NCBI GenBank assembly: GCA_025360015.1 | Contig: JANYCZ010000049.1 | Span: forward strand, 105,793 to 169,792 | From: Verrucomicrobiota bacterium | GTDB lineage: Bacteria; Verrucomicrobiota; Verrucomicrobiia; Verrucomicrobiales; Verrucomicrobiaceae | Length of the DNA: 64,000 bases | Direction: 5' to 3' | The notes under the pieces: model-generated | What the model was told of the DNA's origin: nothing | The model's database searches: none | The model's input: the letters and a program-made list of their open reading frames with translations, nothing else | Translations under genes and position numbers: made by a program | Shown: one piece after another, positions 1 to 64,000 of the stretch | Layout of the letters: the number at the start of each line of letters is the position of its first letter | How positions within the stretch are numbered: position 1 is the stretch's first letter

Positions 1-641
1 CCGAGCGGAATGGCGGCATCCAATTTCTTCAGCAGCGCCGGGTCACTCATCGTGGTGCTGTTGATCGGTGTGGACACCGCGCCCGGGCCCACGCCAACAA
101 CCAGGATGTTGTGCGGCGCGAGCTCGACCCCCGCCGTGCGCGTCAGCATCCGCATCCCGCCCTTGGAGAGGCAGTAGGCCGTGTTGCCCGGCATCGGCCA
201 GTCTTCATGCACGGAGCTGATGTTGATGATGCGCCCGCCACCACCCTGCTTGATCATCTGCTGCGCCGCGAGCTGCGTGCCGAAAAACGCGCTCTTCAAA
301 TTGACCGAGAGCACCTGGTCATACTGCGCCTCGGTCGTGTCCAGAACAGACGTGCGCGTCTCCACGCCGGCGTTGTTGACCATGATGTCCACGCGTCCGA
401 AAGCCTCCACGGCCTGCGCAAACAGCATCTGCAAATCGGCGACCTTGCTGACATCCGCCTTCACCCCGATGACGCAGTTCCCCAGCGCGCGCACCTGCGT
501 TTCCAGCGCTTCCGTGGCTTCGGGGTGCGCGAGGTAATCGATGACAACGTTCGCGCCCTGGCGTGCGAATTCCAAAACGATGGCCAGACCGATGCCACTG
601 TTGCCTCCGGTGACGATGGCGACTTTGCCTTTAAGATTCAT
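1..641 (-). CDS. SDR-family oxidoreductase (3' end outside window)
   Basis: Classical short-chain dehydrogenase/reductase read from an ATG at 641; it runs off the left edge without a stop, so about 213 N-terminal residues are visible. Family motifs are in order: the cofactor-binding TGGNSGIG near residue 11, NNAG near residue 90, the catalytic serine in NISS and the YCLSK tyrosine/lysine pair. The sequence resembles glucose 1-dehydrogenase-like SDRs, but the substrate cannot be read from the motifs. It starts 28 bases after the zwf stop on the same strand and is probably the last gene of a cydAB-gnd-zwf operon. That context suggests a sugar or sugar-acid substrate, which is inference only. 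Confidence 0.88.
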   Translation of the reverse strand, partial: MNLKGKVAIVTGGNSGIGLAIVLEFARQGANVVIDYLAHPEATEALETQVRALGNCVIGVKADVSKVADLQMLFAQAVEAFGRVDIMVNNAGVETRTSVLDTTEAQYDQVLSVNLKSAFFGTQLAAQQMIKQGGGGRIINISSVHEDWPMPGNTAYCLSKGGMRMLTRTAGVELAPHNILVVGVGPGAVSTPINSTTMSDPALLKKLDAAIPL

Positions 642-669
642 GATGCGGTAGTGTGTGTGGGGGTGAGGT

Positions 670-2229
670 TTATCGTTGGCGGGCCGGTCTGACACGCGGC
701 GTTCGCAGCGGAGTCGGCACCGGCCAGTGATGTCCGGTTTCGAGAAGTTCCTGGGTGGACTCGGGCCCCCAGGAGCCCGCAGCGTAATTGGGGAAGTCGC
801 TCGGCGGATTGGCAGACCACACATCGAGCACCGGCTGTAGCAGCTTCCAGGCAGCTTCGATCTGGTCGGCGCGCATGAACAGCGTCGCGTCGTTCTTCAT
901 CACATCCCACAGCAGAGTCTCATAGGCGTCTGGCGAAGGGGCGTCAAAGCTCTCACGATAATCGAACCGCATGTCCACCGGCCGCAGTTGCATCTCCGGT
1001 CCCGGATGCTTGGCCTGAAAACCCAGCACAATGCCTTCATCGGGCTGGATCGAAATCACCAGCCGGGAGGGTTTCCACCCGAGCGATGCATCCGGTGGAA
1101 ACGCCTGATGCGGCACCGCGCGAAATTGAATCACGACCTCCGACGTCTGCCGTGCCAGGCACTTGCCCGTGCGCAGATAAAACGGCACTCCCTGCCAGCG
1201 CCAGTTGTCGATCTGCAACCGGAGCGCGGCAAAGGTCTCAGTCTGCGAGTCCGCTGCCACGCCTTCTTCCTCGCGGTAGCCGCGCGCTCTTTTGCCGCCG
1301 CTGCGGCCTGCCCCATACTGTCCGCGCACCGCGCAGAGATGGACCGCTTCGGGACGAATCGGTCGCACCGCGTGCAGCACGTCCACCTTCTTGTTGCGGA
1401 TCTCGTCGGCTTCAAAGGAGACCATCGGCTCCATCGCCACGAGGCACAGCACCTGCATGAGGTGGTTTTGCACCATGTCACGCAGCGCGCCCGCATGCTC
1501 GTAGTAGCCACCGCGATGCTCCACGCCCACCTCTTCAGCCACAGTGATGGTCACTGAATCAACATAGCTACGGTTCCAGATCGGTTCGAAGATCGGATTC
1601 GCAAAACGGAACGCGAGGATGTTCTGCACCGTCTCCTTGCCCAAATAGTGGTCGATGCGGAAGATCTGGGATTCGTCGAAGCTGGCACCCAGAGCAGCAT
1701 TGAGGGCGCGCGCGGAATCCAGATCATAGCCAAAGGGTTTTTCAATCACCAGCCTCGACCGCTGCCGGTCAGCCGCCAGCCCGGCCTTGCCCAGCTGCTT
1801 CGGAATCTCTCCAAACATCGAAGGCGGCGTGGCCATGTAAAAAATCCGCTGGGCCTGCGCACCCCATCCCTTTTCAAAGGCGGCACACTGCGCAGCCAGG
1901 GCTGCATAGGTGGCGGCTTTTTTGAAATCGCCCTGCTGATAGAAGAGGTGCTTGGCAAACTGATTCCAGGCGGCGGTCGTTACCTTGCCAAAGCGCGAGA
2001 ACTGACTGATCCCGGCACGCAGCCGTTGCTTGAACTCGCGGTCACCCAGCGCGACGCGGTCGATGGCAATGATCGCAAACTGCGCGGGCAGACTGCGATC
2101 CTGCGACAGATCAAACAGCGCGGGTATCAGCTTTCTCCAGGCCAGATCTCCTCCGCCGCCAAAGATGGCGAACACAGTGGGCGCAGGTTGTTCAGTGGGT
2201 TTCATGGCGGGTTGGGGTGTTGGGTTCAT
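670..2229 (-). CDS. zwf: Glucose-6-phosphate 1-dehydrogenase
   Basis: Catalyses the NADP-dependent oxidation of glucose 6-phosphate, the first step of the oxidative pentose phosphate pathway. The 519-residue length is normal. The nucleotide-binding loop near residue 24 reads [10 protein letters not shown] (usually GxSGDLxxRK). The active-site signature [13 protein letters not shown] is intact, as are EKPFGY and the C-terminal FYLRTGK. A short basic stretch ([12 protein letters not shown]) sits in the loop before [11 protein letters not shown]. The ATG at 2229 overlaps the gnd stop as ATGA, implying translational coupling; a second in-frame ATG at 2205 is possible. No 6-phosphogluconolactonase gene lies alongside. 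Confidence 0.96.
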
Positions 2230-3260
2230 GGGCTTTTCTTCTCAAGATGTCCACCAAATCCAAAACGCATCGCCGAGAGCAGTTTGTCCTGAAAGCCCGC
2301 TTCACCGCGCGAACTGAATCGTTCATAGAGCGCCGTGGTCAGCACCGGCACCGGCACGCCTTCGTCGATGGCGGCCTTGATCGTCCAGCGTCCTTCGCCG
2401 GAGTCGGACACCTGGCCGGAAAACTGTTCGAGCTGCGGGTCACGGGTCAGGGCATTCGCAGTCAGATCGAGCAGCCAGGACGAGATCACGCTGCCGCGCC
2501 GCCACACTTCCGCGATGTCCGCCATGTTGAGATCGTATTGAAAATGCTCCGGGTTGCGCAGAGGCGTCGTCTCCGCGTCCAGGTCCCCTTGTTTGCTGCC
2601 AACGTTGGCCGCACGCAGGATGGAGAGGCCCTCCGCATAGGCCGCCATGAGGCCGTATTCGATCCCGTTGTGGACCATCTTCACGAAGTGTCCGGCACCA
2701 TTCGCGCCGCAGTGCAGATAGCCCTGCTCACTGGTGCCGCCGAGCTTGTCACGCCCCGGTGTTCGCGCCGTTTTGCCCACTCCGGGCGCCAGCGTCGCGA
2801 AGATGGGGTCGAGATGTTTCACGATCTTCTTTTCACCGCCGATCATCATGCAGAATCCGCGTTCCAAGCCCCACACGCCGCCACTCGTGCCGACGTCCAC
2901 ATAGTGAATGCCCCGCGCCTTCAGTTCTTCGGCCCGCCGGATGTCGTCCACATAATACGAGTTGCCGCCGTCGATCAAAATGTCCCCGGCCTCCAGGCTG
3001 GGCAGCAGGTCCGCAATGGCGTGATCCACCACAGCCGCCGGAACCATCAGCCAGATGGCCCGTGGCGTGGCGAGTTTCTTGACGAGATCAGCCGGCGAAG
3101 AGGCCCCCTTTGCCTTCGGTCCGGTCACCGCTTTCACCGCCTCGGCTGAGGGATCATAGACGACGCAGGGGTGCCCGCTTTTGTTGAGGCGGCGCACGAG
3201 ATTTGCGCCCATCCGGCCCAGTCCCACCATGCCGAGTTGCAGGGTTGTTTTCTTTTTCAT
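2226..3260 (-). CDS. gnd: 6-phosphogluconate dehydrogenase, decarboxylating (short form)
   Basis: Converts 6-phosphogluconate to ribulose 5-phosphate and CO2. At 344 residues it belongs to the short GndA-like group, shorter than the 470-residue E. coli enzyme. Visible features are the N-terminal Rossmann motif [13 protein letters not shown], the DGGNSYY substrate loop, the [13 protein letters not shown] segment and the catalytic [16 protein letters not shown]. The open frame extends upstream to 3587 into cydB, but the ATG at 3260 gives the correct N-terminus ([15 protein letters not shown]). It starts 26 bases after the cydB stop and overlaps zwf by ATGA. Cofactor choice (NAD or NADP) was not determined. 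Confidence 0.95.
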
Positions 3261-3286
3261 GGCAGTTTTTTCGTTGGAGTTTGGGT

Positions 3287-4288
3287 TTAGGGTTTTTCGG
3301 GAAGGCTGAAGAGGCGATATAAAAAAATCAGCGCAGGCAGCAGCAGCACCGCCCCCGCACACAGAGCAAAAGTGAGCAGGCGCAGCGTCGCCTCCGGCGC
3401 GGCGCTTGTGTGAAAGGTGACATCGGGCGTGATCACATGCGGGTACTGTGCGAGAGCCCAGCCGGTCAAAATTAGCGCCACCTGCGCCACGGCAGCCAGG
3501 CGTGCAAAGGCGAACCACCGCCGCCACAGCGCCACCCATGCTGCCACCGCGCAGCCGCTGATACCACAGGCTACCAGCATCGGCCACCCGTCATGTGTCA
3601 TGGCGTGAATCACGCCGGGTGCGCCTGCTTCGGCGGTGAGAAAAACCACCAGCGTCGCCGGCACCAGCGCCAGTCCGCTGCCCAGCGCCCGCCGCCGGAA
3701 ATCATTCTGCAAATCGGGCTCGGCCTGCGTGTAAAGCGCCAGATAGATGGCAGCCAGGAAAGCGCACACGACGAGCGCAAACACCCCACAGGCAAAGGCA
3801 AACGGCGTCAGCCATCCCGCGAAAAACCCCGTGGTCACCTGCCCGTCCGCGTAGCGTATTCGCTCCGTGGACAGCGCACCCAGAACCATGCCCTCGGAAA
3901 ACGGCGTGAAGAAACACGCCACGCCAAACACCGCACCCCAGCGGTGCCGCACCTTCTCACTTTGGAAATCGTATTTGCGGAAAATGAAGGCCGAGCCCCG
4001 CAGCACGATGCCCCCCAGCATCAGCGTGATGGGAATATGCAGCGCCGTCACCAGCGCGGCGAAGGCCGGCGGGAAGGCCGTGAACAGCAGCACGATGACG
4101 AGGATGAGCCACACATGATTCGCCTCCCAGATGGGACTGATGGCTGCGGCGATGGCTTTGCGCTGCCTCTCCGCACGCGGCCCGCACGCCAGCAAATCCC
4201 ACATGCCCCCGCCGAAGTCCGCCCCGCCCAGCAGGGCGTAGAGGATCAGCGAAAGCAGGATAAAGACGACAACGCTCAGTTCATACAT
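3287..4288 (-). CDS. cydB: Cytochrome bd ubiquinol oxidase subunit II
   Basis: Membrane partner of CydA in the cytochrome bd quinol oxidase, an oxygen-scavenging terminal oxidase that does not pump protons. The protein has 333 residues with repeated hydrophobic segments and the family N-terminal segment [16 protein letters not shown]. The chosen ATG at 4288 (MYELSVVVF) lies inside the end of cydA, an 8-base overlap; the longer open frame begins with an implausible Cys/Ser-rich leader. It is followed closely by gnd. No cydX-like small gene was seen between cydB and gnd. Confidence 0.95.
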
Positions 4289-5579
4289 GGCTGGATTCGA
4301 GGAACTGCCGGCGCAGCAGCAGGATGACAATGACGGCCAGAAAAAAGTACAGCAGCGTGAAGGCGATGAACGGCACGACGATGTGCTGCATCGGCGTCAC
4401 CGCTTCCTTCGTGCGCATGATGCCCTGAATGATCCACGGCTGGCGGCCCACCTCCGTCACCACCCACCCGGCTTCGAGCGCCACAAAGCCCATCGGGCTG
4501 GCAAGCACCAGTGCTCGCAGCAGCCAGGTGCCCTCGGGCAGCGCCTGCTTTCTCCACCAGCGCCAGCCAGTCCATGCGGACAGTCCCAGCAGCGCCATGC
4601 CGCACAGCACCATCAAATCAAATGCCCAGTGCACGATGCGTACATTCGGCCAGTCCGCGCGCGGAAACTCCTCCAGCCCGACGATGCGTGCCTCGGGATC
4701 ATGGGTAGCAAGGAAACTCAGCCCCTTCGGAATTCGAACCGCATAGTCAATCGTCTTCAGCTCATCATTGGGAATCCCGCCGACGAACAAAGGCGCGCCT
4801 TCCTCCGTGCGATAATGCGCTTCCATGGCAGCCAGCTTCGCCGGCTGCAGCTTCGCCACGCTGCGCGCGCTGAAGTCCCCGCTCACGATTTGCAGCGGCG
4901 CGCTCACACAGGCAAGAATCAGCGCGATACCCAAGGCAGCACGGTGAAACTCACTGCTGCGATTGCGCAGCAGAAAGAATGCATGCACTCCCGCCACTGC
5001 GAAGCCCGCAGCGACGAACGCCGCCAGCGTCATGTGCAGCACTTCATGAAAACTGGCCGCATTGAGCATCGCGGCGATGGGGTCAATCTCTGTGAACTTG
5101 TCCCCCACCCGCTTGAATCCCGCAGGGGCGTTCATCCACGCATTGGCCGTCACGACAAACACACCCGAGAGAATCCCGCTCAGTGCCAGCACCCCACCCG
5201 AGAGCCAGTGCATGAAAGGCGAGATCCGTTTCCAGCCATAGAGATACACGCCAAGGAAAATAGCCTCGGAGAAAAAAGCGAAGCCTTCCAGCGAAAACGG
5301 CATGCCGATGAGCGCACCCGCCTCCTTCATGAAGCCCGGCCACAGCAGCCCCAGCTCAAACGAAAGCACCGTGCCGGAAACCGCCCCCACCGCAAACAGG
5401 ATCGCCGTACCGCGCGCCCAGCGCATGGCGAGATCCAGGTACACCGCCCGCCCGGTCCGAAGATGCAGCGCCTCAGCCACGCACATCAGCACCGGCATGG
5501 CGATGCCCAACGCCGCAAAGACGATGTGGAAGCCCAACGACATCGCCATCTGCGATCGGGCAAAATCAAAATCATTCAT
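4281..5579 (-). CDS. cydA: Cytochrome bd ubiquinol oxidase subunit I
   Basis: Catalytic subunit carrying hemes b558, b595 and d; it oxidises quinol and reduces O2 in the inner membrane. At 432 residues it is a short-Q-loop (CioA-like) form. The heme b595 ligand is visible as His18 in SLGFHIVFAALG. The helix with acidic residues (EGFAFFSEAIFLGVYLYGW), a conserved His in NAASFHEVLHM and the signature GWVVTEVGRQPW are intact. The ATG at 5579 (MNDFDFARSQ) was preferred over the longer frame because it matches the family N-terminus. It is the first gene of the cydAB-gnd-zwf-SDR run. Confidence 0.96.
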   Translation of the reverse strand: MNDFDFARSQMAMSLGFHIVFAALGIAMPVLMCVAEALHLRTGRAVYLDLAMRWARGTAILFAVGAVSGTVLSFELGLLWPGFMKEAGALIGMPFSLEGFAFFSEAIFLGVYLYGWKRISPFMHWLSGGVLALSGILSGVFVVTANAWMNAPAGFKRVGDKFTEIDPIAAMLNAASFHEVLHMTLAAFVAAGFAVAGVHAFFLLRNRSSEFHRAALGIALILACVSAPLQIVSGDFSARSVAKLQPAKLAAMEAHYRTEEGAPLFVGGIPNDELKTIDYAVRIPKGLSFLATHDPEARIVGLEEFPRADWPNVRIVHWAFDLMVLCGMALLGLSAWTGWRWWRKQALPEGTWLLRALVLASPMGFVALEAGWVVTEVGRQPWIIQGIMRTKEAVTPMQHIVVPFIAFTLLYFFLAVIVILLLRRQFLESSHV

Positions 5580-5659
5580 GCTTGGAGCGATGGAGCCAGG
5601 CCGTCCATCCCCATGCATCGTTTCTGGCTGCCGTGGCGGCCTTGGCTATGTCAGTCCCA

Positions 5660-5713
5660 TCACGTGCAGAACGGACAAGGCTGCACAAAATGCCCCGGCG
5701 TGATGTGTTTCAC
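5660..5713 (-). pseudogene. Relic of an ABC-ATPase gene 3' end
   Basis: Eighteen codons including a stop translate to VKHITPGHFVQPCPFCT. The intact ATPase gene at 6258-7226 ends in LKEITPGHFVQPCPCCT; about 42 of 54 bases match. Only the last codons are present, with no body or start. It lies 11 bases downstream of the frameshifted hicA and on the same strand, so hicBA is flanked by two copies of the same gene end. The simplest readings are a displaced gene end left by insertion of hicBA, or the remnant of a tandem duplication. Confidence 0.75.
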
Positions 5714-5724
5714 CGCATTGAGGA

Positions 5725-5950
5725 TTATTTGCGGAAGAGATCCGCTGGCAATCCACTTTGTGTGATGATCGATTTCAATGTGCCTACTGCAATCTCACGA
5801 TGGTTGGGAACAGGCACTGTCCGCCCCCCCGTTTTCGAATCTTCCAAGCGCTTGATGATATGGCTGCCGGATTGACGCAGCTTCTCGAAGCCGTGCCTTG
5901 AGAGAATTTGACAAACTTCGGAGGCTGGCAGCGGGCGCCAGCTTCGGCAT
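5725..5950 (-). pseudogene. hicA: HicA-type mRNA interferase toxin, frameshifted at codon 6
   Basis: The ATG at 5950, 4 bases after the hicB stop, opens MPKLAP. One extra base in a CCC run (complement of about 5933-5935) then shifts the frame. The next frame reads LPASEVCQILSRHGFEKLRQSGSHIIK and onward as a full HicA double-stranded-RNA-binding-like domain with the catalytic-type GSH, and ends with PVPNHREIAVGTLKSII and a stop at 5725. Removing one C restores a normal HicA of about 74 residues. The toxin is therefore probably inactive, unless the base is a sequencing error or programmed frameshifting occurs. Its partner hicB upstream is intact. Confidence 0.8.
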
Positions 5951-5954
5951 GGTT

Positions 5955-6215
5955 TCAGGCCGCTTTGAGTTCGAGAGTTCTCACCCGTGCACCTTTGCGC
6001 AAACGGCGACGAATCTCGGTTGCGCTGGCATGTTCCAAGATGAGCTCGACTGCTTCGGTGAGCATGTCATAGGCCGACTTTCGGGTTTTGCCCTGACTGG
6101 CGACATCCAGTTCGGGGCACATGGAAACATACCATGCTCCATCCTTCGCAATGACAGCACTCAAATTCGGCAGGTCGATCAACACGCCCTCCTTCTCAAT
6201 CCAGCGTTGTTTCAT
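5955..6215 (-). CDS. hicB: HicB-family antitoxin (UPF0150-like)
   Basis: An 86-residue protein with the partial RNase-H-like fold typical of HicB: WYVSMCPELDVASQGKTRKSAYDMLTEAVELILEHA. It normally binds and neutralises HicA and can repress its own operon. The order hicB-hicA is inverted relative to the second module at 7233-7713. A 42-base gap separates it from the ABC ATPase gene upstream, so it may be cotranscribed with the peptide transporter. Since its adjacent hicA is frameshifted, it may be an orphan antitoxin that protects against related toxins, which is inference. Confidence 0.85.
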   Translation of the reverse strand: MKQRWIEKEGVLIDLPNLSAVIAKDGAWYVSMCPELDVASQGKTRKSAYDMLTEAVELILEHASATEIRRRLRKGARVRTLELKAA

Positions 6216-6257
6216 GGGAGCATTATTTCACAAGATGTACCGTTCGGCATCGAATTT

Positions 6258-7226
6258 TTATGTGCAGCACGGGCAGGGCTGTACGAAATGCCCCGGCGTG
6301 ATTTCCTTGAGCGTGAGATCCATGCCCACGCTCTGCTCCCACAGAGGGTGCTTCATGCGGTGACCGAAGGCGCAGCCTGCGGGCGGGTTGATCGGACTGG
6401 GCACATCTCCGCGCAGGAGCTGCCGCACACGCCGCTGCGTCGGATCGGCGATGGGGATCGCATCGAGCAAGGCCTTGGTGTAGGCATGGCGCGGGTTTTG
6501 ATAAAGTTCAGCGGCAGGGGCGAGTTCGACGATCTTGCCGAGGTACATCACCGCGACGCGGTCGCTCATGTGCTTCACGACGTTGAGACCGTGGGCGATG
6601 AAGAGGTAACTCAGCCCCATGTCGCGCTGCAGATCGAGCAGCAGATTGAGCACCTGGCTTTGCACTGAGACGTCGAGCGCGGAGACGGGCTCGTCACAGA
6701 CAATCAGCTTGGGATTCAGCGCAATCGCGCGCGCAATGCCGATGCGCTGCCGCTGACCACCGCTGAATTCGAAGGGGAAGCGATCCGCCGAAGCGGCGCT
6801 GAGTCCCACTTTGTCGAGCAGTCCTGCCACCCAGAGCTTTCGCTCGTCCTTCGTGCCGATCTTCTGCACAATGAACGGCTCCTCCAAAATATCGCGCACG
6901 GTGTGGCGTGGGTTGAGCGACTCGGCGGGATCTTGGAAGATCATCTGGATGTGCCGTCGCATCGGGCGCAGCTCTCCCATGCTGGCATGCGTGATGTCCT
7001 GCCCTTCAAATTCAATGCTGCCGGCGGTGGGATTGAGCAGACGCACGATCGCCTTGCCGAGCGTGGTCTTGCCGCAGCCGGACTCACCCACAAGGCCCAG
7101 CGTCTCGCCCGCGCCGAGGGAAAAGCTCACGCCATCCACCGCTTTGCAGGAGGCCACAGAGCGCCGCAGCAGACCACCGCGTACGGGGAAATGCTGCTTG
7201 AGGTTTTGGACGGTGAGGAGGCTCAT
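6258..7226 (-). CDS. Peptide ABC transporter ATP-binding protein (OppF/DppF-like, YejF C-half equivalent)
   Basis: One of two nucleotide-binding subunits that power peptide import from the cytoplasmic face. The 322-residue protein shows Walker A GESGCGKTT near residue 48, the signature FSGGQRQRIGIARAI, Walker B LIVCDEPVSALD and the switch His in LFIAHGLNVV. An oligopeptide-transporter C-terminal extension ends in a Cys-rich tail (QPCPCCT). E. coli YejF fuses two such ATPases; here they are separate genes with hicAB between them. It starts 6 bases after hicB (7233). Confidence 0.93.
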   Translation of the reverse strand: MSLLTVQNLKQHFPVRGGLLRRSVASCKAVDGVSFSLGAGETLGLVGESGCGKTTLGKAIVRLLNPTAGSIEFEGQDITHASMGELRPMRRHIQMIFQDPAESLNPRHTVRDILEEPFIVQKIGTKDERKLWVAGLLDKVGLSAASADRFPFEFSGGQRQRIGIARAIALNPKLIVCDEPVSALDVSVQSQVLNLLLDLQRDMGLSYLFIAHGLNVVKHMSDRVAVMYLGKIVELAPAAELYQNPRHAYTKALLDAIPIADPTQRRVRQLLRGDVPSPINPPAGCAFGHRMKHPLWEQSVGMDLTLKEITPGHFVQPCPCCT

Positions 7227-7232
7227 GACCGG

Positions 7233-7502
7233 TCAGGCTGCGGCCAAGTCGCCAGTTTTTTCATGCTGAATCCACGTCACCAGGTCTGTGGCCGCCAGCT
7301 TCAGGCCACCTTTGTCGAGATGCCAGGCGAGAGTGCGAGCCCTGGGCCATTTTGATTCCTCCATGAAATGCAGCTCGAGCGCCTCGTGCGCGTTGGCGAG
7401 AATTTTTTCCACGGTCTTCCCGGTCGTGACACATCCAGGAACGTCTGGAAAGTAGCCCGACATATTTCTTGGGCCTTTTTCAATAACGAAGAGGTATTTC
7501 AT
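7233..7502 (-). CDS. hicB: HicB-like antitoxin
   Basis: An 89-residue protein with the HicB signature: an N-terminal strand MKYLFVIEKGP, then GYFPDVPGCVTTGKTVEKILANAHEALELH. The ATG at 7502 was chosen because the upstream extension has no family similarity and reads back toward hicA. The partner toxin hicA lies 25 bases upstream. The next gene downstream, 6 bases on, is the transporter ATPase, so the module is embedded between two functionally linked ABC genes. It is likely autoregulatory in the usual HicB way, but no operator could be identified. Confidence 0.85.
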   Translation of the reverse strand: MKYLFVIEKGPRNMSGYFPDVPGCVTTGKTVEKILANAHEALELHFMEESKWPRARTLAWHLDKGGLKLAATDLVTWIQHEKTGDLAAA

Positions 7503-7527
7503 GGTGTTAAGATATTCAACGGGCGCT

Positions 7528-7713
7528 CTATTTCCACCCTGCTTGTTTGCGAATGCTGTTCCAAGTTCCCGGTGCAAGCTCGTCCGAAGGGTGGCCAGGA
7601 ACTGTCACCTTTCCCAGCTTCGACGGGTGGGCAAACTGGCGATGGCTTCCCCGCGTGGCTTTGAGCAACCACCCTTCAGTCTGCAGGCGTCGGAGAACAT
7701 CGCGGACTTTCAT
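7528..7713 (-). CDS. hicA: HicA-type mRNA interferase toxin
   Basis: A 61-residue protein typical of Hic[24 protein letters not shown] (Gly-Ser-His with the presumed catalytic His near residue 24), then [25 protein letters not shown]. HicA enzymes cleave mRNA and tmRNA. The ATG overlaps the stop of the upstream ABC ATPase gene as ATGA (7710-7713), so its translation should be coupled to that of the transporter. Unlike the module at 5725-6215, toxin precedes antitoxin, and this toxin frame is intact. Confidence 0.87.
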
Positions 7714-8702
7714 GATGGCACGCAGATGGGGCAGTTCTCCACCCAGTGGTTGGCGGAAATTTCAACGAAAGGCGGGCGTGTGTTCAACTGCGCGATGCTG
7801 TGCGCACGACCGGAACGCTCCGCAAAACGGCAGCCGGGTTTGAAATCCGCGATGCCGGGCACGTTGCCCTGGATAGCCTTCAGCTTGGTCTTGGGCACAC
7901 TGTCGAGGCGCGGGATGCTTTCCAGCAGGCCCTGAGTGTAGGCATGGCGTGGCTTGGCAAAGAGTTCATGCACCTCCGCGCGCTCCACGATGCGTCCGGC
8001 ATACATCACGACCACTTCATCGCATACCTGGGCGATGACGCCGAGATCGTGGGTGATGAGAATGACGCTCATGCCCATCTCCTTCTGCAAGTCGGCGATC
8101 AGTTCGAGAATCTGCGCCTGCACGGTGACATCCAGCGCGGTGGTCGGCTCGTCGGCGATCAGCAGCTTGGGTTTGTTGATCAGCGCCATGGCGATCATCA
8201 TGCGCTGCCGCATGCCGCCGCTGAGCTGGTGCGGGTATTCGTTGAGGCGCTGCTCCGGTGCTGGAATGCGCACCTTCTTCATCATGTCCAGGCTGCGCGC
8301 CAGCACCTCGGCCTTGCTGCATTGCGTGTGCAGCAGGATGGCCTCAGCAAGCTGGCGGCCCACCGTCTGCACGGGATTCAACGCCGTCATCGGCTCCTGA
8401 AAAATCATGCTGATGTCCTTGCCGCGTACTTTCTGCATCTCTTCGATGGGTAGAGAAACCAGGTCACGCCCTTCAAATTGGATGCTGCCTCCGAGAATCT
8501 GCCCATGTGGCTGTGGCAGCAGGCGGGTGATGGAAAAGGCGGTGACGCTCTTGCCGCAGCCCGATTCACCCACGATGCCAAAGGTCTTGCCACGCGGCAC
8601 CTCAAAGCGGATGCCATCCACCGCCGTCATACGGCCCGCGTCCGTGTCGAAGGCGGTGACGAGGTCACGAACCTCAAGAATGCTGGAGGATGCGGCGCTC
8701 AT
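7710..8702 (-). CDS. Peptide ABC transporter ATP-binding protein (OppD/DppD-like, YejF N-half equivalent)
   Basis: A 330-residue nucleotide-binding subunit. It shows Walker A GESGCGKS, a Q-loop in [12 protein letters not shown], the signature [15 protein letters not shown], Walker [13 protein letters not shown] and the switch His in [12 protein letters not shown]. The C-terminal oligopeptide-transporter extension ends in ENCPICVPS, a CPxC tail like that of the companion ATPase. The start abuts the substrate-binding-protein gene as TAA-ATG with no gap. It pairs with the ATPase at 6258-7226 and the YejB/YejE permeases. Confidence 0.94.
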
Positions 8703-10625
8703 TTATTTTCTCTGGAAGGAGTCGAAGATGCGTGTGACTTCGCCAAAGTCCTTGCCCTCGCGCATGGCCTTTTGCGTCTCGCGTTTGATGTCCTCGTCGA
8801 TCCAGTACACCATGGCGTCCAGCGGCAGCTGGCTCTGGCGCGCATTGCCCGTCTTGGGCCAGCGCACCCAGCGCCAGCAGAGATAACGGTAGAAGGGAGA
8901 TTCCCAGGCGGGGATGCTGTTGGCGCGGTCGTCGATGAGCTTGGCAAGCTGCCAGGACAGGCGCTGCACTTCATCCTCGGTCTCCGCCAGACGATGCTGA
9001 TCGATGAGCTTGTCCAGCTCCGGATCGGCCGTCATGGTCATGTTGTGCGTGTCGGTGACGACCTCACGTTTGCCGTCTTTGCCGACCTTGTAGGCATTGG
9101 AGCTGTGGTAGTTATCCCAGAAGCGCGGATACGGCGGCTGCGCGCCCATGCCAGCAAAGCCGAGCTCGTGGTTTTTCTGATCGAGCTTTTTGTACATCTG
9201 CGTGGTGTCGAGACCTTCCACCTTGATCTCGAGTCCTGCTTTCTTCGCCTCTTCTTTCAGGCGCAGCATGATGGGCGTGATCGTACCTGAATTGAACGTG
9301 GTCAGGGTGAAGGACAGCCGTTTGCCTGCGGTGTTTTGCAGAATGCCGTCCGGCCCCGGCGTGGTGTAACCCGCCTTGGCAAAATGTTCGCGCGCCTTCA
9401 CCGGGTCAAAGGGACGCGCTTTGACATCGGGATTGGTGAACTTGCCATAGCCTGACACCAGACTGTTCATGCGGGTCTTGTCACCCCGGAAGTCCACATC
9501 GATCACCTTCTGAAAATTCATCGCGTAGTTGATGCCCAGACGCACCTCCAGATTGTCCAGCGGCGGCTTGCTTTCATTGAGGAGGATGCCCCAGGTGACC
9601 TGCGGAAATTCGTTGTAAAAGACATGCCGCTCGATGTAGCCCTTGTGCAGCTCGGGGATCTCCGCCTTGTCATACCAGTAGCGCGGCAGGCCACCGACAA
9701 AGAAGTCCAGCTCCCCCTGCCGGAACATCTCAAAGGCTTTGTCCTGGCTGGCGATGATTTTGTACTCAATGGAGTCCACATTGAAGAGGTAGCGGTAGTG
9801 CTTCTTGTCCCTGCCCCACCAGTTCTTCATCCGGCTCAGCGTGATGCTGCGTCCGGGGTTCATGCCTTCCGGCAGAATGTCATAAGCACCGGTGCTCGGC
9901 GCCTTGCGCCACTGGTATCGCGCCGGGAAGTCAGGACCAAGCTCGCGGTAAAACTTGCGCGACATGGGCTGGAAGTCTCCCACATACCACATCGGGTCCG
10001 GCTTGGCCTCGGGGATGGTGAAGGAGAACGTGTGATCATCGTACTTCGTGATGGCTTTGAACTCCTTTGAGAAATAGTCGTTGTACCACGGGTCCTTGAT
10101 GTGCGGACTCAGCATGATGAAAAACGTCATGAAGAAATCTTCCACCGTGATGGGTGTGCCGTCTGTAAAGGTCAGCTTCGGATCCAGCTTGAAATAGATC
10201 GTCTTCTTGTCCTTGGAATAGGCCCACTCATCCGCCATGCTCGGGATCCAGGCATCCAGATCGGGATGCCGTTTGACGATCCACATGTACACATTGTCAT
10301 GGTGCTCACCACGAAACGGATTGCTCGCATCCGGTCCGACGACACGAAAGGTCGGCGGATAAGTGGGATGAAAATCATGGAAGGTGCCGCCCTTCTTTGC
10401 CGCAGGATCGCCAAACTCCGGCACATCCGCACCGTTTTCCCATTTCAAATCAGCAGGCAGATCCGCAGGCGTCTTCCACTGGAAGAACTCCGGCTTCGAT
10501 TTCCAAAACGCCTCCACCTCCGCCGTGTTGTCATAAGGCGGAAAACGATCATCCGTGGATTTGGAGCAGGAGGCCAGATGAACCGCGACGATGGCGGCGA
10601 GGCAGCAATACAATTTTGAGTTCAT
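8703..10625 (-). CDS. yejA: YejA-like periplasmic peptide-binding lipoprotein of the ABC importer
   Basis: A 640-residue family 5 extracellular solute-binding protein that captures peptides for the YejBE permease. The N-terminus is a lipoprotein signal with lipobox LASC (Cys20). Family 5 features include KKGGTFHDF, the DAWIPSMADEWAYSKD region and LTFTDGTPITVEDF. YejA relatives take up microcin C-like peptides and, in some bacteria, murein peptides; which applies here is unknown. The ATG overlaps the stop of the preceding PIN-toxin gene as ATGA, so the binding protein is translationally coupled to a toxin gene, which is unusual. Confidence 0.92.
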   Translation of the reverse strand: MNSKLYCCLAAIVAVHLASCSKSTDDRFPPYDNTAEVEAFWKSKPEFFQWKTPADLPADLKWENGADVPEFGDPAAKKGGTFHDFHPTYPPTFRVVGPDASNPFRGEHHDNVYMWIVKRHPDLDAWIPSMADEWAYSKDKKTIYFKLDPKLTFTDGTPITVEDFFMTFFIMLSPHIKDPWYNDYFSKEFKAITKYDDHTFSFTIPEAKPDPMWYVGDFQPMSRKFYRELGPDFPARYQWRKAPSTGAYDILPEGMNPGRSITLSRMKNWWGRDKKHYRYLFNVDSIEYKIIASQDKAFEMFRQGELDFFVGGLPRYWYDKAEIPELHKGYIERHVFYNEFPQVTWGILLNESKPPLDNLEVRLGINYAMNFQKVIDVDFRGDKTRMNSLVSGYGKFTNPDVKARPFDPVKAREHFAKAGYTTPGPDGILQNTAGKRLSFTLTTFNSGTITPIMLRLKEEAKKAGLEIKVEGLDTTQMYKKLDQKNHELGFAGMGAQPPYPRFWDNYHSSNAYKVGKDGKREVVTDTHNMTMTADPELDKLIDQHRLAETEDEVQRLSWQLAKLIDDRANSIPAWESPFYRYLCWRWVRWPKTGNARQSQLPLDAMVYWIDEDIKRETQKAMREGKDFGEVTRIFDSFQRK

Positions 10626-11107
10626 TCTCCGACCTCCTTCAGTAGTGCTGCGATGAGTGCTGGGCTGGCGCGGAAGCCGAGGTTGAGCAGTTCTTCAAAC
10701 ACCGGCTTGAGGGTCCCACCCAGCAACGAGGATCTTTGCGCAGACACCAGCACTCCCAGAAGGCCGATATGAGCGATGCCTCTTTTTCTTGCCAGATTGC
10801 GCGCAGCGTGATCATCCACCATGAGCAAGTCCGCGTGAAGTTCCTCGCAAAGGATGATGGCTTCCGCCTCTCCATGGTCGATTTCTGCTTCGAGCTCAAG
10901 GGCGCGTGCCGGTGCATTCAACGACCGTACCGTCAGCCATCCGGCTTCCAGCACGCGCTGGATCGGGGGCAGTTCCACCGCGCCACGCGCAAGTTCGGCA
11001 GCCACTGCCGGTGGGATGAAGACTTGACCATAGAGACCTTGCAGCAGGCCCTCCCGGCCCAGCAAGGCGAGATAACAGAGGCACGAGGTGTCTGACACGA
11101 CGATCAC
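10622..11107 (-). CDS. PIN-domain toxin, DUF3368 family
   Basis: A 161-residue predicted PIN-domain ribonuclease starting with GTG at 11107 (the GTG overlaps the antitoxin TGA). The first strand carries the conserved Asp (VVSDTSCLCYL). Further acidic residues follow in EIDHGEAEAIILCEEL and LLMVDDHAARNLARKRG, the pattern expected for the metal site. DUF3368 PIN proteins are usually paired with UPF0175 proteins, exactly as here. The long open frame begins upstream inside the antitoxin and is not the gene. The stop overlaps the yejA start. Confidence 0.87.
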   Translation of the reverse strand: MIVVSDTSCLCYLALLGREGLLQGLYGQVFIPPAVAAELARGAVELPPIQRVLEAGWLTVRSLNAPARALELEAEIDHGEAEAIILCEELHADLLMVDDHAARNLARKRGIAHIGLLGVLVSAQRSSLLGGTLKPVFEELLNLGFRASPALIAALLKEVGE

Positions 11108-11352
11108 GACAGTCCTTGGGCACGCAGGGTTTCCAGGTCGTCCGCCAGCTCTTCCATGGTGAACTCGCGAATGGGCAGGCCGCGTTCGGAGCGCCACTGC
11201 TCGAACTCAAAAAAGTCCGCTCCGCTGAGCCGGCGTGCCTGGCTGGCGGAAAGACGCTGCTGGGCAAACAAGGCCAGCGCCAGCTCCTTGAGCGCTGCCT
11301 TTTCGTCCAGATGGGCCTGCTGCACGATTTGATCTGGGATCTCGAGTGTCAT
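11104..11352 (-). CDS. UPF0175-family antitoxin
   Basis: An 82-residue protein matching UPF0175: MTLEIPDQIVQQAHLDEKA, then a helix-turn-helix-like ALALFAQQRLSASQARRLSG and FFEFEQWRSERGLPI. These proteins act as antitoxin and DNA-binding partners of DUF3368 PIN toxins. The ATG at 11352 was chosen because it matches the family start; the open frame extends upstream to 11436 without similarity. It lies 31 bases after yejE and overlaps the toxin start, so the pair is inserted between the permease and binding-protein genes of one operon. Confidence 0.85.
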   Translation of the reverse strand: MTLEIPDQIVQQAHLDEKAALKELALALFAQQRLSASQARRLSGADFFEFEQWRSERGLPIREFTMEELADDLETLRAQGLS

Positions 11353-11383
11353 GACGTGAACATAATCGGCTGGCGGTTCATTG

Positions 11384-12895
11384 TCAGCGGTAGGTGGTGA
11401 ATTTTTTCGGATCGAAAGCCTCGCGCACGGCTTCACCGACGAACGTGACCAGCACCAGCGCCGTGGTCATGGCCACGAAGGCGCTGCTGACGATCCAGGG
11501 GTAGTTGAAGTCCTCCGTGCCTTCGCGCAGCAGGCGGCCCCAGCTTGGCTCCTCCGGCGGCAGGCCGAAGCCGAGGAAGTCCAGCGCGGCGAGCTCGGTG
11601 ATGATGGCGGCGACTTCAAAGGGTGCCAGCGTCACGAGAATGGCGATGCTGTTGGGCAGGATGTGCTTGAAGATCACCCGGCCTGTCCCTGCGCCAAGCA
11701 GGCGCGCGGAGGCGACGTAATCCCGCGCCTTCTCTTTGTACGACGCTGTGCGGATGTAGATGGTCGTGCCCATCCAGCTAAACGCCGAAATGATCACCAC
11801 GAGCACAAACAAGCTGGGGCTCACGATGGAACTGATGATCATCACCACGAAGAGGAAGGGCAGCACCGACCAGATCTCGATCAAACGTGTGCCGATCAGA
11901 TCGTACAGCCCGCCGAAGTAGCCCAGCGTGCCGCCAACAATCACGCCCACCGCAAACACGAACGTCACATACAAAATGGCGGCAATGATCGCCTGCTGCC
12001 AGCCGCCGAAAAGAATCGCCAGCACATCCCCGCCAGAGGAGGTGGTGCCCAGGAAATGGCCCTGAGTCCAGGACGGCAGCGAAGGCGGATAGATCACCGC
12101 CTGCAGCTTGTCTCCCGCCTGTCCTTCCAGCGCAGCGGCCTTGCCATCGCTGTAGTCCGTGTAGCTGACCTTGCTGCCTTTTTCATACTTCGCTTTTTCC
12201 ACCTGCTCCCCTGCGACGTTCCAGCCACGCATTTCGCCCTGCTTCAAACCATGGCGGTAGATGAACTCCTGCCGCTTCTGCTGCGGCTTGTCGCGAAAGA
12301 CCGTGTAGGCGCGGCCGTCGAACGGCTCGGTGGATTCCTCCGCATAGATCAGACCCTCCTTCTCATGCAGCGCCACAATCACTTCCGGCGTGTCAAGCTT
12401 GGCATCATACGGCACAAACGGCAGCAGCACCCAGTTCGCGGATTTCGTGTCACGAAACTGCTGCTGCAGCTTGCGGTAGTCGGTTTCACTGTCGTCTTTG
12501 AGGCCGAAGGTGGTGGCAGGCAGTACCTTGGTGACAAACGGAAAGTAATAGCTCCCTTCGTAGCGGACGATCAGCGCCCGCTTGCCCACGATGAAGCCAT
12601 CCAGTGACGCCACGGCCACCAGGCCAATCAGGATAAGGAAGGAGGCATAGCCACGCCGGATGGCTTTGAAGCGTGCCAGTTGCTTCAAAGTCAGCGGCCC
12701 AAACTGCCACTGCCGGTGTCCGCGCCACAGCAGGAAACCGCCGACCAGCGCGAGGCCGGCGAGGATGATCCAGCCAGCCCACGCATCACCAAGAAACGGT
12801 ACTTTCAAAACAGGCACCGCCAGCGCCAGCCCCTGGCACAGCGCACTGAGCGCTGCATAAAACAGAATCAAAATGCCGGTGGTGCGCGGTGACAT
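11384..12895 (-). CDS. yejE: YejE-like ABC transporter permease, enlarged
   Basis: Inner-membrane permease subunit. Its core matches YejE: RRGYASFLILIGL, then VRYEGSYYFP, the LGTTSSGGDVLA segment, the EAA-type loop (SARLLGAGTGRVIFKHILPN), LDFLGFGLPPEEPSWG and the terminal GEAVREAFDPKKF. At 503 residues it is about 160 longer than E. coli YejE (341). The extra sequence forms an N-terminal pair of hydrophobic segments (residues 7-55) and a larger periplasmic region between about residues 105 and 295. The ATG at 12895, one base after the yejB stop, was preferred over an upstream TTG. Confidence 0.9.
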   Translation of the reverse strand: MSPRTTGILILFYAALSALCQGLALAVPVLKVPFLGDAWAGWIILAGLALVGGFLLWRGHRQWQFGPLTLKQLARFKAIRRGYASFLILIGLVAVASLDGFIVGKRALIVRYEGSYYFPFVTKVLPATTFGLKDDSETDYRKLQQQFRDTKSANWVLLPFVPYDAKLDTPEVIVALHEKEGLIYAEESTEPFDGRAYTVFRDKPQQKRQEFIYRHGLKQGEMRGWNVAGEQVEKAKYEKGSKVSYTDYSDGKAAALEGQAGDKLQAVIYPPSLPSWTQGHFLGTTSSGGDVLAILFGGWQQAIIAAILYVTFVFAVGVIVGGTLGYFGGLYDLIGTRLIEIWSVLPFLFVVMIISSIVSPSLFVLVVIISAFSWMGTTIYIRTASYKEKARDYVASARLLGAGTGRVIFKHILPNSIAILVTLAPFEVAAIITELAALDFLGFGLPPEEPSWGRLLREGTEDFNYPWIVSSAFVAMTTALVLVTFVGEAVREAFDPKKFTTYR

Positions 12896-12896
12896 G

Positions 12897-14153
12897 TTAT
12901 TCAAAGCGAATGCGCGGGTCCGTCAGCGCCACGAAGAAATCGGAGAGTATGTTGCCAAGCATCAGCAGCAGCACATTGACCACCAGGATGCCCATCACCA
13001 GCGGATAGTCCCGGTCCAGGATGCTGTTGTAGCTCAGCAGGCCAAAGCCGTTGATCTCAAAGATCAGCTCGATGAGCATCGAACCTGCGACAAAAATCGA
13101 AACGATGTGGCCCAGCGTGGTCGCCAGCGGAATCATGGAATTGCGCAGCGCATGCACCAGCACGGACCGGCGGTAGCTCGCGCCTTTGGCGATGGCGGTG
13201 CGCACATAGTCGGCGGCCAGGTTGTCCATCAGGTTGTTCTTCATCAGCATTGTGGTGAAAGCGAAAGCCCCGACAAGATAGCAGATCAGCGGCAGAAACG
13301 CGTGATGCAGCAGGTCCCAGATCTTCGCGGCGAAGCCCAGCTCGTCAAAATGCTCGCTGGTAAATCCACCCGTGGGAAACCAGCGCATGCGTGCCGCCAG
13401 ATACACCACCAGCACACTCGCCAGCACAAAACCAGGCACGGAATAGCCAATAAAAATGAGCACCGAGCTGACACTGTCCACCATCGTGCGGTGCTTGATC
13501 GCCTTCAAAATGCCCAGCGGAATGCAGATCACATACGTGATCAAAAACGTCGCCAGCCCATAGAAGAGAGAAACCGGCATGCGCTGCACAATCATGTTCC
13601 ACACATACTCATTGTAGCGTGTGGAGACGCCCAGGTTTCCCTGCAGGAGTCCGCTGAATTCCGTGCGATACACCTGCACACGCTCCTTGCCCGGTTCCGG
13701 GAAAGTATACCAGTGCTTCAGCCCGGCAGCCTCCTCCGCGCGCAGCTCACCCTTGCGGCTGACGGTGGCATGCGTGATGCGATACGCGTTGTTCGGCTTC
13801 CACTCCGCACGCGGCAGCAGCATTTGCAGGGTGACCGTCGTTTCATCCTTGCCCTTCTCAAACTTCACAAACTGCTTGTCCACCTCACGCGGGATCATCC
13901 CCAGCCAGGCCAGATAGGCCGGCACAAACGAGCGGTCAAAACCATAGTAGGCGGCCTGCTCCTGCTTTTGCTCTTCGCTCAATGACCCCCCGGCATCCTT
14001 CATGCCACGGCCCCCTTCCACGGAGGCATTTTTCCGCATCGCCGCCTCCAGCGGTCCGCCGGGTGTGATGCGCGTGATGAGGAAAACCACCAGCGTCGCC
14101 CCGAGCAGCGTCGGAATGATGAGCAAGAAGCGGCGGATGAAGTAGTCGCGCAT
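12897..14153 (-). CDS. yejB: YejB-like ABC transporter permease
   Basis: A 418-residue inner-membrane permease, first gene of the transporter operon. It starts MRDYFIRRFLLIIPTLLGATLVVFLITRITPGGP, as YejB proteins do (given here as one N-terminal helix plus PGGP), and ends DRDYPLVMG...DPRIRFE, close to the YejB terminus DPRIDFE. The inner-membrane-component loop (YVRTAIAKGASYRRSVLVHA) is present. A periplasmic insert of roughly 100 residues after the first helix contains charged segments. It is divergent from the aspartyl-protease gene, with 127 bases between the two starts. Confidence 0.92.
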   Translation of the reverse strand: MRDYFIRRFLLIIPTLLGATLVVFLITRITPGGPLEAAMRKNASVEGGRGMKDAGGSLSEEQKQEQAAYYGFDRSFVPAYLAWLGMIPREVDKQFVKFEKGKDETTVTLQMLLPRAEWKPNNAYRITHATVSRKGELRAEEAAGLKHWYTFPEPGKERVQVYRTEFSGLLQGNLGVSTRYNEYVWNMIVQRMPVSLFYGLATFLITYVICIPLGILKAIKHRTMVDSVSSVLIFIGYSVPGFVLASVLVVYLAARMRWFPTGGFTSEHFDELGFAAKIWDLLHHAFLPLICYLVGAFAFTTMLMKNNLMDNLAADYVRTAIAKGASYRRSVLVHALRNSMIPLATTLGHIVSIFVAGSMLIELIFEINGFGLLSYNSILDRDYPLVMGILVVNVLLLMLGNILSDFFVALTDPRIRFE

Positions 14154-14280
14154 GTGGCGGTCGGCGGGAGGAGAACGGAAACCTTCAGCAATACGCCGCT
14201 GCGCACAAGGATTTGTGTATCATTTGCGCACAACCGCCGAATGCGAATGCGTGGATTGCGTTTAAGCATGCACCAGCCGC

Positions 14281-15174
14281 ATGAAAACGTTCCCCGCCCT
14301 TCTGATCGCATCCCTGCTTTCCTCCTGTGCGGCGCCGTTTCTGCCCATGGCACCGCAAAATCCTGCCGCAGATGTCGCGGTGCCGATGCAACTGCGGGCG
14401 GGGACGCCGCACATCATGGTCAGCATCAATGGTCAGCATCCCATTCCCGTGCTGTTGGACACGGGCGCCACCATGAGCGTCTTCGCACCTGAGGTCGCCA
14501 CCAGTTTCGCGCTCCTGCCCACCGGCGGCCGGCGTGTACAGATTCGCGGGGTGCATGGCATCGCAGGAGCCAGCCAGGCCGTAATGAACACCCTGGACCT
14601 CGGCCGCTGGCGCGCCACGAACGTCCCGTGCCTGGTGCGTGGCAGTTCCAGCTTTCGTACAGCAGACGGGCTGGGCAGCGCCATCCTCGGCATGGATCAC
14701 CTGCGCCGTCATTGCAGCTTCCTGACCATTGATTACCAGCGCAACATCGTAGAGCTCGGTTTTGCGCGCTCGTTTCAGCCCCTCAGCGGCAGGGTCACCC
14801 GCACGCCGCTGCGCTGGGCCATGGGCATGCCCATCATTCGTGTCAGCTCCGGCGGCATCGCCTGGGACGCAGTCGTGGATTCAGGTTCGACTTGGGGCAT
14901 CGTGGTCGATCAAAGCACCGCCGCCAGTCTGGGTCATGCCCACGACGGCACAGGCATGCCCGGCGTGATCCTCAGCGGCGTGGGCGGCAGCGTCCGCGCG
15001 GATCAGGCAGGGGCGCGTACCATCCAGGTGCCTGCGACCACCCTCTGCGGGGAGATGCACCCAGGGACCACGTTGTACGTCATGCCCGGCCCCAAGCGCG
15101 TAGGATCACGCTTCTGGCAGGGCACACGCCTGACGGTGGATTTTCGCGGCAATGCCCTCTGGCTGGAACGGTGA
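14281..15174 (+). CDS. Lipoprotein aspartyl protease, two Asp motifs (copy 1)
   Basis: A 297-residue exported protein with a lipoprotein-type signal (LLSSC, Cys16). Two retropepsin-like half-sites are visible in one chain: LLDTGATMSVFA (Asp60) and VVDSGSTWGIV (Asp200), each preceded by a hydrophobic strand and a GxP/IxV substrate-flap-like segment. The hydrophobic motif AILGMDHL follows the first lobe. The arrangement suggests an intramolecular pepsin-like dimer rather than a retroviral-type homodimer; whether both Asp are catalytic is inference. The next gene is a tandem paralogue. Substrate is unknown. Confidence 0.8.
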   Translation: MKTFPALLIASLLSSCAAPFLPMAPQNPAADVAVPMQLRAGTPHIMVSINGQHPIPVLLDTGATMSVFAPEVATSFALLPTGGRRVQIRGVHGIAGASQAVMNTLDLGRWRATNVPCLVRGSSSFRTADGLGSAILGMDHLRRHCSFLTIDYQRNIVELGFARSFQPLSGRVTRTPLRWAMGMPIIRVSSGGIAWDAVVDSGSTWGIVVDQSTAASLGHAHDGTGMPGVILSGVGGSVRADQAGARTIQVPATTLCGEMHPGTTLYVMPGPKRVGSRFWQGTRLTVDFRGNALWLER

Positions 15175-15237
15175 GCACAACTCTTGCGCGGGGCGCTGAT
15201 TGACAGCAGCCAACCCCCGCTGAATGGCTTACGCCCC

Positions 15238-16284
15238 ATGAATCGTCTGCATTTCACCCTCGTCCTAAGACTGGCGCTGACGGTCAGCGCGCTGGCCTAT
15301 CTCACGGCCTGTGCCGACTCGTTTGCCGTCAAAAGGGAGGCGGTGCCAGAAAAGTTGCAGAAGCAGCTGCAGGCGCAGGCCATCCCGGCCTCCGAACTCA
15401 AGATGGCCAGCACCGGCGGCCTGAACATCCGGACCAACAGCCTCCCTCCGCCGGAGGGTGTGCTCAAGGTGCCCATGTACTATGAGCGCGGCATTCCGCA
15501 CCTCAAAGTCAGCCTCAACGGCCAGAAGCCCAAAAAGTTCATGCTCGACACCGGTGCCGCCATGAGTGTGTTCGATGCGGAGCAAGCCGTGGAGTATGGC
15601 ATGCGCACCGTGCCCCAGTCACGACCCACCATGTCGGGCGTGCTGGAAAAAGTACCCGGGATGGGCGCGCTCATTCCCACGCTGCAGATCGGCACCTGGC
15701 GGGTGGAAAACCTGCCCTGCATCATCCGCATGCAGCGCACCACCCTCGGTGCGGGCATCCTCAAGGAGAATATCGGCATCTCCCTGCTGGGCGTGAATCT
15801 CCTCTCCAAACACTGCAAGTATGCGACGCTGGATTTTTTGAAGGAGCAGTTTGAGTTTGGTTTCACCCGCAGCTTTGCAGGGCCGGTGCGCAAGCATTCG
15901 CACAGGGCCAGCCTCAACATGAAGCACGGTGTCCCCACCACGCTGCTCAAGTACGGCAAGCTCTCCTGGGAAGCCGTGGTCGATTCAGGCTCCGTTTTCG
16001 GCGTGCAGCTCGACCGCCGGGTCGCCGAGGTGCTGGGCTACAAAAACGGCGGCTGGGATGTGGGCGGAAACTACCTCATCACCGGTGTCGGTGGCGCTCA
16101 GACACCGAAGGAAGCCAAGGTGCGGGTGCTGGAGTTCAAGGCGCTCGGCCTGTTTGGCTCCTATTACCCCTTTGCGCAGGTGGACGTCATGCCCGGCCCC
16201 TCACGCCTCGGCACGTTCCTGCTGGAAGACTACCGTGTGACCCTCGATTTTGAGCACAATGTGCTCTGGGTTGAGTGGGGTTGA
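15238..16284 (+). CDS. Lipoprotein aspartyl protease, two Asp motifs (copy 2)
   Basis: Tandem paralogue of the preceding gene, 348 residues, starting at the ATG at 15238; the open frame continues upstream to 15184 without a signal sequence. The signal ends at a lipobox-like LTAC (Cys25). Motifs are FMLDTGAAMSVFD (Asp104) and AVVDSGSVFGVQLD (Asp249), with LLGVNLLSKHC after the first lobe and a shared C-terminal block VMPGPSRLGTFLLEDYRVTLDF. It carries about 50 extra residues between signal and protease domain. The 64-base gap to copy 1 fits a two-gene operon. Confidence 0.8.
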   Translation: MNRLHFTLVLRLALTVSALAYLTACADSFAVKREAVPEKLQKQLQAQAIPASELKMASTGGLNIRTNSLPPPEGVLKVPMYYERGIPHLKVSLNGQKPKKFMLDTGAAMSVFDAEQAVEYGMRTVPQSRPTMSGVLEKVPGMGALIPTLQIGTWRVENLPCIIRMQRTTLGAGILKENIGISLLGVNLLSKHCKYATLDFLKEQFEFGFTRSFAGPVRKHSHRASLNMKHGVPTTLLKYGKLSWEAVVDSGSVFGVQLDRRVAEVLGYKNGGWDVGGNYLITGVGGAQTPKEAKVRVLEFKALGLFGSYYPFAQVDVMPGPSRLGTFLLEDYRVTLDFEHNVLWVEWG

Positions 16285-16421
16285 AGAAAAACGGCGGGAA
16301 AGGGCCCTAAAAAGACGTTTTTTTGAGACAGGTTCGCAATAGACAGGCTGCGACTACAAAAGTTCAAAAAAATTACAGATGACGGTTGCAAACATGCTCC
16401 CGTCTTTCTATTCTGGATCTC

Positions 16422-16441
16422 CTTGTGAAATTTTTCACAAG
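16422..16441. promoter_or_regulatory. Perfect palindrome with CRP-type half sites upstream of actA
   Basis: The 20-base palindrome CTTGTGAAATTTTTCACAAG contains TGTGA-N6-TCACA, exactly the spacing and half-site consensus recognised by CRP-type members of the Crp/Fnr family. It ends 21 bases before the chosen actA ATG (16463). A site this close to the start would act as a repressor site, or mark a transcript leader hairpin, unless the promoter lies further downstream than expected. No matching site was noticed elsewhere in the window, and no regulator gene is nearby. Confidence 0.5.
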
Positions 16442-16462
16442 CTCATCTTGCCGACACTTTCT

Positions 16463-17269
16463 ATGGGTAACTTTTTTCCGCGTTGGACCAACTGGCTGCC
16501 GCTCAAGCTCGCCATTGCCGTCGTGTTCATTGCCTTCGGCGTGAGTGTCGGCATCGCCTACTACTTCACACCGAAATACACTCGCGTGGGTTATGAACCC
16601 ACGCAGCCGGTGCCGTTCTCACACAAAATCCATGCGGGTCAGCTCGCGCTCGACTGCCGCTACTGCCACAGCTTTGTGGAGAGCTCCAGCCACTCGAACG
16701 TCCCCACCAACCAGACCTGCTTCAATTGCCACGGTCCGGGCAAAGGCAATATTCGCAGCAATTCCCCCAAGCTGGATCTCGTCATCAAAGCCAACGAAAC
16801 CGGCAAGTCCATCCCCTGGGTCAAAGTTCACAAGGCTCCTGATTACGTCTATTTCAATCACAGCGCCCATCTCAACCGCGGCATTTCCTGCGTCAATTGC
16901 CACGGCAAGATCACCGAGATGGAAGTCGTCCGCCACGACCAGCCGCAGTCCATGGGCTGGTGCCTTGACTGCCACCGCAATCCTGAGAAGAACCTCCGCC
17001 CCCTCGAGTTCGTCACCAAGCTGGACTACAAAGCCGGCGACCTGAAGCGTGCTGAGTTCTACAAGACCCTCCTCGACAAGAAGGTCCCGGCCGCTGAAAT
17101 CGCCACCACCATCGGCGGTGAAGGCACCAAGGCGGACAGCCTCGACCAGCTCGTTGCTCTCGCAGAGAAAACTTACGGTAAAGACGTGACCCAGACTGAA
17201 GTGGGCGCTCAGATCAAGAAGCACTGGCAGATTCAGCCGCCGGAATCCTGCACCGCCTGCCACCGCTAA
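16463..17269 (+). CDS. actA: Alternative complex III subunit A, pentaheme cytochrome c
   Basis: Membrane-anchored multiheme cytochrome of the quinol:acceptor oxidoreductase ACIII, passing electrons from the complex to a terminal oxidase. In 268 residues it has one N-terminal membrane helix (LPLKLAIAVVFIAFGVSVGIAYYF, residues about 8-31; quoted as one helix) and five CxxCH heme motifs: CRYCH, CFNCH, CVNCH, CLDCH and CTACH. The ATG at 16463 is preferred over the open frame at 16379, because the palindrome at 16422-16441 would otherwise fall in the coding region and the N-terminus then fits the family. First gene of the respiratory train. Confidence 0.94.
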   Translation: MGNFFPRWTNWLPLKLAIAVVFIAFGVSVGIAYYFTPKYTRVGYEPTQPVPFSHKIHAGQLALDCRYCHSFVESSSHSNVPTNQTCFNCHGPGKGNIRSNSPKLDLVIKANETGKSIPWVKVHKAPDYVYFNHSAHLNRGISCVNCHGKITEMEVVRHDQPQSMGWCLDCHRNPEKNLRPLEFVTKLDYKAGDLKRAEFYKTLLDKKVPAAEIATTIGGEGTKADSLDQLVALAEKTYGKDVTQTEVGAQIKKHWQIQPPESCTACHR

Positions 17270-17292
17270 CACGCCGCCCCTTTTTCTGACAC

Positions 17293-20200
17293 ATGAAAAA
17301 AATTTGGAAACATCCTGAGGAGCCGCAAAACGCTAAGCGCTACTGGCGCAGTGTCGCCGAGCTGGATCGTCGCGAAGATTTCTTGAAAAATCTGGGCCGT
17401 GAATTCCCGGGTGGAGACACCCTGGACGAAGGCGAGCGTGAAAACAGCCGTCGTGAATTCTTGAAGATCATGGGTGCCAGCGTGGGCATGATGGGTCTGG
17501 CAAGCTGCCGCCGTCCGCTCATCAACATTCTCCCCTACACCCAGCACGTCGAATGGATGGTGCCGGGCAAGTCCCTGCTGTACGCCACCACCATGCCGCA
17601 AAACGGCGGTGCTGTGCCGCTCGTCGTCACCACGCATGAGGGGCGTCCGACCCATCTTTCCGGCAATCCGCTGCACCCCTTGGGTGGCGGAGTCGGCAGT
17701 TTTGCCCAGGCTTCCGTGCTTGATCTCTATGATCCTGAGCGCTCCCAGAAGCCCATGGGCGCTGGCAAGGAACTCACCTGGCCCAAGGCCAACGATCTTC
17801 TCACAGAAGTCGTCGCTGAAACGAAAAAATCCTCCGGTGCCAGCCTTGGCATCGTCATGGGCGGCTCGTCCTCTCCGACCTACCAGCGTCTGCTGGGGGA
17901 AGTGAAAGCCGCTTTCCCTCAGGTCAAACTGTTCCAATACGAAGCCGTCGGTGGCGAAGGCCAGGCCGCTGCCAACAAGGCCGTGCTCGGCACCGGTGTG
18001 AAGCCCTTCGTGAAGCTCAGCTCCGCGATGCGCATCCTCTCCTTGGACTGCGACTTCCTCGGTGTGGACCCCGTCTCTGGCGAGCCCATCGCCGCTTTCA
18101 CCGCGCATCGTGCGAAGGATAAGGCGACGGCGGACATGAACCGTCTCTACGTCCTGGAAAACCGTTACACGCTGACCGGCGGCATGGCCGATCATCGCAA
18201 GCCCCTCGCGGCAAGTCTCATTCCAGTGGCTGCGGCTTTGATCGCTGCTCAGCTTGGCGACACCTCCGCTCAGGCCTTGGCCGCTACCGCGCCCGCCGCT
18301 CTCAAAGACTGGATCGCACCCGCCGTGCGTGATTTGATCGACAACAAAGGCAAGGCAGTCGTCCTCGCCGGTTCCCGCTACGGCGCGGAAGTGCATGCAC
18401 TGGTCGCTTCGATCAACAATGCCCTCGGTGCTTACGGTTCCACCATTGATTTGCTGCAGGCTCCTGCCTCCCCTGAACTTGGCACTTTCGCCGATCTGCA
18501 GGCCGCCGTTGCCGGCGGTCAGTTGAAGACCCTCCTCTCGCTGACTCCTGCCAGCCTGTACTATGACGCTCCGGATGCCACGGCGCTGGCCAAGCTTGTC
18601 ACGGACAAAGGCGTGAAGCTCGTTCACGTCGGCATGCATAAGAACATCACGGCACTTCAGGCCGCATTGCACATTCCAGCCGCTCATTACCTCGAAGTCT
18701 GGGGAGACGTGCGTGCCGCAGATGGCACCTACTCGATCATCCAGCCGATGATCGCTCCTTTGTACGACGGTGCCAGCCGTGTGGAAATCCTGCTCGCTCT
18801 GCTTGGTCGCAAAAAGCTCGGCCCTGCCGCAGCTGCTGCGCCTGCCGCCGCCGGTGCCGCACCCGCCGCTCCTGCTGCCCCCGCCGAAGACGCCGCCCAC
18901 ACCGCTGTGCGCGACACCTTCGCCGCTCTGGCTGGCAGCCTCGACGAATCGAAATGGAATTTCACCCTGCGTGACGGCTTCCTCAAAGGTTCCGCCTACG
19001 CCAAGGCCGCCGGCGCACCGAATGTCGCCGCTGTCGCTGGTTTCGTGGCCAAAGCCGCCCCTGCCGTGGCTCCCACGGACGACGCGCTCGAAGTCGTCCT
19101 CGTCGCTGACTCCAGCGTCTATGATGGCCGCTACATCAACAACGCCTGGTTGCAGGAAGCGCCAGATCCGGTGACGAAACTCACCTGGGAAAATGCGGCA
19201 TGGATCGGCTCCTACACCTTCCGTCGCCTCGGTCTCAAAGAAGGCCAGCATGTCAAGATCACCGTCGGTGACACTTTGATCGAAATCCCGGCCATCGAAG
19301 CGCCGGGGCATGTCTCGAACTCCATTACCCTGCCTCTGGGCTACGGTCAGAGTGACGTTGGCATGGTCGGCAGTGGTCGCGGTGTGAACGCTTACGCCCT
19401 GCGCAAGCAGCCCGGCTCGTTCGTCCTTGGCGGTGCCAAGATCGAAGTGCTTCCCACCATCGCTGAACTCGCGATCACGCAGGAGCACAACACGATGGAA
19501 GGCCGCGCGCTGTATCGTGAAGGCACGCTCGACACCTTCAACAAGGACGTCGCTTTTGCCCAGAAGACCGGCATGGACGGGCACATCCCGGAAAACATTT
19601 CCCTCTACAAGGGCCAGGTCGGGGTCAAATCCGACGAGAACCCTGCCGGCTTCGACTACGAGACGCAGCACCAGTGGGGCATGACGATCGATCTCAGCAA
19701 GTGCCTCGGTTGCACGGCTTGCATCATCGCCTGCCAGAGCGAAAACAACATTGCCGTCGTCGGCAAGGACCAGGTCCGCAAAGGCCGTGTGATGCAGTGG
19801 ATCCGCATGGACCGCTACTTTGCCGTGCCAAAGTGGGGCAAGAACGAAGTCGAACAGGAAAGCACCTGGGCCGAAGACAACGCCACGCCCGAGCAGCTGG
19901 AAAACGCTGAAATGGTGCAGCAGCCTGTGGCCTGCCAGCAGTGTGAATCCGCCCCGTGTGAAACCGTCTGCCCCGTGAACGCCACCGTTCACACCCCGGA
20001 AGGTCTCAACGCGATGGCCTACAACCGCTGCATCGGCACGCGCTACTGCGCCAACAACTGCCCTTACACCGCCCGCCGCTTCAACTGGTTCGACTACAAC
20101 AAGCGCAATCCGTTGATCGACACCACCGTGCTCGGCATGAAAGTCGGCAATCTTTACGCCGGCCCTCTGGGTGAAAAGCGCGAGGACGAAAGCCTCCGCC

Positions 20201-20571
20201 TTCAGCGCAACCCGAACGTCACCGTCCGCATGCGCGGGGTCATCGAGAAGTGTACCTACTGCGTCCAGCGCCTTGAATCCGCCAAGATCCTGCAGAAGCA
20301 GGTGCAGCGCGACTCCAAGGACTTCCGTGTGCCGACCGACACCGTCAAAACCGCCTGCCAGCAGTCCTGCTCGGCCGAGGCCATCATCTTCGGCGATCTG
20401 GGCGATCCTAACGCTGCGGTGACCAAATCGAAGGCATCGCCACGCGACTATCAGTTGCTCAAATACATCGGTACCCGCCCACGCACGAGCTACCTCGCCC
20501 GTCTGCGCAATCCGAACAAGAACATGCCCGGTGCGGAAAACATCGCCGTGTGGAGCAACAACCAATTCTAA
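17293..20571 (+). CDS. actB: Alternative complex III subunit B, molybdopterin-like and Fe-S fusion protein
   Basis: A 1092-residue periplasmic subunit that fuses a molybdopterin-oxidoreductase-like domain with a ferredoxin-like domain, as in other ACIII complexes. The Tat signal SRREFLKIMG is near residue 52 and is followed by a possible lipobox GLASC. The C-terminal part carries the cluster motifs CLGCTACIIAC, CQQCESAPCETVCP, CIGTRYCANNCP and CTYC with a later CQQSC, enough for up to four Fe-S clusters. Residues about 511-535 form an Ala/Pro-rich linker, an unusual low-complexity insertion inside the large domain. It lies 23 bases after actA. Confidence 0.95.
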   Translation: MKKIWKHPEEPQNAKRYWRSVAELDRREDFLKNLGREFPGGDTLDEGERENSRREFLKIMGASVGMMGLASCRRPLINILPYTQHVEWMVPGKSLLYATTMPQNGGAVPLVVTTHEGRPTHLSGNPLHPLGGGVGSFAQASVLDLYDPERSQKPMGAGKELTWPKANDLLTEVVAETKKSSGASLGIVMGGSSSPTYQRLLGEVKAAFPQVKLFQYEAVGGEGQAAANKAVLGTGVKPFVKLSSAMRILSLDCDFLGVDPVSGEPIAAFTAHRAKDKATADMNRLYVLENRYTLTGGMADHRKPLAASLIPVAAALIAAQLGDTSAQALAATAPAALKDWIAPAVRDLIDNKGKAVVLAGSRYGAEVHALVASINNALGAYGSTIDLLQAPASPELGTFADLQAAVAGGQLKTLLSLTPASLYYDAPDATALAKLVTDKGVKLVHVGMHKNITALQAALHIPAAHYLEVWGDVRAADGTYSIIQPMIAPLYDGASRVEILLALLGRKKLGPAAAAAPAAAGAAPAAPAAPAEDAAHTAVRDTFAALAGSLDESKWNFTLRDGFLKGSAYAKAAGAPNVAAVAGFVAKAAPAVAPTDDALEVVLVADSSVYDGRYINNAWLQEAPDPVTKLTWENAAWIGSYTFRRLGLKEGQHVKITVGDTLIEIPAIEAPGHVSNSITLPLGYGQSDVGMVGSGRGVNAYALRKQPGSFVLGGAKIEVLPTIAELAITQEHNTMEGRALYREGTLDTFNKDVAFAQKTGMDGHIPENISLYKGQVGVKSDENPAGFDYETQHQWGMTIDLSKCLGCTACIIACQSENNIAVVGKDQVRKGRVMQWIRMDRYFAVPKWGKNEVEQESTWAEDNATPEQLENAEMVQQPVACQQCESAPCETVCPVNATVHTPEGLNAMAYNRCIGTRYCANNCPYTARRFNWFDYNKRNPLIDTTVLGMKVGNLYAGPLGEKREDESLRLQRNPNVTVRMRGVIEKCTYCVQRLESAKILQKQVQRDSKDFRVPTDTVKTACQQSCSAEAIIFGDLGDPNAAVTKSKASPRDYQLLKYIGTRPRTSYLARLRNPNKNMPGAENIAVWSNNQF

Positions 20572-20580
20572 ACCGGACAC

Positions 20581-22044
20581 ATGGACGCCTCCGCTACAGC
20601 AACCAACACACCACGCATTCTCGCCCGCGAGCCGCTGGTGTTGAACAACCGCTCCTATTCTTGGATCACCAACCGCATCTGCGGCATCGTGGAAAACAAG
20701 CAGCCCGCTCTCTGGTGGGTCCTGTTTGTCCCTTCCGTGCTGCTCACAGGGCTGATGGTCTTCTGCTTCACCTACCTCATTTCCACCGGCGTCGGTGTCT
20801 GGGGTCAGAAGCAGCCGGTCGCCTGGGCTTGGGACATCACCAATTTCGTGTTCTGGATCGGTATCGGCCACGCTGGCACGCTCATTTCCGCCATCTTGTT
20901 CCTCACCCGCCAGAAGTGGCGTACGTCGGTGAACCGCGCTGCGGAAGCCATGACGATCTTCGCCGTGATGTGCGCCGGTCTCTTCCCGGCCTTCCACGTC
21001 GGCCGTGTGTGGATGGTGTGGTTCCTCGCTCCGATCCCGAACGCCAACGCCATCTGGCAGAACTTCAAGTCCCCCCTGCTCTGGGACGTCTTCGCCGTCT
21101 CGACCTACTTCAGCGTTTCCGCCGTCTTCTGGTTCCTGGGACTCGTGCCCGACCTTGCCACGCTGCGTGACCGCTGCCGCCCGGGCTTGAAGAAATTCCT
21201 CTACGGCCTGTTTGCCCTCGGCTGGCGCGGTGGCAACCGCCACTGGAGCCACTATGAGACCGCCTACCTGCTCCTGGCCGCTCTCTCCACTCCGCTGGTG
21301 CTCTCCGTGCACTCCGTCGTGTCCTTCGACTTCGCCACTTCTGTCGTTCCTGGCTGGCACACCACCATCTTCCCGCCCTACTTCGTGGCCGGCGCTATCT
21401 TCGGTGGTTTCGCCATGGTGCTGACCCTCATGCTTCCTGTGCGCCGCATCTACGGCCTGGATGACCTCATCACGGCCAAGCACGTCGATAACATGGCCAA
21501 GATCATCCTGCTCACGGGCACGATCGTCGGTTACGCCTACTGCATGGAGCTCTTCGTGGCCTACTACAGCGCCAATCCGTATGAAGCCGCTGCCTTCACC
21601 CTCCGCGGCCTGACCGGTCCTTCCACCTGGGCTTACTACTGGATGTTTAGCTGCAACGTGTTTGCCCCGCAGCTCTTCTGGAGCCGCTGGTGCCGCCACA
21701 ATATCTGGGTCGTCATGATCGTCTGCATGTTCGTGAACGCCGGCATGTGGTTCGAGCGCTACGTCATCATCGCCACCACGCTGGAGCGTCTCATGGTGCC
21801 GGGCTCCTGGCGCGTCTATGAGGCCACCTGGGTCGATAAGTACACCTTCCTCGGCACCTTCGGCTTCTTCATGATGCTCTTCCTTTTGTTCCTGCGCTTC
21901 CTGCCAGTCATCGCCATCGGCGAAGTCAAAGGCGTCTGCGCCCAGTCGAACCCGCATCAGGACGACCACGCTGAGCCTGGCATCCAGGAGGAAGACCTCA
22001 TGGACTATCCCGACCGTCACGTCGCCAAACCCGTTGCCGCCTAA
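20581..22044 (+). CDS. actC: Alternative complex III subunit C, NrfD-like quinol-binding membrane protein
   Basis: A 487-residue polytopic membrane protein of the NrfD/PsrC family with about ten hydrophobic segments; in ACIII this subunit and its paralogue ActF form the membrane core, and ActC holds the quinol site. Family motifs include [31 protein letters not shown] and [16 protein letters not shown]. It starts 9 bases after actB, and its C-terminal tail is charged and cytoplasmic. ActF (23392-24699) is its distant paralogue. Confidence 0.94.
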
Positions 22045-22065
22045 CTTTATAACTGCACCCCGACT

Positions 22066-22665
22066 GTGAGCACCACCCTCAAACGAGTCCACGGCTACCT
22101 CGCTGAATTTGACAGCGTGAAGGACCTCTATCATGCCGCCGAGCATGTGCGCGATGCTGGTTACCAGCGCTGGGACGTGCATTCGCCGTTCCCGATTCAC
22201 GGCATGGATGACGCGATGGGCAACCCGCGCTCCAAGCTGCCCATGCTTGTCTTCTGCGGTGGCATCACCGGCACCACGGTCGCTTTCACCTTGGAAACGA
22301 TCACGCAGACCAATTTCTGGAGCCACATCGGCCTCGGTTTCCTGCAAAAGATCGTCGAAACCTATCCGACCGTCGTTCAGGGCAAGCCCACCGACATCTG
22401 GACCCTGCCTGCCTTCTTCCCGGTGATGTTTGAGCTGACGATTCTCTTCAGCGCCTTCACCACCCTGTTCGGTCTGCTGGCCCTCATCGGCCTGCCACGC
22501 TGGAACCACCCGCTGTTTGTCTCCAAGAACTTCAGCAAGTTCTCAGACGACGGTTTCTTCGTCTGCATCGAAGCTCGCGACCCCAAATTCTCCCAGGAAG
22601 GCACCAAAAGCCTTCTCGAAAAAGCCGGCGGCAAGAACATCGAACTCGTGGAGGACGAAATCTAA
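22066..22665 (+). CDS. actD: Alternative complex III subunit D (DUF3341)
   Basis: A 199-residue membrane subunit of the DUF3341 family: a small ferredoxin-like N-terminal domain (HGYLAEFDSVKDLYHAAEHV), then two membrane helices linked by a short loop, with WDVHSPFPIHGMDDAMG between. The start is GTG at 22066, since no suitable ATG precedes the conserved N-terminus. It sits 21 bases after actC and 18 before actE, in the canonical ACIII order. Confidence 0.93.
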   Translation: MSTTLKRVHGYLAEFDSVKDLYHAAEHVRDAGYQRWDVHSPFPIHGMDDAMGNPRSKLPMLVFCGGITGTTVAFTLETITQTNFWSHIGLGFLQKIVETYPTVVQGKPTDIWTLPAFFPVMFELTILFSAFTTLFGLLALIGLPRWNHPLFVSKNFSKFSDDGFFVCIEARDPKFSQEGTKSLLEKAGGKNIELVEDEI

Positions 22666-22683
22666 GCCTCGCTTACCCGCACC

Positions 22684-23367
22684 ATGAAGTACTTCTTTCT
22701 CAGCTATATTTTTGTCATCGCGATCTTCGTGAGCGCGTTCGGTTTCCGTGGCAGCAAATCCGAGTTGCCTCCGCTCGAAATCATCCCGGACATGGATCAG
22801 CAGGCCAAGATCAAATACCAGGCCGCCAGCGAATTCTTCGCCGATGGCCGTGGTGCCCGCATGCCCGTCAAAGGCACGCTGCCCATGGGTTTTGAAGTTC
22901 CCGCCAAACCTGCGGCGGAAGGTGCCAAGCCCGGCCGCGTTGCCTTCACCAGCGGTCTCGGTTACTATGACACCGGTAAAGTCGGTGACTTATACGGCGA
23001 CGGTCTGCCGACCGAGATCACCAGCGAGCCGGCCGTCTTCAACGACGACTTCATCAAGCGGGGTGAGCAGCGCTACAACATCAACTGCGCCATCTGCCAC
23101 GGTGCCTCCGGCAATGGCAAGGGCGTGACCTCCAAATACGGCATCCTCACCGCCTTCAACTTTCAGCAGCCCGGCAACACGGACCCTGCCAATGCCGCCG
23201 CCTACCGCGCGGATGGTGCCATCTTTGATGTCATCACCAACGGCAAAGGCCTCATGGGCAGCTACGGCGGCAACATCACCTTGCGCGACCGCTGGGCCAT
23301 CGTGGCCTACATCCGCTCCCTGCAAATCGCCGCTAAAGAGTCTGGCGCCACCCTTCCCCTCCAGTAA
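22684..23367 (+). CDS. actE: Alternative complex III subunit E, monoheme cytochrome c
   Basis: A 227-residue exported cytochrome c with one heme motif, CAICHGASGNGKG, near residue 135, and a Met-containing C-terminal segment (GKGLMGSYGGNI) that can supply the distal ligand. The hydrophobic N-terminus (YFFLSYIFVIAIFVSAFGF) serves as membrane anchor or signal. In ACIII, ActE docks near ActA and can deliver electrons to the oxidase. It lies between actD and actF. Confidence 0.93.
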   Translation: MKYFFLSYIFVIAIFVSAFGFRGSKSELPPLEIIPDMDQQAKIKYQAASEFFADGRGARMPVKGTLPMGFEVPAKPAAEGAKPGRVAFTSGLGYYDTGKVGDLYGDGLPTEITSEPAVFNDDFIKRGEQRYNINCAICHGASGNGKGVTSKYGILTAFNFQQPGNTDPANAAAYRADGAIFDVITNGKGLMGSYGGNITLRDRWAIVAYIRSLQIAAKESGATLPLQ

Positions 23368-23391
23368 CGGCACGATCACGCGAATCCCGGC

Positions 23392-24699
23392 ATGAGTCAC
23401 CACGTCACCTTCAACGATCTGCCCCAGGGCGGAGAAAAATTCGAACCAGCCAAGGGCGGCAAGCTCATTGGCGCATTCGGCCTTTTCGGCCTGCTCGGCC
23501 TCTTAGCATCGGCCTTCTTCTTCTTTAAGAACACGGACACCTTCGCCTATTCCTGGCTGTTCGCCGTCTTCTTCTGCTTCACCTTCGTGGCCGGCGGCTG
23601 CTTCTGGATCCTGCTCCACAGCGCCTCCAACTCGAGCTGGGGCGTCGTCGTGCGCCGCATCTGGGAAAACATGGCCAACATGGTCGTCCCCCTGGCCATC
23701 CTCGCCTCCCCGCTGCTCATTCCCGCAGTGAATGGGCCGCTGTATGAGTGGATGGGTCATCATCGCACGGCTGCAGAACACGCCGCTCATGCCGATCATC
23801 CCACCACGGTGAAAGAGGCGCTGCATCACATGGCTGCGGACAATCCGCACCTCCACGTGCTGGTCACCAAGTTCGGTTACATGAACCTGAACGCCTGGTA
23901 CATCCGCTTTGGCCTCTATTTCCTCGTCCTCTGGTTCATCGCCCGCACGCTGCGCGGCAAGTCTCTCCAACAGGAACAGGATGGCGACATCAAGCACACC
24001 ATCAAAGCGCGCCAGTTCTCCTGCATCGTGCTGCTGCCCTACGCTCTCGCGGTCACCTTCGCGGCCTATGACTGGCTCGTAGGCCTCGACTACAACTGGT
24101 TCTCCACCATGTGGGGCGTGTACATCTTCGCAGGTTGCGCCTGGGCCTCCATGGCGGCGTCGATCCTGATCGTCATCTGGCTGCGCAGCCTGGGCTACCT
24201 CCAGAAGGTGGTCACGGACGAGCACTACCATCTCATGGGCAAGCTGCTCTTCGCCTTCACCGTCTTCTGGGCCTACATCTCCTTCAGCCAGTATTTCTTG
24301 ATCTGGTACGCCAACATCACGGAAGAAACCCGATTCTACCTCACCCGTAACACGGAAGGCTGGCGTGAAGTGTCCATCTTCATTCTCCTCGGCCACTTCA
24401 TCGTCCCCTTCCTCTTCCTGCTCTCGCAGCAGAAAAAGAAGAACACCACCTATATCGGCCTCGGCTGCGTCTGGATCCTCTTCATGCATGTCGTGGACAT
24501 GTACTGGAATGTCATCCCTGAGCGCGGTCCGTCCTTGGGCGTTGGCGTCGTGGTTCCCTATGCCTGGGTGCAGGATATCGCCGCCTTCTGCGCCGTCTTC
24601 GGTGCCATGGGCTTCCTTTACCTCCGTGGCCTGGCCAAATACAGCCTGTATCCATGGCGTGACCCGCGCCTCCTTGAGTCCGTGAACGTCGTCAACTGA
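23392..24699 (+). CDS. actF: Alternative complex III subunit F, NrfD-like membrane protein
   Basis: A 435-residue polytopic membrane protein, paralogous to ActC, that completes the membrane core of ACIII. About ten hydrophobic segments are visible, with FSQYFLIWYANITEETRFY and LGHFIVPFLFLLSQQKK typical of the subunit. A His-rich loop (HHRTAAEHAAHADH) lies near residue 120. It ends 14 bases before the Pro/Ala-repeat protein gene. Confidence 0.93.
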   Translation: MSHHVTFNDLPQGGEKFEPAKGGKLIGAFGLFGLLGLLASAFFFFKNTDTFAYSWLFAVFFCFTFVAGGCFWILLHSASNSSWGVVVRRIWENMANMVVPLAILASPLLIPAVNGPLYEWMGHHRTAAEHAAHADHPTTVKEALHHMAADNPHLHVLVTKFGYMNLNAWYIRFGLYFLVLWFIARTLRGKSLQQEQDGDIKHTIKARQFSCIVLLPYALAVTFAAYDWLVGLDYNWFSTMWGVYIFAGCAWASMAASILIVIWLRSLGYLQKVVTDEHYHLMGKLLFAFTVFWAYISFSQYFLIWYANITEETRFYLTRNTEGWREVSIFILLGHFIVPFLFLLSQQKKKNTTYIGLGCVWILFMHVVDMYWNVIPERGPSLGVGVVVPYAWVQDIAAFCAVFGAMGFLYLRGLAKYSLYPWRDPRLLESVNVVN

Positions 24700-24713
24700 T
24701 TCCCCGTTTCTCC

Positions 24714-25328
24714 ATGTCGCAGCCCGATCCATCCAAAAAAGCCGGTGCCACCTTCACGTGGGTGCTCGGAGCCTTCGCGGGCTTCGCCGTGCTCTTCCTT
24801 CTCATCCAGGCCCTCAGTGACTCGAAGGAGGGTTTTGACCCACGCGAGCAGGAACGCCGTGACAACACCGCTGAGATCCTCGCCGCACAGGCCAAAAGCA
24901 TCGCCAGCCTGGGCCTGAACGACGCCGTCAAAAAGCAGTCCGTCTTTGACAAGACCCTCGCCGCTCTCGCCGCCAAAAAACCCGGAGTGAGCACTCAGGT
25001 GGTCCCAGGATCACCCACTCAGCTCAAACAGGCCGCCACTCCACCTCCTGCTCCTGCTGCCCCTGCAACTCCTGCCCCTGCAACTCCTGCACCAGCCGCT
25101 CCTCCCGCGCCCCCCGTTCCAGCTGCCCCCGCAACTCCTGCGCCAGCCGCCGCCCCTGCACCTCCTGTTCCCGCTGCCCCCGCAACTCCTGCACCAGCCG
25201 CTCCTCCCGCGCCCCCCGTTCCAGCTGCCCCCGCAACTCCTGCGCCAGCCGCCGCTCCCGCACCCCCCGTTCCTGCTGCTCCCGCAGCCCCTGCACCCGC
25301 CCCTGCCGCACCCGCTTCGCCCAAGTAA
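24714..25328 (+). CDS. Single-pass membrane protein with long Pro/Ala-repeat tail
   Basis: Not a recognised family. The 204 residues comprise a short N-terminus, one membrane helix (about residues 13-32), a charged helical segment up to about residue 105, and a Pro/Ala tail. The tail contains four 17-residue repeats and is probably extended in the periplasm. Position between actF and ccoN, with 14 and 3 base gaps, suggests a structural or assembly role bridging ACIII and the oxidase subunits, which is inference. Pro/Ala tails are common tethers and can vary in length between strains. Confidence 0.75.
   Translation: MSQPDPSKKAGATFTWVLGAFAGFAVLFLLIQALSDSKEGFDPREQERRDNTAEILAAQAKSIASLGLNDAVKKQSVFDKTLAALAAKKPGVSTQVVPGSPTQLKQAATPPPAPAAPATPAPATPAPAAPPAPPVPAAPATPAPAAAPAPPVPAAPATPAPAAPPAPPVPAAPATPAPAAAPAPPVPAAPAAPAPAPAAPASPK
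25086..25289 (+). repeat. Four tandem 51-bp units (17-residue Pro/Ala repeats)
   Basis: Four in-frame 51-base units encode PAPAAPPAPPVPAAPAT or PAPAAAPAPPVPAAPAT, alternating between the two versions, so the pattern also has a 102-base period. The fourth unit ends in AA instead of AT. The units are nearly identical in DNA, implying recent expansion by slippage or unequal recombination rather than selection on protein sequence alone. Because the repeat unit is a multiple of three, changes in copy number keep the frame open. Confidence 0.9.
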
Positions 25329-25331
25329 GTC

Positions 25332-26819
25332 ATGCAGACCACTCCCGCCATCCCTGACACAGACCTTCAGGCCGACAACCTTCGCCGCGCGGCGATCGAT
25401 AAGTCGGTGAAAGGTCCTGTTCTCTTCCTCTTCACCAACGGGGCCTTCTGGCTCATGCTTTCCACGCTGCTCGGCGTCCTCTCCGCCATCAAGCTGGTGG
25501 AGCCTGAGTTCCTCGGAAACTCCCAGTACCTCACCTACGGCCGCCTGCAGCCGGCGCATATCAATGCCCTCGTCTATGGCTGGGGCATCCAGGCTGCTCT
25601 GGGCGTGATGCTGTGGATCATGGCCCGCCGCTCCGGTCAGGTGCTCAAGGGGGGCCAGACCCTCCTCATCACCGCTGGCGTGTTTTGGAACATCACCATC
25701 ACCTTCGGCATTCTCGCCGTCCTCATGGGCAAGAGCACCTCGATCGAGTGGCTGGAGATGCCCGGGTTCGTCTGGCCGGTGCTGCTGGGCTGCTTCCTCT
25801 GCTACGCCTGGCCCATCGCCCGCATGTTTGGCCGCGCTTTCCGCCCTGAAGGCTTCATGGTCAGCACTTGGTACATTCTCGGTGCCTGCTTCTGGTTCCC
25901 CTGGATCTTCGTCACCGCCAACGTCGCCCTGCACTGCCTGCCAGGCCTGGGTGCCATCGGTGCCGGCATTGATGCCTGGTACATCCACGGGGTGATCCTG
26001 CTGTTCTTCGTCCCCGTCGGTGTCGGCTCGGCTTATTACTTCATTCCCAAGATCACCGGTCAGCCCATTGCCTCCTCGCAGCTCGCCTCCGCTGGCTTCT
26101 GGAGTCTCGCCATCCTCGGTGGCTGGACGGGCATGCAGAAATACATGGGCGGTCCGCTCCCAGCCTGGATGTCCTCCGTCGGTGCCTGCGCCGGTGTGCT
26201 GCTGCTCATCCCAGTGGGTCTTGTCGGTCTCAATCATCACCTCACCACCATCGGCAAGCACAGCGCCGTGGCCACCAGCCCCACCCTGCGCTTCATCTTT
26301 TTCGGAGCGATGTTCTACCCGGTCTCCGGCCTGGTTCTCGCCTTGAACTCCGCCTTCTGGACCGGTGCCAATGTGCAGTTCACCCAGTCCTGGTACGCCT
26401 TCCAGACCGTCAGCGTTTACGGCTTCTTCAGCATGTGCGTCTTCGGTGCCATCTACTACATCGTGCCGCGTCTCTCCGGCTGTGAATGGCTCAGCGTCCG
26501 CCTCATCCGCAATCACTTCTGGTTCTCCGTCTATGGCGTCGGCACCATCGTCGTCATGAGCCTCGTCGCCGGCTGGCAGCAAGGCGTGGACCTGAATGAT
26601 CCCGAGCATTGGGATCAGACCTTCATGAATCACGTCGTCAATTCCCGCCCCTACGTCGTCTCCCGCGCAGTCGCCTGGACGCTCATCAGCTTCTCGAACG
26701 CCATGTTCCTCCTTCACCTTCTGCTCATGGTCGCAGGTCTGGGCCGCCGCAGTTCGGCACCCACCCTGCTCGGACACGACCACGACGATCACGCTCTTCC
26801 CCACGAAGCCCACGCATGA
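25332..26819 (+). CDS. CcoN-like (cbb3-type oxidase subunit I) protein lacking active-site ligands
   Basis: A 495-residue polytopic membrane protein of the heme-copper oxidase fold, cbb3 branch: YGRLQPAHINAL (His76, matching a low-spin heme ligand), DAWYIHGVILLFFVPVG (His219, matching the first CuB ligand) and FGAIYYIVPRLSG. At the place where CcoN normally has Tyr, then His-His (LYIWAGPHHLHY), this protein has Gly263, Gln269 and Lys270. Where CcoN has HVH (active-site heme and low-spin heme ligands) it has Phe357-Gln-Thr359. Four of six metal-ligand His and the cross-linked Tyr are thus missing, so oxygen reduction is unlikely. A His-rich C-terminus follows. ccoO overlaps its stop by ATGA. 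Confidence 0.85.
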   Translation: MQTTPAIPDTDLQADNLRRAAIDKSVKGPVLFLFTNGAFWLMLSTLLGVLSAIKLVEPEFLGNSQYLTYGRLQPAHINALVYGWGIQAALGVMLWIMARRSGQVLKGGQTLLITAGVFWNITITFGILAVLMGKSTSIEWLEMPGFVWPVLLGCFLCYAWPIARMFGRAFRPEGFMVSTWYILGACFWFPWIFVTANVALHCLPGLGAIGAGIDAWYIHGVILLFFVPVGVGSAYYFIPKITGQPIASSQLASAGFWSLAILGGWTGMQKYMGGPLPAWMSSVGACAGVLLLIPVGLVGLNHHLTTIGKHSAVATSPTLRFIFFGAMFYPVSGLVLALNSAFWTGANVQFTQSWYAFQTVSVYGFFSMCVFGAIYYIVPRLSGCEWLSVRLIRNHFWFSVYGVGTIVVMSLVAGWQQGVDLNDPEHWDQTFMNHVVNSRPYVVSRAVAWTLISFSNAMFLLHLLLMVAGLGRRSSAPTLLGHDHDDHALPHEAHA

Positions 26820-27496
26820 CGAACTTCCGCACCTTCATTCTCCGTCTCGCCGCCGCCTTCGGGCTGCCTTGGCTGTGCCTCATCGTCCTCCCGGCGATCC
26901 ACTACCAGCAGCTCACCCCTGTCGCCTATGACAAGGACAAGGATGGCTTGGACGGCTATTTCCCACAGGCCCCCATCAATGGCCAGGGCCAGCTCGTTTA
27001 CATCAGCGAAGGCTGCAACCAGTGCCACACCCAGATGATCCGCCCCATCCAGCTCGGCCTCGACGGCTGGTACAAAGGCTGGGGCCAGGATCAGGAAGCC
27101 CGCCCGGCCACTCCCGCCCGCCCAAACGTGCTGCGTGACTACCTCGGCGAGCGTTACGCTCTGCTCGGCATTCAGCGCATCGGCCCTGACCTCGCCAATT
27201 TCGGCTGGCGTGCTCCCAGCGCTACCGCGCTCTATCAGCATCTCTATTCGCCACGTTCCGTCCATGACTGGAGCACGATGCCCGCCTACACCGGCCTCTT
27301 CAAACTGCAGAAAATCCAGGGCCCCATCTCCGAGGGTGCCGTGAAGCTGCCGAAGAAGTTTGCCCCGCCTGCCGGTTATGAGGTCGTTCCGACGCAAGAA
27401 GCCAAGCAGCTTGTTGAGTACCTTCTCTCTCTGAAAAAGGATTATCCCGTCCCCGGACAAGGTGCAGCCGTCGCTGCCTCTCCCGCCAAAAAGTAG
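26816..27496 (+). CDS. ccoO: CcoO-like monoheme cytochrome c subunit (cbb3 subunit II)
   Basis: A 226-residue membrane-anchored cytochrome c. It has one N-terminal helix (about residues 5-27), the heme motif EGCNQCHTQMIRP near residue 66, then RIGPDLANFGWR and the Met-ligand region WSTMPAYTGLF, all standard for CcoO. The ATG at 26816 overlaps the stop of the CcoN-like gene; the longer open frame starts inside that gene and is not real. The heme motif is intact although the partner CcoN-like protein lacks its catalytic ligands. The Ala/Lys-rich C-terminal tail is short. Confidence 0.9.
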   Translation: MTNFRTFILRLAAAFGLPWLCLIVLPAIHYQQLTPVAYDKDKDGLDGYFPQAPINGQGQLVYISEGCNQCHTQMIRPIQLGLDGWYKGWGQDQEARPATPARPNVLRDYLGERYALLGIQRIGPDLANFGWRAPSATALYQHLYSPRSVHDWSTMPAYTGLFKLQKIQGPISEGAVKLPKKFAPPAGYEVVPTQEAKQLVEYLLSLKKDYPVPGQGAAVAASPAKK

Positions 27497-27522
27497 CCCC
27501 CTCTCGCGACCCGCACGCCCCC

Positions 27523-28254
27523 ATGAGCGCACCCGCCCATCCTGACAGCACCGATCTCGACCGCCTTCACTCCGCCGTGAAGCGTGAGAAGGTAGATCTT
27601 GCTCCCGAAAGCCAGCCCGCACCCCTGTGGGCGATGTTCTTGCTCATGTTCGTCGCCATCATCGCGGGTGCCCAGATAGGCGGCCCGCTGCTCGGTGGCT
27701 GGAGCTTCGATATCAGCAATCCCTTTGCCGTGGCCAATGGTGGCGGCGATCCCCGCCCCGGTGGAGCTGGAGCAGGCGGTACGCTTGACCCATTCGCACT
27801 TGCCATGAAAAAAGGTGCCAGCGGCTACGCGGTTTGCGGTGGTTGCCATCAGGGTAACGGCGGCGGTCTTCCCGGCCAGTTTCCACCTTTGGCGAAGTCC
27901 GAGTTCGTCCTCGGCGGCACGGAGCGTCTGATCCGCATCACCCAGCACGGCCTCGTCGGTCCGGTCACGGTCAACGGTCAGAATTTCAACACGGCCGGTG
28001 GCATGCAGCCCTTTGGTGGGACGATGTCCTCCCAAGATCTCGCCAACGTGCTGACCTTCGTCCGCAACTCCTGGGGCAACGAAGCCACCATGGTCACCAA
28101 AGACATGGTGCAGAAGGTGCGCGATGAAGAAAAACGTGCCTCGCAATGGACAGCCGCCGAGCTGGAGCCTTTCGCCAAGAAGAATGTTCCCGGTGACATC
28201 CCCGCCGGTCCTGGCGCGACTGCTGCCGCTGCACCCGCACCTGCCGCCAAGTAA
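27523..28254 (+). CDS. Membrane-anchored monoheme cytochrome c
   Basis: A 243-residue protein with one N-terminal helix (PLWAMFLLMFVAIIAGAQIG, residues about 29-48), a Gly-rich stretch and a cytochrome c domain with AVCGGCHQGNGGG near residue 106. GGMQPFGGTMSSQDL offers the distal Met. It occupies the position of CcoP but has one heme, not two, and lacks CcoP similarity. The Ala/Pro-rich C-terminal tail resembles those of its neighbours. It probably moves electrons between ACIII and an oxidase, which is inference from position. Confidence 0.85.
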   Translation: MSAPAHPDSTDLDRLHSAVKREKVDLAPESQPAPLWAMFLLMFVAIIAGAQIGGPLLGGWSFDISNPFAVANGGGDPRPGGAGAGGTLDPFALAMKKGASGYAVCGGCHQGNGGGLPGQFPPLAKSEFVLGGTERLIRITQHGLVGPVTVNGQNFNTAGGMQPFGGTMSSQDLANVLTFVRNSWGNEATMVTKDMVQKVRDEEKRASQWTAAELEPFAKKNVPGDIPAGPGATAAAAPAPAAK

Positions 28255-28266
28255 CTTTAAATTCCG

Positions 28267-29070
28267 ATGACCCGTGTGAAGCAAACCGTCTCCCGCCAGG
28301 CACCTTGGGCTGCCTTCGGAGCCGTCATGCTGATCGCCAACGTGAGTTGCGGCAAGATGCCAGAGGCCGCTGCCGAGCTGAAGCTCGCGCCCGCCGTCGA
28401 GATCGCCGAAACCCCCAGCATCACCGGCAAGGTGACGCTAAAAGGAACCGATGCCGCCGCGCTGCGCAAAGTCGTCGATGTCGGCGGCAACCCCTTTTGC
28501 ATCGGTCATGGCGACATCGTGGATTCCACCTGGAAAGTGGCTGCGGACGGCTCCCTCGCCGACGCTGTCATCACCGTGCGCGGCAGCCAGCGCGCCAGCA
28601 ATGTTGCCAGTGCGCCGTTGGTAGATCAGACCAACTGCGAGTTCGTACCGCACACCCTGGCTATCCAGGCCGGCCAGAACGTCCGCTTTCACAACAGCGA
28701 CCTCACCTTTCATAACATCCGCGTCGCCCGCTGCGAAGCGCAGGGCCAAAGCGCGAACATCGACAACTTCGGCCAGCCTTCCCGTGGGGACGAAAACGTG
28801 AAGACCTTCAACACCCCCGGCATCTACCGCCTGGAGTGCGACGTACATCGTTGGATGAACGCCTGGGTGTTTGTTCACGAAGGCGCACATACGGCAGTCT
28901 CGGCCACCGATGGCCGCTTCTCCGTCTCCCGCGCCTTGGCCGATGGCGACTACGTCGTCGAAGCCTGGCACCCGCAATTTTCGCAAAGCATCACCCACAC
29001 CGTCACCGTCCGTGGCGGCAAGGCCACCGCTGATTTCGAATTCGATTTCGCGAACGCCCACCCCCTTTGA
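28267..29070 (+). CDS. Exported cupredoxin-like protein with a C-terminal beta-sandwich
   Basis: A 267-residue protein with a lipoprotein-type signal (NVSC, Cys29). The middle region has a cupredoxin pattern: GQNVRFHNSDLTFHNIR supplies His, and YRLECDVHRWMNAWV supplies Cys, His and Met, the set expected for a type 1 copper site. The C-terminal part (VSATDGRFSVSRALADGDYVVEAWHP, described here as one segment) resembles a carboxypeptidase-regulatory-like fold. It sits between a cytochrome c gene and ctaD, so electron transfer or copper delivery to the oxidase are the likely roles. Neither can be decided from sequence. Confidence 0.7.
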   Translation: MTRVKQTVSRQAPWAAFGAVMLIANVSCGKMPEAAAELKLAPAVEIAETPSITGKVTLKGTDAAALRKVVDVGGNPFCIGHGDIVDSTWKVAADGSLADAVITVRGSQRASNVASAPLVDQTNCEFVPHTLAIQAGQNVRFHNSDLTFHNIRVARCEAQGQSANIDNFGQPSRGDENVKTFNTPGIYRLECDVHRWMNAWVFVHEGAHTAVSATDGRFSVSRALADGDYVVEAWHPQFSQSITHTVTVRGGKATADFEFDFANAHPL

Positions 29071-29091
29071 CCCTTTTTTGACCCCCAGCCT

Positions 29092-31053
29092 ATGAGCGCC
29101 GCCGCCACCACTCACGATCACGCCCAGGATCATTCGCATGACGACCATGCGCACGGGCACCATGAACAGAGCTTCATCTGGAAGTACATCTTCTCCAGTG
29201 ATCACAAAACCATTGGCATCCAGTACGGCATCTCGGGCATGCTCTTCCTGCTCTTTGGTTTCTTCCTCATGCTGCTCATGCGCTGGAGCATCGCCTATCC
29301 GGGCGTGCCAGTGCCGGCGCTCGACCTGATTCGTCAACTTCCGGTCATCAGCGGTATTTTTGACAGCATGTTCGGCCGCTGGTTGAACGCCGACGGTTCG
29401 CTGAACGGTGAACTCTACAACATGCTTGGCGCCATGCACGGCACCATCATGGTGTTCTTCGGCATTGTGCCGCTGGGTTTCGCCGCTTTCGGCAACTTCG
29501 TCATGCCACTGCAGATCGGCACCATCGACATGGCCTTCCCCCGCCTGAACATGGCCAGCTACTGGCTCTTCTTCATCAGCTGCGTGCTGATGATGACCAG
29601 CTTCTTCGTCGGCACCGGCCCGGTGCAGACCGGCTGGACGATGTATTCGCCGCTCGCTTCGACGATGAACATCGGGGTGACGAGTGTCTGGGGCCACGGC
29701 CATACCTGGTGGCTCTCCGCCATGGTGTTCAACATCTCCGCCTCCCTCCTCGGTTCCGTCAATTTCATCGCCACCCTCATCAACCTGCGCACCAAGGGCA
29801 TGGCATGGATGAAGATGCCCTTCTTCTGCTGGGCGATGTTTGTGATCGGCTTCCTCCTGCTGCTGGCCTTCCCGCCGTTGGAAGTGGCCTCCATCCTGCA
29901 GCTTTCCGACCGTCTGTTCGGCTCCTCGTTCTACCTGCCAACCGGCCTGATGGAAGGTGGCAAGCACCTCGACATCTCCGGTGGTGGCAGCCCGCTGCTC
30001 TACCAGCATCTGTTCTGGTTCCTCGCCCATCCTGAGGTGTACGTGCTCATCCTGCCAGCGTTCGCCATCCTGACGGAAGTCATTCCGTGCAATGCGCGCC
30101 GTCCGCTGTGGGGGTACAAGTCCATGGTGTACTCCGTGCTCACCCTCGGTTTCCTCAGCTTCCTCGTCTGGGCGCATCACATGTACCTCACCGGCATGGG
30201 CACCATGATGTCCACCTACTTCCAGATCACCACGGTGCTCATCTCCGTGCCGTCCGTGGTGCTGCTGACCTGCTTGATGGTTTCGCTCTGGGGTGGTTCC
30301 ATCCGCTTCAATACGCAGATGCTCTTCGCGTCCGCCTTCCTGCCGATGTTTGGCATCGGTGGTCTCACCGGTCTGCCTCTGGCATTCTCGTTCATCGACC
30401 TTGCGATGCATGACACGTATTACGTGATCGGCCACTTCCACTACGTGGTCGCCCCTGGAACGATCTTCGCCATCTTCGCCGGCATCTACCACTGGTTCCC
30501 GAAAGTCACCGGTCGTTTCATGAACGACAAACTGGGCAAACTGCACTTCTGGCCTTCGCTCATCGGCATGAATCTCGTCTTTGCCCCCATGTTCATCCAG
30601 GGCATGGCCGGCTTCCACCGCCGCTGGTATGATGGCGGCAAGTACTTTGAGAACACCAACGCCATGACCCACTGGTCCACGACGCTGACCCACAAGATCG
30701 GTGCCTTCTTTGGCTTCAATATCCCGGACAACATGCTCTCCCTGAACATCGTCATGTCCGTGGGCGCCTTCATCCTCGCGCTTGGTCAGGTGCCCTTCAT
30801 CTTCAACTTCTGGTTCAGCATCAAAGGCGGCAAAAAAGTCACATGCGACAATCCTTGGGACGCCACCACGCTGGACTGGGCCACGCCTACGCCTCCTCCG
30901 CACGGCAACTTCCTGTTTGATCCGGTCGCCCATCGTGGCCCTTACGAGTACAGCGTTCCCGGCCACAACACCGATTTCTATCCGCAGTGGGAGTCCGAAC
31001 CCGGCAAACCCGACCTCAAAGCTGCCGCCGCCAACGCACCAGTGCATCACTAA
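29092..31053 (+). CDS. ctaD: aa3-type cytochrome c oxidase subunit I
   Basis: Catalytic proton-pumping subunit, 653 residues. All metal ligands are visible: low-spin heme His in GAMHGTIMVFF, CuB His and cross-linked Tyr in FLAHPEVYVLIL, the CuB pair in VWAHHMYLTGM, and the HxH of YYVIGHFHYVVAP for heme a3 and heme a. The His-rich N-terminus (about residues 8-26) and an extended loop between helices 1 and 2 (residues about 65-108) are extra. It contrasts with the ligand-poor CcoN-like protein upstream and is the only complete heme-copper oxidase in the train. Confidence 0.97.
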   Translation: MSAAATTHDHAQDHSHDDHAHGHHEQSFIWKYIFSSDHKTIGIQYGISGMLFLLFGFFLMLLMRWSIAYPGVPVPALDLIRQLPVISGIFDSMFGRWLNADGSLNGELYNMLGAMHGTIMVFFGIVPLGFAAFGNFVMPLQIGTIDMAFPRLNMASYWLFFISCVLMMTSFFVGTGPVQTGWTMYSPLASTMNIGVTSVWGHGHTWWLSAMVFNISASLLGSVNFIATLINLRTKGMAWMKMPFFCWAMFVIGFLLLLAFPPLEVASILQLSDRLFGSSFYLPTGLMEGGKHLDISGGGSPLLYQHLFWFLAHPEVYVLILPAFAILTEVIPCNARRPLWGYKSMVYSVLTLGFLSFLVWAHHMYLTGMGTMMSTYFQITTVLISVPSVVLLTCLMVSLWGGSIRFNTQMLFASAFLPMFGIGGLTGLPLAFSFIDLAMHDTYYVIGHFHYVVAPGTIFAIFAGIYHWFPKVTGRFMNDKLGKLHFWPSLIGMNLVFAPMFIQGMAGFHRRWYDGGKYFENTNAMTHWSTTLTHKIGAFFGFNIPDNMLSLNIVMSVGAFILALGQVPFIFNFWFSIKGGKKVTCDNPWDATTLDWATPTPPPHGNFLFDPVAHRGPYEYSVPGHNTDFYPQWESEPGKPDLKAAAANAPVHH

Positions 31054-31089
31054 ACCGCGAACTTAGAACCGCGCACCGCGACTACTTCA

Positions 31090-32439
31090 ATGGACATCCC
31101 CTACACAGTTCACGCCCGTCCAGACACCGGTCTTTACAATGCGAAGATTGGCATCTGGCTCTTCCTCGCCTCGGAAGTCATGCTCTTCGGCGGCTTGTTC
31201 TCCGCCTACATCTTCCTCCGCGTCGGTGCCGACTATCCCTGGCCGGTGCATGATTTGGATGTGACGCTTGGCTTCATCAACACCGTCGTCCTCATTGCCT
31301 CCTCCGTGACGGTGCTCATGGCTCTGGCCATGCTCAAGCTGCGGAAGTTTGGCTGGTACCGCATCAACATGGCTCTCACGGTGCTTTGCGCCGGGGTCTT
31401 CATGTTCAACAAAACGCTCGAGTACAAGGCCAAGTTTGCCCACTACGCCGTGAAGCTCACGGACGGCACTCTGCTCACCGGCCATCTTCCCCACGGTTAT
31501 CAGGTGAAGTTTGATGGCGTGACGGAGCTCGCGCTCAATGTGCCTCTGAAGCACAGTGCTGTGACGGCAGATCCTGTCGGCTACGTCCTGCCCTTCATTG
31601 AAGGCACGGCCCCCAAGTTCAAAACCGAAGCCGGTCAGGAGATCACCTTGGATCATGCTTCGTTCGCGGCCCTCAGCGCTGAAGCAGTCAAAAAGGCCAA
31701 AGCGGAAAACAAAGGCACGGCCGCCATCAAGCTGGTTGCCACCGCGCCGATCAAGATCGCTGCAAAGCCTTCCGAGATTTTTGGCTACACCGAAACCACC
31801 ATCACCTTCCGTGACGGCACCACCGCCACCGGCAAGCTGGCCGATGACAAGATGACGCTCGAAGTCGATGGCGTCGATGCACGTGGCGTCGCGCAGTCCG
31901 AGAAGTCCCTCGCCTTTGACCACCGCTATCTGGGTGATGCCTGGCAGAAAGCCTTCGTGGACAACCGCGACCACCACATCACCAAGTTTGAGAAGGATTA
32001 TCCGACACGCGACAAAGCCCGCTCCGCCACGCTGCAGAAGGAGTCGCTCTTCTTCAAACTCAACTCCGCCGAGCCTCCTGCCGAAGGTGCATCCCATGGC
32101 GCTGCGCACGGTGCTGAAGCCCACGCTCCTGCCGAAGGCCATGGCGAGGCTCACGCCCACCACCCCACGGTGGTGCTGGAAAAGAAGGACTTCACCTTCT
32201 TCTCCAACTTCACGCCAAAGCTGAACACTTACTACGCCATCTACTTCACACTCACCGGCCTGCATGGTCTGCACGTGGTCGCCGGGGCCGGGGTGCTGTT
32301 CTACTTCCTGGTGTTTGACGGCAAGCGCCTGCGTCAGGACCCCGAGCATCTCGCGAATCGCGTCGAAGTCGGCGGCCTGTTCTGGCACTTCGTCGATCTC
32401 GTGTGGATCTTCCTCTTCCCTCTCCTTTACCTCCTCTAA
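31090..32439 (+). CDS. ctaE: Cytochrome c oxidase subunit III with a large hydrophilic insert
   Basis: A 449-residue protein; COX3 proteins of this type are usually about 200. The N-terminal part (residues 15-105) has three helices with KIGIWLFLASEVMLFGGLF, and the C-terminal part (about 376-449) has NTYYAIYFTLTGLHGLHVVAG and FWHFVDLVWIFLFPLLYLL, both standard. Between them lies a soluble insert of about 260 residues containing two DGT-x2-TG-x-L repeats (Asp125 and Asp242) and a His/Ala-rich linker (residues 334-359). The frame is unbroken. It starts 36 bases after ctaD. Confidence 0.93.
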   Translation: MDIPYTVHARPDTGLYNAKIGIWLFLASEVMLFGGLFSAYIFLRVGADYPWPVHDLDVTLGFINTVVLIASSVTVLMALAMLKLRKFGWYRINMALTVLCAGVFMFNKTLEYKAKFAHYAVKLTDGTLLTGHLPHGYQVKFDGVTELALNVPLKHSAVTADPVGYVLPFIEGTAPKFKTEAGQEITLDHASFAALSAEAVKKAKAENKGTAAIKLVATAPIKIAAKPSEIFGYTETTITFRDGTTATGKLADDKMTLEVDGVDARGVAQSEKSLAFDHRYLGDAWQKAFVDNRDHHITKFEKDYPTRDKARSATLQKESLFFKLNSAEPPAEGASHGAAHGAEAHAPAEGHGEAHAHHPTVVLEKKDFTFFSNFTPKLNTYYAIYFTLTGLHGLHVVAGAGVLFYFLVFDGKRLRQDPEHLANRVEVGGLFWHFVDLVWIFLFPLLYLL

Positions 32440-32460
32440 TCCCGCATTCCCTTAACTGTC

Positions 32461-32802
32461 ATGGCTGACAACGTCGAAGAAATCCAAAAGTCGATCAAGT
32501 GGTACTTCATCATCGGAGGAGCGCTGATCGTCCTGAGCGGTGCCACCGTGGGACTCTCTTATGTGGAGCTCCCCACCCACAGCCTGAACATCCTCGTCGG
32601 CATGATTTTGGCGACGATCAAGGCCTCGATGGTGGCGCTGATCTTCATGCATCTCAGCCATGAGCGCAGCCTGATCTACAAGATCCTCGCCTTCACCGTG
32701 GCCTTCGCGATCGTGCTGTTCACACTCTTCATCCTCTCCCACGAAGATCCGCTCGAATTCAAAGGCTTCTACGCCCCTGTCGAAGACCAGCAGCCGCAGT
32801 AG
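32461..32802 (+). CDS. ctaF: Cytochrome c oxidase subunit IV-like protein
   Basis: A 113-residue membrane protein with three hydrophobic segments, starting at the ATG at 32461. The motif ILATIKASMVALIFMHLSHE is characteristic of the prokaryotic COX4/CyoD-type subunit, which stabilises the CuB site or assembly of the oxidase. It directly follows ctaE by 21 bases. The symbol is assigned by analogy with Bacillus caa3 oxidase. Confidence 0.88.
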   Translation: MADNVEEIQKSIKWYFIIGGALIVLSGATVGLSYVELPTHSLNILVGMILATIKASMVALIFMHLSHERSLIYKILAFTVAFAIVLFTLFILSHEDPLEFKGFYAPVEDQQPQ

Positions 32803-32825
32803 TCCTTCGTCCCGCCGCCCACGCC

Positions 32826-33029
32826 ATGTCGCTCAAGCACTTCCACGTCGTCTTTCTCGTCTTCGCCATTTTGTGCGATGCCGGGTTCTGGCTGTGGATG
32901 CAGTTTATGCCTGAAGACGCCGCCGCCGCCGGTGCCGCCCCCCTGAAAAACTACGCCGGTCTGCTCTGCGTGACCCTGCTGGTTTATGCGGCGTGGTACC
33001 TCGGCAAAAAAATGCGCACCATCATCTGA
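32826..33029 (+). CDS. Small two-helix membrane protein
   Basis: A 67-residue protein with two predicted membrane helices (about residues 8-27 and 44-60) separated by an Ala-rich loop and ending in basic residues (GKKMRTII). No family was recognised. It sits between ctaF and another small gene, with 23 and 3 base gaps and similar composition, so it is probably translated and part of the oxidase operon. A small accessory or assembly subunit is a reasonable guess, not more. Confidence 0.7.
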   Translation: MSLKHFHVVFLVFAILCDAGFWLWMQFMPEDAAAAGAAPLKNYAGLLCVTLLVYAAWYLGKKMRTII

Positions 33030-33032
33030 GCC

Positions 33033-33236
33033 ATGATTCCTGCACTTCCATCTTCCATTCTCGCCTGCGCCACCTGCATGGCTGACAAAGGCAGCCTTGT
33101 CGGTCAGGCCCAGGGCTGGGCCATTCTCTTCATGCTGGGCATGCTGGCGTTCATGTTCGCCTGCGCCGCCTGTTTCATTTATTCCTTTGTGCGCCGTCAG
33201 CGTGCGCATCAGGATCTCACCGCCGCTTCCGTCTGA
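33033..33236 (+). CDS. Small single-helix membrane protein with N-terminal CxxC
   Basis: A 67-residue protein: ILACATCMADKG near the N-terminus gives a Cys-x2-Cys pair, followed by one hydrophobic helix (about residues 28-52, with two further Cys) and a basic tail FVRRQRAHQD. No family was recognised. It lies 3 bases after the previous small gene and 11 before ctaC. The Cys pair close to an oxidase subunit II gene could hint at copper handling or redox assembly, which is speculation. Confidence 0.68.
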   Translation: MIPALPSSILACATCMADKGSLVGQAQGWAILFMLGMLAFMFACAACFIYSFVRRQRAHQDLTAASV

Positions 33237-33247
33237 ACCCCCTTTTT

Positions 33248-34060
33248 ATGCAACTTAAACTCGATTCTATCAATGTCTGGATGGGCCAGACCGCAAACGC
33301 CTCTGAACACGGCGGCCTTGTTGACCACATGCTGGGCTTTGTCCACTGGGTCATGGTCGTGCTGGGCGTGGGTTGGTCCATTTATCTTGCGATCGCCTTC
33401 TATCGTTTCCGGCAGAAGAAGACTGCCCGGGCCGATTACTATGGCTTCCGCGGCCATGCGACGACCCACATCGAGATCGGCGTGGTCATCGTGGAAGCCA
33501 TTCTCCTGCTCGGCTTCGCCTTCCCGCTCTGGTCCCGCCAGGCGGATGAGTACCCCACCTCCCCCGACACCATCCGCATGCGCGCTCTGGGCGAGAAGTT
33601 CCTTTGGAACTTCCAGTACCCCGGCAATGACATGATGCTCAGCACCTGGGATCTGCGGAATGTCGATGGCGCCACCAACACCACCGGCAAAGATCTGCAT
33701 GACCCCAACGGCAAGGACGACTTCGTCAATCCAGGTACGATGAAGCTGCCCGTGGGCCGCCCGGTCATCGTGGACGTCGCCAGCAAGGACGTGATTCACA
33801 ATCTCGCCCTCGTGCCAATGCGTGCGGCGCAGGATGCGACCCCTGGTGTGAAGAGCCACATGTGGTTCAAGCCGATCAAGGAAGGCAGCTGGGACATCAT
33901 CTGCGGTCAGCTTTGCGGCCCGGGCCACGCCCAGATGAAGGCCATCCTCGAAGTGGTGCCTGCCGCTGAATATGACGCCTGGGCCAAGGAGCAGTCCGCC
34001 TCTGCGAGCAAAAAGATCACAGACGCCGAGGCCGCTGCGCCGAAGCCTGCGGCTCACTAA
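33248..34060 (+). CDS. ctaC: Cytochrome c oxidase subunit II (CuA)
   Basis: A 270-residue subunit that takes electrons from cytochrome c through the dinuclear CuA centre. Two N-terminal helices (about residues 27-50 and 75-97) are followed by a cupredoxin domain with VIHNLALVPMRAAQ (first His) and CGQLCGPGHAQM (Cys, Cys, His, Met). There is no C-terminal heme c domain, so the enzyme is aa3 rather than caa3. Its place at the end of the cluster, after ctaD-ctaE-ctaF, is unusual. A perfect hairpin follows at 34088-34121. Confidence 0.95.
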   Translation: MQLKLDSINVWMGQTANASEHGGLVDHMLGFVHWVMVVLGVGWSIYLAIAFYRFRQKKTARADYYGFRGHATTHIEIGVVIVEAILLLGFAFPLWSRQADEYPTSPDTIRMRALGEKFLWNFQYPGNDMMLSTWDLRNVDGATNTTGKDLHDPNGKDDFVNPGTMKLPVGRPVIVDVASKDVIHNLALVPMRAAQDATPGVKSHMWFKPIKEGSWDIICGQLCGPGHAQMKAILEVVPAAEYDAWAKEQSASASKKITDAEAAAPKPAAH

Positions 34061-34087
34061 TTTCCATCCTTCAGGATGGCAGAACCC

Positions 34088-34121
34088 AAGGGCAAAATAA
34101 TGACCTCATTATTTTGCCCTT
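34088..34121 (+). terminator. Perfect 16-bp inverted repeat after ctaC
   Basis: AAGGGCAAAATAATGA and its exact reverse complement are separated by two bases; in RNA the innermost pairs would open to form a loop. It lies 27 bases after the ctaC stop and 33 bases before the ctaA ATG. The descending arm is followed by CTGCTTTTG, a weak U tract. It likely ends or stabilises the long respiratory transcript; because the repeat is symmetric it could also work on the opposite strand. Confidence 0.65.
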
Positions 34122-34154
34122 CTGCTTTTGCCGCACCTGCCTGATCTGACCGCC

Positions 34155-35225
34155 ATGCCCTCCCGCGCTTTTCACCGCTATGCCCTCTTCACCCTCGCCG
34201 TCGGCGTGGTGCTGATCTGGTGGGGCGCGGCGGTGACCACGGAAGATGTCGGCCTCGCCGTGCCGGACTGGCCGCTGTGCTATGGCAAGATCAATCCCGA
34301 AGGCTGGTACAAAGTGCCCGCGCTGCTGCTGGAGCACGGGCACCGCTGGATCGCCACCACCATTGGGTTTCTGGTGCTGGGCATGTATTACTGGCAGTTC
34401 TTCAAATTCAAACCCGGCTGCATGGAGGGTGTCGGCATCATTCTCTGCTCCTTCGGCTTTCTGGTGCTGATCTTCATGGGCTCGATTGCCACTGCGGCGT
34501 TCATCGGCATTCTCGGCTTCTTCTGGCTGGTCTTGAAATGGTACAGCCAACGCTGGCCCTTGCTGCGCGGACTGACGGCGCTGGCATTGCTGCTGGTCGT
34601 GCTGCAGGGCTCCCTCGGTGGGCTGCGGGTTTTGAAAATGTCGGATCCACTCGGCGTCACGCACGGCACTCTCGGCCAGGTGTTTTACTGCCTGCTGGTC
34701 TTCATCGCCTTTGCCTCCTCACGCACCTGGACGGAAGGCCGTCTTGTGCTCTCTCTCAAAGAAGCCGCCCGCGCGCGCTTCTGGTCGCTGACATTGTTTC
34801 TCTGCATCTTTGGCCAGCTCATTCTCGGGGCCAGCCTGCGTCATACCCAGCGCCACCGGCTGGCTGCGAGCGACATCCTCACCACCAAGGGCCAGTGGCT
34901 GCCGCCCACGGATCCTCCGGATGTGTTTCTGCTCTTCGCACACAAATACTGGGGCTTCACCGTCGCGTTGCTCATCCTCTTTGTGGCCACGCGTGCGCGG
35001 AGCTGGCTCGCCACGCTGCCGCAGCTGCGTCTCATTGCCACCTGGCTGATGTTCCTGCCCACGGTGCAGGTCGCGCTGGGCATCTTTGTGATCCTCACCG
35101 GCAAAAGCTTCTGGGTCACCAACTTCCACGTGCTCAACGGACTCGGGCTCCTCGCTTTGAGCAGCTTGCTGGTCGCGACTTTCTGGGGTGACAAGCTCTG
35201 CCGGCGTGAGGAAGAAGCGGAGTGA
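34155..35225 (+). CDS. ctaA: Heme A synthase
   Basis: Converts heme O to heme A for the aa3 oxidase. The 356-residue membrane protein has about eight hydrophobic segments. Signature pieces are EDVGLAVPDWPLCYGKINP, LEHGHRWIATTIGFLVLG, LGGLRVLKMSDPLGVTHGTLGQ (quoted as two adjoining segments), ASLRHTQRHRLAASD and HKYWGF, giving the four conserved His. The ATG at 34155 was preferred over an earlier one at 34128 because the family N-terminus begins there. No heme O synthase (ctaB) lies in the window. It converges with the kinase gene downstream. Confidence 0.92.
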   Translation: MPSRAFHRYALFTLAVGVVLIWWGAAVTTEDVGLAVPDWPLCYGKINPEGWYKVPALLLEHGHRWIATTIGFLVLGMYYWQFFKFKPGCMEGVGIILCSFGFLVLIFMGSIATAAFIGILGFFWLVLKWYSQRWPLLRGLTALALLLVVLQGSLGGLRVLKMSDPLGVTHGTLGQVFYCLLVFIAFASSRTWTEGRLVLSLKEAARARFWSLTLFLCIFGQLILGASLRHTQRHRLAASDILTTKGQWLPPTDPPDVFLLFAHKYWGFTVALLILFVATRARSWLATLPQLRLIATWLMFLPTVQVALGIFVILTGKSFWVTNFHVLNGLGLLALSSLLVATFWGDKLCRREEEAE

Positions 35226-35237
35226 GGGCGGAGAGAA

Positions 35238-35348
35238 AGTTGACGGTTGTTTAACGGGGAAGGCCATTGGCCTTCACGACGATAGCCTACGACTCGCAGT
35301 CCTAGGTCTTGAGGCCATGGCCCCAACAACGGTAAACCACCGTCAACT
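35238..35348. repeat. Palindromic element with about 22-bp imperfect terminal inverted repeats
   Basis: The outer 10 bases AGTTGACGGT (35238-35247) are exactly inverted at 35339-35348, and the match continues with few mismatches for about 22 bases. Inside are two smaller palindromes, AAGGCC-ATT-GGCCTT (35260-35274) and GGCCATGGCC (35313-35322). The 111-base element fills the space between two convergent genes. It could be a bidirectional terminator, a MITE-like or REP-like element, or a structured RNA. No coding potential was found. Confidence 0.6.
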
Positions 35349-35351
35349 CCC

Positions 35352-38300
35352 CTACTTCGCGGCCACGCCGCCCGTGGCTTGATTGAACTGCGCGAGGCGT
35401 TCCATGGCGGCGCGGAGGTGTGGGCGGGCCTGATCAGGGAGCGTGCTGGCGCGTGCGTTCAGCCCTTCGTAGCCGGAGCGTAGCAGGGGGCCTGCTTCGG
35501 CGAATTTTTTCTGCTGCTGCAGGGCTCCGCCCAGCAGGCTTTCGGTGGTGAAACGCAGCCAGTGCTCGGGCTGATGCTGGATGCATTGTTCAAGGGAGTC
35601 GCGCAGCAGCGGCTCTGCCTTGACCCATTGGCCGGTTTGCAACCACAAGCTGCTGAGATCCGCGGCGGCGTTCGCCACCCCGGCGGTGTCTGAGGGGGTG
35701 CGCTTGCGCTGCGCATCCAGGACCTGCTTGTAGAGGATTTCCGCGTCTTCGAGTTTGCCAGCATGCCGCTGCGCTTCGGCCAGGCCAGCCAAGGAGCTGA
35801 GGGTCTCCACATGCTCTGCCCCGAGGACGCGCTGCTGAATTTGCAGCAGATCGAGGTACATCTTTTCCGCCAGCGCGTGGTCGCCATGGCGGCCATGCAT
35901 GGCCGCCATGGCCTGCATCTGCGCGAGTACGTCCGGATCTCCCGGGCCGTAGGCCATCTTCATGGTTTCGAGAGTTTCGTGTTGCAGCGCGATGGCCGCC
36001 GCATGCTTGCCATCCGCATCCAAAGAGGCGGCGAGCTGCTGCATGGAGCGCAGCGTTTTGGCATGCGTGGTGCCCAGCGTGCGCTGCCGTACCACCAGCG
36101 TCTGCTGCCGGAGCTTGGTGGCTTCGGAGTGGTGGCCGTGGTCGTCAAACATCTGGGCCGTGGTGTCCATCTGCGTGAGGATTTCAGGATGCTCCGGAGG
36201 AAACGCCGTCTTCAAAGTCTCCAGCACCTGCAGCTGCGAAGCTTCGGCATCGTTGCTTCTGCCCTGCGTCTCATACTCGGCGGCCAGATTTTTCAGCGAG
36301 AAGAGGGTCTGCGGGTCCTTGGGGCCGAGCACACGGGTTTTGGCGTCCAGACTTTCGTGGTGCAGCTTCAGTGCCTCATCGTGCCTGCCGCGCCGCCCCA
36401 GAAACAGCGCCACTTGGTCCGCCTGCGCGAGCGTGTCGGGATGCTCCGCTCCCAGCGATTGTTTCACGATCTCCAGCGCACCGAAGTACATCTTCTCCGC
36501 CTCCGAGGGCATGCCGCCTGCTTCAGCGGCCTGGGCGGTGATGTTCATTGCGATGAGGGTGCGTGAATCTTTGGGGCCCAGCACCCGGCGTATCCCATCC
36601 AGTTGTTCGCGGCGCAGTTTCAGCGCATCGGCATCCCTGCCCTGCGCGCTGTAAGACTTCGCCAGGTTGCCGATGGTCGCGAGGGTGTCGAGGTGATCCG
36701 GCCCGAGCACACGCTTCTGCACGTGCCAGAGATTGAGATACAGGGTCTCGGCGTCCAGACGCTTTTCCTGATCATCACACACCGCTGCCAGCACCGTGAT
36801 GGTGACAAAAGTGTCCAGATGGTCCGGGCCGAGGGACTTTTGCTGCGCGCTCAGGGTTCTGCGCAGCAGCGTTTCTGAATCCACCAGCCGGCCTTCGGCT
36901 TTCATGGCGGTGGCGAGCTGCCGCATGGAGCGCAGGGTGTCGCGGTGCTCACCACCGAGTGCGAGGGTGCGCTTGTCCAAAGCGCCCTGCATTTGCTTCT
37001 GCGCATCCAGCGGTTGAGACAGCGCCAGATAGGTTAGGCCGATGGTCTCCTGCGCGCGCGCTCCAGACTCGGGGTTTTCCGCCAGGGTGTCCAGGTTTTC
37101 GACCGCCCCCTCCAGCATCTGCTGGAGCAGCGCGGTGTCCTTGCCCTTCACCTTTTCCGGCGTCAGCGTGGCAAAGATGTCCTGGAGAAACCGGGAGGTC
37201 ATGGAATAGGATTCCGATCGCTCTTTGGCAGACACGCGCGCCTCCTCCCGCTTCTCCTTCAGCAGCAGCCAGCCCATGACCGACATGCCGCCTGCCAGCA
37301 GCAGCACCAGCACGGCCGCGAGGGCAAACAGCCCCCGGTGCTCGCTGATGAAAGTGCCGACCGCCGAACTCTGGACCACCGGCTGCTGCTCCCGGGCAAC
37401 TGCGTCTTTGAGGTAGCGCATGAAATCGTTCTCCAGGGCATCCACGGTCGGGTAACGGTTTTCCGGCCGCTTCTCCAGGGCGCGCATCACGACCCAGTCG
37501 AAATGCTCTTCCATGAGCTCGGGGAAGGTGGCGGGCTCCACCTTGCGGTTCAGAGCCAGGCCGGTGATCTGGGCCTTCGGCAGTGCGCGCAGGCATTCGG
37601 AAGGCTTCAGCACGATGGTCTCACACACCACGCGCTTCACCTCGTTCAGGTGCTCCGCAGCATCCTTGGGCGTGGGGATCGGCAGGCGTCCAGTGAGCAG
37701 CTCATAGAGCAGCATGCCCAGCGCGTAGATGTCGCTGCGGGCGTCGATGGCCTTGGCGGCCACGAGTTCCGGAGACAGGTAGGCGGCGGGCGCACGCAGA
37801 TGACCGGTGGGGGCGACGAGGGCGTGGTTCATCGCCTGGGCGACGCCAAAGTCCGTCACCTTCAGCGTGGGCAACCCTTGATCGCCCCATTTGACGAGGA
37901 GGTTGGCCGGCTTGAGATCGCCATGCACCACGCCTTTCTGATGGGCATGATGGATGGCATCGCAGGCCTGGATGAAGAGGCGGATGCGCACCAGCAGGGA
38001 CACCTTCTGATCATCGCAAAACTGGGTGATGGGCGTCCCGTGCAGCAGCTCGGTGACGAGGTAGGGCCTGCCGCCGGGCGTCATACCACAGGCATGTGGC
38101 CGGGCGATGTCGGGGTGGTCCAGCAGCGCCAGCGCATGCTTCTGCGACTCGTAGCGGATTAAAAAGTCATTGGCCGCCGCGGCGATGATCTTGATGGCCA
38201 CGAACTCCGCCACGCGCTGGTTGCGCTCCGCCATCCACAGTGTGCTGGTGTTGCAGTCATCAATGATTTGCAGCAGCCGGTAAGGGCCGATCATATCCCC

Positions 38301-38531
38301 CGGCTTCTCTTCTGCGACGCCATTGGAAGGTGCCTTGGGCACGCGGATGCCCCGCGTTTTGCGCTGCTTGCCGGCTTCACCGGGGTGATTGCGCAGCCGG
38401 TCCCAGACCTCATTCCACAGCAGCGTGTCATTCCCACAGGCTGCTGTGAGAAAGACATGGCGCTCAATGTGGTTGGCACGTTCGAGCGCTTCATTGAAGA
38501 GCTGCTCGATGCGTGCGGGGTCGTGGTTCAT
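35352..38531 (-). CDS. Membrane Ser/Thr protein kinase with C-terminal TPR array
   Basis: A 1059-residue receptor-like kinase. The kinase domain (about residues 82-360) has VAIKII (Lys114), VVHGDLKPANLL (Asp205), TDFGVAQ (Asp227) and ARSDIYALGMLLYELLTG. The Gly-rich ATP loop is degenerate (IIDDCNTSTLWMAER, no GxGxxG). One membrane helix (residues 401-424) is followed by some 14 TPR units of about 42 residues of the kinesin-light-chain type (LGPDHLDTLATIGNLAKSY and similar). The N-terminal region resembles RNA polymerase sigma-linked helical leaders of PVC kinases. The signal sensed and the targets are unknown. Confidence 0.92.
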   Translation of the reverse strand: MNHDPARIEQLFNEALERANHIERHVFLTAACGNDTLLWNEVWDRLRNHPGEAGKQRKTRGIRVPKAPSNGVAEEKPGDMIGPYRLLQIIDDCNTSTLWMAERNQRVAEFVAIKIIAAAANDFLIRYESQKHALALLDHPDIARPHACGMTPGGRPYLVTELLHGTPITQFCDDQKVSLLVRIRLFIQACDAIHHAHQKGVVHGDLKPANLLVKWGDQGLPTLKVTDFGVAQAMNHALVAPTGHLRAPAAYLSPELVAAKAIDARSDIYALGMLLYELLTGRLPIPTPKDAAEHLNEVKRVVCETIVLKPSECLRALPKAQITGLALNRKVEPATFPELMEEHFDWVVMRALEKRPENRYPTVDALENDFMRYLKDAVAREQQPVVQSSAVGTFISEHRGLFALAAVLVLLLAGGMSVMGWLLLKEKREEARVSAKERSESYSMTSRFLQDIFATLTPEKVKGKDTALLQQMLEGAVENLDTLAENPESGARAQETIGLTYLALSQPLDAQKQMQGALDKRTLALGGEHRDTLRSMRQLATAMKAEGRLVDSETLLRRTLSAQQKSLGPDHLDTFVTITVLAAVCDDQEKRLDAETLYLNLWHVQKRVLGPDHLDTLATIGNLAKSYSAQGRDADALKLRREQLDGIRRVLGPKDSRTLIAMNITAQAAEAGGMPSEAEKMYFGALEIVKQSLGAEHPDTLAQADQVALFLGRRGRHDEALKLHHESLDAKTRVLGPKDPQTLFSLKNLAAEYETQGRSNDAEASQLQVLETLKTAFPPEHPEILTQMDTTAQMFDDHGHHSEATKLRQQTLVVRQRTLGTTHAKTLRSMQQLAASLDADGKHAAAIALQHETLETMKMAYGPGDPDVLAQMQAMAAMHGRHGDHALAEKMYLDLLQIQQRVLGAEHVETLSSLAGLAEAQRHAGKLEDAEILYKQVLDAQRKRTPSDTAGVANAAADLSSLWLQTGQWVKAEPLLRDSLEQCIQHQPEHWLRFTTESLLGGALQQQKKFAEAGPLLRSGYEGLNARASTLPDQARPHLRAAMERLAQFNQATGGVAAK

Positions 38532-38773
38532 GAGAGGCGGTACATATTATGATTTCCATAACAGTATGCCCACTCCCGCCCTGCGGTAATGAATCAGGGT
38601 TCAAACAACTCTTAAGAGTGGTTCACCGAACACTCAGGCATGAGGAATATTGACTCATGGGGAATGAAAGGGTGTGGAGAACGATAAGAAGCGAAGTGCT
38701 TCGGATCCGGGACACCCTTGTGAACTCTGCGCAGCAAGCACAAACGTGCTCACGAGTTTCGCGCTCGCCGCGC

Positions 38774-40054
38774 CTACTTCACCAGCTCGCCCACCAGCAG
38801 GATCGCGCCGGGGTAAAACGCCGTGCCATCGTAGCGCTCGGGCGTGTCGATCTTGTTGCCGTTCTTCGCGAGGATGGCCGCCTTGTCCGGCTGCTTCGCA
38901 TCGATCTCGATCTTCACACTGTGTACCTTGTCTTCAAGGTCGCTGCCGATCACCAGCGCGCTGAGGCGGTGGTAAGTGCAGTAGGCATCAAAGCGCGGAA
39001 CGATCTTGGCGGGCTGATCATCGAGCGTGATGCTGACCTGGCCGCAGTCCGGGCCGATGATGTCATAGATGGAGCAGCGCGTGCCTTTGAACTTGAAGGT
39101 GATCGTCTCCCGCGGCTGCGAGCCTTTGTGCAGCGTGGTCATGCGGCTGGCCCACTGTTTGCCGAACTTGTCGGTCTTCGGATCCAGCAGTGTGAAGCCT
39201 TTGGAAAGTGTCGCATCCGTGATCGGCAGCAGCTTGGCCTGCTCGTAGTTCGTGGCGATGAAGGGCGCAGCGAGAACATGCGGGCCGGGTGTCTTCGAAG
39301 CGGCCTTGATCGGCTCCTGCGAGCGCACGATGGCCTGCAGGTACAATTCGTGACCCGTTTCCACATGCGGATGCACGCTGTCTGGCGCGAAGACGAATTT
39401 CCCTTCGAGGGCTTTCTTCTCCTCGTCGGTCTTGGGCAGCTTCGCCTTCCACACGAGTTTGCCTTCCTTCGCCAGCTTGGCCACTTCCATGCCCAGGTGA
39501 ATCGTCGGGATGCCGTAGAAATCGGCGATCCTCTCCATCGCGCTCGCGGAGCGCTGGAACTTCCCTTCCAGCATTGCGGGCACAAGCGCTTCCGTCACCG
39601 TATAGACAAAGCAGATGTCGCACTCCGGCAGCGCCTTCCACGTCTGACGCACGATGCCCTCCATGCAGCGGAAAATCTGGTCTGGCGAGGCCCCGCCGTC
39701 ATTCACCGCGAACTCGACGAACATCAGGTCCGGCTTGTGATCCAGCACATCCTGCTTCACGCGAAACACCCCGAGGTCCGAGCCCGTGCCGCCGATGGCC
39801 GCATTGATCTCGCTGAACTTCGCCTTGGGATAGGTCTGCTGAAAGTACTCCAACGTCTTCGGCCGCCAGCCATTCTGCGCCGTGATGGAACCACCGAGGT
39901 AACCGATCTTGATCTCTGCGCCTGCTGTGTTTGCCTTGGCAAAGAAGTTCGGCAGACCTAGGCGCGGATGGCACTCCTGCGCAGGCACGAGGGGGAACTC
40001 ATCCGCAGCGAGAGTGGCGGAGGCAAAAAGCAAAAAGAGGAAGTGGCGCAGCAT
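38774..40054 (-). CDS. Secreted SGNH/GDSL-type hydrolase
   Basis: A 426-residue exported esterase-like protein. The signal peptide MLRHFLFLLFASATLAADE starts at the ATG at 40054; the far longer open frame upstream is antisense to the next gene. SGNH blocks are IGYLGGSITAQNG (Ser56 nucleophile), the GGTGSD Gly, FVEFAVNDGG (Asn118) and FAPDSVHPH (Asp225, His228). A C-terminal domain of about 170 residues (from 255 on) is probably a beta-sandwich. Such proteins in this phylum often deacetylate plant or algal polysaccharides; the substrate here is inferred only by analogy. Confidence 0.85.
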   Translation of the reverse strand: MLRHFLFLLFASATLAADEFPLVPAQECHPRLGLPNFFAKANTAGAEIKIGYLGGSITAQNGWRPKTLEYFQQTYPKAKFSEINAAIGGTGSDLGVFRVKQDVLDHKPDLMFVEFAVNDGGASPDQIFRCMEGIVRQTWKALPECDICFVYTVTEALVPAMLEGKFQRSASAMERIADFYGIPTIHLGMEVAKLAKEGKLVWKAKLPKTDEEKKALEGKFVFAPDSVHPHVETGHELYLQAIVRSQEPIKAASKTPGPHVLAAPFIATNYEQAKLLPITDATLSKGFTLLDPKTDKFGKQWASRMTTLHKGSQPRETITFKFKGTRCSIYDIIGPDCGQVSITLDDQPAKIVPRFDAYCTYHRLSALVIGSDLEDKVHSVKIEIDAKQPDKAAILAKNGNKIDTPERYDGTAFYPGAILLVGELVK

Positions 40055-40102
40055 AAGGACTCGGTTGAAAGGTTGAGCCATCAGCATGCGAAGCAAAATT
40101 TC

Positions 40103-41122
40103 ATGAACAACTTCGACTTTCGCTCCCCGCTCCAGAGCGGCATCGCCATCCCCGCCCATCCGCTCGCGCTGACCGCGCAGCGCAAGCTCGATGAACGGCG
40201 GCAGCGCGCGCTGGCACGCTACTACATCGCCGCAGGGGTTGGCGGGCTCGCCGTCGGCGTACACACCACGCAGTTTGCCATTCGCGATCCTCAGGTCGAT
40301 TTGTTCAAGCCCGTGCTGGAACTCGCCAAGGAAGAGATGGACCGTGCAGCCAGACCCCTCGTGCGCATCGGCGGCATCTGCGGTGCCACGCCGCAGGCCG
40401 TCGCAGAAGCTGAGTTGTTGTGCGGGCTCGGCTATCACGCCGGACTGCTCAGTCTCGGCGCGCTGCGCACCGCCACGGAAGATGAACTCATCGCGCACTG
40501 CCGCGCCGTGGCCGAGGTGCTGCCCCTCGTCGGGTTCTACCTGCAACCCAGCGTCGGCGGTCGTATGCTGCCCTACTCGTTCTGGCGTCGCTATGCCGAG
40601 CTCGAAAACGTCGTCGCCATCAAGATGGCCCCCTTCAACCGCTATCAAACCCTCGACGTCGTACGCGCCGTCATCGAGTCCGGGCGCGATGACATCACGC
40701 TCTACACCGGCAACGACGACAGCATCGTCACCGACTTCCTCACGCCCTTCCGCTTCGGGGGAAAAGAACGCCGCATCGTCGGCGGCCTGCTTGGCCACTG
40801 GTCCGTCTGGACCCAGCGCGCCGTGGTGCTGCTGGAATACTGCCGCAACGCCGAAGCCACATCCGACCTGCTGCGCCTCGGCATCGAAGTCACCGACAGC
40901 AACGCCGCCTTCTTCGACGCCGCCAACGCCTACCACGGCTGCATTGCCGGCCTGCATGAAGTGCTGCGGCGGCAGGGGCTGCTGGAAGGACTGTGGTGCC
41001 TCGATGAGCATGAGACGCTCAGCCGTGGGCAGATGGCGGAGATTGATCGCGTGTACGCCGCTTATCCCCACTTGAACGATGATGCGTTTGTGGCAACGCA
41101 TAGGGATGAGTGGTTGCAGTGA
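40103..41122 (+). CDS. Dihydrodipicolinate synthase-family aldolase/lyase
   Basis: A 339-residue TIM-barrel protein with the Schiff-base Lys in ENVVAIKMAPFN (Lys174) and the partner Tyr in LVGFYLQPSVGG (Tyr146). The usual GTTGE loop is replaced by VGVHTTQ. This group includes enzymes acting on pyruvate-derived keto acids, sugars or keto-deoxy acids, and the sequence does not settle the reaction. The ATG at 40103 was chosen because upstream sequence is the divergent promoter region shared with the SGNH hydrolase, 48 bases apart, which may be co-regulated. Confidence 0.85.
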   Translation: MNNFDFRSPLQSGIAIPAHPLALTAQRKLDERRQRALARYYIAAGVGGLAVGVHTTQFAIRDPQVDLFKPVLELAKEEMDRAARPLVRIGGICGATPQAVAEAELLCGLGYHAGLLSLGALRTATEDELIAHCRAVAEVLPLVGFYLQPSVGGRMLPYSFWRRYAELENVVAIKMAPFNRYQTLDVVRAVIESGRDDITLYTGNDDSIVTDFLTPFRFGGKERRIVGGLLGHWSVWTQRAVVLLEYCRNAEATSDLLRLGIEVTDSNAAFFDAANAYHGCIAGLHEVLRRQGLLEGLWCLDEHETLSRGQMAEIDRVYAAYPHLNDDAFVATHRDEWLQ

Positions 41123-41185
41123 AGTGCTATGAAGCCGCATGCAAACTTCTGTTCACCGTTCGACCTACTTTAAAAAGTAAATTCT

Positions 41186-41293
41186 ATGATCAATCTGCCT
41201 AGCATTCCAGATTTCATTCGTCGCACCAATCCTCTCGCCGCTTTGGATTTAGAAGGAGGTGTGGTGCCCTCTGTGACTGTCTTAAAACTCTGA
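41186..41293 (+). CDS. Possible 35-residue small protein
   Basis: An ATG-started frame encodes MINLPSIPDFIRRTNPLA and continues to a TGA at 41291; a GGAGG-like motif lies inside the frame, not before it. Translation is doubtful. It lies between the lyase gene and a small membrane-protein gene, in a stretch with lower GC than its surroundings. It may be a relic of a larger gene, but no similarity was recognised. Confidence 0.2.
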   Translation: MINLPSIPDFIRRTNPLAALDLEGGVVPSVTVLKL

Positions 41294-41299
41294 ATTTTT

Positions 41300-41749
41300 A
41301 TGAAGCAGCTCACGGGCATTCACGGAAATGGCGGCGCGCTCAAAGTCATCATCATCGTTCTTCGTGTCGCAGCAGCCATCGCGCTCCTCTGCACATGGGT
41401 CTGCATTGCCAAGACCTTCTGCCAGCTCGCGCTGGATTACCCGCTGCGCAGGGCGGGTGACAATGACGAATTTCCTCCCCTTGGTACCCTGCCTTTTTAC
41501 ATAGGATGCGCCCAGGCACTGCTAGGCAAAAATCTCCTCTTTATCATTTTGTTTGCCGTGATCCTGGCCTTCATCATCAAAGGTTGCGGCGTGGTCTCAT
41601 GGCGCAGCCGGTTTCTTCTTTCCATGATGGTGCTGAGCCTGCCAATCATGGCATTCGGCGCTCATGACATTTATTCCTTCATGCAGTATGCAAAGGTGCA
41701 TCCAGATGTGATTCGCCACCCGCACTCTCCACAGGGACCGTTACAATAG
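41300..41749 (+). CDS. Small polytopic membrane protein, unknown
   Basis: A 149-residue protein with three predicted helices (about residues 15-40, 57-95 in two parts, and 105-122), starting at the ATG at 41300. No family was recognised. It opens a group of short same-strand orphan genes (41300-43487) whose GC content appears lower than that of the respiratory cluster, consistent with acquired DNA. A weak A/T-rich leader precedes it, and no Shine-Dalgarno sequence is visible. Confidence 0.7.
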   Translation: MKQLTGIHGNGGALKVIIIVLRVAAAIALLCTWVCIAKTFCQLALDYPLRRAGDNDEFPPLGTLPFYIGCAQALLGKNLLFIILFAVILAFIIKGCGVVSWRSRFLLSMMVLSLPIMAFGAHDIYSFMQYAKVHPDVIRHPHSPQGPLQ

Positions 41750-41839
41750 TCAAGCTCAATGCACCCCGTGCCAATGGAGACCGGCCTCCCACATTGCCTG
41801 TTTGCATTGGTTTTCGACCCAATCTAATTCACCAACACC

Positions 41840-42235
41840 ATGATTCGCGCCATTGTTGTTCACCTTTCCACTAAGGATGTGTCTAGAGCACGAGGGTTTT
41901 ACACGGCCCTCGGCTTCAGCGTCAATGAGCGTATGAGCGGAGAGTCGTGTGTTTGCATGGTCATCAGCGAGGCCATTCAGCTCATGCTTTCAGCGGAGTC
42001 CGTGTTTGCCACGTTCTCGCCGCGAGCTGTGTGTGACACTTCCAAGTGTCTCGAGGTTCTGAACTGCCTGAGCTGCGCCAGCCGAGTCGAAGTGGACGAG
42101 CTGGTGAGGAAAGCTGTGGCTGCCGGCGGCACCACCGTCGAGGAAGCGGAAGATCACGGCTTCATGTATCAGCACAGCTTCCTGGATCCCGATGGGCACG
42201 GATGGAATTTGTTTCATATGACGGAGATGCCTTGA
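41840..42235 (+). CDS. VOC-family (glyoxalase-like) protein
   Basis: A 131-residue protein with the beta-alpha-beta-beta-beta fold pattern of the vicinal-oxygen-chelate family: IVVHLSTKDVSRARGFYTAL at the N-terminus and MYQHSFLDPDGHGWNLFHM at the C-terminus. The latter holds the DPDGHxW signature of lactoylglutathione-lyase-like proteins. The reaction cannot be assigned. A decayed copy of its 5' end lies 700 bases downstream at 42942-42995, evidence of an earlier duplication. Confidence 0.85.
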   Translation: MIRAIVVHLSTKDVSRARGFYTALGFSVNERMSGESCVCMVISEAIQLMLSAESVFATFSPRAVCDTSKCLEVLNCLSCASRVEVDELVRKAVAAGGTTVEEAEDHGFMYQHSFLDPDGHGWNLFHMTEMP

Positions 42236-42317
42236 ACCGATACCGATATCATCGGCGATTCCCGCTCCGCCCTTGCCTGAGCTGAAGCGTTCGCCCAACT
42301 AACGAGCATCACGTGCC

Positions 42318-42911
42318 ATGATCACAGACCCAAAGTCAGTTCCAGGAGCATTCCAGTACGGTGGGTATTGGTTTCTGACGGATCGCTCCGTCGCGCAGGT
42401 TCCGAACGCCGTTTCCTGCCCATCCACCCATTTCCTTGAGGTTATACGTGCAAATCCGCGTCGGCCTAACTTGGCGGGGGCGCCGGAGGCATCATGGCTT
42501 CTAGCGCGGGTTTGCTCGATGACCCGTGGCAGAATGCCCTATGCTTACGATCAGGTGCAGGGCTCCGACGGGAACAACTTTTATGTAGGGTTCACCTGCC
42601 ACAGCGGCGATGGATCTGTGATTGGGAGTGTGACGTTCTTCGCATGCGCAGATCACATCCGACTTCATGCCCAAGCTATTCCACCATTGGCCCCTGAAGC
42701 GTTGCGGGATGCGATCATGAAGGCTGTTCTAGCGACTCCTCACCGGGTGGCTCGTTCCCGGGTCACCGTCACTTGGACCGATGGTGCCAATGAGGCCGCC
42801 CGAAAGAGCGTCCCACGGGTTTATGGTTTTGAATCGGATCGCTATCTTAACGAAATCGCACCGCAGCACGGCATCGATTGGCGCGAGTACGATCTCGAAG
42901 CGGGCAACTGA
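42318..42911 (+). CDS. Hypothetical protein
   Basis: A 197-residue soluble protein, not recognised. It lacks a signal peptide or membrane helix. The middle is rich in aromatic and small residues (DGNNFYVGFTCHSGDGSVIG), and the C-terminal part has a helical Ala/Arg segment. It lies 82 bases after the VOC gene and just before the VOC relic. Codon use and GC look lower than in the main operons. Confidence 0.65.
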   Translation: MITDPKSVPGAFQYGGYWFLTDRSVAQVPNAVSCPSTHFLEVIRANPRRPNLAGAPEASWLLARVCSMTRGRMPYAYDQVQGSDGNNFYVGFTCHSGDGSVIGSVTFFACADHIRLHAQAIPPLAPEALRDAIMKAVLATPHRVARSRVTVTWTDGANEAARKSVPRVYGFESDRYLNEIAPQHGIDWREYDLEAGN

Positions 42912-42941
42912 TGGGTCAGAAGCATCATGAGACGCACCCTT

Positions 42942-42995
42942 TTTTGTTCACCTTTCTACCAAGGATGTACCAAGAATACGAGACAGCTATAACAG
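42942..42995 (+). pseudogene. Relic of a VOC gene 5' end
   Basis: The stretch translates FVHLSTKDVPRIRDSYN, parallel to VVHLSTKDVSRARGFYT of the intact gene at 41840, and the DNA match is clear across CACCTTT-C-AC-AAGGATGT. Only about 17 codons remain, with no in-frame start or downstream body. It marks a partial duplication of the VOC gene and lies between two orphan genes. Confidence 0.65.
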
Positions 42996-43019
42996 GCAGA
43001 CTCCTTCACCCACCAAATC

Positions 43020-43487
43020 ATGAGCGTCGGTAAAATGACATTGCATCGGTTCTGCGGCGACGAGATCTACAGTGTAGAGTCGGCAACCATTACGCACTAC
43101 AAAGACGAGGATGGCTTGTTTGCGATTACGTTTCGAGCTGAAACTGGCAATCCACCGATTCAGACCTTGCCTGATACTGAATCATTGAGCGCAAAGCCCT
43201 TTGCCGAGTGGACGTTGAAACTTCCCAAGATTCCTGCGGTGGCTTTGCGTACGGGCAGCAGTTTTTTGATTCCGCAGGGCTACGATGACAAGTCTCAGGA
43301 TTACCTCACCAACCTCTACTATTGCGAACATGAGCCGATGGATGACAATGAGATTACGGTGCTTGAGAGAAGTGGGTTGCGAGTGCGCGCTCGCATCACT
43401 GGAATGGCGACGGATGTGAATTATTACGACGGTTCGAATCCTCGGACCAAGATTGTGGTTGAGGCGGATTTTACTCTGACTGTGTGA
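43020..43487 (+). CDS. Hypothetical protein
   Basis: A 155-residue soluble protein, not recognised. Predicted beta-rich, with no signal peptide. The ATG at 43020 is 25 bases after the VOC relic. The C-terminal half (ITVLERSGLRVRARITGMA, then KIVVEADFTLTV) alternates like a beta-sandwich. It is the last gene of the orphan group and converges with the NlpC/P60 gene; a hairpin lies between them. Confidence 0.65.
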   Translation: MSVGKMTLHRFCGDEIYSVESATITHYKDEDGLFAITFRAETGNPPIQTLPDTESLSAKPFAEWTLKLPKIPAVALRTGSSFLIPQGYDDKSQDYLTNLYYCEHEPMDDNEITVLERSGLRVRARITGMATDVNYYDGSNPRTKIVVEADFTLTV

Positions 43488-43513
43488 TGGGGGCAATGAA
43501 GCAGGGCACCAAT

Positions 43514-43533
43514 GCTTGCTTTCGAAGGCAAGC
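43514..43533. terminator. Near-perfect 20-bp palindrome between convergent genes
   Basis: GCTTGCTTTCGAAGGCAAGC pairs as a 10-base-pair stem with one G-U and a minimal loop. It lies 26 bases after the stop of the plus-strand orphan and 9 bases before the end of the minus-strand NlpC/P60 gene. A bidirectional terminator is likely, although no long T run follows on either strand. Confidence 0.5.
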
Positions 43534-43541
43534 CCCCGCTA

Positions 43542-45110
43542 TCACTGCTGAAAGAACCGCCGCACGGAACTGACAGCGCGATCCATCTTCTGCTCGATGA
43601 CGCTCTTCTGCGGAGGGGCTGGCGTGCGTCGGCGCGAGGTGCTCGCTACGGTGGTAGTGGGGCGTTTCTTGGTCGTTGACGCCTTGGATTTTGCGGTGGT
43701 CGCAGACTGGGCGGGAACATCGTTCTTGATCTTTGCGACAGTGGTTTTTTTGCTCGCGGAGGCGGGTAGCATGTCGGTGGTGACGACCACGGCTTTGCGG
43801 ATCTCTTCCTTGGGGGCGGGCGGCACGGTGGCGGCTGAAACCGGCTTGGTTGAGGGTGTTTCTTGGGCTGCCGAAGCCACATTGGGTGAAGGCGGGTCCT
43901 TGGTTACCGATGCCACGACTTTGGGGGCGGAAGTTTCCTTGGTCACCGGTGATACCCCTTTGGATGCAGGCGCTTCTTTAGTTGCCGATGCGACTACCTT
44001 GGGTGCAGGTGATTCTTTGACTGTCGGCGTTTCCTTGGCGGCGACGGTTTCTTTCACCGCAGGCTTTTCTTTGAGTGAGGGTGTTTCTTTGGTCGCAGGT
44101 TCTACCTTAAGTGTGGGCGATTTCTTGGTTGCGACGTTTGCGGTTTCTTTGACCACAGCGGTTTCCTTCGGTGCGGGCGTTTCTTTGGAAACTGCGGACT
44201 CCTTGGGCGTTTGAGTTACTGTGGACACAGCCGCAGGCGCTGGGGGTGGTGTCGCGGAGGCGAGTGCGGGGCGTTCGGGTTCGATGGGGAGGAGGCCGGG
44301 GGTGGGGCCGTAGCCGTAGAAGTGCTTGGTGCTTTCGGGGCGGGGCAGGCTGAAGTCGAAGACGCTGACGCCGCTGCGGCGCTCGCCCTGAAAGCTGCGG
44401 CCGTCGCTGGAGCCGAAGACAATGCGTTTGCCGCTTTTCTTGAGCTTGCCGATGTAAACCATGACGTGGGTCACGGGCAGCTTGCGGGCGGTTTCCAGGC
44501 TGTTGGTCCAGAAGAGCAGGTCGCCGGGCTTGAGATTGTCGAATTCTTCGCTGCCGAAACTGGTGGCGGTGGGGGTGAGGTAGAGGTGGGTTTTCTTGTT
44601 CACCCAGTTGCACATCTCGTCGGACTGGCGTGGCACGTCCTTTAGGCCCTGAAAGTGCAGCACGTGATAGATGGTGCCGGAGCAGTCCATGCCGCCCTGG
44701 CTGGGCTCGCTGGAGCCGTAAAGGTAGCCGAGGTCCAGGTGCGTGAGCGCCAGGCAGCTTTGGATCAAGCTTTGGACTTGCTTGGGGTAAGTCTCAAAAC
44801 CACTGATTTCCTCGATGCTGAGGGTGGACACCACCGCCGGAGTCACCACGGGGGTGGGCGGGTCTTCGTTCACGGGCTCGGGACCCACCGGCGTAGGCTC
44901 GGGCTTCTTCTTCTTTTTGGCCGGAGCAGCGTCTGAGTCGTCCGAGGTAGCATCGGACTTAGCAGGCGCTTTCTTTTTGGCGGAGGCTTCCGATTTAGAG
45001 GAGGACGTGGCCTTCTTACCTTTGGAGGACGAAGTCGTGGTCGCGAGGAGCGGGGAGGCGGTGCCTGCTGCCATGAGCATGACCAGCAGGAGTCGCAGTA
45101 AAGTGTGCAT
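43542..45110 (-). CDS. Exported NlpC/P60-family cell-wall hydrolase with repetitive tail
   Basis: A 522-residue protein with a signal peptide, then a Lys/Ser/Ala-rich linker (residues 25-90) and an NlpC/P60 domain. Catalytic Cys143 is in GGMDCSGTIYHVL and His215 in LPVTHVMVYIG; KPGDLLFW is the usual middle motif. NlpC/P60 enzymes cleave peptidoglycan stem peptides. From about residue 290 the chain is low complexity, built from degenerate KET/KEA-PAPKVVAS-type repeats, and it ends in basic residues (SRRRTPAPP). The tail probably attaches to the wall or polymers. Confidence 0.85.
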   Translation of the reverse strand: MHTLLRLLLVMLMAAGTASPLLATTTSSSKGKKATSSSKSEASAKKKAPAKSDATSDDSDAAPAKKKKKPEPTPVGPEPVNEDPPTPVVTPAVVSTLSIEEISGFETYPKQVQSLIQSCLALTHLDLGYLYGSSEPSQGGMDCSGTIYHVLHFQGLKDVPRQSDEMCNWVNKKTHLYLTPTATSFGSEEFDNLKPGDLLFWTNSLETARKLPVTHVMVYIGKLKKSGKRIVFGSSDGRSFQGERRSGVSVFDFSLPRPESTKHFYGYGPTPGLLPIEPERPALASATPPPAPAAVSTVTQTPKESAVSKETPAPKETAVVKETANVATKKSPTLKVEPATKETPSLKEKPAVKETVAAKETPTVKESPAPKVVASATKEAPASKGVSPVTKETSAPKVVASVTKDPPSPNVASAAQETPSTKPVSAATVPPAPKEEIRKAVVVTTDMLPASASKKTTVAKIKNDVPAQSATTAKSKASTTKKRPTTTVASTSRRRTPAPPQKSVIEQKMDRAVSSVRRFFQQ

Positions 45111-45224
45111 GAGATTCGGGGGGCGGAGAGTAGGTGTCGCTGGGTTAGACGCCGTGGTGGCTTAAACTGATCAAAGCAATTCGTGCGCCTGCCGTACGTG
45201 GTGAATACGGATGAGCCCAAAAAG

Positions 45225-45253
45225 TAGCCTTATTGCTGTGCAACAAGGACTCC
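45225..45253. repeat. GTAGCCTT-type palindrome, copy 1
   Basis: AGTAGCCTTATTGCTGTGCAACAAGG-type sequence folds with CCTTATTGC against GCAACAAGG, 9 pairs with one mismatch. It shares the core AAAGTAGCCTT-TT with the elements at 45338-45367 and 53621-53643. It lies upstream of the NlpC/P60 gene start, not at a gene end, so terminator function is less clear here. Confidence 0.4.
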
Positions 45254-45337
45254 CCTGATTTAAAAAATGAGGAAAGCAGGAATGAATCCCCTTTCGATTG
45301 CCTTATTGCTCAGGCCTCTTGATCATTTGCGGGGGGG

Positions 45338-45367
45338 AGCCTTGTTCCGCAGGAACAAGGCTACTTT
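45338..45367. terminator. GTAGCCTT-type palindrome, copy 2 (perfect 11-bp stem)
   Basis: AGCCTTGTTCC (45338-45348) is the exact inverse of GGAACAAGGCT (45352-45362), with loop GCA, so it forms a strong hairpin. The stop codon of the EamA transporter gene (45361-45363) lies inside the descending arm. The sequence GGAACAAGGCTACTTT recurs at 53628-53643, also across the stop of a minus-strand gene, suggesting a dispersed terminator-like repeat. Confidence 0.55.
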
Positions 45368-46260
45368 AAGCGGGCGATCACGGCGCAGAGCACGCCAGCC
45401 ATCAGCAGCAGGGCGGCGACGATGCGGATGCCGTAGGCTTTGCCGGATTCGTGGCGTTCGCGGTTGCCCAGCAGCGGGCCGAGCAGGGCGACGACGAGGA
45501 GACTCCACATGCCGCGCGTGGCATAGATGACGTTCACCCCGATGGCGTCATGGAAGAAAGCGAGGGAGAGGCCCAGGGTCATCGACTGCGCGGCGATCAA
45601 GAGGCTGCCGCCGAGGGACCATTGCGTGGCGCGATTCCAGGGGATCGGCGGGCGGTTGGGCAGCAGGGTCATGGCGATGAGTGACAGCACGCCGGTGGTT
45701 CCGGCGAGGATGGCGAGAAAGGTCTTCGGGCCGAAGGCGGGCGCCCATTTTTGCAGAAACACATCGGCAAAGGCAAACAGCGCCGCGCTAATGAGCGCCA
45801 TGACCACCGGGCCCGCGAGCCGTGCGCCTTTCGGCGTTTTGAAATCGGTGGCGCTCATGAGGAAGATGCCGCCCGTGGTGATGATGGCGGCGATCCACAT
45901 CAGCGGCTTCATGCTGTCCGCGATGAAGAGACTGGCCCCCAGAGCGACGAAGACGACCTTGGACCCGAGCACCGGCGTGACAAGCGAGACATCCCCACGC
46001 TGCATGGCGAGGAAGGTGAACCAGCCGCCGATGAAAAACAGCACGCCGAGTCCCACGGGAATGTACCATTGCTGCCAGTGGACGGGCTGCGTTTCAAAGA
46101 AGGCGAGCGGCAGAAACGCGAGCGTGCTGGTCCAGTTGTTGATGTGAAAGCAGGCCATCGGGCGCGCGCCTTCCACCAGCGCCTTTTTCAGCAGCAAGGA
46201 CGCGATGGCGTAGCCGATGGCGGCGACGAGCGGGAAGAGCAGGTACCAGGGGAGATTCAT
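45361..46260 (-). CDS. EamA/DMT-superfamily membrane transporter
   Basis: A 299-residue membrane protein with about ten hydrophobic helices in two halves, ending in RIVAALLLMAGVLCAVIARLK. Pattern and length fit the drug/metabolite transporter superfamily (EamA domains); substrate is unknown. Its ATG overlaps the stop of the AEC transporter gene (46257-46260, ATGA), so the two are cotranscribed. Confidence 0.85.
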   Translation of the reverse strand: MNLPWYLLFPLVAAIGYAIASLLLKKALVEGARPMACFHINNWTSTLAFLPLAFFETQPVHWQQWYIPVGLGVLFFIGGWFTFLAMQRGDVSLVTPVLGSKVVFVALGASLFIADSMKPLMWIAAIITTGGIFLMSATDFKTPKGARLAGPVVMALISAALFAFADVFLQKWAPAFGPKTFLAILAGTTGVLSLIAMTLLPNRPPIPWNRATQWSLGGSLLIAAQSMTLGLSLAFFHDAIGVNVIYATRGMWSLLVVALLGPLLGNRERHESGKAYGIRIVAALLLMAGVLCAVIARLK

Positions 46261-47204
46261 GCGCCGACCAGTTTCAGCCCCCAGGCGATGACGAGCGGCG
46301 TGGTGATGCAGCTCACGAGGGTGGTGGCGATGACGACCTGCACGGCGGTGGAGGCATGGCCGCCGTAGAGGCGGGCGATCATGATGTTAAACACGGCGGC
46401 GGGCATGGCCGCCTGCACGACGATGACGCGCTTCAGCTCCAGGCTGAGCGGCAGATGGTAGGCGGCCAGCAGAAAGGCGACGGGGATGATGCCCAGGCGC
46501 AAAATGGGACTGAGGATGGCCACCTTCCACTGCATGGCCCCCTGCCCCCAGAGATCAGCGATGGAGGCGCCGATGAGCAGTACGGCCAGCGGCACCGCAC
46601 AGGCGCCGAGCATGGTGAAGGTGTTGTGCGCGACCAGCGGCACATACACGTGCAGGCCGCTGAAGTTTAGCAGCAGCGAGATCAAAATGGTGAGCACCGG
46701 CGCATTCAGCGCGAGCCGCCACGGGGCTTTGTCCAGGCCGGTGAGCAGCCCGACCCCGGCGGTCCAGCAGGCGAGTTCAACCCCAAGCGTAAAGGTAAAG
46801 AGCACCCCCAGCGTGCCCTTGTCTGGAAACAACGCGGTGACAATGGGGATGGCGACGAAGCCGTAATTTTGCAGCCCGCAGGCCACGCTGAAGGTGCGGC
46901 GTCCCTGCCCTTTCTTCAGCCCGATCAGCGGTGCCACGAAATATGTCAGCGCGATGCCGAGCGCGACGAGCGCATAACCCAGCCCGGCGGCCACCAGCAC
47001 GGGCGGCAGGCGCATCACGGCGGGATTTCCCACCACGCGCTCGATGATCAGCGCAGGGGTGAACAGCATCACGGAGAGCTTCATCAGGCTGACGTCCGCC
47101 TCCGGCTTCAGCAGCCCCGTGCGGCGCGCCATCGCCCCGGCGGCCATCGTGAGGTAGATCGGCACGGCCACGGAGAGAATGCTGAGGTAGTCGAGATTGT
47201 CCAT
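46257..47204 (-). CDS. AEC-family (auxin efflux carrier-like) transporter
   Basis: A 315-residue membrane protein with ten hydrophobic segments. Characteristic pieces are MKLSVMLFTPALIIERVV, CGLQNYGFVAIPIVTALF and AVFNIMIARLYGG, as in bacterial AEC permeases related to malonate or dicarboxylate carriers. Substrate is not determined. First gene of a two-gene unit with the EamA transporter. Confidence 0.86.
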   Translation of the reverse strand: MDNLDYLSILSVAVPIYLTMAAGAMARRTGLLKPEADVSLMKLSVMLFTPALIIERVVGNPAVMRLPPVLVAAGLGYALVALGIALTYFVAPLIGLKKGQGRRTFSVACGLQNYGFVAIPIVTALFPDKGTLGVLFTFTLGVELACWTAGVGLLTGLDKAPWRLALNAPVLTILISLLLNFSGLHVYVPLVAHNTFTMLGACAVPLAVLLIGASIADLWGQGAMQWKVAILSPILRLGIIPVAFLLAAYHLPLSLELKRVIVVQAAMPAAVFNIMIARLYGGHASTAVQVVIATTLVSCITTPLVIAWGLKLVGA

Positions 47205-47573
47205 GGGCGTGGCATTCAGCTAGGCGGGGAGGCGGAGATGCGCAAGTACGAGGGGCTGCTGAGTGGCTGCAGCACACAAACGTACGTGTACTTTTCTTCT
47301 TCTTTCTCTTCCCCCGACTCTTCCGCTGGGGACTGGCGCTATTGAAAGGGAGGGGGGAGGAAGATTGGCGGACGCTGAATCTACCAAGAGGGCCTTACCC
47401 GCGCTTCCACACCACCCACAGCTCCGGCGGGGAACTGCACCTCGTAAGGACAGCCGCCTGCATTTGCATGCCTGTGCCATGGTGAGATGGAACTTAAGCC
47501 TTTGACATGAGAGAGTTAGAGTGGCAGCCAGTCGGCATCATCTTTTGAGGATGCTGTAAATCTCCATTCAAGC
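47205..47573. other. 369-base intergenic region with a gene-end relic
   Basis: Noncoding stretch between two divergent genes (the AEC transporter on the minus strand and the exported orphan on the plus strand). It contains the methyltransferase 3'-end relic at 47395-47433, a pyrimidine-rich tract near 47290-47330 and a purine-rich tract near 47347-47362. The start-proximal sequence carries no clear promoter consensus. Nothing else was recognised. Confidence 0.6.
47395..47433 (-). pseudogene. Relic of the methyltransferase gene 3' end
   Basis: Thirteen codons read SPPELWVVWKRG and stop, identical to the last residues of the methyltransferase at 50110-50709. Thirty-two bases are identical (47402-47433 and 50117-50148). 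Just upstream, TACGAGGTGCAG echoes the YEVQ codons of the intact gene, as if the middle had been deleted. No gene body or start is left. The exported orphan gene (47574-50099) lies between this relic and the intact gene end. Confidence 0.8.
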
Positions 47574-50099
47574 ATGATTGAGAAATGTATTGCCCCACTG
47601 TTTGGCTTGTTTTGCCTGCTTGAAGTTTCCGGAGCCGCAGCAGCAGATGCCAGACATGTCCACCCATTGCTGAACTGTTTCGACTCATGGGGAATTGCTG
47701 ATTTTGATTCCAGACTGCATGAGCCCGCCTTGTTTGCAGGGCAGAGCTTTTCAGAAATGAAAGTCACAATGAATCTCGATAACCCGGCGCTGCATGGTTG
47801 GGTCAGGCAGGTGGACAAGGATCGTTCCAAGGCGCTGCTGTTCGGGTGTCTCGAAGTGGAGGTCAGCCGGTCTGGAGTTGAGAAGGAAAGCGTCGGCTGG
47901 GACATTCTGAAGCTGGCTGTTGCTCCTGAGCACGAGCACTGGCTGAAAGTGCCCGGGCTGAGAGCCTCCACCCCGAACGATGCCTACGCCGCCGATCTGA
48001 TCATCATCGCGCGTGGCTATGAGGCATGCGGCCAGAAGGACATGGCGGCCTGGCTGGTGGATCAGGTGATGGCCAAATATGGCACGGAAGAACGTCTGTC
48101 CAGGCTGGCGGGGCATCGTTTCGCAGACTGGCACTATCAGGTCGCCATGGACAGATGGCAGGCTCATGCAGATTGGAAACGACTCGCCATGGATCTGGAA
48201 GAATTATCCGCCAAGGCCCCGGAAGACTGGCCTTGTCATGCGGCCATTCAAGATCTGAGACAGCGCCTGGCCGGGATGCCGCAGCAGTGGGCTGAAGCAC
48301 ACCCTGTCACGCAGGCCATGCAGCGAGCCCTGTATGGCCCGGGCCGGGTCAGCGGCTGGTTTCCCATGGGAAACTGGGTGCTCTTTCCCCTCTCTGAATG
48401 TTCGCTTGCAGAAAAGAAGGGGCGGTTTGATGACCTGCTGAGTTTGGATGCCAGCGCGCTGCTGCTCTGGGCTGAAATGCTGGAGGACAAGAGTCCCTGT
48501 GCGTGTTCTCAGACGGTGATCAGAACGGGTGGTGTGTCCCAAGTGGGTGAACTGCCGAGGCGGCCATTCTGGACCAGTGAGCTGGCTTTTAAATTTGTTT
48601 CTGCGGCCATGCCGGGGAAGATCAAGCAAGGTGACAGTCTGGAAGCCATTCGTGAGCAATGCCTCAAAATGAGCAAGCTGATGGCAGGCAAAAGCAGCCA
48701 GGAGAAATTTTTAGCGTCGGCTGAGCATGGGGGATGGATGGAAAGAAGTGAGGCCATCTATGGGCTTTACGATGTCGGGTTTGAGGGCCCATGGTCGGGA
48801 ATCGAGAGCCAGATCTTCAAGGATTGCCACTCAGCAAAGGGTTTCACGAGCAGCCTGGACCTCTTCGTAAATTTGCGGAAAGCAGAGGCATCCAGTCTAG
48901 TGAGGCAGCTTGAGCAGGCAGGAGCGGTGACATGGAATCTGGGGCCAAAGGTTATGAAAAGGCTGAAGGACGGGCTTGCCATTGAGCCTTTTGAAGAAGT
49001 CCTCAAAAAATGGGCCGAACACCGAGGCAAATCTTTCAGTGGTGATTCCCGAGATCTCAGGCCGATCTACACGACCACCCCAACAAGGCTGCTGAGTGCC
49101 TGCCTGAATGAGGCCGCGCGCACGCCTGCCTTTTTTTGTGACTTCATCGAGCTGGCCATTCGGCACCGCTCAACTCCCAACAATCCAATCAACCTGTCGT
49201 GGCCAGGTGCTCAGACGAGCTTCGCCCACTGCCGTCAGCCGCTAAAAGAGTTTTTGCACGATCAGACTCTGTTCCCACTTGCCAACAGGGCGCGTGGTGG
49301 CGGGCAGCTAGCAGAAAATCGTGGGCAAATGATTGCCTGGATGATGCTGGACGCCACGGTGGAATATCGCAAGGCGCTGAGTTTTGATGGCTATGCAGTT
49401 TTAGGCGTTGAATGGCTGGATGCACTGGTGATCGCATGCCAGAAGGCCATGGAAGGCAACTCCCTGCCAGGCATTGCGGGGGTGAAGCGTTTTGCAGAAT
49501 CGTTTCAATTTGTGGAGCCTGAGCAGGACGTCCTCGTTCAGGCTCTGCAGTGGGACGCGGCCCATTTCAGGGAGAAGTGGCGGTCATTGCCCCTCTCGCA
49601 GCGAATCACCCTGGCACAGAGACCCGTTGTTCCAGTGGGGGATGAACTCAAGAAACTCAGATCAGTGGTGCGGAGTACGCACGGGGAGAACTTCGTCAAA
49701 CCAGGCGATCAATTTACGGACGAGGTGTTCGACGAAATGATCCTGTGGGCAGGAGCGGAACTATCAAAATCAAAGGGTGTGTGCGGCATGGTAAGATGGC
49801 GCTCAGGTCTGGCGGGTGTGGATGTTGAGACAGAATCATTCGCTGATTCTTCCTCACTAGCACTACCCGTGATTGATGGCCTCAGGCAATCGTACACCTC
49901 CAAGCCAGGGGCTAGAAGACTGATTATTGCTTCCGCCCGCTGCGGCACCAGTGTCAATGCATGGGTGTTTGAGGCAGGAAGCTCCGAGCAAGCCAATGTT
50001 CCTGAGAGGATCAAACAGTGGTTGGAAAATCTACCCGAGTCCAAGCTGGCGCAGACTTCATTCTGGTTGGTTGGCATCGACAAAGATCTTTTGAAATGA
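47574..50099 (+). CDS. Large exported protein of unknown function
   Basis: An 841-residue protein with a signal-like N-terminus (PLFGLFCLLEVSGAAAADA, cleavage near residue 26). No domain was recognised. The chain is rich in Trp, Leu and charged residues and appears mainly helical, with conserved-looking blocks such as KDMAAWLVDQVMAKYG and GQMIAWMMLDATVEYRKAL. It ends 10 bases from the end of the convergent methyltransferase gene, and GC content looks lower than in the neighbours. The flanking direct repeats of the methyltransferase gene end suggest it arrived as an insertion. Confidence 0.75.
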   Translation: MIEKCIAPLFGLFCLLEVSGAAAADARHVHPLLNCFDSWGIADFDSRLHEPALFAGQSFSEMKVTMNLDNPALHGWVRQVDKDRSKALLFGCLEVEVSRSGVEKESVGWDILKLAVAPEHEHWLKVPGLRASTPNDAYAADLIIIARGYEACGQKDMAAWLVDQVMAKYGTEERLSRLAGHRFADWHYQVAMDRWQAHADWKRLAMDLEELSAKAPEDWPCHAAIQDLRQRLAGMPQQWAEAHPVTQAMQRALYGPGRVSGWFPMGNWVLFPLSECSLAEKKGRFDDLLSLDASALLLWAEMLEDKSPCACSQTVIRTGGVSQVGELPRRPFWTSELAFKFVSAAMPGKIKQGDSLEAIREQCLKMSKLMAGKSSQEKFLASAEHGGWMERSEAIYGLYDVGFEGPWSGIESQIFKDCHSAKGFTSSLDLFVNLRKAEASSLVRQLEQAGAVTWNLGPKVMKRLKDGLAIEPFEEVLKKWAEHRGKSFSGDSRDLRPIYTTTPTRLLSACLNEAARTPAFFCDFIELAIRHRSTPNNPINLSWPGAQTSFAHCRQPLKEFLHDQTLFPLANRARGGGQLAENRGQMIAWMMLDATVEYRKALSFDGYAVLGVEWLDALVIACQKAMEGNSLPGIAGVKRFAESFQFVEPEQDVLVQALQWDAAHFREKWRSLPLSQRITLAQRPVVPVGDELKKLRSVVRSTHGENFVKPGDQFTDEVFDEMILWAGAELSKSKGVCGMVRWRSGLAGVDVETESFADSSSLALPVIDGLRQSYTSKPGARRLIIASARCGTSVNAWVFEAGSSEQANVPERIKQWLENLPESKLAQTSFWLVGIDKDLLK

Positions 50100-50109
50100 T
50101 GCTGGGAAC

Positions 50110-50709
50110 TCAGCCCCGCTTCCACACCACCCACAGCTCCGGCGGGGATGCGGCGCGGTTGATGGGGCGCAGGTGCTGGACTTCATAGCGCCGGGATTCG
50201 AGCGCGGCGGCCCAGACGGCGATGCTGCGGCCTTCTTCGGCTCCGCCTTCATGGCCGGGATACACGGCGATGGTGAGGAGCCCGCCGGGCTTTAGCAGCT
50301 CCAGCGCCGCCTGCACGGCAAGCATCGTCGTTTCCGTGTGGGTGATGAGGGTTTTGTCCGTGCCCGGCAGGTAGCCGAGATTGAACATGATCGCGCTGAT
50401 CTTCCCATGCTGCTCCGACGGGAGATGCGCGCACATCGTTTCGTGGCCGGAGTGGATGAGGGTGGTCATGTCCGCCGGCACACGCTTGGCTGTTTCCACG
50501 AGGGCGGTGGCTTGGACATCAAAGGCGAACACATGGCCTCCGGGGCTTACGCACTGGGTCAGGAAGAGGGTGTCGTGGCCGTTCCCCATCGTTGCGTCCA
50601 CCGCGATGTCACCGGGCCGCAGCCGGTCCTGCAGCATGAGCTGCGCCCATAGCACGGAGGAAGGCAGGCCACCATTCGGGCTGGCGAGGTGGGGTTTGGA
50701 GGTGAGCAT
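50110..50709 (-). CDS. YtqB/MnmM-like class I SAM-dependent methyltransferase
   Basis: A 199-residue methyltransferase of the PF06962-type family: VDATMGNGHDTLFL (SAM-binding motif I), FAFDVQATAL, IMFNLGYLPGTDK (the NLGYLPG motif characteristic of YtqB) and LLTIAVYPGHEGG. YtqB of Bacillus subtilis (MnmM) methylates nm5s2U34 in the tRNA wobble position; the same role here is inferred from motifs. The gene converges with the exported orphan, with a 10-base gap, and a relic of its 3' end lies at 47395. It is divergent from selO by 114 bases. Confidence 0.85.
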   Translation of the reverse strand: MLTSKPHLASPNGGLPSSVLWAQLMLQDRLRPGDIAVDATMGNGHDTLFLTQCVSPGGHVFAFDVQATALVETAKRVPADMTTLIHSGHETMCAHLPSEQHGKISAIMFNLGYLPGTDKTLITHTETTMLAVQAALELLKPGGLLTIAVYPGHEGGAEEGRSIAVWAAALESRRYEVQHLRPINRAASPPELWVVWKRG

Positions 50710-50823
50710 GCGCGGAGAATAGAGACTTCATCGGCAGAATAAAGGGCCGGGTGGTGCGATCCCGCAGATGCCTTGAGCAGTGGACTTGCAGCCCGAGTTG
50801 GCGGATGAAGGCGTATTCTCTTC

Positions 50824-52293
50824 ATGTCTGCGACTGCACCCACCACTCCCAGCCCTGCCGGCTGGAACTTCGACAACTCCTACGCACGCCTGCCGGCGAT
50901 GCTCCATGAGGCGTTGGAGCCGACCGCCGTTCGTGAGCCGCGCATGGTGGTGTTCAATCACGCGCTGGGGCAGGAGTTGGGATTGAATCCCACCGCGCTG
51001 GCGGACCAGGCGGCAATCTTTGCGGGCAATGAACTGCCCGAGGGTGCCGCACCGCTGGCGCAGGCCTACGCCGGGCATCAGTACGGGAACTTCACCGGCC
51101 TCGGAGATGGCCGGGCGATCCTGCTGGGGGAGCAAATCACGCCGACAGGCGAACGCTACGATGTGCAGCTCAAAGGTTCGGGCCCGACGCCCTTTTCACG
51201 GCGCGGGGACGGTCGGGCGGCGCTGGGGCCGATGCTGCGCGAATACATCATCAGCGAGGCCATGCACGCGCTGGGAATCCCAACGACGCGCAGCCTCGCG
51301 GTGGTGACGACGGGTGAAAAAGTGTTCCGCCAGCAGTCGCTGCCGGGGGCGGTGCTCACGCGCATCGCGGCCAGCCACATCCGCGTCGGCACCTTTGAAT
51401 GGGCGGCGGCGCATGGAGACAAGGAAGCGCTGCGAGCGCTGGCAGGCTACACTTTGCAGCGGCATTACCCGGAGCTCGTCACGGCGGAGGAGCCGTACCT
51501 CGCGCTGCTCACAGGGGTGATGGAGCGGCAGGCGCGGCTGATCGCCCAGTGGCAGTGCGTGGGCTTCATCCACGGCGTGATGAACACGGACAACGTGGCG
51601 CTGAGCGGCGAGACCATCGACTATGGCCCCTGCGCGTTCATGGATGCGTTTGATCCCGCCACCGTCTTCAGCTCCATCGACCGCAACGGCCGCTACGCCT
51701 ACGGCAACCAGCCGCAGATCGCGCAGTGGAATCTCGCCCGTCTGGCGGAGGCCCTGCTGCCACTGCTGCATGCGGAGGAAAAGCAGGCCGTGGAGGTGGC
51801 GAATGCGGCCATCGAGAGTTTCAAGACGACGTTTGAGCGCCACTGGCTCACTGGCATGCGGGCGAAGCTGGGGCTCTTCACCGAGGAAGCCGGGGACCGG
51901 GCGCTGATCGAAGCGCTGCTGGTGTGGATGCGGGAGCAGAAGGCGGATTTTACCAACACGTTTCGCAGCCTGAGCGACGCAGGTAAAACAATGTTGAACA
52001 ATCATCCTTCCTTTATTGCATGGCACGCTCAATGGCAGCAGCGCCTGAGCCACCAATCTCAATCTAATGAAGTGGTGCAGGAGCGCATGCAGGCGCACAA
52101 TCCGGCGGTGATTCCTCGGAATCACAAGGTGGAAGAGGCGCTGGCTGCGGCGTCGGAGCATGGGGATTTGAGCGTGATGCAGCGCCTGCTGGAGGTGCTG
52201 GCGAAGCCGTATGTGGATAACGAGGGGCGGGCGGAATACTGCACGCCTTCGGGCGAGGCACCGGGCGCGTACCAGACGTTTTGCGGAACGTGA
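50824..52293 (+). CDS. selO: SelO/YdiU-family protein adenylyltransferase
   Basis: A 489-residue pseudokinase-fold enzyme that transfers AMP to Ser, Thr or Tyr of target proteins, involved in redox responses. Motifs are [53 protein letters not shown] (catalytic Asn and Asp) and [12 protein letters not shown]. The C-terminus ends in TFCGT, with Cys but no selenocysteine signal. The ATG at 50824 is separated from the methyltransferase start by 114 bases in the opposite direction. Confidence 0.95.
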
Positions 52294-52305
52294 GGGAAGG
52301 TCGGT

Positions 52306-52332
52306 TGGTCGTGGCGACAGCTCGCCCGACCA
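52306..52332 (+). terminator. Hairpin after selO
   Basis: TGGTCG-T-GGCGA-CAGC-TCGCC-CGACCA folds into an 11-base-pair stem with one bulged T and a 4-base loop, starting 13 bases after the selO stop. No U tract follows, so Rho-independent termination is uncertain, but the position fits. It also faces the end of the minus-strand FAD oxidoreductase gene. Confidence 0.45.
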
Positions 52333-52455
52333 CGAGCGTGTGCAAATCGCCCGTGATTCGATGCCCCAGAGCCGGGCGGTTTGGCGAAGGGTCTCAAGGT
52401 GATGAACAAGTACAGTGGCCAAACACACCCGACGTACGGCACACCCGTGTCGCAC

Positions 52456-53505
52456 TCACACCTCGTTCCGCTGCAAATCCAGCTCAGGGTCCAGCGCCGT
52501 CCCATCCAGTAAATGCTCGATGAGATGCCGGGCCAGCCAGGGGCTGCGGAGGGAGCCTTTGGAGCCGAGGCCGTTGAGGAAGGCGACGCGCGGGTGGGCG
52601 GGGTGCGTGCCGAGGAGGGCCTGCTGGTTTTTGATGATGGGGCGCACTGCGGTCTGCGTGGCGGTGATCGTGGCGGGGACCTTGAGCAGGCTGTGCAGGG
52701 TGGCTTCGAGCTTAGCCACCTGCTCGGGCGCGGGGGTGCTCGGATCGTCAAACTCCCATTCGTAGGTGGAGCCAGCGCGCAGGGTGCCATCCGGGCGGGG
52801 TAGCAGCCAGCAGCCACGGTTGAGGATGCGCCGCTCGCCGTGGAGATTCGCCTGCACGGTAAGGACGGTACCGCGTGCTGACTGAAAGGGTACCCAATTG
52901 AAAAGGGGGTGCTGCGCCGCGCTCCAGCCCTGCGCCCAGATGACGTGGGAGAACTGTTGCCCCTGCCACTCCACGCCGGTGGCTTCGTCGTGCACATCGG
53001 CGGGTTGGACGTCGGCCTGCACCCAGGCACCCAGGGACGCGAAGAAGTCGCGGCTGGCCTGGAGGTAGGTGGCGGTGTCCAGCCAGGCGGCGTGGCGCTG
53101 CTGGAAGCCGCTGGCGGGATCGTGAATGACCTCCGCGTCCAGCGTGGGCGGTTGCGGGTGCAGGAAAGGCTGCATGTCGGGGTCACGCCGGCGCTTGTGC
53201 CATTTGGCGGTTTCGGCTTCGTTCTTGAGCAGGCGCACGTAGCCGCGTGGGAAGAAAAAGCGCTGCCCCAAGCGCTGCCCGCAGCGGCGATAGAAACCCA
53301 AGGCCTCACGGTAAAACATTGTATAACTCCAGCTCATCGTGAGCCGCATACCCGTGATGGGTGTGATGAGCCCCGCTGCCACCTTGGAGCTGGTGAGGGG
53401 TTCATCGCGGTCCACGATGACAAACGGCACGCCACGCTCCCACAGGTGCCACGCCAGCGCCGTGCCAGCGAGGCCCTGGCCGATGATGAGGATGCGGTGG
53501 GTCAT
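52456..53505 (-). CDS. FAD-dependent oxidoreductase (DAO family)
   Basis: A 349-residue flavoprotein with an N-terminal dinucleotide-binding GQGLAGTALAWHLWERG and an Asp at the end of the second strand (VIVDRDEP), followed by SSKVAAGLITPITGMRL, typical of D-amino-acid-oxidase-type enzymes. The C-terminal NGLGSKGSLRSPWLARHL fits the family's final FAD-binding motif. The ATG at 53505 gives the expected start; the open frame continues upstream without similarity. Substrate is unknown. Resemblance to FAD domains acting on tRNA aminomethyl groups is only a guess, prompted by the nearby YtqB-like gene. Confidence 0.83.
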   Translation of the reverse strand: MTHRILIIGQGLAGTALAWHLWERGVPFVIVDRDEPLTSSKVAAGLITPITGMRLTMSWSYTMFYREALGFYRRCGQRLGQRFFFPRGYVRLLKNEAETAKWHKRRRDPDMQPFLHPQPPTLDAEVIHDPASGFQQRHAAWLDTATYLQASRDFFASLGAWVQADVQPADVHDEATGVEWQGQQFSHVIWAQGWSAAQHPLFNWVPFQSARGTVLTVQANLHGERRILNRGCWLLPRPDGTLRAGSTYEWEFDDPSTPAPEQVAKLEATLHSLLKVPATITATQTAVRPIIKNQQALLGTHPAHPRVAFLNGLGSKGSLRSPWLARHLIEHLLDGTALDPELDLQRNEV

Positions 53506-53641
53506 GGGGGCTTCAATATCCTTCTCTTCTTCCTCCCGTATCTTGCGGATGCTCCAATCTCGCGGGAGGAAGGGGAGGATTAAAGCCTCGTTGCGTTGCG
53601 GTGCTACCACGTTTTCCCATTCCGACGGAACAAGGCTACTT

Positions 53642-54466
53642 TCAACCCTGCTTCTCCACCAGAACCAGCAGGATCTCCGTGAGCTTGTCATGCGTCTTGG
53701 TGACCTGCTCCTCCGTGGGCGCGGTTTGCTGGGCGGGGGCGCGCCAAAGGGCGCTGATTTCTTCGATGGCAGTGCCGATGCGCTTGATCAGGGATTCGTC
53801 GTGCTTGGCCATGCTGAGGCGGTTGTAGTCGTCCCGGATTTCCTGAAGGATGGCGGGGGAGCCGATGCAGAGGGGGCGGGACTCGACGGTGTCGTTTTCC
53901 ACGACCACGCTGGAGGCGATCTCCACCAAGCGCAGCCAGAGGCCGAGATCAATGAGGACGGCGGGGTCGTCGTCCTTCTGCTCCCGCAGCATGCGGATAA
54001 GTTCCTGATGACTCTCGACGATCTCGTGGCGCAGCTCCTTCCATTCGCTGCTTTCGGCCATCTTGCCCTGCGCCATGAGGCGGGGCAGAAGCTTCTCGCC
54101 CAGACCGAGCATGCGGCAGTAGCTGAGGACTTCCTGGTTGTTGTTGCGGAACTGCTGGGCGTCCCCGGCCTGCCAGATGAGGAAGCTGTCTGCCAGCAGG
54201 CTGCCGAGGATGAGGGCGGCGCGGCCCCGGTCCGTGGGCGGGGTGGGCGGTGGCGGGCGGAAGAGCAGGCGCCAGCGGGCCTTGGTGCGCTGAGCGAGGG
54301 AGTCGAGAAACTCCGCTGGCGTCTGATCTGCCAGCGCTGGGGCAACATCGGCGGCAGGGGTGTCTGTGGCACCTTGATTATCCGCCGCTGGCAGCGCGCC
54401 TGCGCACAGGCCCGCCAGGATGGCGAGGCACAAGGCGCGGCGGGGGCGTGACGAGGGGGCGGACAT
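53642..54466 (-). CDS. Exported helical protein of unknown function
   Basis: A 274-residue protein with a signal peptide (RALCLAILAGLCAGALPAAD) and a Pro/Ala-rich segment, then helical sequence with a Gln/Glu-rich region (REQKDDDPAVLIDLGLWL). No family was recognised. The ATG at 54466 is used; a TTG at 54478 is possible. The shared GTAGCCTT-type palindrome overlaps its stop. It lies 22 bases downstream of glmS on the same strand, so it may be read from the glmS transcript. Confidence 0.7.
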   Translation of the reverse strand: MSAPSSRPRRALCLAILAGLCAGALPAADNQGATDTPAADVAPALADQTPAEFLDSLAQRTKARWRLLFRPPPPTPPTDRGRAALILGSLLADSFLIWQAGDAQQFRNNNQEVLSYCRMLGLGEKLLPRLMAQGKMAESSEWKELRHEIVESHQELIRMLREQKDDDPAVLIDLGLWLRLVEIASSVVVENDTVESRPLCIGSPAILQEIRDDYNRLSMAKHDESLIKRIGTAIEEISALWRAPAQQTAPTEEQVTKTHDKLTEILLVLVEKQG

Positions 54467-54488
54467 GGGAGTGAACAACGTACATACT

Positions 54489-56342
54489 TTACTCTACTGT
54501 AACACTTTTTGCCAGATTTCTTGGTTTATCCACATCACAGCCGCGAGCGACGGCGGTGTAGTAGGACAGGAGCTGCAGCGGGATGACGTTCAAAATGGGC
54601 GTCAGGTAGGAGGGACAGTCTGGCACGTAGATGACGTCATCGGTGATGCGCTCCAGCTCCGTGCGGCCTTCGGTGGTTACGGCGATGACGGGGCCTTTGC
54701 GGGCGCGCACTTCCTCGATGTTGCTGACGTTTTTGTCGAAAACGGCATCTCCAGGGGCGATGAAAACGGAGGGCATGTCCGGCTTTACCAAGGCAATGAC
54801 GCCGTGCTTCAGCTCCGCGCTGGGGTGGCCGCTGGCGTAGATGTAGCTGATCTCCTTCATCTTGAGCGCGCCCTCGAGAGCCACGGGGTAGTTCATCTGG
54901 CGGCCCATGAAGAGCATGCCCTCGGCGTGGCAGTGCTTTTCGGCGATGGCCTTGATCTTGTCCGCCTGCTTGAGGATCTGCGCGATCTTGTCCGGCATGG
55001 CTTCGAGTTCATCGATCATCTCCAGACCGTCCACGCTGGAAAGGTGGTGGATGCGGCCCAGCAGCATGCTCAGCAGGGTGAGGATGGTGACTTGGGAAGT
55101 GAAGGTCTTGGTGGCGGCCACGCCGATTTCCGGCCCGGCGTGGATGTACACGCCGCCGTCGCTCTCGCGGGCGATGGTGCTGCCCACAGTATTGACAATG
55201 CCGAGGCAGCGGATGCCTTTGCGCTGGCCCTCCCGCATGGCGGCCAGGGTGTCGATGGTCTCGCCGCTCTGGCTCATGACGAACTGCAGCGTGTTCTTGT
55301 TCGTGGGCACGTTGCGGTAGCGGAACTCGCTGGCGATCTCCACCTCCGTGGGCACGCGGGCGAGGGATTCGATGAGGTACTCGCCCACCATGGCGGCGTG
55401 GTAGGCGGTGCCGCAGCCGGCGAGGATGATGCGGTCAATCTGCACCAGCTCCTTCGGGCTCATGTTCAGCCCGCCGAGGATGGCGGTGCACTCGTCGCGG
55501 GAAAGGCGGCCGCGCATGGCATTGCGCAGGGAATTGGGCTGCTCGTAGATCTCTTTGAGCATGAAGTGGGGGAATTCGCCCTTTTCCGCGTCATCCGCGC
55601 TGAATTCCACACGGCTCACCTTCACCTCGGCTGGCACGCCTTGGTGGGACTGTACGTCGTAGCGGTCTTTGGTGATGGTGACGATGTCGTAATCATTGAG
55701 GTAAACGACGTCGCGGGTGTGGGCCACCACGGCGGAGACGTCGCTGGCCAGGAAGTGCTCGTGATCGCCGAGGCCGACGATCAAGGGGCTGCCCAAGCGC
55801 GCGCCGACGATGACGCCGGGCAGGTCTCCGTGCATGACGGCGATGCCGTAGGTGCCCTTTACGCGGGCCAGCGCGGCCTTCACGGCATTCACCAGCCGCA
55901 GCGTGCCGTCCTTTTCCTGCGATTCATCAAAGTAGGTGCCCACCAGGTGGGAGAGCACCTCCGTATCTGTTTGAGAATGAAAGGTGTGGCCTTTGGCGAT
56001 GAGCTGGTCGCGTAGCGTCTGATAGTTTTCGATGACGCCATTGTGGACGAGCACCAGCTTGCCGGACTGGTCCGGGTGCGGGTGGGCGTTCACGTCCGTG
56101 GCGGGGCCGTGGGTGGCCCAGCGGGTGTGGGAGATGCCCATGGTGCCCAGGGGATTGGCCTCCGTCACCGCGATGCGCAGGTTGTCGATGCGACCGGCGC
56201 GTTTCACGATACGGAGGTTTTCGCCGCCGCCATTGAGGGCCATGCCGGCCGAGTCATAGCCGCGATATTCCAGACGCCGCAGCCCGTCCAGAAGGATGGA
56301 ACTGGCCTGACGATTGCCGATGTAACCAACGATGCCGCACAT
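54489..56342 (-). CDS. glmS: Glutamine-fructose-6-phosphate aminotransferase (isomerizing)
   Basis: First enzyme of the hexosamine pathway, making glucosamine 6-phosphate for peptidoglycan and lipopolysaccharide. The 617-residue length is normal. The N-terminal Cys2 nucleophile (MCGIVGYIG) heads the glutaminase domain with RLEYRGYDSAG, GISHTRWATHG and HNGVIENY. Two SIS domains follow (SQSGETIDTLAAMREG and KMKEISYIYASGHPSAELKHG, adjoining motifs), and the terminal AKSVTVE is the conserved C-terminal loop. The ATG at 56342 leaves Cys as residue 2 after Met removal, as required. No glmS ribozyme core was recognised upstream. Confidence 0.97.
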   Translation of the reverse strand: MCGIVGYIGNRQASSILLDGLRRLEYRGYDSAGMALNGGGENLRIVKRAGRIDNLRIAVTEANPLGTMGISHTRWATHGPATDVNAHPHPDQSGKLVLVHNGVIENYQTLRDQLIAKGHTFHSQTDTEVLSHLVGTYFDESQEKDGTLRLVNAVKAALARVKGTYGIAVMHGDLPGVIVGARLGSPLIVGLGDHEHFLASDVSAVVAHTRDVVYLNDYDIVTITKDRYDVQSHQGVPAEVKVSRVEFSADDAEKGEFPHFMLKEIYEQPNSLRNAMRGRLSRDECTAILGGLNMSPKELVQIDRIILAGCGTAYHAAMVGEYLIESLARVPTEVEIASEFRYRNVPTNKNTLQFVMSQSGETIDTLAAMREGQRKGIRCLGIVNTVGSTIARESDGGVYIHAGPEIGVAATKTFTSQVTILTLLSMLLGRIHHLSSVDGLEMIDELEAMPDKIAQILKQADKIKAIAEKHCHAEGMLFMGRQMNYPVALEGALKMKEISYIYASGHPSAELKHGVIALVKPDMPSVFIAPGDAVFDKNVSNIEEVRARKGPVIAVTTEGRTELERITDDVIYVPDCPSYLTPILNVIPLQLLSYYTAVARGCDVDKPRNLAKSVTVE

Positions 56343-56434
56343 GAGAGGAAAAGTAACGAAGAGGGTGAAAAACGAGGCCTGCTATAAAAACAGGACATGA
56401 CCGGGCGGTACGATACCCCCTCACGCAGCCCACG

Positions 56435-56466
56435 CCAGCAGTTCGTGGTGCTGGGCCTTTTTCTTT
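56435..56466 (+). terminator. Plus-strand hairpin with T tract upstream of glmS
   Basis: CCAGCA (56435-56440) pairs with TGCTGG (56449-56454), followed after three bases by TTTTTCTTT (56458-56466). This is a reasonable intrinsic terminator on the plus strand, but no plus-strand gene ends nearby. A TATAAA at 56383 could be a -10 box for a short transcript of about 75 bases divergent from glmS; no good -35 box was seen. A small RNA is possible, but unproven. Confidence 0.3.
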
Positions 56467-56559
56467 GTGGGGAGGAAGTGCGGGAGTGGGAGCCTCCGGC
56501 TGACGCAGACGCTGTCGCCGGGCGAACTCTCGTTCAGTCAGCGGCGGGCATGTTCACGC

Positions 56560-58059
56560 CTAACCGCCCGATTTGAGAGCGGGGTTTGAGGAGCCTGGGA
56601 CTTCCTGGAACTTCACCGCGAAGAGGTCGGCGTCGGACATGACAAACCTCAGCTTGATCACCGTGCCTTTCAGTCTCGCCACATCGCTCTCCTTCTTCCA
56701 GGTCACCACGCGGTCGATGTGGTCACCGTAAATGGGATCACAGGCATCGAGCGAGAAGCCAGGAACGGGCTGGCCCTGCGCATCCTGAATTTCCACCTGC
56801 ATCTGTCCTGCCGCACTCGTGGCATAGTTGATCGTCAGCTCATTGCCGTCGAAGGTCAGCGGCTTGGTGATGAACTCGCCGCCTTCCAGCGGAGCGTTCA
56901 CGGAGACAAACCCATCCAGCCGGAGGGTGTAGCGCCTGCCGTTGGTGAGGAACATAGACAGCTCCGTGTCCCCGGTCTGATGAATGCCGATGGCCGCGTA
57001 GTTGGCGCGGTTCGCCCAGCCTTCCTTGCTCAGCCCTGGGCGGATCAGGCTCTGCGTGAAGAGGCGGTCATAAGCAGCGCCGCCGCGTGTGCTCATCAAG
57101 AGGATGTCCGTGGCCGCTCCACGTTTCTCCATGAAACGTGTGGGCAGGGCGAGGTAAAGGTGGGGTGCTCTGAAGTAAGGCTGCGTGCATGCCGTGTAGA
57201 GATGCTCGCGTGGCAGATTGGCCTTTATTTCGACGAAGGGTGTCCAATGAATAAAATCCTGCGAGGTGGTGCGGGCGATGCCGCGCAGTCCGCCGATGAA
57301 GCGGCGGAAGTAACAGACGTAGCATTGCTCAGTTTCGCTCCAGAAGGCGTAGTTCTGCGAGTCGAAGTATTTGCCCCATTCCTCCGGAATCACGGCCTCA
57401 TCGCGCAGTTTTTTCCAGTGGATGCCATCGGGTGAAACAAAGGCTTTCAGGCCGCCGGGGCCACGCTTCTCCCGCACCGCCTGCTGCTGGGGCTGCGGCT
57501 GATAGGCCAGACCGCCCAGCGCCTTGTATTTCTGCTCTGCGGGCACACCGGGCCGGGTGTCAATAAAAGGCGTGAAATTGTGATTCACCATGAACTCGTT
57601 CATCAGAACGATGTTGCCTTCGGGAAAGGCGGGATGCTCATGCAGGCCCAGCTTCGGCAGCGTCCAGTGGATGCCGTCCGCACTCTCGGCATAGAGGGTT
57701 ACTTCGCCATCGTGATGAGCTTCGATGCCGTGTGTTTTCCACGTCACCTTGGGGTCTTTGTCGCCGCGGTAGTAAAATTGAAACTTGTCCGGCGCACGCA
57801 GCACCGTGGCGTAATGGCCATTCGGGCGCGGCTGCGACACCGGCGGCATGAGCTGCGGCTCATGCAGCTTGAGCACCGTGTTTTTCAGTTCACCCACCAG
57901 CAGGCGGTCCACAAACAGTTCACGTCGTGAGCCGATCGCGACAGCAGCATCCGCCCCCCCGGCTGCGCCCTCTCCCCAGGAGAAGACGCCGACCATGGAG
58001 GAAAAAGAAAGGACCAGCAGCAGCCGCGACTGGCGGCGAATGAATGAGGGGAGGTTCAT
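56560..58059 (-). CDS. Secreted beta-propeller protein, glycosidase-like (copy 1)
   Basis: A 499-residue exported protein with a signal peptide (SRLLLVLSFSSMVGVFSWG) starting at the ATG at 58059. The motif [SA]-x-DG-[IL]-HW recurs (SADGIHWTLPKLGL, SPDGIHWKKL, SQDFIHWTPF), marking propeller blades like those of the GH32/GH43-type five-bladed group. A C-terminal beta-sandwich (about residues 380-490) follows. Proteins of this type are common in PVC bacteria and are presumed to act on polysaccharides, but catalytic acids could not be pinned down. Related to the gene at 58403. Confidence 0.8.
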   Translation of the reverse strand: MNLPSFIRRQSRLLLVLSFSSMVGVFSWGEGAAGGADAAVAIGSRRELFVDRLLVGELKNTVLKLHEPQLMPPVSQPRPNGHYATVLRAPDKFQFYYRGDKDPKVTWKTHGIEAHHDGEVTLYAESADGIHWTLPKLGLHEHPAFPEGNIVLMNEFMVNHNFTPFIDTRPGVPAEQKYKALGGLAYQPQPQQQAVREKRGPGGLKAFVSPDGIHWKKLRDEAVIPEEWGKYFDSQNYAFWSETEQCYVCYFRRFIGGLRGIARTTSQDFIHWTPFVEIKANLPREHLYTACTQPYFRAPHLYLALPTRFMEKRGAATDILLMSTRGGAAYDRLFTQSLIRPGLSKEGWANRANYAAIGIHQTGDTELSMFLTNGRRYTLRLDGFVSVNAPLEGGEFITKPLTFDGNELTINYATSAAGQMQVEIQDAQGQPVPGFSLDACDPIYGDHIDRVVTWKKESDVARLKGTVIKLRFVMSDADLFAVKFQEVPGSSNPALKSGG

Positions 58060-58226
58060 GTTTTGAGAGTGTGGCCGCAGCCGTGACATCCGGCCCCCGG
58101 TGTCACAGGTGCTTTGCCAGCGCTACTGCGGAAAGAAACGGCCAATGGCCTGCGGAATCTTCGGCCAAAGGCCCAGTCACTGGAAAAATATCTCACCTCC
58201 CGATGAATCCCACAGCACCGTTCGCC

Positions 58227-58335
58227 GCGTCGGCCAGGTCTGGATCACTCGCCGCGTAGAGATCCCCTGCTGGATGTGGTCCAGCGTTTGGCTCACTGCT
58301 TGAGATTGACGTTTCGGGGCGCGTTTGTCGAGAAT
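58227..58335 (-). pseudogene. Decayed second copy of the ParE-type toxin-antitoxin module
   Basis: Bases 58227-58259 match 60441-60473 of the intact toxin gene with one mismatch (encoding YAASDPDLADA, against YAAIDPDLADA). Bases 58265-58335 match the antitoxin start and its upstream region (VSQTLDHIQQ against MSQTLDHIKQ, with GTG in place of ATG). About 300 bases between them are gone, replaced by a few bases. The relic occupies most of the 343-base gap (58060-58402) between two propeller genes; nothing else was recognised there. Confidence 0.8.
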
Positions 58336-58402
58336 GGGAATACACGACCGGCATGGGCGCTCCCTCGAATCATTCTGCGTGAGTGCATTGAGAGGCGCGG
58401 CT

Positions 58403-59872
58403 TCAGCGGCCTGGCTGGTCGGCGAAGCTGAAGGAGTAGAGGCGGGCGGCGGTGAGATCAAACTGGAGGCGGACGGGCTGGCCGCGCAGGTGGGAGAGTT
58501 TGAAGCCGGCGTCCCAGCGCAGAAGTTGATCGGTGACGAGGCCCGTCATGGTGGCGGCGGTGGCTAGGGTTTGGCCGGCTTCGTCGAGCAGCCGGACGAG
58601 GACTTTGCCGCCGGGGGCGTCGGCTGTGATGCGCAGTTGAGAAGCGGCACACGTCAGGGGCCGGGTGAGCACCTGCCCGCTGGTTTTCGGATCGGCGGGC
58701 TCGTAGCCTGCGAAGCCATCGGGGCGCAAGGTGGCGAGGGCGAGGAAGCCGTCGCGCCAGGTGGTGTGGGGTCCGTTGGAGGCTCCATAGTAGAGGAGGA
58801 TCTCGTCGTTGTGGAAGATGGGGCCGGCACCGGCATAGACGCAGCCCCAGTCGTAGTCGCCGCGTTTCTCGGAGTTCGGAATGAGGGCGGTGCCGGCATT
58901 GATGCGATGCCACGCAACGCTGTCAGGGCTCCAGGCGAGCTCGCAGTGCACGCGGTCATCGGCAGGCGTGAAGATCATGAGGAGGCCGAGGTAGAGGCCC
59001 GCGTGGCGAAAGACGGGCATGGCGTAGGTCTGGTTGAGAGGATCTCCGCGCAGCACCTCCACGGCCTGGGTCCAGTGAATGAAATCCTTGGACTCGGTGC
59101 GTGCGACGAGGCGCTCGTTGGTCGCGGTCTTCAGGCGTGTGATGGCGGCATACTTGCCCGCCTCCGGCATCCAGAAGGCGTTGTTGTGGGCGTCTCCCAC
59201 GGCTTTGATTTCGGGGCAGCGCCGGATGTCGCTCCAGTGCAGGCCATCGGGTGAGAAGGCCACGCCGAGCGTCACATCGGTGTCGCTGCTGCGGCAGATC
59301 ATTTTGTAGCGCCGTGCGGGGTCGGAGTCTGCGGAGTCAAAAAACACACCGCCGCCGTGCGGGCCTTTGAGGACGATGTTGTTGGCCTTGCTGCCTGCAA
59401 ATTCCACCAGGCCGAGCGCGGGCTTTTCCCAGTGCAGGCCGTCGCGTGAAGCCGCATGGCAGAGGCCCATCTCACGCTCGCGCGGCTCGTAGCGCACCGT
59501 GCCGCGCTGCTCCGCCGGCGTGGCGCTCACGGCCGCGTCCACGATGAAGGGGCTGTACCAGCAGCGGTAAATGCCGTCGCGAATGTCCAGCGTCACATTG
59601 GGGTAGAGATTGTCAAAGCGCACCTCCCAGGGCCGGTCCTCCTTGAAGAGAGGATTGCCCGGGTGCTTCTTCACGCTGCCCAGCACGAGCCTGACGCCGG
59701 TGGTTTTTTCAACGATGCGCGAGTCCAGCAGGAGATGGCGCATGCTGGTCGGTGCTGGTATCTCGGCAGCGGAGGCGTGCTGCAGTGCGAGGGCGATGAG
59801 CGCCGAGCCGAGCGTGACCGCCCGTGACATGAACCGGGGAACAACGCAGGTGGCTGTGGGTGGGTGCTTCAT
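58403..59872 (-). CDS. Secreted beta-propeller protein, glycosidase-like (copy 2)
   Basis: An exported protein of about 489 residues, related to the preceding one by blade motifs SRDGLHWEKPALGLVEF, SPDGLHWSDI, ESKDFIHWTQA and SPDSVAWHRI, plus a C-terminal beta-sandwich (LLDEAGQTLATAATMTG region). The signal segment is MSRAVTLGSALIALALQ. Start choice is uncertain: ATGs at 59887, 59872 and 59830 all precede the signal, and 59872 is given. It lies between the relic and intact copies of the ParE-type module. Confidence 0.78.
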   Translation of the reverse strand: MKHPPTATCVVPRFMSRAVTLGSALIALALQHASAAEIPAPTSMRHLLLDSRIVEKTTGVRLVLGSVKKHPGNPLFKEDRPWEVRFDNLYPNVTLDIRDGIYRCWYSPFIVDAAVSATPAEQRGTVRYEPREREMGLCHAASRDGLHWEKPALGLVEFAGSKANNIVLKGPHGGGVFFDSADSDPARRYKMICRSSDTDVTLGVAFSPDGLHWSDIRRCPEIKAVGDAHNNAFWMPEAGKYAAITRLKTATNERLVARTESKDFIHWTQAVEVLRGDPLNQTYAMPVFRHAGLYLGLLMIFTPADDRVHCELAWSPDSVAWHRINAGTALIPNSEKRGDYDWGCVYAGAGPIFHNDEILLYYGASNGPHTTWRDGFLALATLRPDGFAGYEPADPKTSGQVLTRPLTCAASQLRITADAPGGKVLVRLLDEAGQTLATAATMTGLVTDQLLRWDAGFKLSHLRGQPVRLQFDLTAARLYSFSFADQPGR

Positions 59873-59916
59873 GGGGGTTTCGTTCATCGTCTGCTGCACC
59901 CCGGTCCTTTCGGACA

Positions 59917-60174
59917 TCACAGTCCGCCGAACCAGCGCTCGACATTTTTGTTGTTGGCGAAGGTGGCAACTAGGACCATGACAAGGCCAAAGAGGGCGAT
60001 ACCGATGTGACACAGAGTCGCCAGCTCCCCTTGGGCAAACGCGGAACCCAGCATGAGCAGCACGCCCATGGCTCCGCCAACGATCCGCAAAATCATCATG
60101 ACCAGAAGATATGAGCGGCCAAGGGGTGGGGCAAGTTTTCCCAGCTTGCCCCCGAGGAAACGATGAGAAGACAT
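59917..60174 (-). CDS. Small membrane protein
   Basis: An 85-residue protein with two hydrophobic helices (about residues 21-45 and 52-72) and a basic, Gly-rich N-terminus. The ATG at 60174 is used; the open frame extends to 60234 with a Cys/Arg-rich leader that is unlikely. No family was recognised. It lies between the propeller gene and the ParE-type toxin on the same strand. Confidence 0.55.
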   Translation of the reverse strand: MSSHRFLGGKLGKLAPPLGRSYLLVMMILRIVGGAMGVLLMLGSAFAQGELATLCHIGIALFGLVMVLVATFANNKNVERWFGGL

Positions 60175-60211
60175 GTCCCTGTTCCTAGCGCCCATCACGT
60201 CGCAGTTTGAA

Positions 60212-60532
60212 TCAGAACATCTTTCTCGATTCACCGATGCGCTTTCGCCAGTAATACGGGCGGCGCTTGGCGTGCGCGACAGCGAGGATGACCACGCGAT
60301 CCTGCCACATCATGAACGGCAGGTAATATTCGCCGAACTGCGGTGTCATATTGACCCGGCGTACCGCTCCTCGGCGTCTGCTGAAATGCAGAGGGTGTTC
60401 GGTCATTCGGGTCTTGCAGGACTCTAAGCAATCCACGAATGCGTCGGCCAGGTCTGGATCAATCGCCGCGTAGTAGTCGGTGACTTCATCCAATTCCCGC
60501 TCCGCAGCAGGATGCATAGCCGTCGGCTTCAT
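60212..60532 (-). CDS. RelE/ParE-superfamily toxin
   Basis: A 106-residue protein: MHPAAERELDEVTDYYAAIDPDLADAF, then LHFSRRRGAVRRVNMTPQFGEYYLPF and VVILAVAHAKRRPYYW, the pattern of plasmid-stabilisation ParE/RelE toxins. Whether it acts on gyrase or on ribosome-bound mRNA cannot be told. The ATG overlaps the antitoxin stop as ATGA. A decayed second copy of the module is at 58227-58335. Confidence 0.87.
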   Translation of the reverse strand: MKPTAMHPAAERELDEVTDYYAAIDPDLADAFVDCLESCKTRMTEHPLHFSRRRGAVRRVNMTPQFGEYYLPFMMWQDRVVILAVAHAKRRPYYWRKRIGESRKMF

Positions 60533-60804
60533 ACCGCCGATGTGAGATCAGCGCGACGAGCAGCCAGCTTGGAGCGGACGCGCGCAATGGCCTCGTCAGC
60601 GGAGACAAGCTCCACCCTGCCCTCCTCGATCTCCTTCACACGGGCGTCAATTTCTGTGTCCCACTCGGCTTCGACGGATGCCGCATCGTCACTCCCGACC
60701 GCTGGCGGTTCGAACTCCTGGGCTAAATTGCGCCACAGGTCAAAACGCTCAGCAGGCCGGAGGGTTTTGATCTCCTGCTTGATGTGGTCCAGCGTTTGGC
60801 TCAT
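60529..60804 (-). CDS. Addiction-module antitoxin
   Basis: A 91-residue protein of the putative addiction module component family (about 70-90 residues): MSQTLDHIKQEIKTLRPAERFDLW at the N-terminus and EAEWDTEIDARVKEIEEGRVELVSADEAIARVRSKL at the C-terminus (one helix, then the binding helix). It is normally the antitoxin for the adjacent RelE/ParE toxin, whose start it overlaps. Autoregulation is probable; no operator was found. Confidence 0.87.
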   Translation of the reverse strand: MSQTLDHIKQEIKTLRPAERFDLWRNLAQEFEPPAVGSDDAASVEAEWDTEIDARVKEIEEGRVELVSADEAIARVRSKLAARRADLTSAV

Positions 60805-60870
60805 GGCCTGAGATTAACGTTTTCAGGGGCGGTTGTCGAGAGTCGATCTGACGCAGCCTTCCCCCCCCCT

Positions 60871-61644
60871 CTAAAACCTTCCCCCATCCACCATGAACTG
60901 CTGCGCGGTGCACGCCGCGCCGTCATCTGCGGCGAGGAAGAGGACCATCTGCGCGAACTCCTCGGGGGTGATGCGGCGCTTGATCGCCTGATCTCTCATC
61001 GTGCCCGCTTCGCCTTCGGGGGACCACCACTTGGTGAGCTGGCGCTCGGTGGGCACCCAGCCGGGCAGCACGGTATTCACGCGCACGCCGTGGGGGCCGA
61101 AGGTGCGGGCCATGGTGCGGGTGATGCCCTCCACGGCTGACTTGGCGATGGCGTAGCCGGGAAAGAAATCCTCCTGCATCATGTAGCTGCTGGAGCCGAT
61201 GTTGATGACGGAGCCGTGCGCGGCGGCGATCATCTGCGGGGCCAGGGCCTGGATGGCGAAGAAGTAATGCCGCAGGTTGGTGTGGATGCGGTTGTCAAAG
61301 TACTCGGGCGTCACGTCCTGCCAGGCGTGGCGGTCGTCATTGGCGGCGTTGTTGACGAGGACGGTGACGCTGCCGAGATCGCGCACCGCTGCGGCGCAGG
61401 CCGCCTTTAGCGCATCGATGTCCAGCAGATCGACCTCATAGAACAAGGGCGCATGCGCCACGCTGGCGTCGGTGCAGCGCTGGATCGTGGCCTGGGCATA
61501 CGGCACGTTCTTGTCCACAAAGGCCACGCGGCTGCCCTGGCGGGCGAACTGCTCCACCAGCGCACTGCCGATGCCATCGGCCCCGCCGGTGATGAAAACA
61601 GTGCGGTCAACGAGCGAGGGATAGCGGGCGTATTGGGCGGGCAT
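60871..61644 (-). CDS. SDR-family oxidoreductase
   Basis: A 257-residue classical SDR: FITGGADGIGSALVEQF (cofactor loop), VLVNNAANDDRH, INIGSSSYMMQ (catalytic Ser region) and FFPGYAIAKSAVEGITRTMA (Tyr and Lys). The usual NNAG reads NNAA. The C-terminal block ADDGAACTAQQFMVDGGRF is standard. Sugar or polyol dehydrogenases are the closest in style; substrate is unknown. It is not part of an obvious operon. Confidence 0.88.
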   Translation of the reverse strand: MPAQYARYPSLVDRTVFITGGADGIGSALVEQFARQGSRVAFVDKNVPYAQATIQRCTDASVAHAPLFYEVDLLDIDALKAACAAAVRDLGSVTVLVNNAANDDRHAWQDVTPEYFDNRIHTNLRHYFFAIQALAPQMIAAAHGSVINIGSSSYMMQEDFFPGYAIAKSAVEGITRTMARTFGPHGVRVNTVLPGWVPTERQLTKWWSPEGEAGTMRDQAIKRRITPEEFAQMVLFLAADDGAACTAQQFMVDGGRF

Positions 61645-61832
61645 GGATGTGGACGGCTAAAGGGTCACCTTTTCCGATGACTTGACACTGTTCAAGGGGG
61701 CTGGGGGTACCGGCGGGGAAACGTGTCGGAATGCGAAAGATCCCTGAGCAGGTCCATTGATCGCAGCCAGCGGATGCTCCGCAAGCATGAAACCCTCCTT
61801 GCAGCCGCAGCCGTTGTTTACAAGATTGCATA

Positions 61833-62303
61833 ATGCGAGTTTATCTTGAGACGACCATTCCCAGCTACCTGACCTCCTGGCCGTCGCCGCAGGTCGTTCA
61901 TGCCGGGCACCAGATCAGCACGCATGAGTGGTGGGACAACCACCGCCAGAACTACGAGCTTTACACGTCTCTGGTGACACAGCAGGAGGCGGCCAGCGGG
62001 GATCCTGCCGCGGCACAGCGTCGGCTTGATTCATTGCTAGGGATTCCGCTGCTGGCGATAACGCCGGAGTGTGAGGCAATTGCCATGATGATTCTTGCTT
62101 CTGGACTGATCCCAGCGAAGGCAGATCGTGACGCTTTGCATATTGGGGTGGCGACGTTTCACCAGATGAACCTCCTGCTGACCTGGAACATCCGCCACAT
62201 CGCGAATGCTCATGTGCGCGAAGATTTGCGTGTTCTCATTGCGTCTCTGGGCTATATTCTACCAACAATCTGCACACCGGAGGAACTGCTGCCACCCCCA
62301 TGA
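61833..62303 (+). CDS. PIN-domain toxin (VapC-like)
   Basis: A 156-residue predicted ribonuclease. The first strand and acid are in RVYLETTIPSYL (Glu in place of the usual Asp), and later ones in KADRDALHIGVATFHQMNLLLTWNIRHIANA, a pattern typical of the PIN proteins annotated as VapC-like. The stop overlaps the next ATG as ATGA. The order toxin-antitoxin is reversed from classical vapBC. Confidence 0.83.
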   Translation: MRVYLETTIPSYLTSWPSPQVVHAGHQISTHEWWDNHRQNYELYTSLVTQQEAASGDPAAAQRRLDSLLGIPLLAITPECEAIAMMILASGLIPAKADRDALHIGVATFHQMNLLLTWNIRHIANAHVREDLRVLIASLGYILPTICTPEELLPPP

Positions 62304-62527
62304 AAACATCATCCGCCAATGATCTTCTGGCCGATATTTGGGCCATCAAGGATTCATTGTCCGCCACCCACGGCCACAGCCTGAAAGCCACCTGCCGCGC
62401 CATCTATGCCGAGCAGCAGAAGCACCCGGCGGACTTCGTGAATCTTGGGGCCTCACCAAGGCAGAACAAAATGCTGGAGACCCCAGGCGTGATGCCGCCA
62501 ACTCCCGTAACCGGAAGAGCTGCGTGA
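62300..62527 (+). CDS. Probable antitoxin partner of the PIN toxin
   Basis: A 75-residue protein. The N-terminal helix LADIWAIKDSLSATHGHSL and AIYAEQQKHPADFVNLG resemble small antitoxins that accompany PIN toxins (LxDIRxIKDxL ... EQxKHPxxxVNL). The Pro-rich tail (TPGVMPPTPVTGRAA) is unusual and may reflect an old 3' frameshift. Assignment rests mainly on the ATGA coupling to the toxin. Confidence 0.6.
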   Translation: MKTSSANDLLADIWAIKDSLSATHGHSLKATCRAIYAEQQKHPADFVNLGASPRQNKMLETPGVMPPTPVTGRAA

Positions 62528-62603
62528 GCACCGCTCGTATCTCAGCCTAGACTTGCCCGGCGGGCGGGTTGCATGGCCGCCGACGTTCAACCTTCTCTCT
62601 GGA

Positions 62604-62990
62604 ATGGGTGCTGATCAAACTGCTGCAATTCGTCCTGCGTTGCGTGAGCTTTACGAGGCTGCCACTAACCACGAACCTGGTACCGGAACCTTGTGTATGA
62701 CTTTCACCATCCCAGAGTATCCGGATGCATGGGTCCAGGCCATGCGCGGCACGATCAATGCCTCGTATCCTCGTTCCAACGCCCCAATGGAGTTCCTGCG
62801 GAGTATCGACCTCCCGACCATCCCCGGCCTCGCTCTCGATGACTGGCAAGCAGATCAATACATCACTTGGTCGCATGGGTCATGCTCAGTTCACGCCCTC
62901 GCCGAGTTCATCGACCGATTGCTTGCTGCTTTGCATCCAGCTTTGGCTCAGGTCTATGGCATTGACGTCATGATCGAACAAATCGCGTGA
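62604..62990 (+). CDS. Hypothetical protein
   Basis: A 128-residue soluble protein, not recognised. The ATG at 62604 gives MGADQTAAIRPALRELYEA; the open frame extends upstream to a TTG. Features include LPTIPGLALDDWQAD and SCSVHALAEFIDRLLAAL. No signal peptide. It stands between the PIN module and a convergent propeller gene. Confidence 0.6.
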   Translation: MGADQTAAIRPALRELYEAATNHEPGTGTLCMTFTIPEYPDAWVQAMRGTINASYPRSNAPMEFLRSIDLPTIPGLALDDWQADQYITWSHGSCSVHALAEFIDRLLAALHPALAQVYGIDVMIEQIA

Positions 62991-63033
62991 ACAAGCACTT
63001 CTACCAGCAACGTGAACCAGATGGGTGCCTGTG

Positions 63034-64000
63034 CTACTTCACCTTCACCCGCGCATAATAAATCGCGGCCTTGCCTTCGTGGCTTGAGTAATACGTGACG
63101 TGCAGGAGGTCGTCTTCCCAATAGAGGCCGGGGTAGCTGCAGTCGCCGCCGCTGGGGAGTTCGAGGATGGGGGTGAGGCTGGTGGCGGTCATGGCGTAGA
63201 GGACCATGTGCGGGCCGGGGGTTTTGCCAAAGCCGCGGGAGCCGGCGATGATTTTGCCATCCGGCAGCTCGATGAAGTTCGGGCCGCCGAGGGGTACTCC
63301 GGTGGCGGCGTAGGTCCAGTCGCGGTAGGGGGCTTTGGCCATGCCGATCACGCCTTTGCGGTCGCCGCCCTGACGGGCGATGAGGGCCAGGGCGGTGCCG
63401 TCTTTGAGAAAGCGCAGCGTGGTTTCACTTGGCTGGCCGGGCACCTGCATGATGGAGGAGAGCTGCCACACGGAGCCATCGCTGCTGGCGTAGGTTTTCA
63501 GCGACCACTCTTTCTCGGGCGCGGGACCGCCGGAGGTGGGATGGATGTTGTAACTGGCGCCGTAGAAGCGTTTGTCTGCCGGATTGATGGAGACGCGCCA
63601 AAGCCAGTCGCCTTTGGCCAGCAGCTTCTGCAGCGGCGTCCACACCTTGCCGTCCATGGAGGTGGCGTAGCGTGTCTGGCGGCCCTGCGTGGCGGAGACG
63701 CCTTCGCAGAGCAGGTAGAGGCGTTTTTCATCCGGCGTGACGATGAGCTTGGGATCGCGCAGATCCAGCCCGGCCTCCGTGATGGTGATGTGATCCACCC
63801 AGGTCTTGCCCGTGGCGGAGACCATCATGTGGATGACGCCGTCGCCCTTGGTGGCGGACTCCGCCTCGCGGAAGCAGCAATAGAAAAGGTTCTGAAACCG
63901 CGTGATGTCGGTGAAGCCGTTGTGCGGGGCCTTGTCCCAGATCTTTTCCACGGAGACCAGCTCCGCGGTGGGAGCGGGTGCCTGCGCGTGCAGCAGGCTG
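63034..64000 (-). CDS. Secreted beta-propeller protein, sialidase-like (5' end outside window)
   Basis: About 322 C-terminal residues are visible; the frame stays open to the right edge through LLHAQAPAPTAELVSVEKI, which looks like the end of a signal peptide (HAQA), so only a short N-terminus is missing. Blade-like repeats include MVSATGKTWVDHI, ATSMDGKVWTPL, YASSDGSVWQL and YRDWTYAATG, an Asp-box-like (SxDGxxW) pattern typical of BNR/sialidase propellers. The GTG at 63951 is internal, not the start. Catalytic residues were not identified. Confidence 0.75.
   Translation of the reverse strand, partial: SLLHAQAPAPTAELVSVEKIWDKAPHNGFTDITRFQNLFYCCFREAESATKGDGVIHMMVSATGKTWVDHITITEAGLDLRDPKLIVTPDEKRLYLLCEGVSATQGRQTRYATSMDGKVWTPLQKLLAKGDWLWRVSINPADKRFYGASYNIHPTSGGPAPEKEWSLKTYASSDGSVWQLSSIMQVPGQPSETTLRFLKDGTALALIARQGGDRKGVIGMAKAPYRDWTYAATGVPLGGPNFIELPDGKIIAGSRGFGKTPGPHMVLYAMTATSLTPILELPSGGDCSYPGLYWEDDLLHVTYYSSHEGKAAIYYARVKVK

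Follow-up and report, generated by a model that had tools for sequence, protein, structure and literature searches.

A predicted periplasmic domain inserted into cytochrome c oxidase subunit III of a Verrucomicrobiota bacterium, encoded beside ACIII

What might a domain of about 260 residues be doing in the middle of subunit III of a cytochrome c oxidase, a protein at the core of aerobic respiration with a role that continues to be debated? The question is raised by a gene in a window of 64,000 nt from a Verrucomicrobiota bacterium (assembly GCA_025360015.1, contig JANYCZ010000049.1, positions 105,793–169,792, forward strand), which is the whole stretch of DNA analyzed here (Table 1). A preliminary description had proposed that a hydrophilic segment interrupts the COX3 helices between residues of about 116 and 375 (31435–32214 of the window), that this added beta domain might dock ACIII, a CcoO-like cytochrome or a cupredoxin, and that a His-rich linker near its end might bind metal. 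Our analysis presents an ordinary enzyme with an unusual part: subunit III has gained a predicted folded periplasmic domain, small forms of which persist in relatives, and its likely partner is the complex encoded next door. If this is true, the role of subunit III in ACIII supercomplexes becomes testable through a single domain.

Table 1. The subunit III gene, its parts and its neighbors, in window coordinates.
Feature	Coordinates	Strand	Basis
CoxC/COX3, cytochrome c oxidase subunit III with inserted domain, 449 aa	31090..32439	+	Pfam, AF2
TM helices 1–3 (residues 18–45, 58–83, 87–117)	31141..31440	+	AF2; K/R-rich stretch 80–92
Predicted periplasmic beta domain and linker, residues 114–371, 258 aa	31429..32202	+	Flank alignment, 94-row alignment
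First DGT beta unit, residues 118–152	31441..31545	+	Start matches small insert of other Verrucomicrobiota
Second DGT beta unit, residues 237–264, repeat of the first	31798..31881	+	hhalign, shuffle control
His-rich linker, residues 337–359	32098..32166	+	Disordered in models at 337–355, pLDDT <50
Closing strands of inserted domain, residues 360–373	32167..32208	+	Match end of small insert
TM helices 4–5 (residues 380–409, 418–448)	32221..32436	+	AF2; COX3 Pfam match 372–447
ACIII cluster: ActA 16379, ActB 17293, ActC 20581, ActD 22066, ActE 22684, ActF 23392	16379..24699	+	Family matches, first five
CcoN-like protein, 495 aa	25332..26819	+	TIGR00780 far under cut-off; alignment to solved CcoN; ligand columns
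CcoO-like (FixO) cytochrome 26816–27496; second c-type cytochrome 27523–28254	26816..28254	+	Pfam; CxxCH
CoxA, subunit I, aa3-type oxidase	29092..31053	+	TIGR02891 540.5 bits vs cut-off 670.75; PF00115 above cut-off
CoxD 32461–32802; CoxB 33248–34060 (CuA motif present)	32461..34060	+	NCBIfam; CuA residues

The description of an unbroken frame with a long insert was borne out: the frame is intact and open over its whole length, PF00510 matches the protein at 57.7 bits against a curated cut-off of 23.8, in two stretches that leave the middle unmatched, and alignment of the flanks delimits the 258-residue interruption. A search of the organism's own genome likewise returned the window gene, matched as two separated stretches, as the sole COX3. 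The full-length AlphaFold2 model has five long helices outside the insert, as in a 5-TM subunit III, with low confidence at residues 1–60 (block means of 41–68). Subunits III of this kind have 5 (or 7) TM helices, with conserved GLHGLHV and WHFVDxVW regions; H392, H395, W432, H433 and D436 are invariant in the 89 COX3 rows aligned, as are Y112, K115, H118, G131 and G248 in the insert or at its base. In comparative terms, the protein is like other 5-TM members of PF00510 in its five helices and in the Pfam matches to both of its halves, and differs from them in its P-side TM3–TM4 loop, which has 258 residues versus about four. That this loop is normally short, as had been stated, is confirmed by other phyla, where both flanks can be read in 49 loci and the loop has 4–6 residues in 33 of these; four loci with a flank missing or weak (L094, L104, L051 and L056) are left out of the loop count.

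On which side of the membrane does the insert lie? Lys and Arg are absent from the 12-residue TM1–TM2 loop, and number four each in residues 80–92 (TM2–TM3) and 410–424 (TM4–TM5). The insert shares its side with the Lys/Arg-free TM1–TM2 loop and is hence predicted to be periplasmic (P-side), a placement that agrees with the known topology of subunit III. AlphaFold2, run on a 94-row alignment of the insert, gave a beta-rich model with a mean pLDDT of 91.1 and a pTM of 0.82, in which the single segment with a pLDDT below 50 is the His-rich linker (insert residues 226–244, equivalent to COX3 337–355). In the full-length model (pLDDT 82.7, pTM 0.76) this beta domain follows helix 3 and precedes helix 4. 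The added beta domain that had been postulated is thus supported by an ordered, beta-rich prediction; with both Cys and CxxCH absent from the window insert, we regard it as a predicted folded, cofactor-free periplasmic beta domain.

This domain could not be assigned to a known family. Queried with the full-length model, Foldseek ranked solved COX3 chains first (probability up to 1.00, E 0.038); queried with the insert alone, it gave zero matches at E 0.001. In a structural comparison with VIA-align, the insert reached Z ≥2 with 2 of 996 chains, led by chain b of the yeast pre-B complex, part of its U1 snRNP (Z 4.5, rmsd 2.8, 75 residues), which we take to be an Sm protein. The insert resembles the small beta barrels of the Sm/LSM or SH3-like kind in having a DG hairpin followed by a third strand, but a Z of 4.5 falls in the range of common arrangements and is too weak to name the fold. 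The LSM family is absent among the 25 listed of the 28 Pfam families that the 94 members match at E 0.1, and no family is common to more than three of the 94. The search of the insert alone, which had been suggested as a check, therefore yielded no matching Pfam family or confident PDB fold: a search of PDB sequences produced no E-value under 0.59 for the profile, or under 0.65 for the sequence by itself, and none of the solved COX3 chains matches the insert by sequence. Moreover, there was no second copy in the organism's own genome at E 1 and no plasmid match at E 0.001. The lack of a shared Pfam family, PDB sequence, second genomic copy or plasmid match led us to reject the recent gain of a known domain. 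Pfam matches to Tox-REase-2 (E 0.016–0.08, below the cut-off) were set aside.

Within the insert, two similar DGT units had been noted, and both are indeed present, DGTLLTGHL at Asp125 and DGTTATGKL at Asp242, each then followed by a DGV. When compared with hhalign, the first unit matches the second with a probability of 87.8–94.8; their profile–profile score is 37.4, compared with 15.9 for the reversed profile and with 100 column shuffles that never exceeded 17.7. The prediction also lays both out alike: a hairpin spans the DGT turn and is accompanied by a third strand. Judged from these profiles, the two units are a true internal repeat, beyond what chance would produce.

The His-rich stretch is likewise present, with seven His in residues 334–359, and varies among relatives. 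Counting at least six His per 30-residue window, the tail of the insert is His-rich in 53 of the 94 sequences and some other part of the insert in 10 of the 94; His-richness of the tail is absent in 41 of the 94, including 11 of the 12 rows of family f2. These His residues might be read as a linker that binds or delivers copper, which would make the domain a metal-loading aid for the oxidase. Such a reading is difficult to reconcile with the loss of His-richness from so many tails, with the predicted disorder of the stretch, and with a window insert that lacks Cys and belongs to a family whose sole invariant His is H118, at the membrane base; we consider it very improbable. The suggestion of metal binding by this segment is hence poorly supported, and the models favor a disordered, inconstant tether over a conserved metal site.

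Turning to the wider family, the window protein is matched in 48 of the 56 relatives drawn and in 158 of the 190 genomes of the order; among the 20 misses listed of the 32 in the order, 17 fall in one genus (g2). Loops of at least 200 residues of the window's kind, in a single frame, were found in 111 rows. The 111 include three entries for the organism's own genome and two for each of at least four contigs; thinning at 95% identity left 94. In comparisons with seven genomes of the same genus, dN/dS is 0.037–0.145 for the insert and 0.013–0.074 for the helices; by this measure the insert is under purifying selection. An assembly error or frameshift was rejected, given 111 rows in one frame and low dN/dS. 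The first of these, which the preliminary description had itself raised as a possible explanation, is thus very unlikely.

The origin of the insert can be partly reconstructed from its smaller relatives. In Verrucomicrobiota loci without ccoN beside coxC the TM3–TM4 loop has 64–122 residues (209 in L063), and in loci with ccoN, in the first set collected, it has 229–419. The first 25 columns of an alignment of 15 small inserts match the start of the first DGT unit (hhalign probability 95.7) and the last 16 match the closing strands of the large insert (83.7), with no match to the second DGT unit (1.1). Since the two ends match and the second unit does not, the small domain looks like an outer shell, with the remainder added inside it. 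Two trees were built, a quick one from 101 rows and a careful one from the 73 that remained once 13 rows (long-branched or distant) and 15 of the 43 with a large insert had been dropped. In the careful tree, which covers the helices alone, the large form falls in one clade (support 100/92), which nests in an insert-bearing clade (99/89); the latter includes L065, titled Pirellulaceae, but not L067, whose small insert is planctomycete and which groups with insert-free rows. By these phylogenies, the large form arose once. The label Verrucomicrobiales for its clade derives from record titles, and our claim concerns the clade of COX3 proteins; the titles give Akkermansia muciniphila for the small-form L041, L045, L049 and L087 and Verrucomicrobium sp. 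for L053, and the COX3 of all five fall outside the large clade. We accordingly envisage a domain of 64–122 residues that would first have been present in the COX3 of Verrucomicrobiota, followed by one enlargement in the ancestor of the large-insert clade, in which growth inside the small domain would have included the second DGT unit.

The same loop has been filled in other ways. Seven COX3 of Planctomycetota (L099, L101, L103, L107, L108, L112 and L082) have inserts of 136–213 residues that are unlike the Verrucomicrobiota domain and form one clade (support 99 in the quick tree), and further unlike inserts are found in L267, L104 and L097. Hence, the TM3–TM4 loop of COX3 is an insertion hot spot. 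L267 (genome G488) belongs to a different COX3 subfamily, with a 461-aa frame and, by eye, an Ala/Glu/His-rich insert of more than 200 residues in this P-side loop. Repeated and separate filling is what one would expect if the loop were merely tolerant and the insert, having no specific partner, were a folded ornament that protects or stabilizes the oxidase. However, separate inserts could equally serve docking, and the domain combines high predicted order and invariant residues with purifying selection; further, every large-clade row in the tree retains it. On balance, we hold an insert without a partner to be unlikely.

If the insert has a partner, the gene neighborhood offers the candidates. 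The order in the window is actA–actF, a Pro/Ala-rich protein, CcoN-like, CcoO-like, a c-type cytochrome, a cupredoxin-like protein, CoxA, CoxC, CoxD, two small ORFs, CoxB and CtaA-like, the ACIII cluster lying upstream of the cox genes on the same strand. ActD alone is named as an ACIII subunit by its own model (PF11821) and ActF has no Pfam match; the names of ActA, ActB, ActC, ActE, ActF and the CtaA-like protein are presumed from position. The Pro/Ala-rich protein between ActF and the CcoN-like gene (24714–25328) is of low complexity and has no Pfam match, and the two ORFs between CoxD and CoxB (within 32826–33236) are of 67 residues each, with no NCBIfam match. The cupredoxin-like gene was detected in just 9 of the 66 large-insert loci, so that docking of the cupredoxin, the third of the partners that had been put forward, is not supported.

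Precedents for a contact between ACIII and subunit III exist. According to an excerpt of one account, contacts in the ACIII–aa3 supercomplex of Flavobacterium johnsoniae run through a 5-TM subunit III, and in the actinobacterial bcc–aa3 supercomplex subunit III (CtaE) mediates the contact with complex III (PMC8361435). The window, which encodes a candidate for such an assembly, shares with the ACIII–aa3/caa3 supercomplexes of F. johnsoniae and Rhodothermus marinus the adjacency of act and cox and the 5-TM subunit III; it differs from them in the CcoN/CcoO module that lies between, in the paucity of metal ligands in its CcoN and in the large domain. The actinobacterial system has bcc rather than ACIII, and its solved subunit III chains have 203–206 residues as against 449. 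Closer to the window, though from another family of Verrucomicrobiota, the isolate Verruconatronum alginivorum has the same order of ActABCDEF followed by Cox I–IV, as given in part of its description (PMC13274419), a portion of text with no mention of a subunit III insert or of CcoN between the clusters. The titles and abstract openings listed by literature searches likewise contain no description of the insert.

How faithfully do these genes keep company with the insert? In the first set, ccoN is accompanied by a separately encoded coxC in 66 loci, all of which carry the large form, and the order act, ccoN, coxA, coxC on one strand is kept in all 61 large-insert loci that reach the act genes; in the 66, at least four contigs are counted twice (L034/L125, L035/L134, L037/L141 and L059/L149), as judged by equal contig or loop length. 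The same arrangement is seen in Rubritalea marina DSM 17716 (L043), which has actD–actF, ccoN, ccoO and an insert of 362 residues. In other phyla, ACIII without CcoN is accompanied by loops of 4–32 residues in eight of eight loci; hence, the pairing of ACIII with aa3 needs no insert. At the level of genomes, ActD was found for 15 of 17 loci with the small or L063 form (L097 left out) and for 11 of the 26 tested among the 33 insert-free loci, whose loops have 4–6 residues. As three of the seven insert-free loci outside that comparison (L095, L105 and L109) adjoin ACIII, the insert-free count with ACIII rises to at least 14 of 33. The small form is also seen without an act gene in the flank (up to 8 kb). 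Of the 17 small- or L063-form genomes, 12 encode a CcoN-like match (E ≤1e-50) that shares the contig and strand of ActD and lies no more than about 4.1 kb away; none of the 11 insert-free genomes with ActD does, their best match being at 3.5e-28. The threshold of 1e-50 was chosen after the list was seen.

The preliminary description had asked if homologues beside a CcoN-like gene also carry the insert. This holds for every locus of the large-insert clade and fails as a strict rule, which we dropped because six loci break it. Two of them (L220 and L221) have act, cco and cox together with loops of 75 and 73 residues, two (L193 and L209) combine act–cco with another type of CoxC whose loops have 5 and 3 residues, L190 is an act–cco locus with a CoxC on the opposite strand and a loop of 0, and the last is L053. 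Thirty-eight act–cco loci were collected from other orders, so the act–cco module is wider than the insert; five of them hold CoxC, with loops of 0, 3, 5, 73 and 75 residues, and a close COX3 (E <1e-30), in each case with a small insert, is encoded in five of the 38 genomes.

The CcoN-like protein is itself peculiar. In the window copy H76 and H219 are kept, and the other ligand columns hold Q269, K270, F357 and T359, i.e., four of the six heme/CuB His are absent; its score against TIGR00780 is 128.1 bits, below the cut-off of 583.15. Of the large-insert loci, 65 have a CcoN frame of at least 400 residues, and none of these 65 has the full ligand set, at most three of the six His being retained; the CxxCH heme motif of the CcoO-like protein is kept in 67 of 67 rows. 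Among the 38 act–cco loci of other orders 14 keep six His and the Tyr and 24 do not, and among small-form genomes the intact set was found in 3 of 12. Judging from these ligand columns, an ACIII-linked C-type oxidase subunit seems to have lost its catalytic center more than once, its cytochrome partner being kept, and the CcoN-like protein is apparently an inactivated oxidase subunit retained in a respiratory operon.

These observations invite the alternative that the insert chiefly docks the CcoN/CcoO/cytochrome c module, with the metal-less CcoN as a scaffold and CcoO or the next cytochrome as the route to CuA. CcoN, CcoO and the second cytochrome are present in all 66 large-insert loci and lie between act and coxA in 61; the constant loss of CcoN ligands beside a retained CcoO heme motif, as well as the CcoN-like matches near ActD in small- or L063-form genomes, are in keeping with it. 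Against this, other orders hold the module without this type of COX3, in L209 the CoxC next to a ligand-less CcoN has a loop of 3 residues, and intact CcoN are encoded in some small-form genomes.

A comparison of divergence bears on both candidates. Across 39 loci with all 12 partner genes at full length (four second-copy loci were left out), the common signal was removed and the pairwise tree distances obtained for the insert were set against the corresponding values for 13 other proteins or protein parts. The residual divergence of the insert follows that of ActE (0.64), ActA (0.48), ActC (0.39), CcoN (0.30), the c-type cytochrome (0.24) and CcoO (0.21). It does not follow CoxA (−0.03), CoxD (−0.04), CoxB (−0.12), ActB (−0.12), the protein's own helices (−0.26), ActF (−0.28) or ActD (−0.39). 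ActE ranked first in 278 of 300 half-samples and among the top three in all 300; permutation gave p 0.001 for ActE, ActA, ActC and CcoN, a lenient figure from a crude test, and fast-evolving periplasmic proteins may resemble each other for reasons other than contact. The values for CcoN, CcoO and the cytochrome lend the module some support but lie below those of ActE and ActA. We regard docking chiefly to this module as rather improbable. As for the partners originally suggested, the CcoO-like cytochrome retains its signal of 0.21, which is weaker than those of ActE, ActA and ActC. ACIII is favored indirectly, by the joined operon, by ActD in the genome and by the match in divergence to these three subunits, and is made less secure by the failure of the insert to follow ActB, ActD and ActF.

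We thus favor the reading of the insert as a putative docking domain that holds the aa3 oxidase to ACIII, with a probability of about 45%. In terms of mechanism, the domain would clamp the periplasmic exit side of ACIII, at ActA/ActE and over ActC, and would perhaps also bind the CcoN/CcoO module. The CuA site of the aa3 oxidase would thereby stay within reach of the ACIII cytochromes and the supercomplex would be permanent, with the His-rich linker acting as a flexible tether back to the membrane. The six loci that break the rule count against docking to ACIII; further, since the large insert lies in the same single clade as the joined operon and the ligand-less CcoN, their association may be one historical event. 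The docking domain could be extended to a picture in which ACIII, a metal-poor pseudo-cbb3 subunit (a dead membrane scaffold) with its c-type cytochromes, and aa3 form a permanent megacomplex clamped by the beta domain of subunit III, the scaffold and the clamp having arisen together when cox joined the act–cco operon; we think this fuller version unlikely to hold as a whole.

Two further loci are of note for their oxidase genes. L053 encodes CoxA and CoxC in one 931-aa frame, with a 79-aa small insert; act genes and a CcoN that keeps every ligand lie upstream of it. The organism's own genome also encodes a third COX1-family protein (G000:C22:124727-126016, L182) in an 811-aa frame, possibly a quinol-type NO reductase, as we guess from its length.
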